Both the position numbers and the translations under genes were made by a program. Under the pieces are notes generated by a model. It did not search any database and was not told the DNA's origin. It was given only the letters and a program-made list of their open reading frames with translations. A DNA stretch of 64,000 nt, from positions 744,001 through 808,000 of the forward strand of contig NZ_CP061319.1 in assembly GCF_018688455.1 (NCBI RefSeq), read 5' to 3'. Below are positions 1 through 64,000 of the stretch, piece after piece (position 1 is the stretch's first letter; the number at the start of each line of letters is the position of its first letter). This stretch comes from Polynucleobacter sp. AM-7D1. Lineage in GTDB: Bacteria > Pseudomonadota > Gammaproteobacteria > Burkholderiales > Burkholderiaceae.

Positions 1-1
1 T

Positions 2-1867
2 GGCTTTTATTTCAACGGTACCGTCTATCGCTGGATGCAATTAGGCGAGCTCAATCTTGATATCGGCTTTTTAATTGACCCACTGACAGCGACCATGATG
101 TGTGTGGTGACATTTGTATCTTTGATGGTTCACATTTACACCATTGGTTATATGAAGGGCGAAGAGGGCTATAACCGCTTCTTCTCCTATATCTCCCTCT
201 TCACCTTCGCCATGTTGATGTTGGTGATGAGTAATAACCTCTTGCAACTCTTCTTCGGTTGGGAAGCAGTGGGTGTAGTTTCTTATTTGCTGATTGGCTT
301 CTACTACGAGCGTCAATCTGCTGTATTTGCCAATATGAAGGCCTTCTTGGTTAATCGTGTTGGTGACTTCGGCTTCATCCTCGGCATTGGATTGCTATTG
401 GCTAGCACTGGCTCTATGCAATACGATGTGATCTTTGCTCAGAACACAGCACTGGCTGCCCAAACGCTACCAGGTACTAGCTGGAATTTAGTCACCGTAG
501 CATGTATCTGCCTCTTTATTGGCGCAATGGGTAAATCAGCTCAGTTCCCATTGCATGTTTGGTTGCCAGACTCTATGGAAGGCCCAACACCAATTTCTGC
601 ATTGATTCATGCTGCAACGATGGTGACAGCCGGCATCTTTATGGTGTCCCGTATGTCACCTCTATTTGAGTTGTCTGATGCTGCATTGAGTTTCATCTTG
701 GTAATTGGTTCGATCACCGCGCTCTTCATGGGCTTCTTGGGCATCGTTCAAACTGATATTAAGCGGGTAGTTGCTTATTCAACGCTCTCCCAATTAGGCT
801 ATATGACTGTAGCCTTGGGCGTATCTGCTTACCCAATCGCCATATTCCATTTGATGACGCACGCATTCTTTAAGGCGCTCTTGTTCCTCGCTGCGGGTAG
901 CGTGATTTTGGGTATGCACCATGAACAAGATATGCGCAAGATGGGCGGACTCTGGAAGTACATGCCAATTACTTGCTTAATGATGTTACTAGGTAACCTA
1001 GCATTGATCGGTACCCCATTCTTCTCTGGCTTCTATTCCAAAGACTCCATCATCGAGGCGGTAGCTGCTAGCCACATCCCTGGCTCTGGCTTTGCTTACT
1101 TCGCAGTGATGGCCAGTGTTTTTGTAACAGCCCTATATTCCTTCCGCCTGTACTTCTATGTATTCCACGGTAAAGCCCGCTGGGGACATGCTGATGCACA
1201 TTCACATGATCACCATCATGATCATGCAGAGCAGGGTGACGATCATGCGCATCATGGTTTAGCTCCCGGTGAAAAACCTCATGAGTCACCATTTGTTGTG
1301 ACCTTGCCTTTGATCTTGTTGGCGATTCCTTCAGTGATCATTGGTTACTTCACGATTACGCCCTTACTGTTTGGCACTTATTTTGGCGATTCAATCTTTG
1401 TCGATATTGGCAAACATCCAGCCATGAAAGAGCTTGCTGAAGAGTTCCATGGTCCGATTGCTATGGCAATGCATTCATTGACATCACCAGTATTGCTCCT
1501 AGTGGTACTAGGTGTATTAACTGCTGCGATTGGTTACCTCTGGGCACCAAAGTTGCCTGGCGTTGTTGCACAAGCATTTGCCCCTATCAAGAAACTCTTG
1601 GATAACAAATACTATCTCGATGATTTAAACCAAGCGGTGTTTTCTAAAGGCCTGCTGTGGATCGGCGGTATCTTATGGCATCGTGGTGATCAACAGGCTA
1701 TTGACGGCTTCTTGGTTAACGGTAGCGCGCATGCAGTAGGGCGCTTTTCTGCAGTGATCCGCCATTTGCAATCCGGTTATCTCTATCACTATGCTTTCGC
1801 AATGATTGCAGGCTTAGCGGTATTGTTAGCTTGGGTTTTGTACGCTTACCTGCCTTTTGTTCGCTAG
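2..1867 (+). CDS. nuoL: NADH-quinone oxidoreductase subunit L (5' truncated)
   Basis: Proton-pumping membrane-arm subunit of respiratory complex I, in the inner membrane. The reading frame is open from base 2 with no start codon in the window. About twelve codons precede the first in-window ATG at 35 and already read like NuoL, so the start lies upstream. The visible protein has many membrane helices and the antiporter-like core, with the conserved segments SAQFPLHVWLPDSMEGPTP and ALIHAATMVTAGIF. A His/Asp-rich loop (around residues 390-420 counted from base 35) sits between two helices. It is followed after 24 bases by nuoM and then nuoN, the usual end of the nuo operon. Family assignment is near certain. 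Confidence 0.97.
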   Translation, partial: GFYFNGTVYRWMQLGELNLDIGFLIDPLTATMMCVVTFVSLMVHIYTIGYMKGEEGYNRFFSYISLFTFAMLMLVMSNNLLQLFFGWEAVGVVSYLLIGFYYERQSAVFANMKAFLVNRVGDFGFILGIGLLLASTGSMQYDVIFAQNTALAAQTLPGTSWNLVTVACICLFIGAMGKSAQFPLHVWLPDSMEGPTPISALIHAATMVTAGIFMVSRMSPLFELSDAALSFILVIGSITALFMGFLGIVQTDIKRVVAYSTLSQLGYMTVALGVSAYPIAIFHLMTHAFFKALLFLAAGSVILGMHHEQDMRKMGGLWKYMPITCLMMLLGNLALIGTPFFSGFYSKDSIIEAVAASHIPGSGFAYFAVMASVFVTALYSFRLYFYVFHGKARWGHADAHSHDHHHDHAEQGDDHAHHGLAPGEKPHESPFVVTLPLILLAIPSVIIGYFTITPLLFGTYFGDSIFVDIGKHPAMKELAEEFHGPIAMAMHSLTSPVLLLVVLGVLTAAIGYLWAPKLPGVVAQAFAPIKKLLDNKYYLDDLNQAVFSKGLLWIGGILWHRGDQQAIDGFLVNGSAHAVGRFSAVIRHLQSGYLYHYAFAMIAGLAVLLAWVLYAYLPFVR

Positions 1868-1891
1868 GCCTTTGTTACTTAAGTAGCCATC

Positions 1892-3358
1892 ATGATTCTT
1901 TCTTTCGCCATCTGGATCCCGATTTTTTTCGGCATCATTATTTTGTTCTACGGTTCAGAGAGACCGACGGCCGGCGTTCGCTGGTTGGCACTCTTTGGTT
2001 CCGTATTGGGCTTTATTGCAACTCTCCCGCTCATCATTCATTTTGATATTGCCAATCCTGGCATGCAATTTGTTGAAAAGATGAGCTGGATTCCTCGCTA
2101 CGATATTAACTATCACCTCGGTATTGACGGTATCTCCGTTTGGTTTATCGTTTTAACTGCATTCATCAATATTTTTGTGGTGATAGCTGCCTGGGAAGTG
2201 ATTGATAAGAAGGTGTCTCAGTACATGGCTTCTTTCTTAATCCTTTCTGGATTAATGATTGGCGTTTTCGCTGCTTTAGATGCTCTGTTGTTCTATGTAT
2301 TCTTTGAGGCAACTTTAATTCCGATGTACATCATCATCGGTGTGTGGGGTGGTCATAACCGCATCTACGCTGCATTTAAGTTCTTCCTTTACACCTTGCT
2401 TGGCTCACTACTCACTTTGATTGCCATGCTCTATTTGTACAACGTGACAAATACCTTTGAAATCTTGGTTTGGCACAATGCTCGCCTCGATATCGTTGAG
2501 CAAATTCTCTTGTTCTTCGCCTTCTTCATGGCATTTGCTGTGAAGGTGCCAATGTGGCCTTTGCATACTTGGTTGCCAGATGTACACGTTGAGGCGCCAA
2601 CAGGTGGTTCCGTAGTATTGGCGGCAATTATGTTGAAGCTGGGTGCTTATGGCTTCCTACGCTTCTCATTGCCAATTGCCCCTGATGCCAGTCAGTATCT
2701 TGGCCCATTTGTGATCTTCTTATCTTTGGTGGCTGTAATTTATGTTGGTGCAGTTGCCTTGGTTCAAAAAGATATGAAGAAGTTGGTTGCCTATTCTTCA
2801 GTAGCGCACATGGGCTTTGTGACCCTCGGCTTCTTCCTCTTTAGTCCGCTGGGTATTGAGGGCGGTATTGTGCAGATGATTTCTCATGGCTTTGTTGCTG
2901 GTGCCATGTTCCTCTCAATTGGTGTGTTGTATGACCGTATGCATACCCGCCAAATTGCAGATTACGGTGGTGTGGTTCACCGTATGCCTGCATTCACTGC
3001 ATTTGCAGTCTTAATGGCAATGGCAAACTGCGGCTTGCCAGCTACCTCTGGTTTCGTGGGGGAGTTTATGGTGATTTTGGCTGCCGTAGATTACGACTTT
3101 GTAATTGGTATCTTGGCTGCAACCGCCTTGATTCTGGGCGCTGCTTATTCCTTGTGGATGGTCAAGCGCGTTTTCTTTGGTGCAATCACCAACAAGCATG
3201 TTGAGGAATTGAAAGATCTCAATGCGCGCGAGTATTTCATGATGACAGTACTGTCCATTTGTGTAATCGGAATGGGTGTTTATCCAAAGCCATTTACCGA
3301 CATTATTCATCCGTCCGTGATTAATCTGCTGCAGCATGTTGCTGTCAGCAAACTCTGA
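1892..3358 (+). CDS. nuoM: NADH-quinone oxidoreductase subunit M
   Basis: Second antiporter-like proton-channel subunit of complex I, inner membrane, 488 residues, the normal length for the family. Recognisable NuoM segments are KVPMWPLHTWLPDVHVEAPT near residue 220 and the Lys-containing DMKKLVAYSSVAHMGF near residue 295. An alternation of hydrophobic helices runs through the whole protein. The ATG at 1892 follows the nuoL stop by 24 bases, and nuoN begins 10 bases after its stop, so the three genes are co-transcribed. Nothing unusual is seen. Confidence 0.97.
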   Translation: MILSFAIWIPIFFGIIILFYGSERPTAGVRWLALFGSVLGFIATLPLIIHFDIANPGMQFVEKMSWIPRYDINYHLGIDGISVWFIVLTAFINIFVVIAAWEVIDKKVSQYMASFLILSGLMIGVFAALDALLFYVFFEATLIPMYIIIGVWGGHNRIYAAFKFFLYTLLGSLLTLIAMLYLYNVTNTFEILVWHNARLDIVEQILLFFAFFMAFAVKVPMWPLHTWLPDVHVEAPTGGSVVLAAIMLKLGAYGFLRFSLPIAPDASQYLGPFVIFLSLVAVIYVGAVALVQKDMKKLVAYSSVAHMGFVTLGFFLFSPLGIEGGIVQMISHGFVAGAMFLSIGVLYDRMHTRQIADYGGVVHRMPAFTAFAVLMAMANCGLPATSGFVGEFMVILAAVDYDFVIGILAATALILGAAYSLWMVKRVFFGAITNKHVEELKDLNAREYFMMTVLSICVIGMGVYPKPFTDIIHPSVINLLQHVAVSKL

Positions 3359-3368
3359 GTAAAAGCTA

Positions 3369-4874
3369 ATGCAAGCATTCGACCTATACGCCGTCCTGCC
3401 GGAACTCGTTTTACTTGTAGTCGCCTGTCTTTTGTTGGTGGCGAGTGTTTATGTACCTGAGCGTCAGCCAGTCACCCCTGGAGTAGAGCAAGATATCTTC
3501 CACACACCACGTGGCGTTGGCTTTGTTTACTTCTTCTCGATCATTTTGCTGGTGTATTTGATCTTTGCATTTTTAGGTAGGATTGGAGATGTTTCGGTCG
3601 TTGCTATGAATGGCCTGTTTCAGTCCGATCCGATATCAAATCTTCTCAAGGCATGCTCATGTGGTGCCGTGTTAGTGAGCTTGGTGTATTCAAAGCAATA
3701 TCTCAGCGATCGCGCACTCTTCCGTCCTGACTTCATTGTTTTGGCTCTATTGGCTTTGTTAGGGCAGTGCATCCTAATCTCTGGCGCCAATCTATTGACT
3801 CTTTATTTGGGTCTTGAGTTAATGGCTCTGCCTACTTATGCCTTGGTAGCTATGCGTCATAGCAGTGAGAAGAGTGTAGAAGCAGCTATTAAGTATTTTA
3901 TTCTTGGTGCATTGGCATCTGGTTTCTTGCTCTACGGTATGTCTATGCTTTATGGCGTAACCGGTTCACTTGATTTAATTGAAATCTTCAGAACCGTTGC
4001 TGATCCACGTGTTAATCATTTGGTGATGGCTTTTGGTTTGGTATTTATTGTTTCTGGTTTGGCTTTTAAGTTAGGCGTAGTGCCATTCCACATGTGGGTG
4101 CCCGATGTGTACCAGGGTGCTCCAACAGCGGTTACTTTGATGATTGCTGCGGCTCCAAAGATTGCTGCCTTTGCTTTGCTATTCCGTCTACTGGTGAATA
4201 CTTTATTACCGTTGATGGGTGATTGGCAGCCAATGCTTGTCTTGTTGGCGGTTCTATCTTTGGTGGTGGGTAATATCACCGCTATTGCACAAACCAATAT
4301 GAAGCGCATGCTGGCCTATTCAGCTATTGCTCAGATGGGTTTTGTATTGCTTGGTATGTTATCGGTATTTGATGACCATGCTTTTGGCGCATCCATGTTC
4401 TACGCGATCACTTATGTATTAACTACATTAGGCAGCTTCGGCCTCTTAATGATGTTATCGCGCAAAGGGCATGATTGCGAAACTATTGATGATCTCAAGG
4501 GTTTGAATAAACGCCATCCATGGTTTGCCTTTATTGGCCTAGTAATGATGTTCTCTTTAGCCGGTATTCCGCCGACAGTAGGTTTTGCTGCCAAGTTGGG
4601 CGTACTCGAGGCATTAGTGGACGGTGGACATACCTTCTTGGCTATCATCGCCGTGATTGCTTCATTGATTGGTGCGTTCTATTACCTCAGAGTGGTGAAG
4701 GTAATGTACTTCGATGAGCCAAAAGAGGAGCATGCTGAAGAGATTTCTGGGTCTGGCTTTGCTCGTGGAATTTTGAGTTTGAATGCGATATTCGTTTTAG
4801 CTCTTGGTATCTTCCCAGCGGGACTGATGGCTGTTTGCCTGGATGCAATGCGCCGTACTCTATTGGGTTCATAA
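3369..4874 (+). CDS. nuoN: NADH-quinone oxidoreductase subunit N
   Basis: Third antiporter-like proton-channel subunit of complex I, inner membrane, 501 residues. Typical NuoN stretches are visible: [20 protein letters not shown] near residue 235 and [16 protein letters not shown] near residue 310. It is the last nuo gene here. A hairpin with a T-rich tail starts 27 bases after the stop codon and probably ends the complex I transcript. The ATG start at 3369 is 10 bases after nuoM. Confidence 0.97.
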
Positions 4875-4901
4875 GCAGGCCATTTAAACTGATTTTGATG
4901 A

Positions 4902-4930
4902 AGGCTCCGAATAGGGGCCTTTCTCTTTTC
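4902..4930 (+). terminator. Rho-independent terminator after nuoN
   Basis: Arms aggctcc (4902-4908) and ggggcct (4914-4920) form a 7-pair stem with one G-T pair and a 5-base loop, followed by ttctcttttc. The position just after nuoN fits the end of the nuo operon. Confidence 0.7.
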
Positions 4931-4979
4931 TGTCATCTGGTTTTTGTATGATGGATATTCAATTGATGAAAGACGTGCT

Positions 4980-5582
4980 ATGAGTGAAAAATCCTTTAAA
5001 GATTTACCAATTGGCGATGCCCATTTGAGAGAAGAGCGCTTATCTGGCGAGGATATTTATGGCGGTATCTTCTTGAATATGAAGCGCGACCAAGTCAGCT
5101 TGCCTGATGGCAATCAAGCAGTGCGTGAATACCTGACGCACCCTGGTGCAGTTGCAATTTTGGCTATCTTAGATGATGGTAGGGTGCTGATGGAGCGTCA
5201 ATATCGCTACCCAATCGCAAAAGCTTGCATTGAAATTCCTGCAGGCAAGTTGGAGATTGGGGAAGATCGATTGTTGTGTGCTCAGCGAGAATTAGAAGAG
5301 GAGACAGGTTATTCCGCTAGCAAATGGAGTTTTATCCGTCGCATCCACCCAGTGATTTCCTATTCGACAGAATTTATTGATATCTATCTCGCTGAAGGTC
5401 TGATCTCTGGGAAAAGCCGTCTCGATGATGAAGAGTTTTTAGACGTATTTGCCGCCCCTTTAGAGCAAATATTAGATTGGGTAGAGCAGGGTGAAATTAC
5501 AGATGTAAAGACAACGATTGCAACTTACTGGCTAGACCGTTATCGTCGTGGCCTAGTGAGCCCCACGCCTATTCCAGGGTAA
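4980..5582 (+). CDS. NUDIX hydrolase, ADP-ribose pyrophosphatase type
   Basis: Cytoplasmic hydrolase of nucleoside diphosphates linked to a second group, most likely ADP-ribose. It carries a full NUDIX box, GX5EX7REXXEEXGX, in the stretch GKLEIGEDRLLCAQRELEEE followed by TGY, in the middle of the protein. The RQYRYP segment upstream is typical of the ADP-ribose pyrophosphatase branch. I chose the ATG at 4980 because the protein then begins MSEKSFKDLP like relatives; an in-frame TTG at 4944 is possible but adds an unlikely leader. The gene stands alone between the nuo terminator and the DUF1178 gene. The true substrate cannot be read from sequence. Confidence 0.88.
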   Translation: MSEKSFKDLPIGDAHLREERLSGEDIYGGIFLNMKRDQVSLPDGNQAVREYLTHPGAVAILAILDDGRVLMERQYRYPIAKACIEIPAGKLEIGEDRLLCAQRELEEETGYSASKWSFIRRIHPVISYSTEFIDIYLAEGLISGKSRLDDEEFLDVFAAPLEQILDWVEQGEITDVKTTIATYWLDRYRRGLVSPTPIPG

Positions 5583-5643
5583 TTTCGTAATCCTATTAAA
5601 ATAGAGATATTGAATTTAGCAATTTTGTCCCTATATAGGTCTT

Positions 5644-6171
5644 ATGAAAGTTTATAACCTCGCTTGCCCAATGGATCATCGCTTTGAGGGATGGTTTGCC
5701 TCTGAGGAGGATTGTCTTGCCCAGCAAGACAAGGGAATGCTTGCTTGCCCTATTTGCGATAGCACCGAGATTACCCGGATGCCATCTGCCCCACATATTG
5801 CTAAATCTGGCTCCAGCAAGGAAATGCCCGCTTCAACTGAATTGACTGTTACCAGCCCTGGATCAGTAGATGCTAGCGGTGTTGCCAGCACAATTAGTGG
5901 CGATGTTGTGGCCCTGACTGGTAGCGATCATTCTCAATTAGAGGCACAGGTACAGGCAGCCTTTTTAAAGGGTATGCGTGAGTTAATGGGGCGTTCTGAG
6001 GATGTGGGTAGCGCATTTGCAGAAGAGGCTCGCAAAATTCACTATAAGGAATCTCCTGAGCGGAGTATTCGTGGTCAAACTACTCTAGATGAGGCTGAGG
6101 CTTTACGTGATGAAGGAATTGAGGTCATGGCGATGCCCATGTTGCCTGCCTTTAAAAACACGCTGCAGTAG
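5644..6171 (+). CDS. DUF1178 family protein
   Basis: Conserved cytoplasmic protein of unknown function, 175 residues. The N-terminus has a zinc-ribbon-like pattern: Cys8, then Cys24, and CPIC around residues 36-39. It begins MKVYNLACPMDHRFEGWF, which is characteristic of the family. The C-terminal half is rich in charged residues and carries YKESPERSIRGQT, also typical. The middle region (about residues 60-95) is Ser/Thr/Gly-rich and probably a linker. In related bacteria it lies near nuo or NUDIX genes, as here. No function is proposed. Confidence 0.85.
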   Translation: MKVYNLACPMDHRFEGWFASEEDCLAQQDKGMLACPICDSTEITRMPSAPHIAKSGSSKEMPASTELTVTSPGSVDASGVASTISGDVVALTGSDHSQLEAQVQAAFLKGMRELMGRSEDVGSAFAEEARKIHYKESPERSIRGQTTLDEAEALRDEGIEVMAMPMLPAFKNTLQ

Positions 6172-6225
6172 CCAGTCCAGCCCTAATTCCCCTATACTTA
6201 GTGTGCACCCAAAGTCTGGGTGTAA

Positions 6226-6987
<762 letters not shown>

Positions 6988-7048
6988 ATAAGTGGATGAA
7001 ATAAACGCTGCTGATCAAAGCCTTAACTAGTAGTCGAAAGCCTGCCCT

Positions 7049-7702
7049 GTGACTTTTCTGGATATTCTTACCCAGTTAGCTCAGGGCATTTCTTATACGG
7101 TACTTGTAACACTCGTTTGCTCTGCAACCGGTTTAGTAGTGGGCTTATTTCTAGCAAGCTTGCGTCGTATGGATATTCCTTGGCTCATTCCGCTGATTGA
7201 CAGTTATACCTATGTATTTAGGGGTGTGCCAGTTTTGGTTTTACTATTTATGGTGTACTTTGGCTTGCCGGGGATTGGTTTTAAAGTCCCACCCTTGATG
7301 GCTATGGCGCTGAGTTTGGGTCTAGTGGCATCTGCCTATTTGGCTGAGGTATTTCGGGGTGCATATAACTCAGTCGATCCCGCCGAAGTAACTGCAGCGC
7401 AGGCAATGGGGATGACGCGTATTCAGGTCCTCAGATTTATCGAGATACCGCAGATGTTGCGATTCTCGATTCCAGGCATGGTCAATGAGTTCACTTCAGT
7501 TTTAAAGTATTCGCCATTTGCTTACACCGTTGGGATCCCGGAGATTACCAAGCAAGCTATGACATTGACCTCGACAACGCTGCGGGGTATTGAAGTCTAT
7601 CTAGCGGTGGGCATCCTCTATTTTGTGATTTATAGAATTTGCTTGCTCGGCGTTCAGTTGCTGGCTAAACGCTATCAAATTCCGGGGATGAGTCCAGCAT
7701 GA
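7049..7702 (+). CDS. Polar amino-acid ABC transporter permease (first)
   Basis: Inner-membrane permease of the HisM/GlnP family, 217 residues, about five membrane helices. The EAA loop that docks the ATPase is visible as AEVTAAQAMGMTRIQVLRF, near residue 112. It starts with GTG at 7049, giving MTFLDILTQLAQGISYTV. It lies 61 bases after the binding-protein gene and 34 bases before the ATPase gene. It probably forms a heterodimer with the second permease at 8468. Confidence 0.9.
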   Translation: MTFLDILTQLAQGISYTVLVTLVCSATGLVVGLFLASLRRMDIPWLIPLIDSYTYVFRGVPVLVLLFMVYFGLPGIGFKVPPLMAMALSLGLVASAYLAEVFRGAYNSVDPAEVTAAQAMGMTRIQVLRFIEIPQMLRFSIPGMVNEFTSVLKYSPFAYTVGIPEITKQAMTLTSTTLRGIEVYLAVGILYFVIYRICLLGVQLLAKRYQIPGMSPA

Positions 7703-7736
7703 CTACCAAGATGACATTATTCAAAGGGGTAATTTT

Positions 7737-8468
7737 GTGGCGTTAATTCAAGTGCGGGATTTGGTTAAGGAGTTTGGCGGACAAACAGTCCTGTCCAAGA
7801 TCAATCTTGATCTCAATGAGGGGGAGGTCCGCGTTTTGATGGGCGCCTCTGGTTCTGGTAAGTCTACTTTATTGCGCTGCCTCAATCGCTTGGTTGAACC
7901 CACTTCAGGATCGATCGTATTTAGGGGAAACGAGGTATTAGGGCCAGATGTTGATGTGCGAGAGTTGCGCAAGCAAATTGGTTTCGTATTTCAGCAGTTC
8001 GCTCTGTATAGTCATTTGACCGTTTTAGATAATGTCTCATTGGGTCTGCGCAAGCTGCATGGCATGGGCAAAGTAGAGGCAAAAGAAAAGGCTTTATTTG
8101 AGTTATCTCATTTTGAGATGACGCCACATCAAGACAAATACCCCTCGCAGCTTTCTGGTGGACAGAAGCAGCGAGTCGCCATTGCAAGGGCGCTTGCTAT
8201 GGATCCGGCAGTCTTAGTCCTTGATGAGCCTACTTCTGCATTGGATCCTGTGATGTCTAGAGATGTCGCCGATCTGATTAATCGCTTGCATGGCGAGGGC
8301 ATCACTATGATTTGCGTTACACATGACCTCAACTTAGCGCGCAATATAGCGGATACAGTGATGTTCTTAGACCGTGGTGTTATTCGTGCTGATGATCGGA
8401 TTGATACTTTGAGCAAGCACGCTGATCCAGAAATCAAAGCCTTTTTTGGTGCAGAGGAACAGCGTTGA
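7737..8468 (+). CDS. Polar amino-acid ABC transporter ATPase
   Basis: Cytoplasmic ATP-binding subunit of the GlnQ/HisP class, 243 residues. All motifs are present: Walker A GASGSGKST near residue 36, Q-loop FVFQQFALYSH, signature LSGGQKQR near residue 138, Walker [14 protein letters not shown] and the H-loop CVTHD. The start is GTG at 7737 with AAAGGGGT just upstream. Its stop codon overlaps the start of the second permease gene (TGATG), indicating translational coupling. Confidence 0.93.
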   Translation: MALIQVRDLVKEFGGQTVLSKINLDLNEGEVRVLMGASGSGKSTLLRCLNRLVEPTSGSIVFRGNEVLGPDVDVRELRKQIGFVFQQFALYSHLTVLDNVSLGLRKLHGMGKVEAKEKALFELSHFEMTPHQDKYPSQLSGGQKQRVAIARALAMDPAVLVLDEPTSALDPVMSRDVADLINRLHGEGITMICVTHDLNLARNIADTVMFLDRGVIRADDRIDTLSKHADPEIKAFFGAEEQR

Positions 8469-9133
8469 TGGGAGGATGGCCATCCTTTATCCGTGATCTC
8501 ACGGAGCAGATGCCCTTAATTCTGACTGGGCTGGTGAAGACTTTGCAATTAGCCGGCTTGATTAGTGTTTCAGGTTTGCTTTTGGGCATTGTGGTGTTTT
8601 ATCTCACCCTCAGCAAGAATCAGTATGTTCGTAGCGCCATCAATTCTTATATCTCCTTCTTTATCGGAATGCCCTTAATCGTTTTGCTGTTCTTAATGTA
8701 TTACGGCTTACCGCAATGGGGTGTTCGACTTTCTCCATTTACAGTGGCTTTTATTGGTTTTACCTTCAATGTGGCTGCCTACAATGCAGCGTATTTAAAG
8801 ACTGCCTTTAATGGTTTAGACAAGACTCAACTTGAGGCAGCAAGTGCACAGGGCTTTAGCCCTCTGCAAATTTTTAAGTTCATTACTTTGCCGCAGGTCA
8901 TTCGCTTTTCTATTCCAGCCCTCACTAATCAAGTGATTGCGAATCTAAAAGATAGTTCGGTTGCATTCTTGATTCAGTACACCGAATTCTTTGCGCGCAT
9001 ACAAGAATTAGCCGCAACAAACTTTCAATTCTTCAAAGCCTACCTCTTGGCTGCCTTGGTTTACCTAGCCTTGGTATCGGTGATTGTCTTATTTGCTCGC
9101 GCGATTGAGCGGCGCTACTTTATTCCTACTTAA
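8468..9133 (+). CDS. Polar amino-acid ABC transporter permease (second)
   Basis: Second inner-membrane permease of the HisQ/GlnP family, 221 residues, about five helices. The EAA loop reads LEAASAQGFSPLQIFKF. The ATG at 8468 shares bases with the stop codon of the ATPase gene, so the two are coupled. With the other three genes it completes a binding protein-permease-ATPase-permease importer. The order, with the ATPase between two permeases, is usual for this family. Confidence 0.9.
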   Translation: MGGWPSFIRDLTEQMPLILTGLVKTLQLAGLISVSGLLLGIVVFYLTLSKNQYVRSAINSYISFFIGMPLIVLLFLMYYGLPQWGVRLSPFTVAFIGFTFNVAAYNAAYLKTAFNGLDKTQLEAASAQGFSPLQIFKFITLPQVIRFSIPALTNQVIANLKDSSVAFLIQYTEFFARIQELAATNFQFFKAYLLAALVYLALVSVIVLFARAIERRYFIPT

Positions 9134-9155
9134 TCTCTAGGCCATAGGGTCGTGA

Positions 9156-9185
9156 TAAAAAAATAGCGACCCAGAGGCCGCTATT
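9156..9185 (-). terminator. Terminator of mmsA
   Basis: Arms aatagcg (9162-9168) and cgctatt (9179-9185) form a 7-pair stem. Read on the minus strand the stem is followed by TTTTTTATC, a normal Rho-independent terminator 31 bases after the mmsA stop. It may also stop the converging ABC-transporter transcript. Confidence 0.75.
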
Positions 9186-9215
9186 GTTACTGATAGATAC
9201 CGATCGCAGTATTAA

Positions 9216-10736
9216 TTACTTCGAAGTTGGCATGACAAACTCTGCGCCTTTAGCGATACTCTCGGGCCAGCGCTGCATCACACTCTTTTGCTTGGTATAG
9301 AAGCGAACACCTTCTTTGCCGTAGGCATGCATATCACCGAAGAGGGACTTCTTCCAACCGCCAAAACCATGCCAAGCCATTGGAACTGGAATAGGTACGT
9401 TGATACCAACCATGCCAACCTGAACGCGACGGGCAAATTCACGGGCAATATTGCCGTCGCTTGTGAAGCAAGCAACACCATTGCCGTACTCGCATGCGTT
9501 CACTAAATTTAATGCTTCAGTGAAGTTTGCTACTCGTACGCAAGATAAGACTGGGCCAAAGATTTCTTCTAGGTAGATCTTCATTTCTGGAGTGACGTTA
9601 TCAAACAGGGTGCCGCCAATAAAGAAGCCATTCTCATGACCCGGCACTTTTAATCCGCGACCATCTACGAGTAACTTGGCGCCTGAAGCTACGCCGCTTT
9701 CAATATAGCCAGTGATGCGCTCTAAGGCGGCTTTAGTTACGATTGGGCCCATTTCAGCATCGAGTTCCATGCCGTTCTTGACCTTTAAGGTCTTGGTGCG
9801 CTCAATCAGCTTTGGCATGATTTTCTCTGCAACATCGCCAACTAAAACGGCTACAGAAATTGCCATGCAACGCTCGCCAGCAGAGCCGTAGGCTGCACCA
9901 ATCAAAGCATCAATCGTTTTATCGATATCTGCATCGGGCATGACAACCATATGGTTCTTAGCGCCACCCAATGCCTGTGAACGCTTGCCAAAGTGTGCGC
10001 AACGCTCATAAATGTAGTTAGCAATTGGGGTTGAGCCTACAAAGCTGACTGCTTTGACATCAGGGTTTTCAATTAAAGCATCAACAGCCTCTTTGTCGCC
10101 CTGAACAACGTTAAATACACCGTCAGGCAAACCTGCCTCTTTTAAGAGCTTGGCCATCAACAGGGAAGCTGAAGGATCGGTTGGGCTTGGTTTCAGGATG
10201 AAGGTATTACCGCAAGCAATGGCTACCGGGAACATCCACATTGGCACCATCACGGGGAAGTTAAATGGGGTAATACCAGCAACTACTCCCAAAGGCTGAC
10301 GCATGACCCAGTTATCAATATCGGTAGAGACTTGCTCGGTGTAATCACCTTTAAGTAGCTCCGGAATGCCGGTAGCAAATTCAACGATATCAATACCGCG
10401 CGTGACTTCGCCTTGGGCATCAGTAAATACTTTGCCGTGTTCGGCAGTAATGATGGCAGCCAATTCATCACGATGGGCATTGAGTAGCTCAAGGTACTTG
10501 AACATGATGCGTGCGCGGCGCAATGGGGAGGTTTGGCTCCAGCTTTCAAAGGCCTTTTGGGCAACTTCCACGGCAGCATCAACATCCTTGCGGCTAGCTA
10601 AAGAAACGCGTCTTGCAACGGCTCCTGTAGAAGGGTTAAAGACATCGGCAAAACGACCGTCTTTTGGGTTGACGACTTTACCATCAACAAAATGACCAAT
10701 ATCTTCTTTTGATTCAAAGGCTTGTGGTGTGCTCAT
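9216..10736 (-). CDS. mmsA: Methylmalonate-semialdehyde dehydrogenase (CoA-acylating)
   Basis: Cytoplasmic NAD-dependent aldehyde dehydrogenase. It oxidises methylmalonate semialdehyde (valine, beta-alanine or inositol breakdown) to propionyl-CoA or acetyl-CoA. The 506-residue protein has the aldehyde-dehydrogenase fold with catalytic Cys in AGERCMAIS near residue 290 and [17 protein letters not shown] near residue 155. The MmsA-type signature [14 protein letters not shown] sits in place of the usual catalytic-Glu region. It is monocistronic, divergent from the flavin reductase gene at 10885 across 148 bases. A malonate-semialdehyde or IolA role is also possible. Confidence 0.93.
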
Positions 10737-10884
10737 AGATTTTGCCTAATATTTTTTCTAGTTTTTTGGGTCTATATACTTGGGCGACCTGATATCCGCA
10801 AAAGTTTATAGCCTCGTTTATCCTACCATTTCTATTTTATCGCTTTCATTACTTTTTCGCTGTTCAGGATCCAAGGGCATTTAA

Positions 10885-12006
10885 ATGAGTCTTCTATTTT
10901 CAAGTTACACGCTGAGCTCACCAAAGGGCGATTTAAAGCTCCCCAATCGCATTGTTGTGGCACCCATGTGCCAATACTCAGCTGTAAATGGTGAGGCCCA
11001 GGATTGGCATTTAATGCACTGGGGCAATCTCTTGAATAGCGGGGCAGGCTTGTTCATTATTGAGGCCACTGGTGTGACGCCAGAGGGGCGCATTACCCCT
11101 GCCTGCCTTGGTTTGTGGGATGACCGTACGGAGGCCGCCCTCAAGGACAAGCTGAGCAGGGCTCGTAAGCTGGCACCAGCAACTCCTGTTTTCATTCAGT
11201 TGGCGCATGCTGGCCGAAAAGCCTCTAGCGCTACCCCCTGGGAAGGCGGGCAATTGCTCTCTAAAGAGCAGGGTGGTTGGGATACGCTTGCCCCATCAGC
11301 TATTCCTCAGTTAAAGGATGAGCGTTTACCTCATGAACTTTCTAAAGCAGAGTTGGCAGAACTCATTGATGCATTTGTTGTTGCGGCGCAGCGTGCTGAG
11401 CGCATCGGCGTTGATGGGATCGAATTGCATGGGGCGCATGGCTACCTCTTACATCAATTTTTATCGCCAATCGCCAATCAGCGCACTGACGAATATGGTG
11501 GCTCTTTTGAGAATCGCATCCGCTTCCTCTTGGAATTATTTGCAGCAGTACGTAATGCATATCAAGGCGTATTAGGTATTCGGATTTCTGCCAGCGATTG
11601 GATTGAGGGTGGCTGGACTCCACAGGAGACTACGGATTTTGCATCCCGCCTAAAACCATTGGGATGTGATTTTGTACATATCTCATCGGGAGGTATTTCA
11701 CCATTGCAAAAGATCGCGATAGGACCAAATTACCAAGTGCCATTCGCTAAAATCGTAAAAGATCAATCTGGTTTGCCTACGATGACAGTTGGCTTGATTA
11801 CAGAGCCTCAGCAAGCAGAAGATATTCTCCAAAAGGGAGATGCAGATTTGATTGCTTTAGCCCGTGCATTTTTATACAAGCCACGATGGGCGTGGGAGGC
11901 CGCTGCAGCCTTAGGTGGCACGGTGCCTTCAAATGAGCGTTACTGGCGTTGTCTACCGCGTGAAGCTCAGGCTATATTCGGTGATGTCAAAGTAGGGCAG
12001 CGATAA
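10885..12006 (+). CDS. NADH:flavin oxidoreductase, old yellow enzyme family
   Basis: FMN-dependent cytoplasmic reductase, probably acting on activated C=C bonds, 373 residues. Family marks: PNRIVVAPMCQYSA at residue 20 (the Cys-containing form found in YqjM/NamA-type enzymes), QLAHAGRKAS near residue 106, GVDGIELHGAHGYLLHQFLSP near residue 175 with the substrate-binding His-Gly-Ala-His, and DLIALARAFLYKPRW near the end. The ATG at 10885 follows a short promoter region shared with mmsA. The physiological substrate is unknown. Followed by the SprT-like gene after 51 bases. Confidence 0.9.
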   Translation: MSLLFSSYTLSSPKGDLKLPNRIVVAPMCQYSAVNGEAQDWHLMHWGNLLNSGAGLFIIEATGVTPEGRITPACLGLWDDRTEAALKDKLSRARKLAPATPVFIQLAHAGRKASSATPWEGGQLLSKEQGGWDTLAPSAIPQLKDERLPHELSKAELAELIDAFVVAAQRAERIGVDGIELHGAHGYLLHQFLSPIANQRTDEYGGSFENRIRFLLELFAAVRNAYQGVLGIRISASDWIEGGWTPQETTDFASRLKPLGCDFVHISSGGISPLQKIAIGPNYQVPFAKIVKDQSGLPTMTVGLITEPQQAEDILQKGDADLIALARAFLYKPRWAWEAAAALGGTVPSNERYWRCLPREAQAIFGDVKVGQR

Positions 12007-12057
12007 TAGAGTCCCATTCCTTATTCAATCCCTAATAAAAACATCACTGAGTTATTC

Positions 12058-12717
12058 ATGAAGCAACACTCTGTAAGAGAATCTTGGCTGGAAGACGCCG
12101 TAAGACATTTAGAGCCTGTATTTTCAAAAGCGGGCTACGCAATTCCGCCCGTTCGCGTATCGTGCGGATTTCCAGCCTCTAGCAGTCCGAGAACAACGCT
12201 AGGGCAGTGCTGGCCCCGCGAGCGCTCTGGTGGCGGAGTAAATGAAATTTTCATTTCTCCAAAGTTAGATGATCCAGTTCAGCTCTTGGATACCCTGGTT
12301 CATGAGTTATGTCATGCGGTAGATGATTGCTTTAGTGGTCACGGCGAGGACTTTAAAGGCATCGCCCAGACGGTCGGTCTAGAAGGCCCTGCCAGAATGG
12401 CTCATGCTACCGAAGAGTTGATGGTGCGTCTGATGATGATTAGCCAAGAGCTTGGCCCATATCCGCATCAGGCAATTGTTTTCCCGCCACCAAGACCGAG
12501 CAATGCAAGTCGTAATAAAGCCAAATGTGCCCAGTGTGGATATGAGGTGACCTTATTAAAGAAGTGGGCTACCTATGGAGCCCCGATTTGCCCAAAAGAT
12601 AATATTCGGATGCAAGAGACTGTAATTGAGACAATTGAAAATACGACGGAGCACGATACAGAATCAGTAACCGGCACTAAACCCAAGACCGATGAGATTC
12701 GTCGGGCGATTAGCTAA
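12058..12717 (+). CDS. SprT-like zinc metalloprotein
   Basis: 219-residue protein with a SprT-like domain. The HExxH zinc motif reads LVHELCHAVDD near residue 80, followed by SGHGEDF carrying a likely third zinc ligand. A C-terminal zinc ribbon has CAQCGYEV near residue 160 and a single Cys in PICPKD about 23 residues later. Relatives include the Spartan/SprT group of DNA-protein crosslink proteases, but short bacterial and phage versions are mostly uncharacterised. The C-terminus (after residue 185) is Thr/Glu-rich and probably disordered. Whether it has protease activity cannot be told from sequence. Confidence 0.8.
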   Translation: MKQHSVRESWLEDAVRHLEPVFSKAGYAIPPVRVSCGFPASSSPRTTLGQCWPRERSGGGVNEIFISPKLDDPVQLLDTLVHELCHAVDDCFSGHGEDFKGIAQTVGLEGPARMAHATEELMVRLMMISQELGPYPHQAIVFPPPRPSNASRNKAKCAQCGYEVTLLKKWATYGAPICPKDNIRMQETVIETIENTTEHDTESVTGTKPKTDEIRRAIS

Positions 12718-12751
12718 ACCCATGTATGTTGAAGATCGGATGAGACATTAA

Positions 12752-13837
12752 ATGAAGAAAAACAAAGTAGTTCAGAACCCAAAAATTGCTGTTATCGCTG
12801 GTGATGGAATTGGTAAAGAGGTCATGCCAGAAGGTATTCGTGCATTAGAGGCTGCCAATCAAAAGTTTGGTATCGGTATGCAGTTTGATCATTTTGATTT
12901 TGCTAGCTGTGATTACTATCTCCAGCATGGCAAGATGATGCCGGATGATTGGTTTGACACTCTGATGCAATACGATGCGATATTTTTTGGCGCAGTCGGT
13001 ATGCCAAACATTCTTCCAGATCACGTCTCTTTATGGGGAAGTCTCATTCAGTTTCGTCGCTGCTTTGACCAATACGTCAATCTGCGACCAGTTCGATTGC
13101 TGCCCGGTGTGCCATGCCCCTTAGCAAACCGAAAACCTGGAGATATTGATTTTTACGTCGTTCGTGAAAATACCGAGGGTGAATATTCGAGCGTTGGCGG
13201 GAAAATGTTCCCAGATACTGATCGAGAGTTTGTGATTCAAGAATCTATCTTTACAAGACAAGGGGTGGATCGCATTCTTCAGTATGCTTTCGACCTTGCG
13301 CAAAGTCGTCCAAAAAAACATTTAACCTCTGCCACTAAGTCCAACGGAATTGCAATCACCATGCCCTATTGGGATGAGCGAGTTGAGGCGATGGCTAAGC
13401 AATTTGGCGATGTGAAAATGGACAAATACCATATTGATATCTTGGCTGCACACTTTGTGATGAACCCAGACAGGTTTGATGTTGTTGTAGCCAGCAATTT
13501 ATTTGGAGATATCTTGTCGGACTTGGGTCCGGCATGCACTGGAACAATTGCAGTCGCGCCATCAGGAAGTATTAATCCAGAAGGAAAATTCCCCTCCTTA
13601 TTTGAGCCAGTACATGGATCAGCGCCTGATATCTTTGGCAGGATGATTGCCAATCCAATTGGGCAGATCTGGTCAGGCTCAATGATGTTAGATCACTTGG
13701 GTTATCCAGAAGCAGGCAAGGCTATCTTCAATGCAATTGAGCGGGTTCTTGCTGCAGATAACTCCCCATTGACGCCTGACTTAGGTGGCAAGTCTCGTAC
13801 GGATGACTTGGGTAAGGCGATCGCAGCCGAAATCTAA
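12752..13837 (+). CDS. dmlA: D-malate / tartrate dehydrogenase (decarboxylating)
   Basis: NAD-dependent beta-decarboxylating dehydrogenase of the isocitrate/isopropylmalate dehydrogenase family, 361 residues. The sequence follows the DmlA/TtuC branch closely: GDGIGKEVMPEGIRALEAA at the start, HGKMMPDDWFDTL, DQYVNLRPVRLLPGVPCPLA, VVRENTEGEYSSVGG, LTSATKSNGIAITMPYWDER and SNLFGDILSDLGPACTGTI with metal-binding Asp residues. It would convert D-malate to pyruvate and CO2, or act on tartrate. ATG at 12752, 34 bases after the SprT-like gene. The substrate within this branch is uncertain. Confidence 0.9.
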   Translation: MKKNKVVQNPKIAVIAGDGIGKEVMPEGIRALEAANQKFGIGMQFDHFDFASCDYYLQHGKMMPDDWFDTLMQYDAIFFGAVGMPNILPDHVSLWGSLIQFRRCFDQYVNLRPVRLLPGVPCPLANRKPGDIDFYVVRENTEGEYSSVGGKMFPDTDREFVIQESIFTRQGVDRILQYAFDLAQSRPKKHLTSATKSNGIAITMPYWDERVEAMAKQFGDVKMDKYHIDILAAHFVMNPDRFDVVVASNLFGDILSDLGPACTGTIAVAPSGSINPEGKFPSLFEPVHGSAPDIFGRMIANPIGQIWSGSMMLDHLGYPEAGKAIFNAIERVLAADNSPLTPDLGGKSRTDDLGKAIAAEI

Positions 13838-13856
13838 ATTAGTTTTAGCTATGCAG

Positions 13857-14567
13857 TTAGTTGCTTGCGGCAGAAGGACTCCATACGGGGTCCTTTTTAC
13901 TTGCCTTTGCAATCTCAGCTAAGATTTTTTCATGTAGCTGGCAATCTTCTTCACTTGCAGTCATGAGTTTGAGTTTGCTTGGTAAGGCTTTCATTTGGCC
14001 AGAGGCATCGGTGCCAACGGTGTAGTCAATCAGATCGATGGATAGATCTTCTTGGCCACGCGTCATCGCTACATAGACCTCTGCTAGTAACTGGGCATCA
14101 AGTAGAGCCCCATGCAAGGTGCGGTGTTGATTGCTGATGGCAAAGCGTTCACAGAGGGCGTCGAGCGAATTGCGCTTACCTGGAAACATTTGACGGGCAT
14201 CGAGGAGGGTGTCAGTAATTTTGGAAGCAAGCCCCCTGAAGGCGGGGCGCTTGAGCAAAGCAAATTCGTTATCTAGGAATCCCAAGTCAAATGCTGCGTT
14301 ATGAATGACTACCTCAGCACCATCAACAAACTCAATCAACTCTTCAACAATATTCGCAAATACTGGCTTATCGGATAAGAATTCACGAGATAGTCCGTGC
14401 ACTGCAAAAGCACCTGCATCAATATCACGTTCAGGATTGATGTAGTAATGGAAAGTGCGATCGGTTAGTCGACGACCCACCATCTCAACGCAACCGATTT
14501 CAATAATACGATCGCCAGTTGCGGGATTAAGACCAGTAGTTTCAGTATCGAGAATAACTTGACGCAT
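13857..14567 (-). CDS. dnaQ: DNA polymerase III epsilon subunit (proofreading exonuclease)
   Basis: 3'-5' exonuclease that proofreads the replicative polymerase, 236 residues. Exo I reads ILDTETTGL at residue 5, Exo II VIHNAAFDLGFLDNEF near residue 100, and Exo III includes HRTLHGALLDAQLLAEVY near residue 148, with the DEDDh acidic residues and His. The C-terminus has the short polymerase-binding tail. Its ATG shares one base with the stop of the upstream RND pump gene (TAATG), so it appears translationally coupled to an efflux operon, which is unusual. In many betaproteobacteria dnaQ directly follows rnhA. Confidence 0.95.
   Translation of the reverse strand: MRQVILDTETTGLNPATGDRIIEIGCVEMVGRRLTDRTFHYYINPERDIDAGAFAVHGLSREFLSDKPVFANIVEELIEFVDGAEVVIHNAAFDLGFLDNEFALLKRPAFRGLASKITDTLLDARQMFPGKRNSLDALCERFAISNQHRTLHGALLDAQLLAEVYVAMTRGQEDLSIDLIDYTVGTDASGQMKALPSKLKLMTASEEDCQLHEKILAEIAKASKKDPVWSPSAASN
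13875..13898 (+). terminator. Terminator for dmlA, inside the dnaQ coding region
   Basis: Arms aggactcc (13875-13882) and ggggtcct (13887-13894) make an 8-pair stem with one G-T pair and a 4-base loop. It runs directly into a T-tract (13894-13898) on the plus strand. It is 38 bases after the dmlA stop but lies within the 3' coding end of the converging dnaQ gene. Confidence 0.65.
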
Positions 14568-17500
14568 TAGGTGCCTTCCAATACAGATTCAGGGATGTTC
14601 ATAGGTCCATTTCCCGCATATTTATCCAAATAGAGGTAGATCACTGGAGTGATGATTAAGGTAACAAATTGAGAGAAGATCAAACCACCGGCCACGCTAA
14701 TGCCTAAAGGTTGACGCAGTTCGGCGCCCGCACCTAAACCAAGCGCAATCGGCAGTGCACCCATCAGAGCAGCAATGGTTGTCATCATGATGGGTCGGAA
14801 GCGCAAGATACAAGCTTCGCGAATTGCTTTTTCAGGCGAAAGCCCTCGGTTGCGTTGCGCATCTAATGCAAAGTCAATCATCAGAATCGCATTCTTTTTC
14901 ACAATACCAATTAGCAATAGGATGCCGATGGATGCAACGATGGTGAGTTCAAATCCAAAAATGCGCAAGGCGAGAATGGCGCCAATCGCGGCAGAGGGTA
15001 GGCCAGCCAAAATAGTGAGAGGGTGAATATAGCTTTCGTACAAGACGCCTAGGAGAACATAAATAACACCCAAGGCCCCAAGCAGCAAAATAATTTGACC
15101 GGTTTGATTGCTTTTAAATACCGCTGCATCACCACCATAGCTAGTGATGATTGAGGTTGGCAACTTAATTTGCTCTGCAAACCTATCAATCGCTTTGGTG
15201 GCATCTCCCAAGAAAACATCGGGTGCCAAATTGAAGGAAATGGTCACGGCAGGAATTTGACCTTGATGATTTACGGAAGTGGGTCCCACTGTGCGTGTAA
15301 ACGTTGCTAAGCTCGAGAGAGGAATTAGCGTATTAGTCGATCTGCCACGGACGTAGACTTTATTGAGATCGGTTTCAAATTGTCGATCATTCTCGGCGGT
15401 CTCTAGGATAACTCGGTAGGTGTTGACTGGCGTATAAATCGTCGAGACTTGACGCTCGCCAAATGAAGAGTAAAGCGCAGTTCGAATATCTGCAATCGAA
15501 ACGCCTGCGCTAGCTGCTTTTTCACGATCAATATCAATTTTGACGTTTAAACCTTTTAGCTGTGAGTCGCTAGTAACATCTCTGAAAATAGGATCAGAGC
15601 GGATCTTCTCGAGCATTTTTTCAGCCCACTCGTTCACACCTTCAAAGCCTACACTTTGTAGTGTGTATTGATAGCGACTTTTGCTACTACGACCACCAAG
15701 TTGTAAGTTCTGCACGGGACTCATGTAAATCTGAACACCAGGAATTTCTTTAAATTTAGTCCGCAAGCCCTCCATGACCTTACTCATCTTCTGGCGTTCG
15801 CTCTTAGGCTTCAGGATCACAAAGAATCTGCCAGTATTTCGTCCCGAGCTCATATTTCCTCCAAGAATGGAGATAGATGTTGCTACATTCGGGTCTTCAT
15901 CAACGATTACTGCGGCACGATCTTGTAATTCAAGCATCGTTTTAAACGAAGTATCTTGGGCTGCTTCAACCGTTATGCGGAGTTGGCCAATATCTTCTTC
16001 TGGAAAGAAACCTTTGGGGCTGAACGCAAAGAGAGCGATGGTCAGGATAAAAGTAGCGATCGTGCCCCACAACACTTTTTTTCGATTGATTAGCGCCAGA
16101 TCTAAATAGTGAGTATAGGTGTTGAGGGACCACGTAAATATGCGATCAAAGCCATTTGTTAATGGATAGCTTTTTGGTTCACCATGTTGCTCTTTGAGGA
16201 ATCGACTGCAAAGCATGGGCACTATAGTGAGAGAAACTACGGCAGAGACAAGAATTGAGAGGGTAACAACGACTGCAAATTCTCTAAATAGAAGTCCGAT
16301 AGGCCCTTCCATAAAAAAGAGCGGAATAAATACAGCAACAAGAGATAGTGAGATGGAGACAATCGTGAATCCAACCTCTTTACTTCCTTTCAGCGCAGCC
16401 TTTAGTGGACTCATGCCGCCTTCGATATAGCGCATGATGTTTTCCAGAACCACAATCGCATCATCAACTACCAATCCAACCGCTAGAGTAATACCTAAGA
16501 GCGAAATATTGTCTAGGCTATACCCCATAAAATAAAAGACGAAAAAAGCGCCAATGAGAGAAATCGGCAAGCTAATCGAGGGGATGACGGTGGCTGCAAT
16601 ATTCTTGAGAAATAAGAAGATGACGAGAACAACCAATGCAATCGTCAGTATCAGCGTGAGATTGACATCATGGATCGATTCAATAATAGAGGTTGATCGA
16701 TCATTAATGAGATTGAGCTGAATTGATTCTGGGAGCTGTGCTTTGAGAGTAGGGAGCAAGCGCTTAATCTCGTTCACAACTTCTACTGTGTTTGCATTAG
16801 GTTGGCGCATCACCCCCATTGCAATTGAGCGCTCGCCTTTAGCTGTCGCAAAGGTTTTAACATCCTCGTAACTCTCTTCAACGACAGCAACATCTTTGAG
16901 ATAGACCGGGAAGCCATTGCGTTGCGCAACGATCAGATTTCCAAATTCTTCAGCTTTAACGAGTTGCGGATTTGCATAGATCGTAATCAGTTGTCGCGGG
17001 CCATCTAGCGTGCCGATAGGACTATTGGTATTGGCTTTATTAATGGCAGCAGCCAACTCATCCATGGTGATATTGCGATTACCCAATGCATCCGGTTGAG
17101 CGCTAACGCGAATCGCATATCGTTTGGCGCCATAGACATTTACTTGTGAAACGCCGCTGATGGTGGATAGATTAGGTGCCATCAAATTTTCAGCGTAATC
17201 ATTAATCTCCGATAGGCTGATGGATGGTGAGCTCATCCTGATAATGATGACGGGGGTATCTGCTGGATTGATTTTGCGATATGACGGTGGAATCGTCATC
17301 TCAATTGGCAGGCGTCTTTGGGCTCGCAATAAGGCTGCTTGAACATCGACAGCCGCCTTATCAATATCACGATCACTATTAAACTCAAGGGTAACGCTGG
17401 TAGACCCTAAGGTACTACTTGAGCTAATGATTTTGATGCCATCGATAGTGGAAAACTCTTTTTCTAAAGGCAGCGCTACAGCTGAAGCCATATTCTCGGG

Positions 17501-17665
17501 TGATGCGCCCGGTAGACTTGCTGTAACCGAAATAATCGGCGTATTGAAGCTGGGTAGGGCGGCAACAGGAATCTTAAAATAGGCGACGCTGCCAGCTATC
17601 ACGGTTGCTAGCGAGAGCAAAACCGTCATGACCGGTCTTCTAATACATAATTCTGAGAGCGTCAT
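14567..17665 (-). CDS. RND efflux pump, inner-membrane transporter
   Basis: Proton-driven multidrug/solute efflux pump of the hydrophobe/amphiphile RND family (AcrB/MdtB-like), 1032 residues, usual length. It has an N-terminal helix, two large periplasmic loops and 12 membrane helices. The proton-relay Asp pair is visible in helix 4 as GLVVDDAIVVLEN, near residue 395. A second repeat has GIVKKNAILMIDFALDAQ near residue 920. The start overlaps the stop of the adaptor gene (ATGA) and the stop overlaps dnaQ (TAATG). No outer-membrane channel gene is nearby, so it must borrow one. Substrates are unknown. Confidence 0.93.
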   Translation of the reverse strand: MTLSELCIRRPVMTVLLSLATVIAGSVAYFKIPVAALPSFNTPIISVTASLPGASPENMASAVALPLEKEFSTIDGIKIISSSSTLGSTSVTLEFNSDRDIDKAAVDVQAALLRAQRRLPIEMTIPPSYRKINPADTPVIIIRMSSPSISLSEINDYAENLMAPNLSTISGVSQVNVYGAKRYAIRVSAQPDALGNRNITMDELAAAINKANTNSPIGTLDGPRQLITIYANPQLVKAEEFGNLIVAQRNGFPVYLKDVAVVEESYEDVKTFATAKGERSIAMGVMRQPNANTVEVVNEIKRLLPTLKAQLPESIQLNLINDRSTSIIESIHDVNLTLILTIALVVLVIFLFLKNIAATVIPSISLPISLIGAFFVFYFMGYSLDNISLLGITLAVGLVVDDAIVVLENIMRYIEGGMSPLKAALKGSKEVGFTIVSISLSLVAVFIPLFFMEGPIGLLFREFAVVVTLSILVSAVVSLTIVPMLCSRFLKEQHGEPKSYPLTNGFDRIFTWSLNTYTHYLDLALINRKKVLWGTIATFILTIALFAFSPKGFFPEEDIGQLRITVEAAQDTSFKTMLELQDRAAVIVDEDPNVATSISILGGNMSSGRNTGRFFVILKPKSERQKMSKVMEGLRTKFKEIPGVQIYMSPVQNLQLGGRSSKSRYQYTLQSVGFEGVNEWAEKMLEKIRSDPIFRDVTSDSQLKGLNVKIDIDREKAASAGVSIADIRTALYSSFGERQVSTIYTPVNTYRVILETAENDRQFETDLNKVYVRGRSTNTLIPLSSLATFTRTVGPTSVNHQGQIPAVTISFNLAPDVFLGDATKAIDRFAEQIKLPTSIITSYGGDAAVFKSNQTGQIILLLGALGVIYVLLGVLYESYIHPLTILAGLPSAAIGAILALRIFGFELTIVASIGILLLIGIVKKNAILMIDFALDAQRNRGLSPEKAIREACILRFRPIMMTTIAALMGALPIALGLGAGAELRQPLGISVAGGLIFSQFVTLIITPVIYLYLDKYAGNGPMNIPESVLEGT

Positions 17666-18945
17666 TTTGCTTGGACTGCAGGAGTGTTGGCAGGTTTAGC
17701 TTCGCGCACCTTGCTTCCTGTGCGCAGATTTTGTTTGCCTTCCACGACAATTCGTTGACCAGCTTCTAGGCCGTTGACAACCGAAGTGCCTTGGTATTCA
17801 TAACTCACGGTGATGGGTTTAGATGCTACCTTGCCATCCTTATCCACAATATAGACTAAGCGTCCTTTAGGATTCATGACGATCGCTTCTGATGGGACTG
17901 CAATGACATTTTTTAAGGTATTGGCATTCAAAGCGACGCGCGCAAATTGACCTGGTAGTAGTTCGTACTTCTCATTTGGTATTTGCGCTTTAACGCGAAC
18001 TGCTGCTATTTGGGGGTCAATTTGGTTGTCGACCACCATCACTTCACCATTGAAAACTCGTTGAGTATTGTTGCCAACTGTCACCTGTACTTTCATAGGT
18101 GTACCACTCTGCTTGCTTTCTAATAGAACGGGAATATCTTTTTCTGGAATGACAAACTGAACATTAATTGGATTGAGTTGCGTAATGGTGACCATCGAAC
18201 TGGTGGTAGAGGTCGAAGAGGCATTGGTTGCGCTAATCACTGTATTGCTAGCCTGCACCAGTGTCCCTGGGAAAACATTGATGATGCCGGCCTTTCCATC
18301 AATGGGGGATCGAATAAAGTCGAAAGAAAGTTGTACGCGAGCAGTCTCTGCGGCCGCTTGGGCTGACTTTGCATTGGCTAATGCAGTTTCTAATCCTGCT
18401 TTTGAAATGAAGTTCTTGGTAACGAGCTCTTTGGCGCGTAAATATTGTTTTTGAGCATCATCAGCTAAGGCTTTGAGCTTTTCATAGTTAGCCGTGTCAG
18501 TGCGATTGTCGAGAGTAAATAAGAGTTCACCCGCTTTGACGTCTTGCCCATCTTTAATATGAATCTTCTCAACTTTATTGGTGACCATTGGGCGAATATC
18601 CACAATGCTATTGGAGACAATTGTTCCAGTAGCTTCAATGACAAGTGGAATATCTTTCTTTTCGATCACGATGCTGGTGATAGTTTGAACTGCACCAGCT
18701 TTGCCGCTAGGTGGGAAAAAGTAGTCGTAAGCCTTTGAGCCAGCAAATAAGATGAGTACCAAAATCAAAATACGCCACTTGTACTGCAATACCAAAGCTT
18801 TGCTAGTGGGGTAATCCAATTTTTGCTTTGACGAGAATGTAGGGGAGATTTTGTGCCACACTTTGCACAAGCGCGCCATGACCCAGTTTTTGAGTAATGG
18901 CAATTTGGCAACTGTTTTATCTAGCGCTGATTCTATTTTGGACAC
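17662..18945 (-). CDS. RND efflux pump periplasmic adaptor (membrane fusion protein)
   Basis: Links the RND pump to an outer-membrane channel. The 427-residue protein starts with GTG at 18945 and has an unusually long basic N-terminal section of about 52 residues. A single membrane helix (ILILVLILFAGSKAYDYFF) and the periplasmic part follow. A lipoyl/barrel-sandwich half reads IKDGQDVKAGELLFTLD near residue 130, followed by an alpha-hairpin and beta-barrel with LLPGQFARVALNA near residue 345. The C-terminal tail is Lys/Pro/Ala-rich. The ATGA overlap with the pump gene shows an operon. Upstream 112 bases separate it from rnhA and may hold its promoter. Confidence 0.9.
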   Translation of the reverse strand: MSKIESALDKTVAKLPLLKNWVMARLCKVWHKISPTFSSKQKLDYPTSKALVLQYKWRILILVLILFAGSKAYDYFFPPSGKAGAVQTITSIVIEKKDIPLVIEATGTIVSNSIVDIRPMVTNKVEKIHIKDGQDVKAGELLFTLDNRTDTANYEKLKALADDAQKQYLRAKELVTKNFISKAGLETALANAKSAQAAAETARVQLSFDFIRSPIDGKAGIINVFPGTLVQASNTVISATNASSTSTTSSMVTITQLNPINVQFVIPEKDIPVLLESKQSGTPMKVQVTVGNNTQRVFNGEVMVVDNQIDPQIAAVRVKAQIPNEKYELLPGQFARVALNANTLKNVIAVPSEAIVMNPKGRLVYIVDKDGKVASKPITVSYEYQGTSVVNGLEAGQRIVVEGKQNLRTGSKVREAKPANTPAVQAK

Positions 18946-19057
18946 GTTCTCGAATTTTCTTGGATTTATATGGATTTGAGGCTCTTTTGGGAGCTAATTT
19001 ATATCTTTTCATTCTCTCACAAGACCAGTAAAAACGGGCTTGGGGCAATGCTTTGAT

Positions 19058-19513
19058 CTAAGGTAAAAATTCCTCTACACCCCGATTGGCTAGTAAATCA
19101 GCCAACTCATTTCCAGGGTGACCGTTGTGTCCACGTACCCAATGCCAGGAGATCTTGTGTTCAGGGATGAGGGCATCCAACTCTTGCCATAAATCTGCAT
19201 TCTTGACCGGATCTTTGCTGGCCGTCTTCCAGCCTCTTTTCTTCCAACCCTCGAGCCACTCAGTGACACCTTTTTGGACGTACTGAGAGTCTGTCCAAAG
19301 CTCTACGGAGCTAGTTTGCTTTAGGGCTCGTAGCGCATGAATAACGGCGCTAATTTCCATGCGGTTATTGGTAGTGTGCTCAGCCCCACCATGCAAATGC
19401 TTCTCATGAGCCCCTGAGCGTAAAACTGCACCCCAGCCGCCAGGGCCAGGATTACCTTTGCAGGCGCCATCGGTATAAATCACGATATGAGGCAGGGTTT
19501 TGGTTTGAGACAT
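19058..19513 (-). CDS. rnhA: Ribonuclease HI
   Basis: Degrades RNA in RNA-DNA hybrids, 151 residues, normal length. Catalytic acidic residues are visible: Asp in [17 protein letters not shown] near residue 15, Glu in [13 protein letters not shown] near residue 53, Asp in LWTDSQYV near residue 74, and the final [14 protein letters not shown] region. It follows the methyltransferase gene after 4 bases, so the two share a transcript. The RND adaptor gene lies downstream where dnaQ is often found. Confidence 0.96.
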
Positions 19514-19517
19514 TCCG

Positions 19518-20333
19518 TTAATTTACTTTGTCTTGGTTATTGGCTAAGTTCTGTCTACTTTCAGTTGCCGGACTTAGTTGGGAGATTGCTGGGAGCCGTA
19601 AACCCTGAACCTGGCCAATGAGCCGGATACCTTGCTGACGTTTAATTGCGGAAACCAAAAAAACAGCCCCAAAAATAGGCCACCAGCGGTTGCCAGCATG
19701 CTCCATAAAATCCATTCTGCCCATCCCTGACTCACTACTCAAGGGGAGTTTGTAACACCCAAAATGACCGCGGTCTAGTGAGAAGTTCAATAGCTGCAAC
19801 CAGTCTTTCACTCTTAGCAGGCCAATAAATTGCCCGTCCCGAGGCAGGTAAGGGCTGCCTATCAAGCGGCTGAGATATTGGCGCATACCCCAAAGACTAG
19901 CTGGGTTAAAGCCAGAAATAATGAGACGACCCTCTGGGCGTAGCACGCGCTCAGCTTCCCGCAGAATTTGATGGGGATCTGCTGCAAATTCCAAGACATG
20001 CGGTAGCACTAATAAATCGATGGTTTCAGAGGCAAAAGGGAGTTCGCTAGGACTGCCTTCAACCTGATGCCAATTGAATTCGGTAAGCTGTTTTTGGCGA
20101 TCATTGGAGTGAACCAGGAGCGCATGCAAAGGCATACGGTTTTCTGCCAGGGTATTAATTTGCGGCAAACCGATTTGTACGGCATAAAAACCAAAGACAT
20201 CAGCCACGATCTGATTGAAGCATTTCTGCTCCCAGGCCAGCACATAGCGTCCTGGAGGCGATTGCAGCCACTTTTCCCATGAACTCCATGGTGGTGCAGG
20301 CATCTGGGATGGTGAGGGTGGGATTGGTATCAT
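19518..20333 (-). CDS. Class I SAM-dependent methyltransferase
   Basis: 271-residue protein with a methyltransferase-11-type domain. Post-motifs include [16 protein letters not shown] near residue 105 and [20 protein letters not shown] near residue 128. The usual glycine-rich SAM motif I is poorly formed, so the domain is divergent. The gene precedes rnhA in related betaproteobacteria. The annotated ATG (20331-20333) lies only 6 bases from the divergent gloB start, and a second ATG eleven codons in (20301-20303) is a reasonable alternative. The substrate is not known. Confidence 0.8.
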
Positions 20334-20339
20334 GGGCGT

Positions 20340-21146
20340 ATGGTGAAGAATACTTTATTGCATGTTTGGCCGATACCGGCTTTTGATGACAACTACATCT
20401 GGTGCATTCATGATGGTCAATCCGCATTGATCGTTGATCCAGGCGATGCTGACCCTGTCTTGAAATATCTGGAGCAACAAAACCTTGCTTTGACGGGTAT
20501 TTTAATTACCCACCACCATGCAGACCATACTGGCGGCATTTTGAATCTACTACAGGCGCTGGGATCGGTTCCAGTCTATGGTCCCGCCAGCATTGATATC
20601 CCTGCTCGTACAAATGCCATGATGGAAGGCGATAAGATTGAAGTGGCTGCGCCGCGCATCAGCTTTGAGGTGTATGAGGTGCCGGGACACACTCTTAGTC
20701 ACATTGCTTACTTTGCGAATATGCAGGCTAATGTGGTCGAGCCTATGTTGTTCTGCGGGGATACTTTGTTTGCCTCTGGTTGTGGCCGTTTATTCGAAGG
20801 CACACCAACACAGATGAGTCAATCTCTCGCTAAGTTCATCTCCTTGCCGAAAAATACCCTGGTGTATTGCACACATGAGTACACCTTGTCGAATATCCGA
20901 TTTGCTCTAGCAGTTGAACCCAATAATGCGAATCTCATCACTTGGGCGGAAACTGCCAAGGCCCTGCGAGATCAACATCTACCAACCTTGCCAACGACTA
21001 TTGGACAGGAGTTGCAAGTGAACCCCTTCATGCGCTGTGATCAACAGGCTGTAATCGATGCAGCTATCGAGGTCTCTGGTGAAAAATTATTGCCAACTCC
21101 TGCACATGTTTTAGCGGTAATTCGGGCCTGGAAGGATCGGTTCTGA
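20340..21146 (+). CDS. gloB: Hydroxyacylglutathione hydrolase (glyoxalase II)
   Basis: Hydrolyses S-lactoylglutathione to lactate and glutathione, the second step of methylglyoxal detoxification, cytoplasm. 268 residues with the metallo-beta-lactamase fold. The dinuclear metal motif THHHADHTGG (THxHxDH) is near residue 58, with GHTLSH near residue 117, FCGDTLFASGCGRLFEG near residue 140 and the substrate-binding YCTHEYT near residue 180. ATG at 20340, or GTG at 20343. Its stop overlaps the mltD start (TGATG), so the two are coupled. Confidence 0.95.
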   Translation: MVKNTLLHVWPIPAFDDNYIWCIHDGQSALIVDPGDADPVLKYLEQQNLALTGILITHHHADHTGGILNLLQALGSVPVYGPASIDIPARTNAMMEGDKIEVAAPRISFEVYEVPGHTLSHIAYFANMQANVVEPMLFCGDTLFASGCGRLFEGTPTQMSQSLAKFISLPKNTLVYCTHEYTLSNIRFALAVEPNNANLITWAETAKALRDQHLPTLPTTIGQELQVNPFMRCDQQAVIDAAIEVSGEKLLPTPAHVLAVIRAWKDRF

Positions 21147-22552
21147 TGTTGTGGCGTTATGCAGCGATTTTGCTGATTGCTGCACTCTCTGGTTGTGCAA
21201 GTACTGGAGATTGGTCTTCTGACTCCTCCGGTCAATCAGATCCACGGGCGGCAAAAGCGAAGCGGGTCAATCTCAAGGATCAATCTGTCAGTAGCATCTA
21301 TGCGCCATCGAGTAATTTGTGGATTCGTATCCGCGATGGTTTTCAGATGGAGCCGATGAATACTCCTTTAGAGATTGAACAGGTGAGGTGGTTAAGTGCC
21401 CGACCTGACTACGTCCATCGCTCCATGGCTAGATCGTCCCGCTACTTGTTTTATATCGTGCAAGAAGTGCATACCCGAAATATGCCGATGGAGATTGCAC
21501 TCCTTCCCTTTGTTGAAAGTGCTTTTGTAACCCATGCTAAATCTAGTGCGAAGGCCATGGGCTTATGGCAATTTATGCCGGCAACTGGAAAAGACTTTCA
21601 GTTGACGCAAAATGTCTTCAGAGATGAGCGTAGGGATGTATTGCAGTCAACTGATGCTGCCCTTGATTACTTGCAGCGTCTTCATAAGCAGTTTGGTAGC
21701 TGGGAGCTTGCTTTAGCGGCTTATAACTGGGGGGCGGGTAATGTGGCTAAAGCCCAAAAGCGAAATTTGGCTGCTAGATTACCAACTGATTACCTCAGTC
21801 TCAAAATGCCGAATGAGACTCGCAACTATGTCCCTAAGTTGATGGCCTACCGGCAGATCGTTTTAGATCCCCAAGCCTATGGCATCGTCTTGCCTGAATT
21901 GGAAAATCATCCTTATTTTGTGGCGGTAGATGTTGGTAGCGATATTGATGTTGATCTAGTGATTAAGTTGGCAGAGATCCCATCTGAAGAGTTTCATAAT
22001 CTCAATCCATCATTTAATAAACCAGTGATTTTGAGTAATGCCAATCAGCAGATCTTGCTGCCTTTTGGACATGCGGAAATCTTTCAAGATAACCTCAAAA
22101 AATACACTAAGCCACTTTCCACTTGGACCGCGGTGCGCATTGCAAAAACTGAGCCAGTAGATAAGGCTGCTAAGACCCTGGGAGTGGATGCGGATGCTTT
22201 GAGGGATATCAATGGCATTCCTAAGGGGATGCGGATTAGGGCGGGCTCAACTGTACTTATCCCTAAAACAAACCAAAATGCTGGGGATATATCTCTGGCT
22301 ATGGCCGAAAATGCAAACTTGAGTCTGGATAAGTCGGCTCCAGCGCCTAAAAAATGTGCAAAAGGAGCCAACTGCGCCTTAGGAAAGTCCTCAAAAGCAG
22401 GTGGAAAAGGCAAATCTTCGGCAAATAGCGCTAGTTCTCAGCATAAACACGCATCGACAGGGCTTGCAAAATCTGCGAAAAATGGAACTCCGAAAGTTAC
22501 TAGCCCTGCAGCTAAGATGTCAAATGCCAAAGGAACTAGCAAAATTCAATAA
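21146..22552 (+). CDS. mltD: Membrane-bound lytic murein transglycosylase D
   Basis: Peptidoglycan-cleaving lipoprotein, 468 residues. A lipobox is visible in LLIAALSGCAS (Cys17). The Slt catalytic domain has the Glu in ALLPFVESAFVTHAKSSAKA and GLWQFMPATGKDF near residues 115-150, plus AAYNWGAGN near residue 193. One LysM-like repeat follows, TAVRIAKTEPVDKAAKTLGV near residue 330. The last 90 residues are Lys/Ser/Ala-rich and probably unstructured. Co-transcribed with gloB by a one-base overlap. Confidence 0.93.
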   Translation: MLWRYAAILLIAALSGCASTGDWSSDSSGQSDPRAAKAKRVNLKDQSVSSIYAPSSNLWIRIRDGFQMEPMNTPLEIEQVRWLSARPDYVHRSMARSSRYLFYIVQEVHTRNMPMEIALLPFVESAFVTHAKSSAKAMGLWQFMPATGKDFQLTQNVFRDERRDVLQSTDAALDYLQRLHKQFGSWELALAAYNWGAGNVAKAQKRNLAARLPTDYLSLKMPNETRNYVPKLMAYRQIVLDPQAYGIVLPELENHPYFVAVDVGSDIDVDLVIKLAEIPSEEFHNLNPSFNKPVILSNANQQILLPFGHAEIFQDNLKKYTKPLSTWTAVRIAKTEPVDKAAKTLGVDADALRDINGIPKGMRIRAGSTVLIPKTNQNAGDISLAMAENANLSLDKSAPAPKKCAKGANCALGKSSKAGGKGKSSANSASSQHKHASTGLAKSAKNGTPKVTSPAAKMSNAKGTSKIQ

Positions 22553-22587
22553 TCTCAGAATCTTTAACTTACTTATTTAGGTTGACC

Positions 22588-24471
22588 ATGTCCTATAAAT
22601 CAGAACACGAACGCTCCATTAAAGACCCAGATGGTTTCTGGGGAGAGCAGGCAAAACTCATTCATTGGGAGAAGCCATTCAATAAGGTTCTGGATTACGC
22701 AAACCCTCCGTTTGCAAAATGGTTTGAAGGTGGTTTAACCAATCTTTGCTACAACGCAGTTGATCGCCATCTTCAGGATCGTGCCGATCAAATTGCTCTC
22801 GTTGCTGTGTCAACAGAAACCAATGTAGAAAAAGCATACACATTTAAAGAGCTCTACGAAGAAGTCAATCGTATGGCCGCTATCTACAAGGCCAATGGTG
22901 TTCAAAAAGGCGATCGCGTATTGATCTACATGCCGATGATTGCTGAAGCATGTTTTGCAATGCTAGCTTGCGCACGTATTGGCGCTATTCACTCTGTAGT
23001 GTTTGGTGGCTTTGCATCCCATAGCCTAGCTTCACGTATCGATGATGCAAAACCAAAGATGATTGTGACTTCAGAGGCAGGATCGCGTGGTGGCAAATCG
23101 GTTCCCTACAAGCCATTGCTAGATGAGGCTATTACGCTGGCAAGTTACAAACCAGAAAAAGTATTGATCGTGAATCGCGGCTTAACTGAGTTCACGACAG
23201 TTGCTGGACGTGATTTGGATTACGCAAGTGAGCGCCAAAAACACTTAAATGACTTGGTGCCAGTCGAGTGGGTTGATGCCACACATCCTTCCTATATTTT
23301 GTATACCTCTGGCACAACCGGCAAGCCTAAGGGCGTGCAGCGCGATACCGGTGGTTACGCTGTGGCCTTGATGTCCACAATGAATCACATCTTCTGTGGC
23401 AAGCCTGGTGAAACCATGTTTACTACTTCAGATATTGGTTGGGTGGTTGGTCATAGCTACATCATCTATGGCCCATTGCTGAACGGTATGGCTACGATCA
23501 TGTATGAGGGCACTCCATTGAGCCCAGATGCAGGTATCTGGTGGAAGCTGGTAGAGAAGTACAAAGTCTCTGTCATGTTCTCTGCGCCAACAGCAGTTCG
23601 TGTTTTGAAGAAGCAAGATCCTGCATTCTTAACAAAATATGATCTTTCAACATTACGTGCTTTGTTCTTAGCGGGCGAGCCTTTGGATGAACCAACTGCA
23701 AGTTGGATTCATGATGCGATTAAGAAGCCGATTGTCGATAACTACTGGCAGACAGAAACTGGCTGGCCTATGTTGGCAATTCAGCGTGGCGTTGAAGTAA
23801 TGCCGCATAAATTTGGTTCACCTGGCGTTCCCTCATTTGGTTACAACATGAAGTTGCTTGACGATGCGACTTCAGAAGAGTTGGGTTCAGATAAGAAGGG
23901 CGTGATTGCCATCGAAGGACCTCTGCCTCCAGGTTGTATGCAAACTGTTTGGGGTGATGACAAGCGCTTTGTTAGCACCTACTGGGAAACCATTCCCGGT
24001 AAGACGATTTATTCCACCTTTGACTGGGGCATTAAAGATGATGACGGCTATTTCTTCATCTTGGGCCGTACCGATGATGTGATTAACGTTGCTGGCCACC
24101 GTTTAGGCACTCGTGAGATCGAGGAGAGTATTTCTGGCCATTCCAATGTTTCAGAAGTGGCGGTAGTGGGTATTGAAGATAAGCTCAAAGGACAGGCTGC
24201 GATTGCTTTTGTGATTCCTAAGGATTCTTCTAACACCGCAACTTTGGAAGCGGAGTGTATGAAAACTGTGGACTCCACATTGGGTGCGATTGCTCGTCCA
24301 GGACGTGTTTATATTGTGACGGCCTTGCCTAAGACGCGTTCTGGCAAGATTGTTCGCCGCGCACTCCAAGCTGTTGCTGAAGGGCGCGATCCTGGCGATA
24401 TCAGCACCATGGAAGACCAGACTGTTTTAGCTCAAATTAAGACCATCATCGAGCAAAGCGCGAAGTCTTAA
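22588..24471 (+). CDS. prpE: Propionate-CoA ligase
   Basis: AMP-forming acyl-CoA synthetase that activates propionate (and probably acetate) with ATP and CoA, cytoplasm. 627 residues from the ATG at 22588; a TTG six bases upstream is less likely. The N-terminal SIKDPDGFWGEQA and ANPPFAKWFEGGLTNLCYNA are close to known PrpE. The P-loop reads YTSGTTGKPKGVQRD near residue 235, the adenylate region YWQTETGWP near residue 390, and the C-terminal catalytic Lys KTRSGKIVRR near residue 585. No methylcitrate-cycle genes are adjacent. A perfect 10-pair hairpin follows the stop codon. Confidence 0.94.
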   Translation: MSYKSEHERSIKDPDGFWGEQAKLIHWEKPFNKVLDYANPPFAKWFEGGLTNLCYNAVDRHLQDRADQIALVAVSTETNVEKAYTFKELYEEVNRMAAIYKANGVQKGDRVLIYMPMIAEACFAMLACARIGAIHSVVFGGFASHSLASRIDDAKPKMIVTSEAGSRGGKSVPYKPLLDEAITLASYKPEKVLIVNRGLTEFTTVAGRDLDYASERQKHLNDLVPVEWVDATHPSYILYTSGTTGKPKGVQRDTGGYAVALMSTMNHIFCGKPGETMFTTSDIGWVVGHSYIIYGPLLNGMATIMYEGTPLSPDAGIWWKLVEKYKVSVMFSAPTAVRVLKKQDPAFLTKYDLSTLRALFLAGEPLDEPTASWIHDAIKKPIVDNYWQTETGWPMLAIQRGVEVMPHKFGSPGVPSFGYNMKLLDDATSEELGSDKKGVIAIEGPLPPGCMQTVWGDDKRFVSTYWETIPGKTIYSTFDWGIKDDDGYFFILGRTDDVINVAGHRLGTREIEESISGHSNVSEVAVVGIEDKLKGQAAIAFVIPKDSSNTATLEAECMKTVDSTLGAIARPGRVYIVTALPKTRSGKIVRRALQAVAEGRDPGDISTMEDQTVLAQIKTIIEQSAKS

Positions 24472-24490
24472 ATCCTCTGTAAATGATCAA

Positions 24491-24526
24491 AATAAGCCCC
24501 TCAGTCGGATGACTTGGGGGCTTATT
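24491..24526 (+). terminator. Hairpin terminator after prpE
   Basis: Perfect 10-pair stem: aataagcccc (24491-24500) with ggggcttatt (24517-24526), 16-base loop. The T-tail on the plus strand is weak (arm ends in ttatt), but position and stem strength suggest termination of prpE. Confidence 0.6.
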
Positions 24527-24537
24527 ACCTTCCAGGC

Positions 24538-24568
24538 TTGATTGGCTGGGAATCCAAGGGTTTATACG
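24538..24568 (+). promoter_or_regulatory. Candidate sigma-70 promoter for carAB
   Basis: TTGATT (24538-24543) and TATACG (24563-24568, or TTATAC one base earlier) are spaced 18-19 bases apart, upstream of carA. Only moderate matches; no other good candidate was seen in the 234 bases before carA. Confidence 0.35.
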
Positions 24569-24585
24569 CAAAACTGGTATCATTG

Positions 24586-24602
24586 TTAAGTTCAAAACTT
24601 AA
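24586..24602. promoter_or_regulatory. Inverted repeat upstream of carA (possible operator)
   Basis: Perfect 7-base arms TTAAGTT and AACTTAA with a 3-base centre, about 18 bases downstream of the candidate -10 and 104 bases before the carA start. It could be a repressor site or the base of a leader structure. The regulator is unknown. Confidence 0.4.
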
Positions 24603-24705
24603 TAAATTACCCTAGCGCTTAAAGACACTCACCTCCCGCACAAACAGTCCTGGGTTGGTCTTTTTGGGGTGTTGAGCGTCGGATGGAGCAGGGACTGGAG
24701 ATGGT

Positions 24706-25908
24706 TTGTCACCCTTGCTTCCTTCTTTTCCTCCCGCCGTGTTGGCTCTAGCCGACGGCACTGTATTTCCCGGTCTGAGTATTGGCGCCCCTGGCGAAAC
24801 TACCGGCGAAGTCGTTTTCAATACCGCACTCACTGGCTATCAAGAGATCATTACTGATCCTAGTTATTCACGCCAAATTGTTACTCTGACTTACCCCCAT
24901 ATTGGTAACGTTGGGGTGAACAGTCAAGATGCTGAGTCGGATCAAATTCATGCAGCTGGTTTGGTTGTCAAAGATCTTTCCGGGCGCGTATCGAATTTCC
25001 GCTCTGAAGAAACTCTAGATGCCTATTTGAGCAAGGCGGGTGTTGTTGGTATCTCAGGTATCGATACTCGCAAACTGACCCGCATTCTTCGAGATAAGGG
25101 CGCTCAGTCTGGCGCAATCGTTGCTGGCAAGATGGGCGATGATGTAGAGGCTCTCAGTAAGAAAGCTTTGGAATTGGCTAAAGCCTTCCCGGGCATGGCT
25201 GGTTTAGATCTGGCTAAGGTAGTAACTACCAAGTCCCCATATCAATGGCGCGAAGCCGAGTGGGATCTCCATGGTCCAGACGGCAAACCTGCATACAGAA
25301 CTTTAGATACCGGTAAGCCAATCAAAAAAGTCGTCGCTTATGACTTTGGTGTGAAGCGCAATATTTTGCGCATGCTCACCGAGCGTGGCTGTGAGCTAAC
25401 GATTGTTCCCGCGCAAACTAGTGCTGCTGAAGTATTGGCGATGAATCCAGATGGCGTGTTCTTCTCAAACGGCCCCGGAGATCCTGGGCCTTGTGACTAT
25501 GCTATTGCCGCTGCAAAAGAAATTATCGAAAAAGGTATTCCAACTTTTGGTATCTGTTTGGGTCATCAGATCATGGGCTTGGCCGCAGGTGCTAAAACTT
25601 TGAAGATGAAGTTTGGTCACCATGGTGCAAACCATCCTGTAAAAGATCTAGATACTGGGCGCGTAGCGATTACCTCCCAGAACCATGGTTTCGCAGTGGA
25701 TGCCAATACCTTGCCTGACAACATTCGTGTGACGCACGTCTCTTTATTTGACGGATCCCTACAAGGTTTGGCTTGGAAAGATAAGCCTGCTTTGTGTTTC
25801 CAAGGTCACCCTGAGGCCTCACCAGGTCCTCATGACATTGCCTATTTATTTGATCGTTTTGTGGAGCTCATGAATGCTGCCGCTGTTGGTAATAAGGGGG
25901 GCAAATAA
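24706..25908 (+). CDS. carA: Carbamoyl-phosphate synthase, small (glutaminase) subunit
   Basis: Hydrolyses glutamine and passes ammonia to CarB for carbamoyl phosphate, used in arginine and pyrimidine synthesis. About 400 residues. The N-terminal domain begins [20 protein letters not shown]. The class I amidotransferase triad is visible: Cys in [13 protein letters not shown] near residue 283, then His-Pro-Glu in [13 protein letters not shown] near residue 368. No ATG fits: the start is TTG at 24706 (GGAG five bases upstream) or TTG at 24715. The stop overlaps the carB ATG (TAATG). Confidence 0.95.
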
Positions 25909-28900
25909 TGCCTAAGCGTAGCGACATTAAGAGCATTCTGATTATTGGTGCTGGTCCGATTGTGATTGGACAAGCCTGTGAGTTTGACTACTCTGGTGCG
26001 CAAGCTTGTAAAGCTTTGCGTGATGAAGGTTACAAAGTCATTTTGGTCAACAGTAATCCAGCCACCATCATGACTGACCCAGAGATGGCGGATGTAACTT
26101 ACATCGAGCCAATTACTTGGGAAGTTGTAGAGCGCATTATTGCTACTGAGAAACCGGATGCGATTTTGCCAACGATGGGCGGACAAACTGCCTTGAACTG
26201 TGCACTCGATTTGCATCGTCATGGTGTTCTTGAAAAATATGGTTGCGAACTGATCGGCGCTTCACCAGAGGCCATTGACAAAGCAGAAGATCGTCAAAAG
26301 TTTAAAGATGCGATGACCAAAATTGGTCTGGGCTCTGCTAAGTCGGGTATTGCGCACTCAATGGATGAAGCGCATGAAGTACAGCAGCGTATTCAGAAAG
26401 AAACCGGTAGCTTAGGTTTCCCGGTCGTCATTCGTCCTTCATTCACTATGGGTGGATCAGGCGGTGGTATTGCTTATAACCGCGAAGAGTTTGAAGAGAT
26501 CTGCAAGCGAGGATTAGATTTGTCTCCAACACGTGAGCTCTTAATTGAGGAGTCTCTCTTGGGTTGGAAAGAGTTTGAGATGGAAGTGGTGCGTGACCGT
26601 GCCGATAACTGCATCATCGTTTGCTCTATCGAGAACTTAGATCCTATGGGTGTGCATACCGGTGACTCGATCACCGTTGCTCCTGCGCAAACATTAACTG
26701 ATAAAGAATATCAATTGATGCGAAATGCATCGATTGCCGTATTGCGTGAGATTGGCGTAGACACTGGCGGATCAAACGTCCAGTTCTCAATCAACCCAGT
26801 GGATGGTCGCATGATCGTCATTGAGATGAACCCTCGTGTTTCACGTTCATCTGCACTGGCCTCTAAAGCCACTGGCTTCCCAATTGCGAAGATTGCTGCC
26901 AAGCTGGCAGTGGGTTACACCTTAGATGAGTTGAAGAACGACATTACTGGTGGTGCAACCCCGGCATCTTTTGAGCCATCCATCGACTATGTAGTCACAA
27001 AGATTCCTCGCTTTGCATTTGAGAAGTTCCCGCAAGCAGATTCTCGCTTAACAACTCAGATGAAATCGGTTGGAGAGGTGATGGCTATTGGCCGCACTTT
27101 CCAAGAGTCATTCCAAAAAGCTCTGCGTGGCTTAGAAGTTGGTGTGGATGGCTTGGATGAAGTCTCGACAGACTTAGATGACATCATTCAAGAAATTGGC
27201 GAGCCAGGTCCAGACCGTATTTGGTATTTGGCTGATGCTTTCCGTATGGGAATGGGTTTAGATGAGGTTTACAACGAGACTAAGGTAGATCCTTGGTTCT
27301 TGGAACAAATTGAAGAACTCATCACAATGGAGGCAGAGCTCAAACAGCGCAAGATTGATAGCCTTTCAGCGCCTGAGTTGCGTTTCATCAAACAAAAAGG
27401 TTTTTCGGATCGTCGCTTAGCTAAATTGCTTGGAGTAGATGCTGCCTCAGTACGTGCCGCGCGTCATCGTCTCAAAGTGGTGCCTGTATATAAGCGTGTA
27501 GATACCTGCGCAGCAGAGTTCTCTACAAATACTGCGTATTTGTATTCCACATACGAAGCAGAGCACGGCGAGTGCGAATCTCAACCAACAAACAAAGACA
27601 AGATCATGGTCTTGGGTGGTGGTCCAAACCGTATCGGTCAAGGCATTGAGTTTGACTACTGCTGCGTGCACGCTGCTTTAGCAATGCGCGATGATGGTTA
27701 TGAAACCATCATGGTGAACTGCAATCCAGAAACTGTTTCTACTGACTACGACACATCTGATCGTTTGTATTTCGAGCCATTGACTCTAGAAGACGTTTTA
27801 GAGATCGTCGCCATTGAAAAGCCAAAAGGTGTGATCGTGCAGTACGGCGGCCAGACTCCATTGAAGTTGGCTTTGGATCTCGAGGCTAATGGTGTTCCAA
27901 TTATCGGTACATCACCAGACATGATCGATGCCGCAGAAGATCGCGAACGTTTCCAGAAGTTATTACATGAATTGAATTTGCGTCAGCCACCTAACCGTAC
28001 CGCTCGTGCGGAAGATGAGGCCCTGAAGCTCGCCGAAGAGATTGGTTACCCATTGGTAGTTCGTCCTTCCTATGTATTGGGTGGCCGCGCTATGGAAATT
28101 GTTCATGATGGTCGTGATCTCGAACGCTATATGCGTGAGGCAGTTAAGGTTTCTCATGACTCACCAGTATTGTTAGATCGCTTCTTAAACGATGCCATTG
28201 AGTGTGATGTGGACTGTATTAGCGATGGTCGGCGTGTATTCATTGGTGGTGTGATGGAGCATATTGAGCAGGCTGGCGTTCACTCTGGTGACTCTGCCTG
28301 TTCATTACCACCATATTCTTTATCCGATGAGACGATCGCAGAAATCAAGCGTCAAACTGCTGCGATGGCCAAAGGCCTTAATGTAGTTGGTCTGATGAAC
28401 GTGCAGTTTGCGATTCAAAATGTGGATGGCAAGGATGTCATTTACGTTCTTGAGGTAAACCCACGTGCTTCTAGAACTGTGCCATTTGTATCTAAGGCAA
28501 CCGGTTTGCAGTTAGCCAAGATTGCAGCGCGCTGCATGGTTGGGCAGACTCTGGATCAGCAGGGCATTACATCTGAAGTGCAGCCTGCTTACTATTCAGT
28601 GAAAGAAGCAGTATTCCCATTCAATAAGTTCCCTGGCATTGATCCAATCCTGGGACCAGAGATGCGATCTACTGGTGAAGTCATGGGTGTTGGTAAAACC
28701 TTTGGCGAAGCCTTATTCAAGTCTCAGCTAGGTGCTGGCATTAAATTGCCCAAGAGTGGAACTGTGGTGTTGACTGTTAAGGATAGTGATAAGCCTAAAG
28801 CAGTAGAGGTGGCTAAGCTCTTGCACCAACTAGGCTTCCCAATGGTGGCTACTAAAGGGACAGCTGCAGCTATTGAAGCAGCTGGTTTGCCAGTTCGTGT

Positions 28901-29171
28901 GGTGAATAAAGTAAAAGATGGCCGCCCCCATATTGTGGACTTGATTAAAAACGGTGAAATTTCATTGGTATTTACTACTGTTGATGAAACCCGCACAGCA
29001 ATTGCGGACTCACGCTCTATTCGTACAAGTGCACAGGCCAATAATGTGACTTACTACACTACGATTAGTGCAGCACGAGCAGTCATGGATGGTTTGATGA
29101 CTTCACAAAATGGCAATAAAGAGTCCCTTGAAGTATATTCATTGCAGAATCTGCATAAGACTCTCAATTAA
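25908..29171 (+). CDS. carB: Carbamoyl-phosphate synthase, large subunit
   Basis: Makes carbamoyl phosphate from bicarbonate, ammonia and two ATP. 1087 residues. It has two homologous ATP-grasp halves ([13 protein letters not shown] near residue 88; [13 protein letters not shown] near residue 647), an oligomerisation domain between them, and a C-terminal regulatory MGS-like domain starting about residue 950 ([19 protein letters not shown]). Translationally coupled to carA. greA follows after 19 bases. Confidence 0.97.
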
Positions 29172-29190
29172 TTTAAGTTAGGTAAGAAGC

Positions 29191-29667
29191 ATGAGCACAA
29201 TTCCTATTACTAAGCGTGGCGCAGAACTCCTCAAAGAAGAGTTGCATCGCTTAAAGCATGTTGAGCGCCCATCGGTGATTAATGCCATCTCTGAAGCACG
29301 TGCACAGGGCGATCTTTCTGAGAACGCTGAATACGATGCAGCTAAAGAGAAGCAGGGCTTCATTGAGGGGCGCATTCAGGAGCTTGAGGGAAAGCTCTCT
29401 GCAGCTCAAATTATTGATCCAGCTGCCTTGGATGTGAATGGCCGCGTAGTATTTGGTGCCACTGTAGATCTGGAGGATCTAGAGGATGGCACTAAGCTAA
29501 CCTATCAGATCGTTGGTGATGATGAGGCTGATATTGCTGTCAATAAGATTTCTATTAGCTCACCGATTGCTCGGGCTCTGATTAGCAAAGAAGAGGGTGA
29601 TGTTGTAGCTGTTCAGGCCCCTGGTGGTAATCGCGAAGTAGAAATTCTTGCGGTTCGTTACATCTAA
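29191..29667 (+). CDS. greA: Transcription elongation factor GreA
   Basis: Rescues backtracked RNA polymerase by stimulating transcript cleavage. 158 residues. It has an N-terminal coiled coil with the tip acidic pair in [20 protein letters not shown] near residue 40, and a C-terminal FKBP-like domain with [18 protein letters not shown] near residue 115. It sits directly behind carB, as in other Burkholderiales. Confidence 0.97.
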
Positions 29668-29685
29668 TTCAAACCCAGAATTAAT

Positions 29686-30171
29686 ATGCAAACCTTAGAG
29701 ACCTCTCACCATATTGGGGCTCAAAGACTCTTTATTTTGATTACAGGTATTTGGGTTGGTAGCCTTCTCGCAGTAGGCTACTTAGTTGCCCCGGCGATTT
29801 TTAGCACCATGAGTGACCGTCAGGCAGCAGGGATGGTTGCTGGCAGCATTTTTAAATTAGAGGCCTACCTTAGTTTGATTGTGTGCATCGGTCTGATGGT
29901 ATTAGCCAATCTCTTGGTGAATCGTGGTCTCAATCAATTCAGAATCATTCGTTGGCTCTTGTTGGCGATGTTGCTATGTTCCCTTGCAGCCGCTTTTGTT
30001 TTCATTCCTTGGATGAATACTCTGAGGGATACCGCTTTAGACCAAGGTATGCCAGTCATGCTCTCACCCTCAGCAACTTTGTTTGGCAGGCTGCATGGTG
30101 CCTCCAGCATTCTATTTATGCTGCAGAGTCTTCTGGGCATCTTCTTGGTTTGGCGACTCACTAAAAGATGA
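29686..30171 (+). CDS. DUF4149 membrane protein
   Basis: 161-residue inner-membrane protein with four predicted helices. The first helix carries LFILITGIWVGSLLAVGYLVAPAIF (shown here only as a DUF4149 landmark around residues 15-40), and later ATLFGRLHGASSILF near residue 128 matches the family. Function unknown. It lies 18 bases after greA and converges on yhbY, with a two-way terminator between. Confidence 0.82.
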   Translation: MQTLETSHHIGAQRLFILITGIWVGSLLAVGYLVAPAIFSTMSDRQAAGMVAGSIFKLEAYLSLIVCIGLMVLANLLVNRGLNQFRIIRWLLLAMLLCSLAAAFVFIPWMNTLRDTALDQGMPVMLSPSATLFGRLHGASSILFMLQSLLGIFLVWRLTKR

Positions 30172-30199
30172 AGTCAGAGCCAAGAGTTAAGTAATAAAA

Positions 30200-30225
30200 A
30201 ACGCCGACTAGCGGCGTTCTTTATT
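30200..30225. terminator. Bidirectional terminator between DUF4149 gene and yhbY
   Basis: Stem aacgccg (30200-30206) / cggcgtt (30212-30218), 5-base loop. On the plus strand it is followed by ctttattt and on the minus strand by TTTTTATTAC, so it can serve both converging genes. Confidence 0.8.
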
Positions 30226-30252
30226 TGGTAGCAGTGAGCTGCAATATTCAGC

Positions 30253-30879
30253 TTAAGAACCTAAAGATTTCTTCTTCGTGCTGCTCATACGGACTTTGCG
30301 CTTCTTAATCGGAGCAGGTGCGGCAACTGCCTTGCGATAGCCTGGTGATGACCAGCCAATTTTGGATTCGGCAGCATCAGCGCGCAGAACACGCTTCTTC
30401 GGGGTAGCGCTTTTTACTGCAGCCGCTCTTTCAAATGGTGACTTGCTCGCTGCAGAGCGACGATCCGACCTCTCGGAAGTGCTGGTGCGAACGCCAGCTT
30501 TTGCCATAACTCGATTTGGTTGACGCTTAGTACGTGGAGCTTGCAATGATTTCTTAGTTTGCTTGCTTGATCGACCTAAATTGAGCATTGCTGCATCGAC
30601 GATATCGATAGGCTTCCACAGAACGAGTAGTTTTCCAATATGCTGAACTGGAGCTGCACCTAGTTTGTCGCAAAGCTCTTCATAGATGGCAATACGCGCA
30701 TCACGATCATCACCAAATACGCGAACTTTAATTAAGCCGTGATGAGAAATCGCTAACTTTGCCTCTTTAATCACCGCAGGGGTCAGGCCATCGCCACCGA
30801 TCATGACAACTGGGCTCAGTCCATGGGCATCAGCTTTAAGGGATTTACGTTGTGCGGGGGTAATAGTAAGTGCAGTCAT
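30253..30879 (-). CDS. yhbY: YhbY-type CRM-domain RNA-binding protein with long basic tail
   Basis: Ribosome-assembly-associated RNA-binding protein. Residues 1-100 are a CRM/YhbY domain (ITPAQRKSLKADAHGL; VVMIGGDGLTPAVIKEA; LVLWKP near residue 86). Typical YhbY proteins are about 100 residues; this one has about 108 more, rich in Lys, Arg, Ser and Ala, presumably disordered and RNA-binding. Divergent from rlmE across 138 bases, as is common. Confidence 0.9.
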   Translation of the reverse strand: MTALTITPAQRKSLKADAHGLSPVVMIGGDGLTPAVIKEAKLAISHHGLIKVRVFGDDRDARIAIYEELCDKLGAAPVQHIGKLLVLWKPIDIVDAAMLNLGRSSKQTKKSLQAPRTKRQPNRVMAKAGVRTSTSERSDRRSAASKSPFERAAAVKSATPKKRVLRADAAESKIGWSSPGYRKAVAAPAPIKKRKVRMSSTKKKSLGS

Positions 30880-31017
30880 GGCCTCGATGATAGAGCATTA
30901 GGGCTTGTAAAACAGGGCTTTCGGCCTCATATATGCGGATATGAAGTTGTTTTAAGTCGATTCCTTTTGCCTTGTAGGGCATAAACAAGGAAAATGGACG
31001 TCGAAAGTGGGTAAGTT

Positions 31018-31692
31018 GTGGCAAAGAATAAATTTAATAAAAGTTGGTTGCAGGATCACTTAAATGATCCTTACGTGAAGATGGCTCAAAAAGAGGGTTA
31101 TCGCGCACGAGCCGTTTATAAACTGAGTGAAATAGACGAGCAAGACCGACTCATCAAAGCAGGTATGACTATTGTGGATCTGGGGAGTGCCCCTGGGAGC
31201 TGGTCCCAATACGCCCGTAATCGGCTGACTGAGCTGGGCAAAAATAATCCTAATATTGAATCCGGAAAACCAGATGGAACCATCATTGCGATTGATATCC
31301 TGCCAATGGAGGATATTGCTGATGTTTCCTTTATTCAAGGGGACTTTCGTGAGGATGAGGGCTTAAAGGCGCTTGAAGCCCTTTTGCCTGCCGATGCAGA
31401 TGGAAAAGTCGATCTAGTGATGTCGGATATGGCGCCCAATTTATCTGGGGTCGGCGTAGCGGATGCGGCTCGGATGGCCTTTTTGGCTGAAATTGCACTG
31501 GATTTTTCGGTTCAGCACCTCAAGCCTGAGGGGGCCTTACTGATTAAGTGCTTTAACGGTAGTGGCTATAGCCAAATCGTAGAATCCTTTAAAAGGGTCT
31601 TTAAAACGGTCGCTTCCAGAAAGCCTAAGGCCTCCAGAGCAAAGTCTTCAGAGATCTTTTTATTGGGTAGAGACCTGAAGCTACCCAAATAA
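31018..31692 (+). CDS. rlmE: 23S rRNA 2'-O-methyltransferase RlmE
   Basis: Methylates the ribose of U2552 in 23S rRNA. 224 residues from GTG at 31018. The SAM-binding motif [15 protein letters not shown] is near residue 54. The catalytic K-D-K-E set is visible as Lys in [11 protein letters not shown], Asp in [11 protein letters not shown] near residue 139, Lys in [11 protein letters not shown] near residue 178 and a later Glu. Precedes ftsH in the usual order. Confidence 0.95.
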
Positions 31693-31693
31693 C

Positions 31694-31715
31694 CCCCTAA
31701 AAGTAGGGGTTTATT
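31694..31715 (+). terminator. Hairpin after rlmE
   Basis: CCCCTA (31694-31699) pairs with TAGGGG (31704-31709) across a 4-base loop, followed by tttatt. It begins right at the rlmE stop codon. Moderate strength. Confidence 0.5.
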
Positions 31716-31818
31716 AAATAAATTGGCTCTCAGCCCTTGAAAAAGCCTAGTAGTAGAATCAAATACTTAGGTATAGCAATCCGCTTTAACTCCCGGATTA
31801 ATCCGGCAAAGGTCTGTT

Positions 31819-33696
31819 TTGAATAACAACATGCTGCAAAAAATTGGTGTTTGGCTCATTGTGGGTCTCGTGCTCTTTACTGTTTTTAAACAGTTTGATA
31901 AGCCAAAAGACGCCAATCAAGTCACTTATTCTCAATTCATGGACGATGCCAAAGCTGGCAAAGTAAAACGAGTTGATGTGCAAGGTCGCACCCTGCAAGT
32001 GACACCGAATGACGGCAGCAAGTACTCCATCATCTCCCCGGGAGATATTTGGATGGTTGGCGATCTTATGAAATTTGGTGTTCAGGTAACCGGTAAAGCG
32101 GATGACGAGCCAAATATGCTGGTTTCTGCTTTGTATTACCTCGGACCAACTTTATTGATTATTGGTTTCTGGTTCTTCATGATGCGCCAGATGCAAGGTG
32201 GCGGTAAGGGTGGGGCATTCTCATTCGGAAAATCCAAAGCCCGCTTGATTGATGAGAATAGCAATACTGTTACTTTTGCTGATGTTGCTGGTTGCGATGA
32301 AGCTAAAGAAGAGGTCTTTGAGATCGTTGACTTCTTGAAGGATCCGCAAAAGTTTCAAAAGCTGGGTGGCCGCATTCCGCATGGCGTATTGCTAGTAGGC
32401 CCTCCAGGTACTGGTAAGACTTTGCTGGCACGTGCGATTGCGGGTGAAGCAAAGGTTCCTTTCTTCTCCATCTCTGGTTCTGATTTCGTGGAGATGTTTG
32501 TTGGTGTCGGTGCGTCACGTGTGCGTGATATGTTTGAGAACGCCAAGAAAAATTCTCCTTGCATCATCTTTATTGATGAGATCGATGCGGTTGGTCGTCA
32601 TCGTGGTGCTGGTATGGGCGGCGGTAATGATGAGCGTGAACAAACTCTGAACCAAATGCTGGTTGAGATGGATGGCTTTGAAAGCAATAGCGGTGTGATC
32701 GTGGTTGCTGCAACTAACCGTTCTGACGTTTTGGATCGCGCCTTATTGCGTCCAGGTCGTTTCGATCGTCAAGTGCACGTTGGCTTGCCAGATATTCGCG
32801 GTCGTGAACAGATCCTGCAAGTGCATATGCGTAAGGTGCCAATTGATCCGGACGTCGATGCAGCTGTATTGGCGCGTGGCACTCCTGGTTTCTCGGGTGC
32901 TGATTTAGCAAACTTGGTTAATGAGTCTGCATTGTTTGCAGCACGTCGCAACAAGCGTGCTGTCGACATGAAAGACTTTGAAGATGCTAAAGATAAGATC
33001 TACATGGGTCCTGAGCGTAAGTCTGCTGTGATGCGTGAAGAAGAGCGTCGTAATACGGCGTATCACGAGTCTGGTCACGCAGTTGTTGCTAAGGTATTGC
33101 CTAAAGCTGATCCAGTACATAAGGTCACCATCATGCCGCGCGGTATGGCTCTTGGTGTGACATGGCAGTTGCCAGAATTTGATCGTGTGAACTTGTATAA
33201 AGACCGCATGATGGAAGAGTTGGCGATTTTATTTGGTGGCCGTGCTGCTGAAGAAGTCTTCTTGCATTCCATGAGTACAGGCGCATCGAATGACTTTGAG
33301 CGTGCTACCAAAATGGCGCGTGACATGGTGACTCGTTACGGCATGAGTGATAGTTTAGGTACTATGGTTTACGTCGATACTGAATCTGAAGGCATGTTTG
33401 GTCGTTCCAGCTCAAAGACAGTTTCTGAGTTAACTCAGCAAAAGGTGGATTCAGAGATTCGCGCATTGGTGGATAGCCAATATGCTTTGGCAAGATCCAT
33501 TCTTGAGCAAAATCGTGACAAGGTTGAGGCTATGGTTGCTGCTTTGATGGAATGGGAAACCATTGACGCTGAGCAAATCAATGACATCATGGAAGGCCGT
33601 CCACCGCGTGCACCAAAGCCGCCACCAGCAACCCAGTTTGGTAACTCTGCTGGTACGCCAGGTCCTGCTGCAGGTGCTGCACCAGCGACTGCTTAA
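31819..33696 (+). CDS. ftsH: ATP-dependent zinc metalloprotease FtsH
   Basis: Inner-membrane AAA+ protease for membrane and short-lived proteins. 625 residues. Two membrane helices (residues 8-22 and about 100-120) flank a periplasmic domain. Walker A GPPGTGKT is near residue 194, Walker [12 protein letters not shown] near residue 252, second region of homology near residue 310, and zinc motif [12 protein letters not shown] near residue 415. The TTG start at 31819 follows AAAGGT and yields MNNNMLQK, the usual N-terminus. The C-terminal tail is Pro/Ala-rich. Its terminator appears to lie inside the start of folP. Confidence 0.97.
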
Positions 33697-33721
33697 TTAG
33701 CCCCAAGCTAACTGCAAGGTG

Positions 33722-34591
33722 ATGAAGCAAAATCTGCCCGCAACATGGCGTTGCGGGCGTTTTCTTTTTGACTTCAGTAAACATCAACGTCCATTGGTGA
33801 TGGGTATTCTGAATGCCACACCGGATTCCTTTTCGGATGGTGGTAAGTTCAGAACTCCAAGTGATGCTATTGCGCAAGCGGAGCGCATGATTGCCAATGG
33901 CGTCGACATCATTGATATCGGTGGCGAATCGACCCGTCCAGGCGCAGAGCCTGTAGCACTTCAGGAAGAATTAGATCGTGTCTTGCCAGTGATTGAAGAT
34001 TTAAAAGATTGCGGCGTAGCCTTGTCAATCGATACCTATAAAGCCGAGACCATGCGCCAAGCACTCAAGGCTGGAGTCGATTGCGTGAATGACATCTGGG
34101 CATTGCGACAAGAGGGCGCATTAGGTGCAATCATTGAGAGTGACCAAGATAATCCAGATAAGCAATGCGGCATTGTTTTAATGCACATGCAACGTGATCC
34201 GCAAACGATGCAATTTGATCCTGAATATCAAGATGTGATTGCAGAAGTAAAAGAATTTTTACAAGAGCGCCTTAACTTGCTAGTGAATGCAGGTGTTGCT
34301 AAAAACAGAATTGCCATCGATCCTGGTTTTGGATTTGGGAAGAGTTTGGAGCATAACCTTAAGATGCTGACTGAATTTGATCAATTCTCCCAATTGGGGT
34401 ATCCGGTCTTGGCGGGGATCTCTCGTAAATCGATGTTGGGTAAATTAACAGGCCGAGATACTAATGAGCGGGTAGCCCCCAGTATTGCCGCTGCCATTCT
34501 GGCTGCAGACCGTGGTGCCCGTATTATTCGGGTGCATGATGTGCCTGAAACTGTTGATGCACTCAAGATATGGGCAGCGGTTCAGAACTAG
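33722..34591 (+). CDS. folP: Dihydropteroate synthase
   Basis: Joins para-aminobenzoate to the pterin pyrophosphate in folate synthesis; target of sulfonamides. 289 residues from ATG 33722 (AAGGTG upstream; GTG at 33719 also possible). Signatures: [18 protein letters not shown] near residue 30, [14 protein letters not shown] near residue 63, [24 protein letters not shown] near residue 200 and GISRKSMLG near residue 232. The N-terminal [10 protein letters not shown] resembles relatives, so the start is probably right even though a terminator hairpin overlaps it. Confidence 0.94.
33736..33769 (+). terminator. Terminator of ftsH, inside the folP 5' coding region
   Basis: Perfect GC-rich 9-pair stem gcccgcaac (33736-33744) / gttgcgggc (33750-33758), 5-base loop, then gttttcttttt. 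This is a textbook Rho-independent terminator 40 bases after the ftsH stop, yet it falls in codons 6-16 of folP. Confidence 0.75.
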
Positions 34592-34640
34592 GTCATTAGG
34601 TCTAGTAATCCAGATAGCCACAAGTTTTATAATTAAACCC

Positions 34641-35984
34641 ATGAAAAAACAATACTTTGGTACTGATGGCATCCGCGGTGAAGTAGGGCAATTTCCGATT
34701 GTCCCCGAGTTCATTACTCGCCTTGGCTATGCTGCTGGCAAAGTGCTGGTTCAAAACGCTAAGCCGGGTGAGCGTTGCAAAGTATTGATTGGAAAAGATA
34801 CCCGTGTCTCTGGATATTTATTGGAAGCTGCACTAGAGGCTGGCTTCGCTGCCGCTGGTGTTGATGTTAAGTTATGCGGACCTATGCCAACGCCCGGTGT
34901 TGCTTATCTCACTAAGGCCTTGCGCTTATCTGCCGGTGTAGTGATTTCAGCATCACATAATGCCTATCAAGACAACGGTATTAAATTCTTCTCCGCCGAA
35001 GGCGGTAAGCTCACCGATGAATTCGAGTTAGCAATCGAAGCTGAACTTGCTAAACCGATGGGCTGTGTTAGCTCTAAAGAATTAGGTAAGGCATTTCGTA
35101 TTGATGATGCTGCTGGTCGTTATATTGAATTTTGTAAATCGACTTTTCCCGGTGAGCTCAATCTCAAGGGAATGAAGTTGGTAGTAGATTGCGCTAATGG
35201 TGCGGCATATCACACAGCTCCTCATGTTTTTCATGAGCTTGGTGCAGAAGTCATTTCGATTGGTGTTCATCCCGATGGTAGAAACATTAATGATGGATGC
35301 GGTGCCACTGCTCCAGCGGCATTAATTGAAAAAGTCAAAGAAACTAAAGCGGATCTTGGGATCGCTTTGGATGGAGATGCCGATCGCTTACAGATGGTAG
35401 ACGCTTCAGGAAGATTGTTTAATGGTGATGAACTCTTATATGTGCTCGCCAAAGATCGTCTTGCTCGCGGAGAAAATTTAGGTGGTGTGGTTGGTACTTT
35501 GATGACCAACCTCGCTGTTGAAAATGCCATCAAAGCATTGGGTATTGGATTTGAGCGTGCCAATGTGGGCGATCGTTATGTCTTGGAGTTGCTCAAGCAA
35601 AAAGGGTGGATCATTGGTGGTGAGGGATCCGGTCATCTCCTGTGTTTAGATCAGCACTCTACTGGGGATGGCACCATTGCCGCATTGCAGGTCCTGGCCG
35701 CTATGAGTCAGGCCAAGAAGAGCCTGGCTCAACTACTGGATTCTGTAAAAATCTTCCCCCAGGTGCTCCTCAATATCAAATTTAAGGCGGGGTACGACTG
35801 GAAGGCTGATAACGCCCTTAACTCCCAGATTTCTCAAGTAGAAACGGAGCTTAAGGGTACGGGTAGGGTGCTGATTAGGGCTTCCGGTACTGAGCCTGTC
35901 CTTAGAGTGATGGTCGAAGCCAATGATGACGCTATTGCCCATAGTGCGGCTAAGCGTATTGCAGACTTAATCCCATCTGCATAA
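34641..35984 (+). CDS. glmM: Phosphoglucosamine mutase
   Basis: Converts glucosamine-6-phosphate to glucosamine-1-phosphate for UDP-GlcNAc, peptidoglycan and LPS. 447 residues from ATG 34641, giving [19 protein letters not shown]. The active-site Ser is in [17 protein letters not shown] near residue 100, the metal loop is [13 protein letters not shown] near residue 245, and the phosphate-binding [12 protein letters not shown] is near residue 410. Upstream in-frame sequence overlaps folP and is not part of the gene. Usual folP-glmM-pst order. Confidence 0.96.
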
Positions 35985-36021
35985 GTCATTGAATTTATTG
36001 AGATATTTTTCAATAAATTCA

Positions 36022-36055
36022 CTGTCACAAAAGAGTCATACTGAATCCGTATTGT
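36022..36055 (+). promoter_or_regulatory. PhoB box and -10 element of the pstS promoter
   Basis: CTGTCAC AAAA GAGTCAT (36022-36039) fits the PhoB-box pattern of two 7-base units with a 4-base A-rich spacer. TATTGT (36050-36055) follows after 10 bases as a -10 element. It lies 60 bases before the pstS ATG. PhoB/PhoR are encoded in the same cluster. Confidence 0.85.
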
Positions 36056-36099
36056 TCAGTTATCGCAATGTTGCGAGAACTAAACGAGGATTACTCCAC

Positions 36100-37122
36100 A
36101 TGAAATCATTTTTGAAAAAAGCGCTAGTTATTGGTGCGATTTCAGTAGCCCCAGTTGCTTTTGCAGCCGATATGACCGGTGCTGGCGCAACATTCCCATA
36201 CCCAATGTACGCTAAATGGGCAGAAGCCTACAAAGCAAAGACTGGCTCAAATTTAAATTACCAATCCATTGGTTCTTCCGGTGGTATCAAGCAAATCAAA
36301 GCAAAGACTGTAGATTTTGGTGCATCTGATAATCCAGTCAAATTTGAAGATTTGGAAAAGGATGGTTTAGTTCAGTTCCCAGCCATTATTGGTGGTGTAG
36401 TGCCAGTAATTAACGTTGAAGGTGTTAAGCCTTACGAGCTCAAGTTATCCCCAGATACTTTGGCTGATATTTTTCAAGGTGTAATCACCAACTGGAATGA
36501 CAGACGTCTTGTATTGAATAACCCTGGTTTGAAGATGCCAGACATGCCAATCACTGTTGTTCATCGTGCGGACGGTTCTGGAACTACTGCAATTTTTACC
36601 AATTACTTGGCTAAAGTAAGTCAAAACTGGAAAGATGCTGTTGGTGAGGGCGCAGCTGTTAAATGGCCGGCTGCCTCTTCTGTAGGCGGAAAAGGTAACG
36701 AAGGTGTTGCTGCAAACGTATCTCGGGTTAAAGGTGCGATTGGTTATGTAGAGTATGCATATGCCAAGAAAAACAAGCTAATCAGCGTTTCTTTGAAAAA
36801 CAAAGATGGTCAATTTGTGCAACCTGACGATACTACCTTTGCAGCAGCTGCGGCAGGTACTGATTGGTCTAAGATTCCTGGAATGGGTACATTTATTACC
36901 AATGCTTCTGGTGCTAAGTCATGGCCAATCACTGGTGCATCATTCATCTTGATGTACAAAAATCCAGAGAAGAAGGGAAACTCTGCTGAAGTGTTGAAGT
37001 TCTTTGACTTTGCTTTCAAAGAAGGTAAGAAAATGGCTCTTGAACTTGACTATGTTCCAATGCCTGATGTGACTACCGACTTTATTCGCAAGAATGTCTG
37101 GTCTAATATTGCTACTAAGTAA
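36100..37122 (+). CDS. pstS: Phosphate-binding periplasmic protein
   Basis: High-affinity phosphate-binding protein of the Pst importer. 340 residues from ATG 36100, with a signal peptide MKSFLKKALVIGAISVAPVA cleaved after AFA. The mature start, ADMTGAGATFPYPMYAKWA, is typical. Phosphate-contact regions are visible: SIGSSGGIKQI near residue 62, DFGASDNP near residue 78 and RADGSGTTAIFT near residue 155. An in-frame extension to 35989 is not plausible because it would span the PhoB-controlled promoter. A strong hairpin separates it from pstC. Confidence 0.97.
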   Translation: MKSFLKKALVIGAISVAPVAFAADMTGAGATFPYPMYAKWAEAYKAKTGSNLNYQSIGSSGGIKQIKAKTVDFGASDNPVKFEDLEKDGLVQFPAIIGGVVPVINVEGVKPYELKLSPDTLADIFQGVITNWNDRRLVLNNPGLKMPDMPITVVHRADGSGTTAIFTNYLAKVSQNWKDAVGEGAAVKWPAASSVGGKGNEGVAANVSRVKGAIGYVEYAYAKKNKLISVSLKNKDGQFVQPDDTTFAAAAAGTDWSKIPGMGTFITNASGAKSWPITGASFILMYKNPEKKGNSAEVLKFFDFAFKEGKKMALELDYVPMPDVTTDFIRKNVWSNIATK

Positions 37123-37152
37123 TTTGTTAGATTGATTGTTTAATCTCAACGC

Positions 37153-37186
37153 TGAAACAGCTCCACCTTTGTGTGGGGCTGTTTCA
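37153..37186 (+). promoter_or_regulatory. Intercistronic hairpin between pstS and pstC
   Basis: 14-pair stem, 37153-37166 with 37173-37186 (core acagctccac / gtggggctgt, one G-T pair), 6-base loop, no long T-tail. It is likely a partial terminator or 3' RNA stabiliser that gives more PstS than PstCAB, as in other pst operons. Confidence 0.6.
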
Positions 37187-37206
37187 TCATTAAATGAAGT
37201 CAAAAC

Positions 37207-38196
37207 ATGATTGAATCAACACAGTCACACTCAGCACCAACGCCCCAGGCTCTGCGTATTGCTAAGTTGCAACGTATTCAAGATTTTTTATTCCATGGAA
37301 TAACTCAATTTTTTGCTTTATCTGTACTGATTGCGCTGGTTGGCATCATCATTTCCTTGGTGATAAACGCTTGGCCAGCATTGGATAAATTTGGTGTTGG
37401 TTTTTTCTTTACAAAAGAGTGGGACATCATTAATGGTGAGTTCGGTGGCCTCATTGCTATTTATGGCACTCTAGTTACCTCTTTGATTGCCTTACTGATT
37501 GCCGTTCCTCTGAGCTTTGGTATTGCCGTATTTTTGACTGAGCTTTGTCCAGCACCCCTTCGCAGACCCTTGGGAACCGCTGTTGAGTTGCTCGCGGCTG
37601 TGCCATCGATCATTTACGGTATGTTTGGCTTATTTATTTTTGCACCTATTTTTGCTGATTATATTCAGCCCGCATTACAAGCAACCTTAGGCCAAGTGCC
37701 GGGTTTAGGCATACTCTTTTCTGGCGCAATGAATGGTATCGGCGTTTTGTGTGCCGGCCTAATTTTGGCAATGATGATTTTGCCTTTTATTGCCTCGGTA
37801 ATGCGTGATGTCTTTGAAATCGTTCCCCCAGTGTTGAAAGAATCAGCCTATGGTATCGGCTGCACCACTTGGGAAGTGGTTAAGAATGTTGTGCTCCCTT
37901 ATACAAAAGCCGGCGTGATTGGCGGCATCATGCTCGGTTTGGGTCGAGCCCTTGGCGAAACTATGGCGGTTACTTTTGTGATTGGTAATGCGCATCGCCT
38001 TTCTGCCTCATTATTCTCACCAGGTAATTCGATTGCCTCAACATTAGCCAATGAATTCGGCGAGGCTGAAATTGGGGTTCATTATTCATCCTTATTTGCA
38101 TTGGGCCTTGCGCTATTCATGATTACTTTTGTCGTGTTAGCGATTGCCAAGTGGATGCTCATTAGTATGGAAAAAAAGCAGGGACTTAAAACATGA
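37207..38196 (+). CDS. pstC: Phosphate ABC transporter permease PstC
   Basis: Inner-membrane permease, 329 residues, about six helices after a roughly 25-residue cytoplasmic lead. Conserved parts: [20 protein letters not shown] and [14 protein letters not shown] near residues 105-140, and the ATPase-contact loop [20 protein letters not shown] near residue 220, with [16 protein letters not shown]. It pairs with PstA; the genes overlap by ATGA. Confidence 0.96.
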
Positions 38197-39059
38197 ACGG
38201 CCTATCTAATATCAATCCGGCAATTTTTGCCAGACGTAAGCGTGCCAACAAGATTGGCTTAGTTTTATCTACTGCTGCTATGGCATTGGGTATGGTCTTT
38301 TTGTTATGGATTTTGACTGTTTTATTTCTAAAAGGCTTTTCTTCGATTAACTTTGATGTATTTACTCAGAGCACGCCTGCACCTGGTTCAGAGGGCGGGG
38401 GTTTGGCCAACGCCATTGTTGGCAGCTTAATGATTGTAGGGAGTTGTACTCTGATTAGCACCCCGATCGGGGTATTGGCTGGCTTATATCTTTCTGAGTA
38501 CGGCGATAGAAGTAAGGTGGCTTCAGTAACCCGTTTTGTTACTGACATCATGCTATCTGCGCCATCCATTGTGATTGGTTTGTTTGTGTATGCCATTGTG
38601 GTCGCACAAGTAAGGCACTTCTCAGGTTGGGCTGGCACGATTGCATTGGCTTTAATTGCTATTCCAGTAGTGGTCCGCACAACTGAAAATATGCTGCGCT
38701 TAGTACCAGGTAGCTTACGTGAGGCTGCCTATGCTTTGGGTACCCCGAAGTGGAAGGTAGCTTTTATGATCACCTTACGCGCAGCTCAAAGCGGAGTGAT
38801 AACTGGTATTTTGTTGGCACTTGCTCGTGTCAGTGGTGAAACAGCCCCATTGCTCTTTACTGCCCTAAACAATCAGTTTTTCTCTAGCAATATGAATGCA
38901 CCTATGGCTAATTTGCCAGTGGTGATCTTCCAATTCGCAATGAGCCCTTACGATAACTGGGTTGATTTAGCCTGGGCTGCAGCTTTACTTATCACCTTTG
39001 CTGTACTGGGTCTGAATATTCTTGCGCGCGTAGTGTTCCGCGAGAAAGTACAGAGTTAA
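38193..39059 (+). CDS. pstA: Phosphate ABC transporter permease PstA
   Basis: Second permease, 288 residues, six helices. Conserved parts: [19 protein letters not shown] near residue 92, [16 protein letters not shown], the coupling loop [20 protein letters not shown] near residue 178, and [15 protein letters not shown]. Starts within the pstC stop region. Confidence 0.96.
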
Positions 39060-39115
39060 TGAGTAATATGAAAACCATGTTTGACTTAAATACGATTGAT
39101 AGTCAAGGAATAAGA

Positions 39116-39904
39116 ATGAACGACACAACTACAGCGGTAAAAAAAGACGTTAAAAATGCCTTAGAGGTTCGCAACCTTAATTTCTTCTATGGTTCCTTTC
39201 AAGGTTTAAAAGACATCAATTTGGATATTGAAGAGGGCAAGGTAACGGCATTTATTGGTCCGTCTGGCTGTGGAAAATCTACATTGCTCCGCACACTCAA
39301 TCGGATGTATGACCTGTATCCTGGACAACGGGCAGAGGGGGAGATCAACTTCTATGGTCAGAATATTCTAGAGCCTGGACAAGATCTTAATCTCTTGCGT
39401 TCACGAATTGGAATGGTTTTCCAAAAACCAACTCCTTTCCCAATGTCGATTTATGAAAATATTGCATTTGGTGTCCGTTTATATGAAAAGCTTTCTCGTT
39501 CCGAGATGGATGAGCGCGTAGAGTGGGCTTTGAATAAAGCTGCGTTATGGAATGAAGCAAAGGACAAGTTAAATCAAAGTGGTCTTTCACTGTCAGGTGG
39601 TCAGCAGCAGCGATTGTGTATTGCTCGAGGTGTAGCGGTAAAGCCTTCCGTGATTCTTTTGGATGAGCCAACTTCAGCATTGGATCCAATTTCAACTGGA
39701 AAAATTGAAGAGCTCATTAATGAGCTAAAACATGAGTACACGATTGCGATTGTGACCCACAATATGCAGCAAGCAGCCCGGGTATCGGACTACACTGCTT
39801 ATATGTATCTTGGTAGCTTGATTGAGTACGGTAAAACCGATGAAATCTTTATTAAGCCTAAGCGTAAAGAAACAGAAGATTACATAACCGGTCGATTCGG
39901 TTAA
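39116..39904 (+). CDS. pstB: Phosphate ABC transporter ATPase PstB
   Basis: ATPase of the Pst importer, 262 residues from ATG 39116. Walker [13 protein letters not shown], the PstB-typical [15 protein letters not shown], signature [15 protein letters not shown] and Walker [14 protein letters not shown] are all present, ending in [11 protein letters not shown] prefer the start at 39116 because AAGGAA precedes it. An ATG at 39059 overlapping the pstA stop would add 19 residues. Confidence 0.95.
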
Positions 39905-39916
39905 TTGGAGATAAAT

Positions 39917-40624
39917 ATGCCAGATAAACACCTTTCCTCGCAGTTTGATGCCGATTTAAATTCCCTGTCCAGTAGATTGCTGGAGATGGGTGGTCTTGTT
40001 GAATCCCAAATCTCCTCTGCCATGCGTGCATTTACGCAGATGGATATTGATACTTGTAATGTCGTAATCGCTAATGAAAAGATCGTAAATGATCTCGAAA
40101 TTCAAATCGATATGGCCTGCACGGAATTGATTGCACGTCGCCAACCAACTGCTCGAGATTTACGTTTAGTGATGGCGGTATCAAAAGCGATTACTAATTT
40201 AGAACGCGCTGGTGATGAGGCAGAGCGTGTAGCCAAAAGGACTAAGCGTTTGATTGAATCTGGTGCGACTCACAATATTAATGTTGCTGAGATTCGTTTA
40301 TCGGGTCAGATGGCTATTTCTTTACTACGTCGTAGCTTAGATGCATTTGCCCGTCTTGATACGGTTGCAGCAGCGGAAGTAGTTCAGGAAGATCGTCAGA
40401 TCGATGAAGAGTTCAAAGGCTTTGTTCGTAAGTTGATTACTTACATGATGGAAGATCCACATACGATTTCTACTGGCTTAGATATGCTCACAATTGCTAA
40501 AGCCATTGAACGCATTGGTGATCATGCCAAGAATATTGCAGAGTTTGTGATTTATATTGCCAAGGGATCGGATGTACGTCATATCCCCCATGAGGATTTG
40601 GTTCGCGAGGCGAATAAACCGTAA
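39917..40624 (+). CDS. phoU: Phosphate signalling protein PhoU
   Basis: Links Pst transport state to PhoR and represses the Pho response in high phosphate. 235 residues, all-helical with two repeated three-helix bundles. Metal/PhoR-surface motifs are EIQIDMACTELIARRQPTARDLR (landmark near residues 54-76, quoted for its E...D...RxxxxDLR pattern), LERAGDEAERVAK near residue 93, and IERIGDHAKNIAEF near residue 198. ATG 39917 preceded by TTGGAG. Confidence 0.96.
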   Translation: MPDKHLSSQFDADLNSLSSRLLEMGGLVESQISSAMRAFTQMDIDTCNVVIANEKIVNDLEIQIDMACTELIARRQPTARDLRLVMAVSKAITNLERAGDEAERVAKRTKRLIESGATHNINVAEIRLSGQMAISLLRRSLDAFARLDTVAAAEVVQEDRQIDEEFKGFVRKLITYMMEDPHTISTGLDMLTIAKAIERIGDHAKNIAEFVIYIAKGSDVRHIPHEDLVREANKP

Positions 40625-40650
40625 CTATCCATACTAAAGCGGAATTTGCT

Positions 40651-41364
40651 ATGACTCACCGGATATTGATTGTTGAAGATGAGCCTTCGATTGCTGAACT
40701 CATTGCAATTAATTTAAGCCATGCGGGATATGAGGTGCAAAAGGCTCTTCAAACTGACGTTGCTTCAAACATGATGCGCGATGAGCTCCCTAATCTATTG
40801 ATTTTGGATTGGATGCTACCTGGTAAATCTGGCGTTCAATTTGCCCGAGAGCTTAGGTCAAATGAGCGCACTAGATCCTTGCCGATACTCATGCTTACTG
40901 CCAAGAGCGAAGAGAGCGACAAGGTCTTAGGTCTTGATTCTGGGGCCGATGATTACGTTACCAAGCCTTTTTCTCCTAAAGAGTTAGTCGCCCGTGTAAA
41001 AGCATTGTTGCGCCGACAGATTCCGCTAGAGGGGGACGGTCCCTTAGCTGTTGGTCCATTAAGGCTAGACCCAGTCTCACATCGCGTGAGTGCTGTGTGG
41101 CCAAATAGTGATCCGCAGACTTTATCTTTAGGGCCTACAGAGTTCCGATTGTTGCAATTTATGATGGCCAACCCTGAAAGAGTTCATTCTCGTGAGGGCT
41201 TGCTCGATAAGGTCTGGGGTAATGAGGTTTACATAGAAGAGCGTACAGTTGATGTTCATATCAAGCGGCTCAGAGCAGCCTTATCCCCGGCAGACTGTGA
41301 TCGCTACGTAGAGACGGTTCGGGGTAGCGGCTACCGAATCACAAAAACACCCACCCAGACCTGA
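40651..41364 (+). CDS. phoB: Phosphate regulon response regulator PhoB
   Basis: DNA-binding activator of the Pho regulon, 237 residues. Receiver domain with acidic pocket VEDEP (residues 7-11), phosphoacceptor Asp in LLILDWMLPGKSG near residue 54, Thr in MLTAKSEESDK and Lys in DDYVTKPFSPKEL. A winged-helix OmpR-type output domain ends with VWGNEVYIEERTVDVHIKRL and TVRGSGYRI. Presumed to bind the boxes described at 36022, 43410, 48302 and 49141. Confidence 0.96.
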   Translation: MTHRILIVEDEPSIAELIAINLSHAGYEVQKALQTDVASNMMRDELPNLLILDWMLPGKSGVQFARELRSNERTRSLPILMLTAKSEESDKVLGLDSGADDYVTKPFSPKELVARVKALLRRQIPLEGDGPLAVGPLRLDPVSHRVSAVWPNSDPQTLSLGPTEFRLLQFMMANPERVHSREGLLDKVWGNEVYIEERTVDVHIKRLRAALSPADCDRYVETVRGSGYRITKTPTQT

Positions 41365-41390
41365 TATTTATTGGGTGGACCTGAGTTTTT
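41351..41390 (+). terminator. Possible terminator between phoB and phoR
   Basis: Stem ccaccca (41351-41357) / tgggtgg (41372-41378) with a 14-base loop, then acctgagttttt. It overlaps the phoB stop and has a long loop, so it may only reduce read-through into phoR. Confidence 0.35.
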
Positions 41391-41425
41391 CTAGTCTCCT
41401 GCAGCAGATGCTCTAAGATTGCGGA

Positions 41426-42724
41426 ATGTTCCCCGTTTTTTTCCGCTTTTTTCTTCTTGTTTGCGCAGCTTTTTTAGCTGCTTTGATTGCCCAAAATAAT
41501 GTTGGCCCTATTACAGGCATTTCAGTCGGCATTGCTTTTCTCTCGATTCCTCTGATTTACTCCTACATTAATTTAGCGCGCCTACGAAAATACACTGTAG
41601 AGGATAGGCTAGAGTCAATGCCACTGCCTAGTGGTTATTGGGAAGAGGTTTTCTTTTACCTGCAACGATTAGTGCGCAATCTTAAGTTGCAAATGCTATC
41701 TGTTGAGAAACAACACGATCGGTTTATTGAAGCGTTTCAGGCTTCGCCAAACGGCATCATGATGCTGGATGATCAAGATCAAATTGAATGGTGCAATGCG
41801 ATCTCAGAGCGCTTCTTTGGCCTTCAATTCAAACGTGATGTGATGCAGCGTATTAATTTCCTGATCCGTCGACCTGAGTTTATTCGCTATCTTCATGATC
41901 GTCATTTTGAGGAGCCATTACTTTTAGAGCGTATGGGCCCTAAATCAAATCTGAGTTTGATGTTGCAAGCTTTTCCTTTTGGTGAGAAGCGTCACTTACT
42001 CTTGGTGCAAGATGTGACTGACCTACAAAAAGCGGATGCTATGCGGCGGGACTTTGTGGCCAACGTCTCCCATGAGATGAGAACTCCCATTACCGTATTA
42101 ATGGGGTTTCTGGAAACCATCCAATCTTTAGACTTGGATAAGGCTCAACAGGATCAATATTTTGAGATGATGATGTCTCAAGCCCAGCGCATGAAAAGCC
42201 TGGTAGAAGACTTATTGACTTTGGCCAATTTGGAAGCAAACTCTTTGCCGGCCCCAGCGCAGCCAATACAAATGCAGACTGTCATGGCACTACTAAAAAA
42301 TGATGCTGAGGCACTCTCTCAGGGTCATCATGCATTTCATTTTGATGTTGAGAGTTCTAAAAATATTCTGGGTGAAGAGCGAGAAATTCTCTCGGCATTT
42401 AGCAATTTAGTCTCAAATGCAATTCGATATACACCTGATGTTGGCTCTATTAGCGCATCTTGGCGCCTAAGCGCTGCGGGAGAGGGTGAATTCTCAGTCG
42501 TAGATACTGGCCCAGGAATCGCTTCAGAGCATCTTTCTAGACTAACCGAGCGCTTCTACAGGGTAGATCGTAGTCGCTCACGTGATACTGGTGGAACCGG
42601 CTTAGGATTGGCGATTGTCAAACATATTGCGAGTCGACATCAAACGCAATTGTTAATTGAGAGTACGCCTGGAAAGGGAAGCACTTTTACGATGCGTTTC
42701 CCTAAGGAGAGGCTGACAGATTAA
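41426..42724 (+). CDS. phoR: Phosphate regulon sensor histidine kinase PhoR
   Basis: Membrane-bound kinase that phosphorylates PhoB at low phosphate. 432 residues. Two adjacent N-terminal helices (residues 2-45) have almost no periplasmic loop, as in other PhoR. A PAS domain follows (QASPNGIMMLDDQDQIEWCN near residue 110). The H-box is FVANVSHEMRTPITVL near residue 212, the N-box LVSNAIRYT near residue 330, and the G-boxes VVDTGPGI and GGTGLGLAIVKH. ATG 41426. Confidence 0.96.
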   Translation: MFPVFFRFFLLVCAAFLAALIAQNNVGPITGISVGIAFLSIPLIYSYINLARLRKYTVEDRLESMPLPSGYWEEVFFYLQRLVRNLKLQMLSVEKQHDRFIEAFQASPNGIMMLDDQDQIEWCNAISERFFGLQFKRDVMQRINFLIRRPEFIRYLHDRHFEEPLLLERMGPKSNLSLMLQAFPFGEKRHLLLVQDVTDLQKADAMRRDFVANVSHEMRTPITVLMGFLETIQSLDLDKAQQDQYFEMMMSQAQRMKSLVEDLLTLANLEANSLPAPAQPIQMQTVMALLKNDAEALSQGHHAFHFDVESSKNILGEEREILSAFSNLVSNAIRYTPDVGSISASWRLSAAGEGEFSVVDTGPGIASEHLSRLTERFYRVDRSRSRDTGGTGLGLAIVKHIASRHQTQLLIESTPGKGSTFTMRFPKERLTD

Positions 42725-42732
42725 CTTGGGGC

Positions 42733-42966
42733 TTAATCTTTTTTGTCCTTCTTATCTTTTTTGTCCTTCTTATCCTTCTTATCCTTTTTGCGTTTAGATT
42801 CCTTGGGTAATTTATCTAACTTACCATTGGCATAAAGGCACCAAACTTTAATTTCTTCTAGAAGTTCAGTGAGGTCCTCATAAGATAGATTTTTAAAGTC
42901 TTGCAAACCAATGGCCCCAGACTCTTGAAGCTGTTTAACAGCATCTTCGTACTTATATGCACTCAT
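42733..42966 (-). CDS. Small acidic/lysine protein with C-terminal Lys-Lys-Asp repeats
   Basis: 77-residue protein of unknown function, from ATG 42966 (GGAA just upstream). Residues 1-55 look like a small helical domain (YEDAVKQLQESGAIGLQDF, then a Leu/Glu-rich helix). The tail from about residue 58 is KESKRKKD followed by five KKD units. It sits between phoR (convergent, 8 bases away) and ppx, where many Burkholderiaceae carry ppk. The repeat is coded by tandem 18-base copies. Mixed Lys/Asp tracts could bind polyphosphate or RNA, but that is speculative. Confidence 0.65.
   Translation of the reverse strand: MSAYKYEDAVKQLQESGAIGLQDFKNLSYEDLTELLEEIKVWCLYANGKLDKLPKESKRKKDKKDKKDKKDKKDKKD
42737..42781. 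repeat. Tandem 18-base repeat encoding the KKD tail
   Basis: Two perfect 18-base copies (42737-42754 and 42755-42772) and a 9-base partial copy (42773-42781). Repeats of this kind change copy number easily, so tail length may vary between strains. Confidence 0.8.
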
Positions 42967-43171
42967 AAATTTCCACGTAAAGTTGTAAGAACGAGGTAAT
43001 CCTAGCAAAGTAATGTGACAAAAATAGTTTTTTAGAAGATTGGCTATAGCGCATAGGGGCTAGGGCCCTGATTTCAGGTTGTTGCTACCAATAAATAGAC
43101 CTTTTAGTTTCTATTCTATTGGTCAGCGATGCTGTCTTATTTGTGAAATATTTTCCTGTCATGATCTATTT

Positions 43172-43384
43172 GTGAATAGATTGAACCAAACTCAGCATGC
43201 CATCATTACTTGCCCGAATTGTCAGGGCCATGAAATTTTGGATATTGCCCAAGCTAGCTCCATGCACCTTTACAGATGCCCCTCATGTAATGGCCTCCTA
43301 AAAGCAAAATCTGGGGATTGCTGCATATTGTGTAGCTTTGCTAACAGGGATTGCGCTAGTTCCGAGCAAAATTTAGCCGCTTAG
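43172..43384 (+). CDS. Small GDCCVxC-type cysteine protein
   Basis: Short Cys-rich protein with CPNC, then RCPSC, then the hallmark KSGDCCILC near the C-terminus. This matches the GDCCVxC family, whose members are suspected metal-binding or redox proteins and sometimes selenoproteins. No ATG is suitable; GTG 43172 or TTG 43181 are the likely starts, and no clear ribosome-binding site is seen. Located just upstream of ppx and its Pho box. Function unknown. Confidence 0.6.
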   Translation: MNRLNQTQHAIITCPNCQGHEILDIAQASSMHLYRCPSCNGLLKAKSGDCCILCSFANRDCASSEQNLAA

Positions 43385-43409
43385 GCTTTTGCCAGTAGAC
43401 TGTGGTTCA

Positions 43410-43454
43410 TTTTCATGAATATGTCATGAGAGTTTCATAAAATAGACATATTCA
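43410..43454 (+). promoter_or_regulatory. PhoB-box array and -10 before ppx
   Basis: Four 7-base units in 11-base phase: TTTTCAT (43410), ATGTCAT (43421), GTTTCAT (43432) and TAGACAT (43443). The best pair, 43421-43438, is followed after 10 bases by TATTCA (43449-43454), the same spacing as at pstS. The ppx start is 27 bases further on. Confidence 0.65.
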
Positions 43455-43481
43455 TATTGAAACCTGTTAACTGGAACAATT

Positions 43482-45047
43482 TTGGCTGTTAATAAAGATA
43501 TTTCAGGAAATACTCCTCGCGATCTGGTGGCGGCAGTCGACCTTGGGTCGAATAGCTTTCGCATGCTCGTTGCTCAGGTGGTGAAAACACCATCGGGAAC
43601 TCAGTTGCGCCCCATTGATACTCTGCGGGAGTCTGTGCGTCTTGCGGCCGGTCTTACTGATAACAAGTTATTGGGAAATGATGCCTATCAGCGTGGCCTG
43701 ACAGCGATTCGTCGCTTTGGTGAGCGTATTCGGGGCTTTGATCCTTCCAAGGTACGTGCTGTTGCTACTAATACCTTGAGGGTAGCAAAAAATGCCCCTA
43801 GCTTTATTCGTGATGCCGAAGAAGCTTTGGGTTTCCCTATTGAAGTGATTGCCGGCGTTGAAGAGGCGCGCCTGATTTATATTGGTGCTGCCCATGAGGT
43901 CTCAGCTGTTCAGGGAAATCGCTTAGTGGTTGATATTGGTGGCGGCTCTACTGAGTTCATCATCGGTAAAGGCTATGAGCCAAAGTTGATGGAGAGTCTC
44001 TATATTGGCTGCGTCTCTCATAGTCTACGGTTTTTCCCTAAAGGTAATATTGATGCTCATGCTTTCAAGGAAGCAGAATTAGCAGCACGCCGAGAGATTC
44101 AAGTGATCTCTGGGGCTTACCTTAAAAGCGGTTGGAAACAGGTGATTGGTTCTTCAGGAACTGCGCGTGCTTTGGCAGATCTGATCGCTGAAAATAACTT
44201 TAATGGCCAGCAAAGTGAAGGCTTGACCATGGGGCGTGTCAATGGCGCTAGTGGCCTTATTACACGCGATGGCTTGAGAGCCATGAAGAAGCATCTTCTC
44301 AAGTATGAAAATCTTAGTCAGGTTGAGCTTCAGGGTCTAAAAGATGATCGTCGATCAGTCTGGCCGGGCGGTTTGGCCATCATGATTGCTGTATTTGATG
44401 AGCTGGGCATTGAAAGTATGGAGGTCACAGACGCTGCATTACGTGTAGGAGTCTTGTATGACCTCCTGGGCCGTTCCCAACATGACGATATGCGCTTCGT
44501 TACGGTAGAGCAGTTTATGCAACGCTATGCCGTTGATCGTGAGCAGGCAAAGAGAGTAGGGATACACGCCGCAGAATTTTTATCTCAACTACCAAAGCCG
44601 GACTCTGAGGATCGGGAAGATAACATTGCATTATTGCAATGGGCTGCCAATCTTCATGAAATCGGTTTATCGATTGCCCACAATGGATATCACAAGCATT
44701 CAGCTTACATTGCAGGTAATGCAGATATGCCGGGATTTTCGAAGAATGACCAGGCAAGGTTGGCTGCGCTCCTTATAGGCCATGCCGGTAAGCTCGGAAA
44801 ATTAGCGAATAATTCTAGTTTTAGAGATTGGCGAATGTTGTTCTGCTTGCGCTTGTCACAGGTTCTTTGCCGCGGTAGGAGTGATATTCAACTTCCCAAA
44901 GTCAAGGTATCTGAAGTAGACGGCTCTTATATTGTGAGCCTATCAAAAGATTGGGTTGAGGAGCATCCTTTGACCGAATTTAGTTTGCTAAAGGAAGCGG
45001 CCGAGTGGGAACGTATCGGCCGTCCTTACAAAGTAATCTTGCGTTAA
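43482..45047 (+). CDS. ppx: Exopolyphosphatase / guanosine pentaphosphatase (Ppx/GppA)
   Basis: Removes phosphate from polyphosphate ends. 521 residues. The Ppx/GppA ASKHA fold has the phosphate-1 motif AAVDLGSNSFRMLVAQ near residue 17 and VVDIGGGSTEFIIG near residue 148. The catalytic Glu region is VEEARLIY near residue 125, and a C-terminal HD-like domain contains WAANLHEIGLSIAHNGYHKH near residue 387. TTG start 43482; no ATG is available before the first motif. Its stop abuts the converging olsB stop with no spacer. Confidence 0.93.
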   Translation: MAVNKDISGNTPRDLVAAVDLGSNSFRMLVAQVVKTPSGTQLRPIDTLRESVRLAAGLTDNKLLGNDAYQRGLTAIRRFGERIRGFDPSKVRAVATNTLRVAKNAPSFIRDAEEALGFPIEVIAGVEEARLIYIGAAHEVSAVQGNRLVVDIGGGSTEFIIGKGYEPKLMESLYIGCVSHSLRFFPKGNIDAHAFKEAELAARREIQVISGAYLKSGWKQVIGSSGTARALADLIAENNFNGQQSEGLTMGRVNGASGLITRDGLRAMKKHLLKYENLSQVELQGLKDDRRSVWPGGLAIMIAVFDELGIESMEVTDAALRVGVLYDLLGRSQHDDMRFVTVEQFMQRYAVDREQAKRVGIHAAEFLSQLPKPDSEDREDNIALLQWAANLHEIGLSIAHNGYHKHSAYIAGNADMPGFSKNDQARLAALLIGHAGKLGKLANNSSFRDWRMLFCLRLSQVLCRGRSDIQLPKVKVSEVDGSYIVSLSKDWVEEHPLTEFSLLKEAAEWERIGRPYKVILR

Positions 45048-45986
45048 TTACATGCCCAAGAAGTGCTTGGCGTAGCGTGGATTGATTTCAGATAAGCGGA
45101 GCATGGTGAGTACGTCTGCAGTATTAAAATCTGGATCCCAGGCTGGCGCACTGCAAATCTTAGCGCCTAACTTAAGGTAGCCTTTAATCAAGGGCGGTGG
45201 CTCAACTTGTAAACCACCATTTAAGCGCTCCAAGGGCAGCGGTAGTCTTGGGAAAGCGTGATTTTCCACTGGAGCCATTTGATCATTGCTCAGTGAGTTG
45301 TATAGGCTTGCGGCAAAATGACCGCCGTCTGCCATAGGAATACTTGCACATCCAAGCATGATTTCATAATCGTGTTTTTGCATGTACTGGGCTAGACCGC
45401 TCCACAATGCCATGATGACTGCGCCTGAGCGATAGTCAGCATGAACACATGATCGACCTAATTCAACCATCTTAGGGCGCAAGTGATTGAGGCGAGAAAG
45501 ATCAAATTCAGAATCTGAGTAGAGGCGACCAATTTCAGCGGCTTTGTGCGGTGGGAGGACTCGATAGGTACCAACCACCTTCAGCGTCTCTTGATCGCGG
45601 ATGAGAAGGTGGTCGCAGTAGGTGTCAAACTCATCGATATCTAAGTCTTCAGGATGGGCTGGTAGGCTTGCACCCATTTCCTCTGCAAATACTTTGAAAC
45701 GCAAACGTTGAGCTTCCTTCACTTCCTTAGGATTTGAGGCCCAGCTAATTTGAAAAGCAGGGCGCTTGGCTTTGCTAATTACTTTCTCGTTAGCAATCGG
45801 CTCAATAGCTAAAACTTCGTTGCGTGCACGCAAAGCAAACTTTTTACCGAATAATTTCTTGGCAATTTTCTTGGAAAAAAGCTTTTTAATTGCTTTGGCT
45901 TTGCTGGTCTTCTCTTTTTTTGGCTTTTGCTCAAATCGCCCATTAAACAGATCAAATGCAGCGAGAGGATTTGGGATATCGGACAT
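45048..45986 (-). CDS. olsB: L-ornithine N-alpha-acyltransferase (OlsB-like)
   Basis: GNAT-fold enzyme that would attach a 3-hydroxyacyl group from ACP to ornithine, making lyso-ornithine lipid. 312 residues. Family marks: LRFKVFAEEMGA, DIDEFDTYCDHLLIRD near residue 117, VVGTYRVLP, GRLYSDSEFDLSRL near residue 155, MVELGRSCVHADYRSGAVIM near residue 172 and IMLGCASIP. An N-terminal extension of about 70 residues is Lys-rich, including KKLFSKKIAKKLFGKKF. Last gene of the plcP-agt-dgkA-olsB operon, 42 bases after dgkA. Known OlsB proteins act with OlsA, encoded at 48360. Confidence 0.85.
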   Translation of the reverse strand: MSDIPNPLAAFDLFNGRFEQKPKKEKTSKAKAIKKLFSKKIAKKLFGKKFALRARNEVLAIEPIANEKVISKAKRPAFQISWASNPKEVKEAQRLRFKVFAEEMGASLPAHPEDLDIDEFDTYCDHLLIRDQETLKVVGTYRVLPPHKAAEIGRLYSDSEFDLSRLNHLRPKMVELGRSCVHADYRSGAVIMALWSGLAQYMQKHDYEIMLGCASIPMADGGHFAASLYNSLSNDQMAPVENHAFPRLPLPLERLNGGLQVEPPPLIKGYLKLGAKICSAPAWDPDFNTADVLTMLRLSEINPRYAKHFLGM

Positions 45987-46028
45987 GAGTTTCCTTATTT
46001 AGGTTAAGTCAATCGTAAAAGGGCTCTG

Positions 46029-46433
46029 TTACCAATTGATGACAAGGGGGAGGCAAATGGTGGCCCAAAGTAGAGCTGCAATCAGTAATGCCAACATGAC
46101 TGCAGCTGAGCCAAAGTCTTTAGCTCTTTTAGATAGGTCATGATGATCAAAGGAGATTCGATCAATTGCCGCTTCAACGCTAGAGTTAAGTAGCTCCACC
46201 ACTAAAACAAGTAGTAGCGATGTAATGAGGATGCATTTTTCAACTGGACTCACCGGTATCCATAATGCTATTGGAGTTAGCAAGGCTAGTAAGGTCAGTT
46301 CTTGCCTAAATGCACTCTCCTCTTTAAACGCATACACAATGCCGCACCAAGAGTTTTTTGCAGCATGCCAAGCTCTTGTTAGTCCACGATTTCCTTTGTG
46401 TGGATTTTGCTTAATATCGTAAGGGGTAGTCAA
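46029..46433 (-). CDS. dgkA: Diacylglycerol kinase
   Basis: Small inner-membrane kinase turning diacylglycerol into phosphatidic acid with ATP. 134 residues, three helices. DgkA signature: SWCGIVYAFKEESAFRQEL near residue 28, and VVELLNSSVEAAIDRI followed by AKDFGSAAVMLAL, including the catalytic Glu. TTG start 46433 with AGAAGA upstream. It is 9 bases after the agt stop, so in the same transcript as plcP. It could recycle diacylglycerol released by PlcP. Confidence 0.93.
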   Translation of the reverse strand: MTTPYDIKQNPHKGNRGLTRAWHAAKNSWCGIVYAFKEESAFRQELTLLALLTPIALWIPVSPVEKCILITSLLLVLVVELLNSSVEAAIDRISFDHHDLSKRAKDFGSAAVMLALLIAALLWATICLPLVINW

Positions 46434-46442
46434 AATATCTTC

Positions 46443-47471
46443 TTAAGCTAAGGCGGTGATATGAACTTGCGCAGAAGGCACAGGTTTGAGGTGTTTGGCA
46501 AATTGCTCTGAAGCAGCTCTCCAGGAGAATTTCTCGGCATGTGCTCTGGCAAGCTCACGTGGAATTCGTAAGGCTTGTATACAGGCTTCCCGCAGATCTT
46601 CGTGCATTGCGCCTGCAGGAGAGTCGCCTAGAACATCAATTGGGCCAGTAACTGGATAGGCGGCAACAGGGGTGCCGCAGGCCATAGCTTCAAGTAATAC
46701 CAAGCCAAATGTATCGGTTTTGCTTGGGAATACAAATACATCGGCGGCTGCATATACCTTGGCTAGTTCATCTTGCTGTAAAACACCTAGGTAATTGATA
46801 TTGGGATATTTTTGCTTAATCTCTGCCATGGCAGGACCATCGCCAACTACCCACTTAGAACCTGGTAAATCAATTTCTAAGAATGCATTGATGTTTTTTT
46901 CTACGGCAACGCGTCCGACGTATAGAAAAATCGGGTGCGCACTATTGAGTGCTTTGGAGTCTTGCATTTTGAAGATGTCTAAATCAACTCCACGCGACCA
47001 GAGCACTACGTTTTTGAGTCCGTATTCTTCAAGATCATTTTTAACCACAATTGTAGGCGCCATTACTGCCATTGATGGGCCATGGAACCAACGAATAAAG
47101 GCATAAGTGATGGCCAATGGAATTCCGGTGCGTGCTTTCACGTACTCTGGAAAGCGTGTATGGTAGGCGGTAGAAAAGGGCAGATTATTTTTAACGGCGT
47201 AGGAGCGTGCAGAAAGTCCCAGAGGGCCTTCGGTTGCAATATGCATCGCATCAGGAGCAAATTCTTTAATTCTGCGTGCCACCTCTTTGCCGGGAAACAG
47301 GGATAGGGCAATATCAGGATAAGTAGGGCAGGGAATAGATTTAAAACCATTCGGTGTGATCATCTCTACTTCGTGACCCATACCAATCAATTCAGCACGG
47401 GTTTGCTTGAGGGTTCTGACAACGCCGTTGACTTGTGGATCCCATGCATCCGTAATAATCATTATTTTCAT
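46443..47471 (-). CDS. GT4 glycosyltransferase, probable diacylglycerol glycosyltransferase (Agt-like)
   Basis: 342-residue GT-B-fold retaining glycosyltransferase. N-terminal domain begins ITDAWDPQVNGVVRTLKQT with the acceptor loop TAYHTRFPEYVKAR near residue 103. The nucleotide-sugar domain has LYVGRVAVEKNI near residue 188 and FPSKTDTFGLVLLEAMACG near residue 250, where Asp takes the first place of the Ex7E motif, as common in this subgroup. The start overlaps the plcP stop (ATGA). In marine and soil bacteria an adjacent plcP/agt pair makes glycolipids from diacylglycerol at low phosphate, which is the basis of this call. Sugar donor unknown; a mannosyltransferase for another acceptor is the main alternative. 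Confidence 0.78.
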   Translation of the reverse strand: MKIMIITDAWDPQVNGVVRTLKQTRAELIGMGHEVEMITPNGFKSIPCPTYPDIALSLFPGKEVARRIKEFAPDAMHIATEGPLGLSARSYAVKNNLPFSTAYHTRFPEYVKARTGIPLAITYAFIRWFHGPSMAVMAPTIVVKNDLEEYGLKNVVLWSRGVDLDIFKMQDSKALNSAHPIFLYVGRVAVEKNINAFLEIDLPGSKWVVGDGPAMAEIKQKYPNINYLGVLQQDELAKVYAAADVFVFPSKTDTFGLVLLEAMACGTPVAAYPVTGPIDVLGDSPAGAMHEDLREACIQALRIPRELARAHAEKFSWRAASEQFAKHLKPVPSAQVHITALA

Positions 47472-48277
47472 GCGATAGCCTCTTTATTAAGAACTTGAAC
47501 AGCGGGTTGATGAGCAATTTCTGCTGCGACTACTGGATCACCTTTGATATGTGTCCAGTAAATAATTTTGAGTTCACCGGTAGTTGTTTCCACTAAGGCC
47601 GAAAGACTTTCAACCCAGTCACCATCATTGCAATAGAGCAGGCCATCGATCTCACGAATTTCTGCTTTATGAATATGGCCGCACACAACACCGTCGCAGT
47701 CACGCAAGCGGGCTTCTCTAGCCATGATGTGTTCAAAATCAGCGATATAGCTCACTGCATTTTTGACTTGATGCTTGAGGTACTGGGAAAGAGACCAGTA
47801 CTGTAATCCCATCTTTACACGCAACATATTGAAATAGCGATTGATGTATAGGATGAAGGTATACATGGAATCGCCCACGTAGGCGAGCCACTTGGCGTAT
47901 TGCATTACCCCATCAAATAAATCGCCATGAGTAACCCAGAGCTTTCGACCATCAAGCGTGGTATGGATTACCTCTTCTTGAACTTTGATATCCCCAAAAG
48001 ACATGCCACAGTATTGTCTAGCAGCTTCATCATGATTACCGGGGATATAAATGACTTCAGAGCCTTTACGAGCTTTGCGCAATAACTTCTGCACTACGTC
48101 ATTGTGAGATTGTGGCCAGTAGAAAGAGCGTTTTAATTTCCAGCCATCAATAATGTCACCGACTAAATAAAACGTATCTGACTCATTGTGTTTCAAGAAA
48201 TCGAGGAGGTACTGAGCCTGACACCCAGAAGTTCCTAGGTGTACATCTGAAATCCAGATAGCTCTGTAGTGCATCAT
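47468..48277 (-). CDS. plcP: Metallophosphoesterase, probable phospholipase C (PlcP-like)
   Basis: 269-residue calcineurin-type phosphoesterase with all metal motifs: SDVHLG (D11, H13), GDIIDGWK (D41), GNHDE (N81, H82, D83), VTHGD near residue 115 and GHIHKAE near residue 200. It resembles UDP-2,3-diacylglucosamine hydrolase (LpxH), and PlcP enzymes are often annotated so. The operon (agt, dgkA, olsB), the overlap with agt and the PhoB operator upstream point to PlcP, which cuts phospholipids to diacylglycerol during phosphate starvation. ATG 48277 or 48274. Confidence 0.75.
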   Translation of the reverse strand: MMHYRAIWISDVHLGTSGCQAQYLLDFLKHNESDTFYLVGDIIDGWKLKRSFYWPQSHNDVVQKLLRKARKGSEVIYIPGNHDEAARQYCGMSFGDIKVQEEVIHTTLDGRKLWVTHGDLFDGVMQYAKWLAYVGDSMYTFILYINRYFNMLRVKMGLQYWSLSQYLKHQVKNAVSYIADFEHIMAREARLRDCDGVVCGHIHKAEIREIDGLLYCNDGDWVESLSALVETTTGELKIIYWTHIKGDPVVAAEIAHQPAVQVLNKEAIA

Positions 48278-48301
48278 GAGTTCATATTTAGCCTGTCATT
48301 T

Positions 48302-48341
48302 ATGAAGGCCTCATGACACTTTTAAGTCAGTTTGATGACTT
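48302..48341 (-). promoter_or_regulatory. Extended PhoB operator of the plcP-agt-dgkA-olsB operon
   Basis: Read on the minus strand there are four 7-base units spaced by 4 bases: AAGTCAT (48341-48335), CTGACTT (48330-48324), GTGTCAT (48319-48313) and CCTTCAT (48308-48302). The central spacer is AAAA. CTGACTT AAAA GTGTCAT is the best pair, with CATAAA (48304-48299) or TAAATA (48290-48285) as possible -10. It lies 24 bases before plcP and 18 bases before the divergent olsA start, so it could serve both. Confidence 0.7.
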
Positions 48342-48359
48342 GATTTATATTCTGAGCTT

Positions 48360-49133
48360 ATGAAACTTCATGCATCAAAAGATGAAACATTGTCTAGAAA
48401 GACATTACCTATTTTAATTTGGGTGAGGGTTCTTGTTCATATTCTTGCTGGTGTTTTCACACTCTCCTTGATCTTTCCGTTTACTAGTCAATCGCAAAAG
48501 GATCGCAAGATACAACAATGGTCACAGCGTCTCCTCCTCATCTTTAAGCTAAAGTTGGTTGTCACTGGTTTGGACGATGTGATCACCACCCCTTCTTTAT
48601 TCTCAGCAAATCATATTTCTTGGCTAGATATTCATGCCATCAATGCCTGTAAACCCATTCGATTTGTTGCTAAGTCAGAGGTAAGATCTTGGCCAATCTT
48701 TGGTTGGATGGCAAAGCAATTGGGAACGGTTTTTATACGTAGAGATAGTGCGCGTCATGCTAGGCAAGTAGTAGAGCAAATGGCAGAAGTACTTAAAACT
48801 GAATCAATTTGTATTTTTCCCGAAGGAACCTCTACCAACGGAGTCCAAGTATTGCCTTTTAAACCCAATCTATTTGAGTCTGCCTTGGCTGCCAAATGCC
48901 CGATTTATCCTCTCTCTATTCGCTATGTCTGTGAGAAAACGGGTTTGAGGAGTGACTCACCGGCTTTTATTGGGGATATGGGGCTATTGGAATCCATGTC
49001 TAGAGTGATTCATGAGCCTGGCTTGCTGGTCCAGATACACTTTTTGCAGCCTTATCGAGCCGAGATTTCAGGGGGTTCTGATCGCAAACAGGTGGCAGCA
49101 TATTGTCAGGAATCGATCGCCCAAACCCTATAA
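48360..49133 (+). CDS. olsA: 1-acylglycerol-3-phosphate O-acyltransferase family, probable OlsA
   Basis: PlsC-type acyltransferase, 257 residues, with one N-terminal membrane helix (residues 18-40). Motif I NHISWLD (H85 and D90, Hx4D), motif II region GTVFIRRDSARHA near residue 122, motif III FPEGTST (153-159) and a later PIYPLSIRY are visible. It may be the housekeeping PlsC, but its position opposite the plcP-agt-dgkA-olsB operon suggests OlsA, which O-acylates lyso-ornithine lipid. The ATG at 48360 has no clear ribosome-binding site and sits 18 bases from the PhoB operator. Confidence 0.75.
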   Translation: MKLHASKDETLSRKTLPILIWVRVLVHILAGVFTLSLIFPFTSQSQKDRKIQQWSQRLLLIFKLKLVVTGLDDVITTPSLFSANHISWLDIHAINACKPIRFVAKSEVRSWPIFGWMAKQLGTVFIRRDSARHARQVVEQMAEVLKTESICIFPEGTSTNGVQVLPFKPNLFESALAAKCPIYPLSIRYVCEKTGLRSDSPAFIGDMGLLESMSRVIHEPGLLVQIHFLQPYRAEISGGSDRKQVAAYCQESIAQTL

Positions 49134-49140
49134 GCAATAT

Positions 49141-49174
49141 ATGTAATAAAAATGTCATACTCTTGGGATACAAA
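49141..49174 (+). promoter_or_regulatory. PhoB box and -10 before ppk2
   Basis: ATGTAAT AAAA ATGTCAT (49141-49158) matches the PhoB-box pattern; TACAAA (49169-49174) is a 4-of-6 -10 after 10 bases, the same spacing as at pstS and ppx. The box begins 8 bases after olsA and lies 40 bases before the ppk2 ATG. Confidence 0.65.
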
Positions 49175-49197
49175 GATAAAAAGCCTTAGAGGAATAA

Positions 49198-50103
49198 ATG
49201 ACGTCAAAGCATAAGGAGATGGCCGAGTGGTATCGGCGCGCTCAAGAAGAAATTCTAGATAGTATGGATGAAGAGCTCGAAATGGAGCTCGATGATGATC
49301 GCCTCTCGCAAGATGGTGGTAGTGGCTCAGTTATCCCTCGAAATGTTTACTTTAAAGAATTATTTCGTCTGCAAGGCGAGCTGGTGAAGCTTCAAGACTG
49401 GGTTGTGGAGAATAAGCTTAAAGTTGCTGTTTTATTTGAAGGGCGTGATTCTGCTGGTAAGGGTGGTGCGATTAAGAGGATTACCCAGCGACTTAACCCG
49501 CGGGTTTGTAAGGTAGTTGCCCTTACTGCACCAAGTGAGCGTGAAAAGACCCAATGGTATTTTCAGCGTTATGTGTCCAATTTACCCGCAGGCGGTGAGA
49601 TCGTTTTATTTGACCGTAGTTGGTATAACCGTGCTGGCGTTGAGAAGGTCATGGGTTTTTGTACGGATGCTGAGTACGAAGAGTTTTTACGTACAGTCCC
49701 AGAATTTGAGCGGATGATTATTCGTTCTGGAATTATTCTCATCAAATACTGGTTCTCTATTTCTGATGATGAGCAATACAACCGTTTTATGATGCGCATT
49801 CATGATCCACTGAAACAGTGGAAGCTCAGCCCAATGGATTTGGATGCTCGTCGCCTTTGGGAAGCGTATACCAAGGCTAAAGAAACCATGCTCGAGAGAA
49901 CCAACATTCCCGAGGCTCCTTGGTGGGTGGTGGCGGCTAATGATAAGAAAAAAGCGCGACTTAACTGTATCTCGCATCTTTTAGATCAGATTCCTTATCG
50001 GGAGATCGATCATCCAGTGATTACCTTGCCAGAGCGAGTTCATAACCCCGATTACCTCCGAGGTCCAGTCCCTAAGAGTATGTACGTCCCAGAGATTTAC
50101 TAA
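49198..50103 (+). CDS. ppk2: Polyphosphate kinase 2 (PPK2)
   Basis: Transfers phosphate between polyphosphate and nucleotides (usually ADP or GDP), cytoplasm. 301 residues. An acidic N-terminal 45 residues (Glu/Asp-rich) precede the PPK2 core. Walker A is FEGRDSAGKGGAIKRI near residue 80, followed by RTQWYF-like KTQWYFQRYVSNLPAGGE, Walker B LFDRSWYNRAGVEKVMGFC near residue 137 and lid residues DPLKQWKLSP near residue 203. ATG 49198 with AGAGGAATAA upstream. Preceded by a Pho box. Confidence 0.93.
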   Translation: MTSKHKEMAEWYRRAQEEILDSMDEELEMELDDDRLSQDGGSGSVIPRNVYFKELFRLQGELVKLQDWVVENKLKVAVLFEGRDSAGKGGAIKRITQRLNPRVCKVVALTAPSEREKTQWYFQRYVSNLPAGGEIVLFDRSWYNRAGVEKVMGFCTDAEYEEFLRTVPEFERMIIRSGIILIKYWFSISDDEQYNRFMMRIHDPLKQWKLSPMDLDARRLWEAYTKAKETMLERTNIPEAPWWVVAANDKKKARLNCISHLLDQIPYREIDHPVITLPERVHNPDYLRGPVPKSMYVPEIY

Positions 50104-50154
50104 TTTTTTCTGGACGGTGTTAATCTCTCATTACTAATGAGTGGGAGATAAACC

Positions 50155-50982
50155 TTGAAATCAAAGCTAGAGATAACGAATCGGGAATTCAAGCTCCTGA
50201 TCAAGCCTCAGGGTCTTGATAGGCGTAGCAGAATTACTGCGCTAAGCGATCAGATTCTCAATTTCTGCAAGAAAAATAAGGTCGATTTTTTCCATCTAGA
50301 TAATGCGCAAACAGGCTTGCGTAGCATTTATTTTTACGATACCCCAGGTGAGGATTTCCGTAGAAATAATATTATTCTGCGGGTGCGTGAGTCCAGGCAA
50401 AATATCTGGGTTGATGACTGGTGTGAGGTCACTCTAAAGTGCCGCACAGGAGATATAGGTCAGTCGAACCAATTTAATCCTGCCCCCAAAAAGTCGATCA
50501 AATCGCGCCTACGCCTCAAAGAAGAAATTCTACGGGGAGATGCAATTGGATCAACAAGATCTATTTATTCCAACAACGCAATTCTCGATGCGGTACCACT
50601 AGATAGTCTTTTTGAGCGATCCTTATCTAGTGTTATTAAATTTTTCCCTGGCCTGGCTAAGCTGCCCATTGATAAGAAGAAGCCGCTTCGTATTGTTGGT
50701 GGAAGTACTAATAAAATATTAGAAGCTTGTTTACCACTTGGCAATTTAGTTTTTGGTGATGGTGTTCAGGCCCATTGTGAAATCGCAATCTGGATGAGAA
50801 GTGTTGGCGATCCGATTGTTGGTGAGTTGGCATTTTCCTATCGCGTTAACGATGCCAATAGGAAGCAAGCTAAGGCACATAAGCGTGCTGATAAGTTCTT
50901 CAAAAAACTCCAAATCGAACTTGCGAACTGGTTGGAAATAGGTAGCACTAAAACTGCTTTGGTTTATGGAAAGCCAGAATAG
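50155..50982 (+). CDS. CYTH / triphosphate-tunnel-like protein
   Basis: 275-residue protein with the outline of a CYTH (triphosphate tunnel) domain. The beta-strand 1 region is NREFKLLIKP near residue 9 (one Glu of the ExExK motif is Asn). It continues with IYFYDTPGEDFRRNNIILRV near residue 60, WCEVTLKCR near residue 93, RLRLKEEI near residue 118, and later HCEIAIWM and VGELAFSY, alternating charged residues into a tunnel. The family handles triphosphates and polyphosphates. TTG start 50155, preceded by GGGAGAT. Directly follows ppk2 by 51 bases and precedes the chromate transporter pair by 2 bases. Assignment is by pattern only. Confidence 0.6.
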   Translation: MKSKLEITNREFKLLIKPQGLDRRSRITALSDQILNFCKKNKVDFFHLDNAQTGLRSIYFYDTPGEDFRRNNIILRVRESRQNIWVDDWCEVTLKCRTGDIGQSNQFNPAPKKSIKSRLRLKEEILRGDAIGSTRSIYSNNAILDAVPLDSLFERSLSSVIKFFPGLAKLPIDKKKPLRIVGGSTNKILEACLPLGNLVFGDGVQAHCEIAIWMRSVGDPIVGELAFSYRVNDANRKQAKAHKRADKFFKKLQIELANWLEIGSTKTALVYGKPE

Positions 50983-50984
50983 TA

Positions 50985-51551
50985 ATGGGTTCAGATATTG
51001 AGGGCGTTCATGCTGAAATGCCGAGTCTAAAAGATCTCTTTATACAATTTTTCATCATTGGAGCGGTTAGCTTTGGTGGTGGGATTATTGCCTATGAGCG
51101 GATCTTATTGGTTGAGAAACGTAAGTGGCTTTCCGCAGATGAATTTATGGCCTACCTGGCCATTAGTCAAACGATGCCAGGTCTCAATTCTGTAAACCTC
51201 GCAGTGATCTCTGGCGACCATTTGCGTGGTGCCTCGGGTGCAATTACTGCAACCATAGGTCTCATTCTGCCGGGATCAATCTTTGTATTAGCAGTAGGCA
51301 TCATCTATGCGAGTGCTGCAGATCATCCCTTGGTTAACTATGTGCTGGCAGGCATTGCTGCTGCAGCTACTGGACTCTTGGCTGCCATCACTTACAAGAT
51401 TGGCAGTGATCATTGGAGACACATGCAATCTTTGCTCATTATTATTTGCACCTTTTTATTAATGAGTATTGCCAAATTATCTTTACCCTATGTCATTTTG
51501 ATTATGGCGCCGATTTCTCTGTACTTATATCGGCCGAGTAAAAAAGTATGA
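50985..51551 (+). CDS. Chromate transporter, first half (CHR family)
   Basis: Inner-membrane anion transporter of the short CHR type, 188 residues. The family pattern SFGGGIIAYERI near residue 29 and AISQTMPGLNSVNLAVISGD near residue 60 is clear, followed by several helices. It works as a heteropair with the next gene; the two overlap by 4 bases (ATGA). Exports chromate in known cases, but many are sulfate-like anion carriers of unknown role. ATG 50985, or ATG twelve codons in. Confidence 0.88.
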   Translation: MGSDIEGVHAEMPSLKDLFIQFFIIGAVSFGGGIIAYERILLVEKRKWLSADEFMAYLAISQTMPGLNSVNLAVISGDHLRGASGAITATIGLILPGSIFVLAVGIIYASAADHPLVNYVLAGIAAAATGLLAAITYKIGSDHWRHMQSLLIIICTFLLMSIAKLSLPYVILIMAPISLYLYRPSKKV

Positions 51552-52075
51552 GTGCATTAATTCATTTGGCTTTGAGCTTTGCCTTGCTATCGATTTTGGC
51601 GGTTGGCGGAGGCACTGCCGTATTACCAGAGATGCAAACAGTCTTAGCGCAGCAGTTTGGCGTTAACCATACTCAATTCGTTCATATATACAGTATTGGT
51701 CAGCTAGCACCAGGACCGAATATGTTGATGGTCCTGGTGATTGGCTATCAAATTGCGGGACTACTGGGAGCAGGGGTTGTATTACTCTCCTTTTTCTTGC
51801 CGTCGAGCTTCTTGTGTTTCTATGTTGGCCGCCTGTGGAATCGCTTTGGTGAAAATCCTTGGAGGCGTTCCATTCAAAACGCATTGGAGCCGATTTCAAT
51901 TGGCCTAATGGCTTCTGGCGTTTATGCCGTGGGCAAAGCTTCTATCGCGGGAGGTGTGACTGCGGCGCTTGCACTGGTGACCCTCTACCTTATCCTCAGA
52001 ACCAAGATTAATCCAGTATTAGTCATTCTTGGCTCCGGAGGATTGGGTGCTCTACTGATGGCTTACCTAAAATAG
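51548..52075 (+). CDS. Chromate transporter, second half (CHR family)
   Basis: 175-residue partner of the preceding gene, with AVGGGTAVLPEMQTVLAQQF near residue 18 and SIGQLAPGPNMLMVLVIGY near residue 50, the CHR second-half version. About six helices. Converges on the TonB receptor gene with 8 bases between stops. Confidence 0.88.
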   Translation: MSALIHLALSFALLSILAVGGGTAVLPEMQTVLAQQFGVNHTQFVHIYSIGQLAPGPNMLMVLVIGYQIAGLLGAGVVLLSFFLPSSFLCFYVGRLWNRFGENPWRRSIQNALEPISIGLMASGVYAVGKASIAGGVTAALALVTLYLILRTKINPVLVILGSGGLGALLMAYLK

Positions 52076-52083
52076 TCTAAAGC

Positions 52084-54165
52084 TTAGAAAGTTCCTCGCA
52101 AGCCAACCATGAGACTTCTGCCTGGTTGCGGAGCGAAGAGTCTCACAGCCATTGGTGTAGTGGCATATCGAATTTGCTCATTAAGCAAGTTCTTCAAATT
52201 CATATACACAGTCCAATTTACATCCTTAATCTTCTCTGTATAGGAGATGCCTGCATTCAAGAGGTTATAACTTGGCGCAGGACCGATTTCCCAACTAGCT
52301 AATTTATTCTGTTGATAGCTATAGATATAAGTTGCATTGGTGAGCCAACCATTTCGTTGATGGGCCAGTTCTGCACCTAAACGTGGAGCAGGCTGTAAGG
52401 GTAAATTGCCACCCGCATCAAAAGTACCTTGAGAAGCATCGCCAAAGATGCGCCCTCCAATACCATGTTGTCGCCAGTTATAGGTTAGTTCACCTTCAAT
52501 ACCTTTGATGGTCGCCGCTGCTTGTTGTGCAACTACTACTGAGAAGTTTTCGGCATCAGGAACTGTTTGACCAGTGTAGTAGCCATAGATGTAATTATTA
52601 AATCGGTTAGCATAAACGCTGGCCTTAGCCCGCATCAAACCGCTAGTTTTTTGAATATTGAATTCCAGGTTGTGTGAAGTTTCTTTATTGAGATTGGGGT
52701 TGCCAATATCAAATGTTGCCGTAGATTCATGTGCACCATAAGAGTAAAGTTCTTGTGCACTAGGCGCACGCTGAGAAACGGTATAGGCAACACCGGCGCC
52801 ATGACCTTGCATAAAGTTCCACAAGCCACCAGCAGAGTAAGACATTAAATTAAAGCTACGATTTTCTAATGTGATACTAGGCATTGTTCCTGTATTCGGA
52901 GTTATGCTGTCATCCAATGCTGTTCCCAAGTTAGGTTTCTGTGCCACATTGTTGTAGCGCAGACCCAAATTACCTTGCAAGGAATTCCATTTACCTTCCT
53001 CAATCCAAAATAGGGCATTCGAATTCGTTTTTGTTGGCGGCACAATTGCGTAGCTTCCAGAGCCAACTTCAGTTGCGTTGAGTGAGGCTGCAGAAACTTG
53101 TGCCCCGAAGGTGCCTTTCCAGCCTGCAATGAGCTTATGAGCAAGTTCAAAACGCGCTTCATTAGCAATGTTCTTCCAGAGCGAGGCCGCAACTCCTTCT
53201 GCATTAAATTCGGTATGGTTGTAATTGGAATTGGCTGCACTAAATTTAAATGATGAGAAGCCCGCAAATGGATCGCGTGTCTGATGCTGTAAGTCGTAGC
53301 GATTTTGTGACTGATTAATTGAGCCACCTTCAGGTGTTGGAATGCCGTAATTGTTATTCAGGCGCTCAACAGAAACACCGGTATAGCCGTTCTGACCAAT
53401 ATAAGAAACGCCAACACCTAAATTATTTTGGTTGCTAAAGGAGTTAGGTAGTTTTCCAGAATATGGAACACTTTGCGGCTCTCCTGGATTGATCGACCAT
53501 TCTTGGTTGGGTCCGCCTTGATTTGCGTAACCTGGAATGCGATAGTCATTGGCATTATTAATGGCAGTATCTACGTGTACCGCAACTGAACCAAATGCGC
53601 CGTCTACTTCAACGGCACCAGCCCTACCGTTATTCACTGTCTCATAACTGGTATTAATTGCACCTGTTGCTCTATCGGGTAAGTTGGTCAGGATTCGATC
53701 ATTCACTACGTTAACAAGTCCTCCGCTTGAGCCTGAGCCGTAGAGTAGGGCAGCTGCACCACGCAAAATCTCCACTTGATGGGCATTTTGCATATTGTTT
53801 CCAACGGCATGGTCTTGAGAAATATTCGAGACATCGCCTACTGATAATCCATTTTGCAAAATCTGGACACGAGCACCCTCAAGTCCACGAATAACTGGGC
53901 GAGATGATCCTGCTCCATAGCCTGTTGCTGATACACCTAATTCATTGGCAAGTGTGGCGCCCAAAGTAGTGCCTAATTTATTAAGCAGTTCATCACCTTG
54001 CAAAATTTTGGTAGGCGTCAAAATACTTTGTGTAGCCTCTTGAGACCCTGTGGCAGTAATTTCAAAGGAGGGTTCTGATTGAGCTAAAGCAGCAGTACTA
54101 ATTAATCCCGATACTAAAACGTAGATCAGTTTTTGTTTAGCCAATGGCTTACTGATTTGATTCAT
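52084..54165 (-). CDS. TonB-dependent outer-membrane receptor, ZnuD-like
   Basis: Outer-membrane metal or metallophore receptor, 693 residues. From ATG 54165 (AAGGAAAT upstream) there is a signal peptide cut after ALA (about residue 28). A plug domain follows with SSRPVIRGLEGARVQILQNG near residue 85 and VEILRGAAALLYGSGSSGGL near residue 130, then a 22-strand barrel ending in MVGLRGTF with terminal Phe. The plug closely resembles ZnuD-type zinc receptors. An in-frame ATG 39 bases upstream is less likely. Copper or other metals are alternatives. Confidence 0.9.
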   Translation of the reverse strand: MNQISKPLAKQKLIYVLVSGLISTAALAQSEPSFEITATGSQEATQSILTPTKILQGDELLNKLGTTLGATLANELGVSATGYGAGSSRPVIRGLEGARVQILQNGLSVGDVSNISQDHAVGNNMQNAHQVEILRGAAALLYGSGSSGGLVNVVNDRILTNLPDRATGAINTSYETVNNGRAGAVEVDGAFGSVAVHVDTAINNANDYRIPGYANQGGPNQEWSINPGEPQSVPYSGKLPNSFSNQNNLGVGVSYIGQNGYTGVSVERLNNNYGIPTPEGGSINQSQNRYDLQHQTRDPFAGFSSFKFSAANSNYNHTEFNAEGVAASLWKNIANEARFELAHKLIAGWKGTFGAQVSAASLNATEVGSGSYAIVPPTKTNSNALFWIEEGKWNSLQGNLGLRYNNVAQKPNLGTALDDSITPNTGTMPSITLENRSFNLMSYSAGGLWNFMQGHGAGVAYTVSQRAPSAQELYSYGAHESTATFDIGNPNLNKETSHNLEFNIQKTSGLMRAKASVYANRFNNYIYGYYTGQTVPDAENFSVVVAQQAAATIKGIEGELTYNWRQHGIGGRIFGDASQGTFDAGGNLPLQPAPRLGAELAHQRNGWLTNATYIYSYQQNKLASWEIGPAPSYNLLNAGISYTEKIKDVNWTVYMNLKNLLNEQIRYATTPMAVRLFAPQPGRSLMVGLRGTF

Positions 54166-54188
54166 GATATTTCCTTCAATCCTAATGC

Positions 54189-54209
54189 GCGCCACCGATC
54201 GCATGGCGC
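54189..54209. promoter_or_regulatory. Inverted repeat upstream of the TonB receptor
   Basis: GCGCCA (54189-54194) and TGGCGC (54204-54209) with a 9-base centre, 24 bases before the receptor start. It could be a metalloregulator site or an RNA hairpin in the leader. Confidence 0.35.
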
Positions 54210-54254
54210 AATAAATCTAGAGGCCAAACAATCTAGTTTGGCGTTATGGGCGAT

Positions 54255-54620
54255 TTATAGGATGAGGCTAGGCGGAGCCCTAGATTGATACAGGCCAACA
54301 TGAATGCGGGCTGGTAAAGATTCATTCGATGCCAACTGCACTTCATGCAAGAAGTTATTGGCAAGGAAAAGAGTAGGTTCTGAAACAGCGAACCCGGCAA
54401 GCGTAAGTGCATCGAGCAAATGGCAACTTGGCAAGTCATGACCAAGCGAAGGGGCTTGATCCACACAAGTCTGCTCAACACTTTGGTGATGGATCCCGGA
54501 GTGAGCAATACTATGGGCGAAGCCAATCCAGTGAGCGCCTAATAAGCTGGCAAGCAAAAAGCTCAGGGCGATCCATCCCCGGAAATGCTTGTTCAATCTG
54601 CTTATAAATAAGGCGTTCAT
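54255..54620 (-). CDS. Small membrane-anchored His/Cys protein, DUF2946-like
   Basis: 121-residue protein from ATG 54620. An N-terminal helix (residues 15-36) is followed by a His-rich part (HSIAHSGIHHQ near residue 36), Cys residues (TCVDQ, PSCHLLDAL) and a C-terminal RAPPSLIL. This overall plan resembles DUF2946 proteins found beside metal TonB receptors. It is upstream of, and in the same direction as, the receptor gene. The frame stays open further upstream, but that part is antisense to the tRNA-Pro gene and not real. Confidence 0.6.
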   Translation of the reverse strand: MNALFISRLNKHFRGWIALSFLLASLLGAHWIGFAHSIAHSGIHHQSVEQTCVDQAPSLGHDLPSCHLLDALTLAGFAVSEPTLFLANNFLHEVQLASNESLPARIHVGLYQSRAPPSLIL

Positions 54621-54680
54621 GCACCGAATCTTACAGTATTTGCCCCAGTAGGCCATCTCAGTGTAGAATATCGTTTCCGT

Positions 54681-54757
54681 CGGAGTGTAGCGCAGCCTGG
54701 TAGCGCACCTGCTTTGGGAGCAGGGGGTCCAAGGTTCGAATCCTTGTACTCCGACCA
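54681..54757 (+). tRNA. tRNA-Pro (anticodon TGG)
   Basis: 77 bases including encoded CCA. Acceptor CGGAGTG pairs with TACTCCG (one G-T). The anticodon arm CCTGC-TTTGGGA-GCAGG gives TGG, and the T-loop is GGTTCGAATCC. Discriminator A. Confidence 0.95.
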
Positions 54758-54793
54758 CTTTTTCTTTGTATTAGTTTTCAGTCCCAGCACACA

Positions 54794-54870
<77 letters not shown>

Positions 54871-54900
54871 AATCTTCCTGTTCTACCCAGCTCTCTTGTT

Positions 54901-55278
54901 TTAAATCCCCATTTCAGCAAAAACTTCTTTGGCACATCTAAAGCTATCAATTGCAGCTGGTACGCCGCAGTAAATCGCAGCTTGCAAAAATACTTCCTGA
55001 ATATCTTCTTTGCTCAGACCATTATTAATTGCGCCCCTGACGTGAAGCTTGAGCTCATGCGGACGATTCAAGGCAGTGATCATCGACAGATTAATGATGC
55101 TTCTGGTTCTGCGGTCTAAGCCAGGGCGATTCCAAATTTCATTCCAGCAATATTCGGTCACCAACTCTTGCATCGGCATATTGAACGCATCGGCATTCTT
55201 GATGGAGTTATCTACATACTCTGCACCCAGCACTTCGCGGCGAGTCTTAAGTCCTTTTTCAAATGCTTCTTTATTCAC
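54901..55278 (-). CDS. Carboxymuconolactone decarboxylase family protein
   Basis: About 125 residues from GTG 55278, chosen because AAGGAG lies just upstream. An upstream ATG at 55317 lacks such a site. The sequence tracks 4-carboxymuconolactone decarboxylase (PcaC): GLDRRTRSIINLSMITALNR and PHELKLHVRGAINNGLSKED in the middle, then AIYCGVPAAIDSFRCAKEVF near the end. No protocatechuate genes are nearby, so it may be a PcaC-like protein with another role. Confidence 0.82.
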   Translation of the reverse strand: MNKEAFEKGLKTRREVLGAEYVDNSIKNADAFNMPMQELVTEYCWNEIWNRPGLDRRTRSIINLSMITALNRPHELKLHVRGAINNGLSKEDIQEVFLQAAIYCGVPAAIDSFRCAKEVFAEMGI

Positions 55279-55363
55279 ATTGGTCTCCTTTTGTGGGATG
55301 TATTTAATAGATTCCATATATTGCCACTATTCATGTTTTACTGTTTAGCCTAGAATGGTTTGC

Positions 55364-55741
55364 ATGAAAATCTCCCGCCTGTTTTCCATCGCCATCTTAT
55401 CTTTTGCTGTTTTTATGATCGGTGCATGTACTGTTGACAAGCTCGAAGCAAGATTGCAGGCCGATCCTGAATGTAAACCCATCATGAACGCCAAGACCGG
55501 CGCCTTAATGCCTTGCCCTGGAAGTGATAAGCAATTTTATAAATCGATTCCGGCCTTAAATACAACTGCACCAAAAGTGAATCAGGGCACTGAGGCTCAA
55601 ACATCTAAAGCAACTACAAGTCCATCATCAACTTCTACATCAAGACCCACTTCAGCACCAAAGGCCGCTACTGCACCAGTTGAGTGCAAGCCACAACTCC
55701 ATCAAAAGTCTGGCAGCCTCATGCCTTGCCCAGCACCCTAG
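55364..55741 (+). CDS. Small lipoprotein with duplicated ECKP...LMPCP motif
   Basis: 125-residue predicted lipoprotein from ATG 55364, lipobox FMIGAC with Cys22. After the signal, ECKPIMNAKTGALMPCP (residues 36-52) is echoed by ECKPQLHQKSGSLMPCP near the C-terminus (residues 107-123). A Thr/Ser/Pro-rich linker of about 45 residues lies between. Paired cysteines could form disulfides in the periplasm. No family recognised. Confidence 0.65.
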   Translation: MKISRLFSIAILSFAVFMIGACTVDKLEARLQADPECKPIMNAKTGALMPCPGSDKQFYKSIPALNTTAPKVNQGTEAQTSKATTSPSSTSTSRPTSAPKAATAPVECKPQLHQKSGSLMPCPAP

Positions 55742-55832
55742 GGTGGTGTGGGTCACAGTCTTGAATGAGGCGTATGAACAGTTCAACTAGCCTAAGAGCT
55801 AATCCACATCAAATCACGCATCGGATCCAAAA

Positions 55833-56519
55833 ATGAAAAAATTAGGTGCTTTAGTTGTAGCAATTTCTACAGCCACTTTATTGGCAGCATGTAGTAACAC
55901 TCCTAAGTTAGCAAGTCAGCCAATGCCAAAGTCTGGCTTCTTGCCAAATTATTCTGTGCTGGTGCCAATGGCTACGTCTGAAGTCGATACCCGTATTTGG
56001 AGATATCGCAAGGCGGGTGTAAATCCTGGTGCATACACTGCAGTAATTTTGGACCCAATTTATTTAAATCAGAATGCTACTAAAGAAATTTCACCAGAGG
56101 TGATTAATCAGGCGCAGATCGCATTACAGGATTCAATGGTCAGCGCAGTGAACAGTCGCGGAAATATCAAGATCGTAAATCAGCCTGGTCCAGGTGTAGC
56201 GCGTATCTCTGTTGGTATTACTGGGGCAGAAAGTTCGGCTGATAGTTTGCAGCCGTGGAATTTCACGCCGATTGGCTTGGCCATGAATGCGGCTGCTTAT
56301 GCCGGTGGCATGAACTCTAAAACTCCAGCAATGCTAGTGGAGAGCAAGATTACTGATAGTCAAACCAAAGATGTGATTGGTGAAGGTTTGGTAACAATTC
56401 AGGGAGAGTCTTTCCGAACTGGCGGAGGTTCCGTTGAATCATTTGTCGCTATGGCCAAAAAGGTGGTGAAGGTGGCTATGGAAACCTCTGCCGATCCAAG
56501 AGCTACTGCGGCTAAATAA
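55833..56519 (+). CDS. DUF3313 family lipoprotein
   Basis: 228-residue predicted lipoprotein, lipobox TLLAAC with Cys20. The body has SGFLPNYSVLVP near residue 34, AVILDPIYL near residue 70 and a Gly-rich middle (GLAMNAAAYAGGM). It matches DUF3313, outer-membrane-associated proteins of unknown function. Followed 7 bases later by the EF-hand gene. Confidence 0.8.
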   Translation: MKKLGALVVAISTATLLAACSNTPKLASQPMPKSGFLPNYSVLVPMATSEVDTRIWRYRKAGVNPGAYTAVILDPIYLNQNATKEISPEVINQAQIALQDSMVSAVNSRGNIKIVNQPGPGVARISVGITGAESSADSLQPWNFTPIGLAMNAAAYAGGMNSKTPAMLVESKITDSQTKDVIGEGLVTIQGESFRTGGGSVESFVAMAKKVVKVAMETSADPRATAAK

Positions 56520-56526
56520 ATTACGG

Positions 56527-56790
56527 ATGCGAGCTTTCATTTCTAATTTTGGCCTCATCGGCGCGGCAGTATTCATTTTCATTGCAACTCCTGTGTATGC
56601 TGATGAGGCATCACGTAATAAAGAGATTCAAGAGCGTTTTTCTCAATGTGATGTCAATCGAGATGGCAAACTTACTCTTAATGAGGCTAAGGGGTGTATG
56701 CCTCGAGTCTACGATCATTTCAGTAGAATTGATGAGCAGAATAAAGGCTATGTTACGGTTGCTCAGATTGAGGCAATGGCCGCTAGGTAA
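56527..56790 (+). CDS. Small secreted EF-hand protein
   Basis: 87 residues with a signal peptide ending ATPVYA. One clear calcium-binding EF-hand loop, DVNRDGKLTLNE (Asp/Asn/Asp at positions 1, 3 and 5 and Glu at 12), starts near residue 39. A degenerate second hand, RIDEQNKGYVTVAQIEA, follows. Probably periplasmic and co-transcribed with the DUF3313 gene; a terminator follows. Confidence 0.75.
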   Translation: MRAFISNFGLIGAAVFIFIATPVYADEASRNKEIQERFSQCDVNRDGKLTLNEAKGCMPRVYDHFSRIDEQNKGYVTVAQIEAMAAR

Positions 56791-56809
56791 TTAGATTGAT
56801 AGAATGAAA

Positions 56810-56833
56810 GGGCCTCAGATGAGGCTCTTTTTT
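56810..56833 (+). terminator. Terminator after the EF-hand gene
   Basis: Stem gggcctc (56810-56816) / gaggctc (56821-56827) with one G-T pair, 4-base loop, then six T (56828-56833). Good Rho-independent terminator. Confidence 0.85.
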
Positions 56834-56843
56834 ATTGGAGTAG

Positions 56844-57740
56844 ATGATGACTTACGTAATTGAAGGTTTTAAGGATTCCATCATTACAGTCCCTTCGGCA
56901 GATGGCCCGATTGATATTGCTTGCCAGACTGCTGGCTCCGGTCCCGCGTTGCTACTGCTGCATGGATTTCCTCAAACTAAAGCAATTTGGCGTCATATTG
57001 CACCTCAGTTGGCAAAGCGTTTTTCTGTGGTCGTGACGGATCTTCGTGGTTATGGCGCCTCATCAAAACCAGCTGGGACTCCAGATCATTCAACCTACTC
57101 AAAAAGATCCTTGGCTACTGATCAGCATGCCGTGATGCAAGCCCTTGGGCATAAAACGTTCTCTGTACTGGGTCATGATCGTGGTGGGCGTGTATCGCAT
57201 CGCCTAGCAATGGATTTGCCTGAGAGTGTCGAGCGCCTGATGGTGCTCGATATTTCTCCAACACTCGCAATGTACGAGAACACTACGATGGAATTTGCTA
57301 GAGGTTATTGGCATTGGTTTTTCTTAATCCAAGCGCATCCTATTCCTGAGACGCTGATTGGCGCTGACCCCGAGTTTTGGATTAAAAACCATATGGGCAG
57401 GCATGCTGGCATTGGAATTTTTGACTCACAACCATGGTCCGAGTATCTAGAGGGTGCAAGTAATCCGGCATCTTTGCATGCCATGTGCGAGGACTATCGT
57501 GCGTCTGCATCAATTGATTTAATACATGATCGAGCTGATAGAGATGCTGGTAAGAAATTACCAATGCCGTTTCGAGTCCTATGGGGAGATCGCGGCCTAA
57601 TAGCTAAGTGCTTCTCACCAATTGACGATTGGAAGAGGGTGGCTGTAGATGTTTCCGGAAGGGGAGTTCCTTGTGGCCACTACATTCCTGAGGAGTTGCC
57701 GCAGGAGCTGCTTGCTGAGGCAGAACAATTCTTTGCTTGA
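56844..57740 (+). CDS. Haloacetate (fluoroacetate) dehalogenase-like alpha/beta hydrolase
   Basis: 298-residue alpha/beta hydrolase. Oxyanion-hole HGFPQ (40-44), DLRGYGAS near residue 66, and nucleophile elbow GHDRGGRVSHR with Asp112, Arg113 and Arg116. Asp136 (VLDISPT), His157-Trp158 (GYWHWFF) and general base His279 (PCGHYIPEE) are also visible. The D-R-x-x-R pattern and His-Trp pair are those that bind haloacetate and fluoride in known fluoroacetate dehalogenases. ATG 56844 or 56847, 10 bases after a terminator. Substrate needs assay; other hydrolase activities are possible. Confidence 0.8.
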   Translation: MMTYVIEGFKDSIITVPSADGPIDIACQTAGSGPALLLLHGFPQTKAIWRHIAPQLAKRFSVVVTDLRGYGASSKPAGTPDHSTYSKRSLATDQHAVMQALGHKTFSVLGHDRGGRVSHRLAMDLPESVERLMVLDISPTLAMYENTTMEFARGYWHWFFLIQAHPIPETLIGADPEFWIKNHMGRHAGIGIFDSQPWSEYLEGASNPASLHAMCEDYRASASIDLIHDRADRDAGKKLPMPFRVLWGDRGLIAKCFSPIDDWKRVAVDVSGRGVPCGHYIPEELPQELLAEAEQFFA

Positions 57741-57745
57741 GTAAT

Positions 57746-58519
57746 CTATTTGGCTAGTTTGGGCAATTTTTTAGAATTGGCTGGCAAGCTTAAAACAATC
57801 TGAGGATCAATTTTTAAGATCTTCTTATCTTTATCCGGATAGTTGACTCGGGACAATAAATCAGCAATCAAATTCAGGTGTGCAAGCTTTTTGTCATTTG
57901 CACAGATGACGGTCCACGGCGCATCTGATGAATTAGTTTTCTTGAGCATTTCGTCTCTAGCTTCAGAGTAAGCGTCCCACATCTTTTGAGCTTTCTGATC
58001 GATAGGGCTGATCTTCCACTGCTTCAGCGGATCTTTTTTGCGATCTTTAAGCCTTTTTTCTTGCTCTTCTTTGGAGATATCTAGGTAGTACTTAATGATT
58101 TGAATTTCGGATCTTACAAGTAGAGATTCAAAATCATTTACAGTTGCCATGAATAGTTTGTATTGGTCATCAGTGCAAAAGCCCATCACTTTTTCTACGC
58201 CGGCGCGGTTATACCAACTTCGATTAAAGAGGACGGTTTCACCAGATGATGGGAGTTGCGCAACATATCTCTGAAAGTACCATTCATGCTCTTCAAGGGA
58301 AGAGGGGGCAGCTAGAGCCACAACCTTGGTATCTCTTGGGCTTAAATTTTCAGTAACACTTTTAATGCTGCCATCTTTTCCTGCAGCATCACGTCCTTCA
58401 AAAATAACTAAGAGACGTTTGCCTTTTTGAATGTTATGACGCTGAAGTTTTACTAATTCAATTTGCAGAAGCCGTAAGTCTGCCTCGTAAGTATCTTCAG
58501 AAATCAGTGACTTACTCAC
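57746..58519 (-). CDS. Polyphosphate kinase 2 (second copy)
   Basis: 257-residue PPK2 without the acidic N-terminal extension of the first copy. Walker A FEGRDAAGKDGSIKSV near residue 42, EWYFQRYVAQLPSSGE, LFNRSWYNRAGVEKVMGFC near residue 98, and DPLKQWKISP near residue 165 are visible. The Walker A ends KDG rather than KGG. A Lys/Pro-rich C-terminal tail ends the protein. GTG start 58519. It follows the Lys/Ala repeat protein gene by 27 bases in the same direction, so the two probably share a transcript. Confidence 0.9.
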   Translation of the reverse strand: MSKSLISEDTYEADLRLLQIELVKLQRHNIQKGKRLLVIFEGRDAAGKDGSIKSVTENLSPRDTKVVALAAPSSLEEHEWYFQRYVAQLPSSGETVLFNRSWYNRAGVEKVMGFCTDDQYKLFMATVNDFESLLVRSEIQIIKYYLDISKEEQEKRLKDRKKDPLKQWKISPIDQKAQKMWDAYSEARDEMLKKTNSSDAPWTVICANDKKLAHLNLIADLLSRVNYPDKDKKILKIDPQIVLSLPANSKKLPKLAK

Positions 58520-58546
58520 GGGCAGCCCTTAGGAAATGCTGAATAA

Positions 58547-58837
58547 TTATTGAGCGGGTGTCTCTGAAACAACTTTTTTAGCTGGAGCTCTTTTTGTAGC
58601 AGCCTTCTTTGCAGGAGCCTTCTTAGCCACGGCTTTCTTGGCTGGCGCCTTCTTAGTGGTAACTTTTTTAGCCGGAGCCTTTTTCGCAACCGCTTTCTTT
58701 GCGGGTACTTTTTTAGCTGGAGTCTTTTTCTCTAACTTATCTAGAGCTTTAGCAAGCTTATCAATTAATTTCTCTCTGTCAGCCTCGAGCTTGTCTAGCT
58801 TTTTCAATAATTGCTTCACTAATTTTTTCTGACTCAT
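58547..58837 (-). CDS. Histone H1-like Lys/Ala/Pro repeat protein
   Basis: 96 residues. Residues 1-38 form a charged heptad-rich helix (KQLLKKLDKLEADREKLIDK and onward). Residues 40-90 are about ten PAKK/VAKK-type units (KKTPAKKVPAKKAVAKK and similar), like the C-terminal domain of AlgP or histone H1. ATG 58837 with AAAGGAATATGTC upstream. Such proteins bind DNA or polyphosphate; an AlgP-type protein is reported on polyphosphate granules in Pseudomonas. Located just upstream of the second PPK2. Confidence 0.8.
   Translation of the reverse strand: MSQKKLVKQLLKKLDKLEADREKLIDKLAKALDKLEKKTPAKKVPAKKAVAKKAPAKKVTTKKAPAKKAVAKKAPAKKAATKRAPAKKVVSETPAQ
58580..58730. repeat. Degenerate repeats coding the PAKK tail
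   Basis: Repeated imperfect units around gccttcttagc / gcctttttagc coding PAKK and VAKK tetrapeptides. Copy number may vary between strains. Confidence 0.6.
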
Positions 58838-59209
58838 GACATATTCCTTTAAATAGGGTGCTTGTTATTTAATCTGTGTAATTGGCTGACGCCTAGCTCT
58901 TGATCCTACGTTCTATTGAACATAGATTCAAGCGATTGTGACAGTCGCATCTAAATTTAATTTGATACTGGATTGAATCTGCATGTTTAAAACTTTGTTT
59001 TCTCTTCCCATAACTGTATGGCTCATCGACTTGATTAGTTTTGTCAATGACACAGCGAGTGAAATGCGGTATCCGGCAATCTAGAACTGTCAGGGTACTG
59101 ATGGTTAGAACTACTTTGTGATTCATCAGGCCCTAGCGGGAATCGACAACTCTTTCATGGCTAAAGCAGATTCTTGGTATGTATTTTTCAGGACTTCAGA
59201 AACACAAAA
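58838..59209. other. Intergenic region with no gene recognised
   Basis: About 370 bases between the start of the Lys/Ala repeat gene and the terminator of the 61-residue gene. The part next to 58838 should hold the promoter of the repeat gene. I see no tRNA, no convincing ORF (short ones lack ribosome-binding sites) and no strong repeat. Confidence 0.5.
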
Positions 59210-59234
59210 CCCCAGATAAAGACATCATCTGGGG
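59210..59234 (-). terminator. Terminator of the 61-residue gene
   Basis: Perfect 8-pair stem CCCCAGAT (59210-59217) / ATCTGGGG (59227-59234). On the minus strand it is followed by TTTTGTGTTT. It lies 29 bases after the stop of the small gene at 59264-59449. Confidence 0.75.
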
Positions 59235-59263
59235 TGATTGGAAAAGCTAGGGGCTGTGGTCAG

Positions 59264-59449
59264 TTATTCCGGGTGGAAGTTGTTACTGGCCATAAAGCTA
59301 ATGGTGCGCTCAAAGCCCAAAATACGGATATAGCGCCAGGCGATATCGCGGTACTTGCTATCTAGATAGCCAACGGCGACTTCGGGAGTCCTTTTGGACA
59401 GGTCGATTTGTTGAATTGCGCGGGCCCAACGTTTGAGTCTTGTTGACAT
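59264..59449 (-). CDS. Small basic protein, 61 residues, unknown
   Basis: Starts at ATG 59449 with GGAGGTG nine bases upstream, a strong ribosome-binding site. Begins MSTRLKRWARAIQQIDLSKR, is basic and rich in aromatic residues (YRDIAWRYIRILGFERTISF), with no signal or membrane helix. It has its own terminator. No family recognised; likely a real conserved small protein. Confidence 0.65.
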   Translation of the reverse strand: MSTRLKRWARAIQQIDLSKRTPEVAVGYLDSKYRDIAWRYIRILGFERTISFMASNNFHPE

Positions 59450-59562
59450 ATTTGTCACCTCCATGGGCATACAACGCATGAAAAAGTGACTGGGATGACA
59501 GGAATTTGTAATATTTTTTAAGAAATTAGCAAATTTTGCTAAATAAGCCCTTTTTTGACCCT

Positions 59563-59961
59563 TTAACCCTGTATTTCTGCTGCAGCGCGCTCCTTTTTTG
59601 CTGCTTTAGCCCGGGCTTTAATGGGTTTGAGGTAGATCAGCAGGCAAACAAAGGCGACGGTACCTAGGGTGGTTTCCAGGGCAGCCATCCAGAAATTAGC
59701 CCCTGTTTCCAGAATGCGGACCAGTCCCTCGGTAATGTAGAGCAAGATCAGCATGGAAGCCCATTGCATGGTGTAAACATTACCTTTCCAGAGTCCTGGA
59801 ATGGCAAATAAGAGGGGAATGGCTTTGAGAATGAGCCACGAGCCACCAGATCTCAGCGGGGAAATAAACCATTCCCAGGCAATGCAAAGAATAAAGAGGT
59901 CAACAAAAGCTGCTGTAGCAATCAGTTGATACGGGTTTTTGGATAGCCAGCTTTTGAGCAT
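59563..59961 (-). CDS. DUF2069 membrane protein
   Basis: 132 residues, four membrane helices, with a short Lys/Arg/Ala-rich C-terminal tail. The pattern PLLFAIPGLWKGNVYTMQWA near residue 50 and LLYITEGLVRI near residue 74 fits DUF2069, which commonly follows wrbA in this group. Starts 8 bases after wrbA. Function unknown. Confidence 0.85.
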   Translation of the reverse strand: MLKSWLSKNPYQLIATAAFVDLFILCIAWEWFISPLRSGGSWLILKAIPLLFAIPGLWKGNVYTMQWASMLILLYITEGLVRILETGANFWMAALETTLGTVAFVCLLIYLKPIKARAKAAKKERAAAEIQG

Positions 59962-59969
59962 GAATTGCC

Positions 59970-60575
<606 letters not shown>

Positions 60576-60584
60576 TTATCTCTT

Positions 60585-61445
60585 ATGATATGGGCGATGC
60601 GCCTCATTCGTAATCCTCAATTATGGCTCTCTCTTGGAAAAGAGATCTGGGAGCGTAATCGCGGACAAAATCTGAAGCAAGTGGCGGCTAGTTTGGCTTT
60701 CACAACTACGCTGTCCTTGGTCCCAATGCTGACGGTGGCTTCTATTCTGATTGGCTATCTTCCCAGCGTAGTGCGGATCAAGTATGCCGTTCAGGCCTGG
60801 CTGCTTGATACCTATATGCCTGGCGGATTAAATCAACAAGTCTTTAACTACTTGAATCAATTTTCGGCCCAGGCCAAGGGTCTGACCTTGCTTGGTTTGA
60901 TTGGTCTCGTGATTACGACGATGATGACAATGGCAGTGATTGAAAATGCTTTTAATCAAATTTTTCGTGTCTCGGAGCGGCGACCCATTGTGAAAAAGGT
61001 CGCAGTCTATTCAGCGGCCACAATAATGGGCCCCATTCTGCTGGGTATCGGGACTTATTTGAGCGGTTTGCTATTTAGTGCGGCAGAAGGGTGGACGGAA
61101 GCCCTAAGTTTTGGCTTAAGCTTATTCGCAACCGTAGTTCCAGTGCTTTTAGCAATGTCGGTATTCTCCGTGGCCTATAAAGTTCTGCCATATACACAAA
61201 TTCAGTGGCGCGATGCGTTTAGTGGTGCCTTTTTTGCCGCTCTTATCTTCGAATTAATGAAGTTTGGCTTCGGCCTCTTTTTAACTAATGTGGCCTTTTA
61301 CAAAACGGTCTATGGTGCCTTTGCTATTTTCCCCTTGGCGCTCATTTGGATTTATTTGACTTGGTGGATTACCTTGGCTGGAGCAGTCTTGGTTGCCAAC
61401 CTCCCCAGCATTCGGAGCGGGCTGCTTAGGGTTATTCGTTACTGA
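60585..61445 (+). CDS. YihY family inner-membrane protein
   Basis: About 286 residues from ATG 60585 (60597 also possible). A TTG at 60558 would overlap wrbA and is unlikely. Six membrane helices. NLKQVAASLAFTTTLSLVPM near residue 26 is the family N-terminal signature, with YGAFAIFPLALIWIYLTWWI near the end. Sometimes misnamed RNase BN; real function unknown. Confidence 0.88.
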   Translation: MIWAMRLIRNPQLWLSLGKEIWERNRGQNLKQVAASLAFTTTLSLVPMLTVASILIGYLPSVVRIKYAVQAWLLDTYMPGGLNQQVFNYLNQFSAQAKGLTLLGLIGLVITTMMTMAVIENAFNQIFRVSERRPIVKKVAVYSAATIMGPILLGIGTYLSGLLFSAAEGWTEALSFGLSLFATVVPVLLAMSVFSVAYKVLPYTQIQWRDAFSGAFFAALIFELMKFGFGLFLTNVAFYKTVYGAFAIFPLALIWIYLTWWITLAGAVLVANLPSIRSGLLRVIRY

Positions 61446-61522
61446 AATACCTCAATTGACCCTTGATTCCCTTTGGGCTTGAGAATATATTGTTCATATA
61501 AGAACTTATTGCTGGAGACCAA

Positions 61523-61978
61523 ATGAAGGTTTGTGACATATTGCGCGTAAAAGGTAGCACTCTATTTACGGTAGCTCCAGAGACTACTTTGCAAACAGCG
61601 GTCTTGGTAATGAGTGACCACGATATCGGCTCCTTGGTGGTCATGGAATACGACAAGCTTGTCGGCATCCTGACATTCCGTGAGGTGATTGCTGCCTTGG
61701 CTAAGCATCATGGCAAATTGGATAATCTGTTGGTACAAAGCGTGATGAATTCCAAACCACTGACATGCAATATGGAAACCGAGATCGATGAGGTTCGACG
61801 GATGATGTTGGTAGAGCATGCCCGCTACCTGCCAGTGATAGATCAAAAGATGCTGATGGGTGTGATTTCTTTCTATGACGTGGCTAAATCCGTTGTTGAG
61901 GCTCAAGACTTCGAAAACACCATGCTGAAGGCATATATCCGCGACTGGCCAGAAGAGTCCGAAAAGGCATCCCCTTAA
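61523..61978 (+). CDS. CBS-domain pair protein
   Basis: 151 residues with two CBS domains (about residues 8-60 and 72-125): VMSDHDIGSLVVMEYDKLVG and the second repeat VEHARYLPVIDQKMLMGVIS. Such pairs bind adenosine nucleotides and act as sensors. No catalytic domain is attached. ATG 61523; aroC follows after 42 bases. Confidence 0.88.
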   Translation: MKVCDILRVKGSTLFTVAPETTLQTAVLVMSDHDIGSLVVMEYDKLVGILTFREVIAALAKHHGKLDNLLVQSVMNSKPLTCNMETEIDEVRRMMLVEHARYLPVIDQKMLMGVISFYDVAKSVVEAQDFENTMLKAYIRDWPEESEKASP

Positions 61979-62020
61979 GTGACCTAGCCCGATAGTCCTG
62001 ACAGATGACATAATGTCGAT

Positions 62021-63136
62021 ATGTCAGGAAATACTTTAGGCCTCCTCTTTACAGTCACCACCTTTGGTGAATCCCATGGTCCCGCGATTGGCGCTGTTGT
62101 TGATGGTTGCCCTCCAGGAATGTCTTTATCTGAAGCAGATTTGCAGATTGATTTAGATCGTCGGAAACCAGGAACTTCGCGCCATGTTACTCAGCGTCAA
62201 GAGGCTGACAAGGTTGAAATCCTGTCGGGTGTTTACGAAGGCAAGACCACCGGCGCCCCAATTGGCTTGCTGATACGCAATACGGATCAGCGCAGTCAAG
62301 ACTACGGAAACATCCTGCAAACATTTAGACCTGGTCATGCTGATTACGCTTATCACTATAAATACGGCTTGCGTGATCCTCGTGGTGGTGGACGATCTTC
62401 AGCGAGATTGACTGCGCCTGTAGTGGCTGCAGCAGCTATTGCTAAGAAGTGGCTCAAAGAACAATATGGCACTGAGTTTTATGGCTACATGAGCCAGCTA
62501 GGTGAAATTGAAATTCCGTTTCAAGATGCAGCACTTATTGAGAGTAATCCTTTCTTTGCTGCAAATGCAGATATTGTTCCTCAGTTAGAAGCTTATATGG
62601 ATGCACTGCGCAAAGCAGGGGATTCCTGTGGAGCCAAGATTGAAGTGCGGGCGCGTAATGTGCCAATTGGTTTAGGTGAGCCTTTATTTGATAAGTTGGA
62701 TGCCGACATCGCGCATGCCATGATGGGTATTAATGCAGTCAAAGGTGTTGAGATTGGTGCTGGCTTTGGATCAGTAGCGCAACGCGGTAGCGAGCATGGC
62801 GATGAACTCCATCCAGATGGATTTGCAAGCAATAATTCTGGCGGTACTTTGGGTGGCATTAGTACTGGCCAAGATTTACGAGTCTCGATTGCGATCAAAC
62901 CCACATCTAGCATCTTGAGCCCAAAGGAATCAGTTGACCTAGATGGCAAGCCGATTACCGTGCAAACCAAAGGTCGTCATGATCCTTGTGTAGGTATTCG
63001 TGCAACGCCGATTGCTGAGGCAATGTTAGCTTTGGTATTGATTGATCATGCTCTACGCCATCGTGCTCAGTGCGGCGATGTGCAACATGCAGTACCGCCG
63101 GTGCCGGCTGCCCGACCTGGTTCAGTAAGCGACTAA
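62021..63136 (+). CDS. aroC: Chorismate synthase
   Basis: Last step of the shikimate pathway: EPSP to chorismate with reduced FMN. 371 residues. Signatures: [20 protein letters not shown] near residue 13, [14 protein letters not shown] with [11 protein letters not shown] near residue 105-130, [20 protein letters not shown] near residue 250, and [17 protein letters not shown] near residue 320. Usual length. Confidence 0.97.
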
Positions 63137-63156
63137 ATCCGTTTAAGAAAAAGATA

Positions 63157-64000
63157 ATGACACCTTCAGTGCGTTGGGCCTTCGGGTCCTTTTTCTTTTT
63201 ATATTTTGCGTATGTTGGCTTAGTTTCTCCCTACGCCAGCCTCTTTTTTCTTGACCGTGGTTTTAGTGTTATTGAGATTGCAGTCTTAATGTCCATGCTA
63301 CAAGTTACACGAATAGTTGGGCCATTCTCCTGGGGATGGCTGTCTGACTATCTGTCTGATCGCATTGGCATTATTCGATTCTGCGCTTGCTTGGCAGCAG
63401 TCACTTTCTTGTGCATCTTTTTTCTGCAAAGCTATATTGCATTCTTCATTTGGATGTTTGTACTGCACACCATACTTAGCAGCTTGATGCCACTAGGAGA
63501 GTCGGCCACAGTTCATGCTTTGTTTAAAGACAATTCCTTTGATAGGCGTTATGGCCGCTTACGCTTATGGGGGTCAATTGGCTTTATTGCTATGGTCTTA
63601 ATTGCTGGTGAGTTATTTCAGCGCGAAGGTATTGAGCTCTATCCGATTGTGGGCGCGGTAGTGTTGACCTTCTTAGCCTTGGTCACGTTCCGCTTGCATG
63701 AGCCCAAGATGGAGCGTCGCAAGATGGTGAAAGGCGAACTCTTAATTGTTTTGTTTAATCCTGATGTGCGTTGGTTCTTACTATCGGGATTCTTTATGAT
63801 CTTTGCGCATGCTGCTTTGTATGTGTTCTATTCACTCTACTTAGCAGACCTGGGCTACGATAAATTCGAGATCGGTTTATTTTGGGCTCTAGGCGTTGCT
63901 GCTGAGGTGATCTTCTTTTATTTCCAGAGCAAAGTACTCAGTCGTCTGGATGCTGAAGTTGTTTTACAGCTTGCTTTTGGTATTGGCGTGTTTCGATTTA
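63157..64000 (+). CDS. MFS transporter (3' truncated by window end)
   Basis: Major-facilitator transporter of the MFS_1-like (HcaT-like) type. 281 codons are visible from ATG 63157 to the window edge, and the frame is still open. Begins MTPSVRWAFGSFFFLYFAYV; the WGWLSDYLSDRIGIIRF loop between helices 2 and 3 (residue 67 on) and RYGRLRLWGSIGFI near residue 130 are typical. About nine helices are visible. Starts 20 bases after aroC. Substrate unknown. Confidence 0.88.
   Translation, partial: MTPSVRWAFGSFFFLYFAYVGLVSPYASLFFLDRGFSVIEIAVLMSMLQVTRIVGPFSWGWLSDYLSDRIGIIRFCACLAAVTFLCIFFLQSYIAFFIWMFVLHTILSSLMPLGESATVHALFKDNSFDRRYGRLRLWGSIGFIAMVLIAGELFQREGIELYPIVGAVVLTFLALVTFRLHEPKMERRKMVKGELLIVLFNPDVRWFLLSGFFMIFAHAALYVFYSLYLADLGYDKFEIGLFWALGVAAEVIFFYFQSKVLSRLDAEVVLQLAFGIGVFRF
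63176..63200 (+). terminator. Terminator-like hairpin inside the MFS 5' coding region
   Basis: Stem gggcc (63176-63180) / ggtcc (63185-63189) with a ttcg loop and one G-T pair, followed by tttttcttttt. It is 40 bases after the aroC stop and lies within codons 7-15 of the MFS gene. Confidence 0.55.

Follow-up and report, generated by a model that had tools for sequence, protein, structure and literature searches.

The window, a 64-kb stretch of DNA from Polynucleobacter sp. AM-7D1, carries five neighbouring lipid genes that very probably form a PhoB-controlled membrane-lipid remodelling island, its lipids and its expression both being predicted from sequence. With less confidence, we also favour a history in which the two arms of this island came together at the pho locus from loci that are separate in the family, and in which its olsB-plcP|olsA core was transferred, together with its box, between Polynucleobacter and Candidatus Methylopumilus. 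Marine bacteria, methanotrophs and pseudomonads are known to replace phospholipids at low phosphate; among the papers listed in literature searches, mostly seen at abstract level, none dealt with it in Polynucleobacter or Candidatus Methylopumilus. A conserved and apparently exchanged island leads directly to a prediction on how lake bacteria use phosphorus that can be tested in cultured strains, and it would exemplify the fusion of separate phosphate loci into one predicted operon.

Gene layout and predicted products

All five genes were confirmed as open reading frames at the coordinates given in the initial annotation, and the Pfam domains of all five proteins exceeded their cut-offs. Four genes lie on the reverse strand in the order plcP (47468-48277), agt (46443-47471), dgkA (46029-46433, with a TTG start) and olsB (45048-45986), joined by a 4-base overlap and then by gaps of 9 and 42 bases, as had been claimed, while olsA (48360-49133) diverges on the forward strand. 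The pst-pho locus said to lie next door was found as pstS-pstC-pstA-pstB-phoU-phoB-phoR-ppx at approximately 35989-45047. Within it, phoU-phoB-phoR occupies 39905-42724 on the forward strand, 3' of pstSCAB, and the exopolyphosphatase-like gene ppx (43482-45047, forward strand) converges with olsB, the two stop codons abutting; the pst, pho and ppx genes were named from sequence. On its other side the island adjoins, next to olsA, the polyphosphate kinase 2 gene ppk2 (49198-50103, forward strand; TIGR03707 at 371 bits, above the cut-off). A Pho-like array was also seen 5' of ppx, at 43410, and a Pho-like site by ppk2, at 49141.

The plcP product has a Metallophos domain (45.3 bits) and carries SDVHLG, GDIID, GNHDE, THGD and GHIHK, which we take to be the metal-ligand motifs of calcineurin-like metallophosphoesterases; at E 1e-3 no sequence relative was found in the PDB. 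That it is a housekeeping LpxH or some other phosphoesterase, flanked by envelope genes with no tie to phosphate, is highly improbable. The protein does bear a weak likeness to LpxH (40.0 bits against a cut-off of 134), and most annotated plasmid-borne relatives are labelled 'UDP-2,3-diacylglucosamine diphosphatase', but a clear LpxH (268.6 bits) is encoded elsewhere in the genome, which is a single contig, and this reading is further at odds with the Pho array, the location beside the pho genes and the partnership with olsB. Given the separate LpxH, we rule out LpxH identity and read the protein as PlcP-like, as first proposed, with a predicted conversion of phospholipid to diacylglycerol; both agt and a Pho box are found in its neighbourhood. 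PlcP relatives are often annotated as LpxH. A PlcP-like match in Sinorhizobium meliloti sits on pSymB and was therefore dropped as a stand-in for the validated chromosomal PlcP.

The agt product has GT4 domains (Pfam Glyco_transf_4 and Glycos_transf_1) and is predicted to turn diacylglycerol into glycolipid. Its pairing with plcP recurs in 17 of 19 plcP loci of other Burkholderiaceae and in many loci elsewhere in the order and class, and plcP-agt pairs were also found on named alpha- and gammaproteobacterial replicons. DgkA is the genome's only DAGK_prokar match (115 bits), with a conserved VELLNS segment, and its best sequence match in the PDB is the diacylglycerol kinase 3ze3, presumably from E. 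coli.

For the putative ornithine N-alpha-acyltransferase OlsB (Acetyltransf_5, 132.7 bits), the genome's only PF13444 match, the OlsB model scored best of all NCBIfam models (179 bits) though below the equivalog cut-off of 350, and the product was therefore filed as OlsB-like. The predicted lyso-ornithine lipid O-acyltransferase OlsA (Pfam Acyltransferase) likewise had the OlsA model at the top, at 139 bits against an equivalog cut-off of 300. With two OlsA models it scored 139 and 129 bits, against 32 and 47 for a PlsC-like protein (L108), which is the genome's other PF01553 member and is encoded, like LpxH, apart from the island enzymes; the olsA product is thus ruled out as the sole PlsC.

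We infer a scheme that covers what the enzymes do and which lipids they make, the binding of PhoB, the part played by DgkA and the control of olsA. In it, phosphorylated PhoB, encoded nearby, would bind the 11-bp-phased array at low phosphate and switch on plcP-agt-dgkA-olsB. PlcP would cut the phospho-head group from phospholipids to leave diacylglycerol, which Agt would cap with a sugar to give a phosphate-free glycolipid. Surplus diacylglycerol could pass to phosphatidic acid via DgkA, serving as a safety valve and as a return route once phosphate is back, and OlsB would make ornithine lipid together with the divergently encoded OlsA.

The Pho-box array and its orientation

The array consists of four 7-mers at 11-bp spacing (48302-48341, reverse strand) facing plcP; counted upstream from the plcP ATG, its pairs begin at 42, 53 and 64 bases. 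Its score of 21 out of 28 was the highest of any four-unit 11-bp array in the window and was reached in 2 of 200 simulated 64-kb sequences. Shorter sites were frequent at this scale: all 200 simulations reached the window's best two-unit score (11), and 42 of them its best three-unit score (16), which rules such sites out as stand-alone evidence; within the 82-base plcP/olsA spacer, a score of 11 was reached by 16 of 1000 dinucleotide shuffles. What marks out the site is the four-unit array in combination with its conserved phase. An array facing plcP at one helical phase was present in 31 of 33 Polynucleobacter-type loci, a set from which the broken loci L024, L025 and L046, three duplicates, and L117-L119, L124 and L152 were left out. 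In 29 of the 33 real loci the best pair occupied one of the three main phases, versus 1.7% of shuffled sequences. In two loci of the P. rarus type (L020 and L121) the highest-scoring box does not keep the phase.

Facing olsA, no conserved box was found in 32 loci: the best positions were scattered, with a mean score of 8.6 compared to an average of 8.0 for shuffled plcP upstream regions. The initial annotation had placed a PhoB-type operator between the operon and olsA and both arms under it. The array is indeed present and olsB belongs to the predicted operon; since no conserved box faces olsA, which lies on the other strand, a shared operator and control of olsA by the array are unsupported. 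The olsA of Acinetobacter is reported to be unresponsive to phosphate (PMC11828411). In two loci a Pho-like site (10/14) precedes olsB; on our reading it overlaps the last part of the dgkA reading frame, and it was ascribed to coding constraint.

Conservation in Polynucleobacter and a probable merger of two loci

The search for the same gene order in relatives, suggested at the outset, bore the proposal out. Of 44 Polynucleobacter-type loci, 31 have the five genes complete and in this order, the island abutting ppx where pst-phoU-phoBR ends. The 44 include metagenome-assembled genomes under broader names and the duplicate pairs L012/L120, L013/L129 and L026/L112, and the 31 count two decayed loci (L025 and L046) in which the remaining pieces are still in order. 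Seven further loci, from one deep Polynucleobacter clade, keep the other four genes in order with dgkA missing from the operon, and in L112-L114 dgkA sits between phoB and phoR. Of the remaining six, L024 is decayed, four (L117, L119, L124 and L152) end at contig edges, and L118, on a MAG contig, shows a partial dgkA immediately next to olsA and neither agt nor plcP, reflecting a deletion or an assembly fault.

Among 51 good-quality Polynucleobacter genomes, a plcP orthologue or remnant was found in 49, counting a piece in G017 (residues 1-116) and a split frame in G023 and leaving out G027 and G042, in which nothing but LpxH-like sequences of 24-25% identity matched and which bring the raw tally to 51 of 51. 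For olsB the count was also 49, with a piece in G017 (residues 178-302) and one stop within the match in G025. DgkA had a match in 48 genomes, in G029 and G032 only at 44-49%; the small-genome G017 had no dgkA beside its pieces of plcP and olsB. When these three genes were searched, all were jointly absent from G027 and G042.

It is rather unlikely that DgkA is a passenger of the operon that does not contribute to remodelling, recycling, for example, diacylglycerol from osmoregulated glucan synthesis. The seven loci with dgkA outside the operon would fit such a role, as would three plcP loci (L039, L040 and L045) that lack dgkA beside agt. Against it, dgkA adjoins agt in 14 of the 19 other-Burkholderiaceae plcP loci, the island copy is the only one of its family in the genome, and DagK is reported to be enriched with PlcP and OlsAB in phosphate-starved P. 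putida (PMC5082522). We prefer a remodelling role for DgkA.

The two arms are found apart in related bacteria. Outside Polynucleobacter, olsB abuts ppx in 46 of 56 loci and has no plcP in the fetched stretch in any of the 56 (both from the best 80 of 589), and olsB was found at none of the 19 other-Burkholderiaceae plcP loci. Island OlsB is 63-69% identical to that of other Burkholderiaceae, where the gene mostly has the same ppx neighbour, and the tree agrees. Because olsB in these bacteria usually abuts ppx and plcP-agt-dgkA lies elsewhere, the island looks merged: Polynucleobacter appears to have joined a ppx-olsB and a plcP-agt-dgkA locus, with olsA beside them, the olsB on the ppx/pho side probably being the ancestral half.

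In a further alternative the arms are mere neighbours under no single switch, plcP-agt-dgkA being Pho-controlled, olsB driven mainly by its own promoter and olsA constitutive. The retained place of olsB by ppx and the olsA side without a conserved box would suit it, and the related olsB genes of Burkholderia sensu lato have predicted Pho boxes of their own (PMC7814305); near these, unlike in the island, no plcP was found. We nevertheless regard it as unlikely, in view of the one-strand gaps of at most 42 bases, the conserved order and the joint absence of plcP, olsB and dgkA in G027 and G042, and retain the reading of a common switch for the four-gene operon.

The initial annotation knew of no described case of both arms and DgkA under one operator. 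This stands for the physical merger; the co-regulated set itself is known from Pseudomonas putida BIRD-1, where PlcP, DagK, OlsA and OlsB are PHO-dependent and encoded at dispersed loci, plcP (PPUBIRD1_1390) lying apart from olsA-olsB (0974-0975), whereas in Polynucleobacter they form a single island; the text of that paper nowhere uses the word glycosyltransferase (PMC5082522). What is new is therefore the merger and its spread, and not the biochemistry. PlcP-Agt renovation, as described for Phaeobacter sp. MED193, SAR11, P. aeruginosa and Methylosinus trichosporium (PMC4796936, PMC8528852, PMC9239053), resembles the island in pairing plcP with a glycosyltransferase, with a Pho box in P. aeruginosa and MGDG and/or GADG as products. 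In Polynucleobacter, unlike these systems, dgkA and olsB share the predicted transcript and olsA is divergent.

Relationship to Candidatus Methylopumilus

Candidatus Methylopumilus of the Methylophilaceae (L111; L076 and L193-L199, genus code g334) likewise has an olsB-plcP pair and, divergent from it, olsA. This cluster shares with the island the olsB-plcP|olsA order, a nearby ppx and a best Pho box that in 8/8 loci lies 42 or 63-64 bases ahead of plcP. It differs in that the agt-like gene lies on the opposite strand at 37-40% identity (L076 and the short L199 yielded none), dgkA is of another lineage and ppx is on the other side. PlcP of g334 is 64-66% identical to the window protein, compared to 46-53%, and 58% in one case, for other Methylophilaceae.

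In AU tests on PlcP, a single Methylophilaceae clade was rejected with all 18 rows (p 0.000276) and again once the fast-evolving g349 rows and the aberrant row L210 had been removed (p 0.00658; L037 and L038 were also omitted); these p-values, like those for OlsB below, are not blind, the first trees having been inspected before the AU groups were named. A clade of Polynucleobacter alone was not rejected (p 0.113 and 0.403). Rows whose match was short or contained a stop were dropped from the trees by the script; the PlcP tree omits L080-L082, and L111 is absent from the DgkA tree because its match was too short. For OlsB and OlsA, the trees tend in the direction of the PlcP result. The DgkA tree does not follow this pattern, and a movement of dgkA with the block is unsupported.

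From the PlcP tests, the OlsB and OlsA trees and the shared microsynteny we infer transfer between the two freshwater planktonic lineages, in which the olsB-plcP|olsA part would have been exchanged at a later stage, likelier out of Polynucleobacter. Convergence or long-branch attraction without any transfer is a possible but less likely explanation. The Methylopumilus and g349 branches of the PlcP tree are long and were flagged as meeting, the g349 rows having an odd letter make-up. The OlsB tests, none of them significant, allow clades free of Methylopumilus, either Polynucleobacter alone (p 0.138) or all Burkholderiaceae (p 0.11), and a second small-genome Methylophilaceae genus (L201-L204) has olsB-plcP|olsA with divergent sequences and an OlsB that falls outside in the tree. 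This explanation is opposed by the rejection of a single Methylophilaceae PlcP clade in both tests, by the agreement of OlsB and OlsA where DgkA differs, and by the higher PlcP identity of g334. If transfer is correct, two freshwater planktonic lineages would share phospholipid replacement as a mobile adaptation whose genes move and are controlled as a single block. On viral carriage of the island, a query of IMG/VR with OlsB returned two loci, one a partial match at 61% and the other at 34%.

Gene products and layout of the island

The window corresponds to G000:C1:744001-808000 of a one-contig genome of 1.93 Mb, for which Polynucleobacter supplied the closest named relatives in the gene trees. 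For the five open reading frames of the putative lipid-replacement island, the coordinates given by the initial annotation agreed exactly with the ORF calls: plcP (47468-48277), agt (46443-47471), dgkA (46029-46433) and olsB (45048-45986) on the minus strand, and the divergent olsA (48360-49133) on the plus strand. The compact spacing claimed there was also found, with a 4-base overlap between plcP and agt followed by gaps of 9 and 42 bases. A spacer of 82 bases separates plcP from olsA. At the other end, olsB abuts the convergent ppx (43482-45047, plus strand), which comes after pstSCAB-phoU-phoB-phoR (pst, pho and ppx were named from sequence).

All five proteins showed the expected Pfam domains over cut-off. 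The metallophosphoesterase had been proposed to be PlcP-like; it scored 40.0 bits against the LpxH equivalog (cut-off 134), and a separate gene elsewhere in the genome, which has three PF00149 places, reached 268.6 bits and is a clear LpxH. Of the two PF01553 acyltransferases in the genome, the olsA product scored 139 and 129 bits against the two OlsA models, and the other, a PlsC-like protein, scored 32 and 47. The sole PF13444 protein of the genome is encoded by olsB. Since the OlsB and OlsA scores were below the respective equivalog cut-offs, these names rest on the best model, relatives and context. The sole DAGK_prokar protein is the dgkA product, which kept the VELLNS segment, presumed to have a catalytic role, in the alignment to PDB 3ze3, an E. 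coli diacylglycerol kinase. At its N terminus the window OlsB carries about 50 residues rich in lysine (45790-45950), a stretch that is absent from the Methylopumilus-type OlsB of L076.

Side-by-side plcP-like and agt-like genes were also found on named replicons of Sphingomonas, Methylobacterium, Roseomonas and Pseudomonas. Pseudomonas aeruginosa plasmids (matches H15, H17 and H18 with H39-H41) carry such a pair, annotated as UDP-2,3-diacylglucosamine diphosphatase and glycosyltransferase.

Around the island, polyphosphate kinase genes vary, with the swap places at 42724-43482 and 49198-50103 in the window. The fetched stretch of 13 loci (L018-L023, L026, L112-L115, L121, L151) contained ppk1, none of them with ppk2 beside olsA, and loci with ppk2 (the window, L007-L017 and others) had no ppk1 within the fetched stretch. 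The ORF next to ppk2 (50155-50982; 275 aa), which matched neither Pfam nor NCBIfam models at E 1e-3, is conserved behind ppk2 in 11 of the fetched loci. A second PPK2-like gene of the window, named from sequence, occupies 57746-58519 on the minus strand, some 8 kb away from ppk2; in some other Polynucleobacter loci (L013, L015, L016, L129-L131) a second PPK2-like gene (51-55% identity) follows ppk2 directly on the opposite strand.

Gene order in Polynucleobacter and other Burkholderiaceae

From a larger group, 61 Polynucleobacter genomes were searched for plcP, olsB and dgkA, and 51 of them had a completeness of at least 90% with no more than 5% contamination. In this set of 51, plcP or pieces of it and olsB each occurred in 49 genomes, and a DgkA match occurred in 48. 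All three genes were absent from two genomes (G027 and G042), and in G017 plcP and olsB were in pieces and dgkA was absent. In G424, from the family set, plcP, agt and olsB were in pieces and the olsA match had two stops.

The initial annotation had suggested looking for the same gene order in related genomes, and all five genes were found in order in 31 of 44 fetched Polynucleobacter-type loci. Seven loci showed olsB-agt-plcP and divergent olsA with dgkA alone missing from the operon; the others comprised four cut by contig ends, the decayed L024, and L118. The seven all belong to one deep clade, in which dgkA has left the operon; in three of its loci (L112-L114) the gene lies between phoB and phoR. 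On the MAG contig of L118, olsA stands directly next to partial dgkA and olsB, and agt and plcP are missing, which reflects either deletion or faulty assembly. A second OlsB, 69% identical, is encoded away from the island in one Polynucleobacter genome (G053:C1:9782-10690).

In 19 plcP loci of other Burkholderiaceae genera (L027-L045), agt adjoined plcP in 17 and dgkA adjoined agt in 14, and tblastn at 1e-5 detected neither olsB nor olsA in any of them. The converse was seen for 56 olsB loci outside Polynucleobacter, taken from the best 80 of 589 matches: olsB was convergent with and abutting ppx in 46, and plcP was found in the fetched stretch of none. The ten exceptions to the olsB-ppx arrangement were a Nitrosomonadales MAG (L189) and nine loci of Burkholderia; in five of these nine, ppx lay 2.5-4 kb off on the same strand, and in the other four no ppx was in reach. 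The best olsA matches in other Burkholderiaceae were mostly 30-42% identical, a few genomes having weak ones only, and olsA was far from plcP where both were on one contig and their places were compared (e.g. G356, G358, G468). Because plcP-agt-dgkA, ppx-olsB and olsA are apart in other Burkholderiaceae, we infer that Polynucleobacter joined loci that stay separate in its relatives. In another family of the same order, L085 (G498) clusters plcP, two GT4 genes, olsB, olsA, phoR, phoB and phoU.

Predicted Pho-box operator and phosphate response

Both strands of the 64 kb were scanned for CTGTCAT-like 7-mers at 11-bp spacing. The best four-unit array was found at 48302-48341 on the minus strand and the second best at 43410, upstream of ppx. 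Of 200 first-order Markov simulations, 2 reached the score of 21 obtained for the best array. The best three-unit and two-unit scores of the window were reached in 42 and 200 of 200 simulations, respectively, so that short matches mean little and were dropped as evidence.

Within the 82-base plcP-olsA spacer, the observed two-unit score was reached by 16 of 1000 shuffles. In 31 of 33 distinct Polynucleobacter-type regions, the best pair facing plcP started 42, 53, 64 or 75 bases upstream of the gene; in 29 of the 33 it started at 42, 53 or 64, compared with 1.7% of shuffled sequences. Best scores averaged 11.0 in the 33 regions, 8.4 in 18 regions of other Burkholderiaceae and 8.0 in shuffles; since long open frames in other Burkholderiaceae allow for a true plcP start further upstream, absence of the box there is weak evidence. 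Facing olsA, the best positions were scattered, with a mean score of 8.6 (n=32). As the phase is kept only on the plcP side, the predicted operator is supported by sequence for the plcP operon only. The earlier proposal of one operator for both arms is thus supported for the operon, including olsB, but not for olsA.

In the mechanism we propose, low phosphate would activate PhoR-PhoB, and PhoB would bind the phased array and switch on transcription of plcP-agt-dgkA-olsB. PlcP would then free the phospho-head group of phospholipid, Agt would convert diacylglycerol to glycolipid, DgkA, in the role assigned to it here, would recycle excess diacylglycerol to phosphatidic acid, and OlsB together with OlsA would add ornithine lipid. 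The steps assigned to PlcP and Agt have been established in work on other bacteria (PMC4796936, PMC8528852, PMC9239053). In Pseudomonas putida BIRD-1, PlcP, DagK, OlsA and OlsB were reported to be PHO-dependent, and the gene numbers (olsA-olsB, PPUBIRD1_0974-0975; plcP, 1390) place olsA-olsB and plcP at separate loci (PMC5082522). Pho boxes were predicted ahead of olsB in Burkholderia sensu lato (PMC7814305), and in Acinetobacter olsB is under phosphate control and olsA is not (PMC11828411).

None of the literature matches listed, which were judged mostly by title and opening of the abstract and covered few subscription journals, described this gene arrangement, and the sole match combining Polynucleobacter with ornithine lipid was PMC6116057. 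By term search, 'lipid' and 'ornithine' were absent from the text of a paper on Methylophilaceae genomic islands (PMC10872708), as were 'ornithine' and 'polyphosphate' from that of a Polynucleobacter genome paper (PMC3308952). The island is real and well supported by comparative evidence, which bears out the initial reading except for the control of olsA.

Candidatus Methylopumilus as a second host

A scan of named genomes with the OlsB alignment returned Candidatus Methylopumilus universalis (L111). There, and in L076 and L193-L199, olsB-plcP and a divergent olsA were present, with ppx beyond olsA where the stretch was long enough. On the olsB side, dgkA was found in L076, L111, L193-L196 and L198 and an agt-like gene in L111 and L193-L198. 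The PlcP, OlsB and OlsA rows of L195 (G763) were identical to those of L111, which ties family f197 to Methylophilaceae. In this family, 42 of 187 genomes matched PlcP at E 0.001; 24 were counted as real and 18 as weak (20-28% identity). Identity to the window protein was 64-66% for Methylopumilus-type copies (g334; some pieces 63-79%), 58% for one copy of a second small-genome genus (g349) and 46-53% for the other whole copies.

In the PlcP tree, a starred clade (99/97) contained the Methylopumilus and g349 rows together with Polynucleobacter. Seven further Methylophilaceae rows made up a clade distant from it, and L210, a row that is odd and very long, lay elsewhere; meeting long branches and an odd letter make-up of the g349 rows were flagged. 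A single clade for all 18 Methylophilaceae rows was rejected (AU test, p 0.000276), also with L210 and the g349 rows left out (p 0.00658). Methylopumilus OlsB was placed next to the deep clade of Polynucleobacter (98/93 in one tree; 84/95, not starred, in another) and g349 OlsB outside this grouping. With the OlsB data, a clade of Polynucleobacter alone was not rejected (p 0.138), nor was one of all Burkholderiaceae that excludes Methylopumilus (p 0.11). Methylopumilus OlsA grouped with this deep clade too (89/99, without a star; the outgroup had few rows), and DgkA of L076, L193 and L194 did not group with Polynucleobacter. Exchange of island genes between Polynucleobacter and Methylopumilus is likely, and it fits that the deep clade nearest Methylopumilus is also without the operon dgkA. 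Polynucleobacter PlcP alone was not rejected as a clade (p 0.113 and 0.403 for two row sets), so that Methylopumilus PlcP may be nested inside Polynucleobacter or lie beside it; transfer out of Polynucleobacter is the more likely direction. This likely exchange and the merger of loci are the parts that a specialist would not have expected. In one 84%-complete g349 genome (G676:C181), plcP is in two pieces, through decay or an assembly fault.
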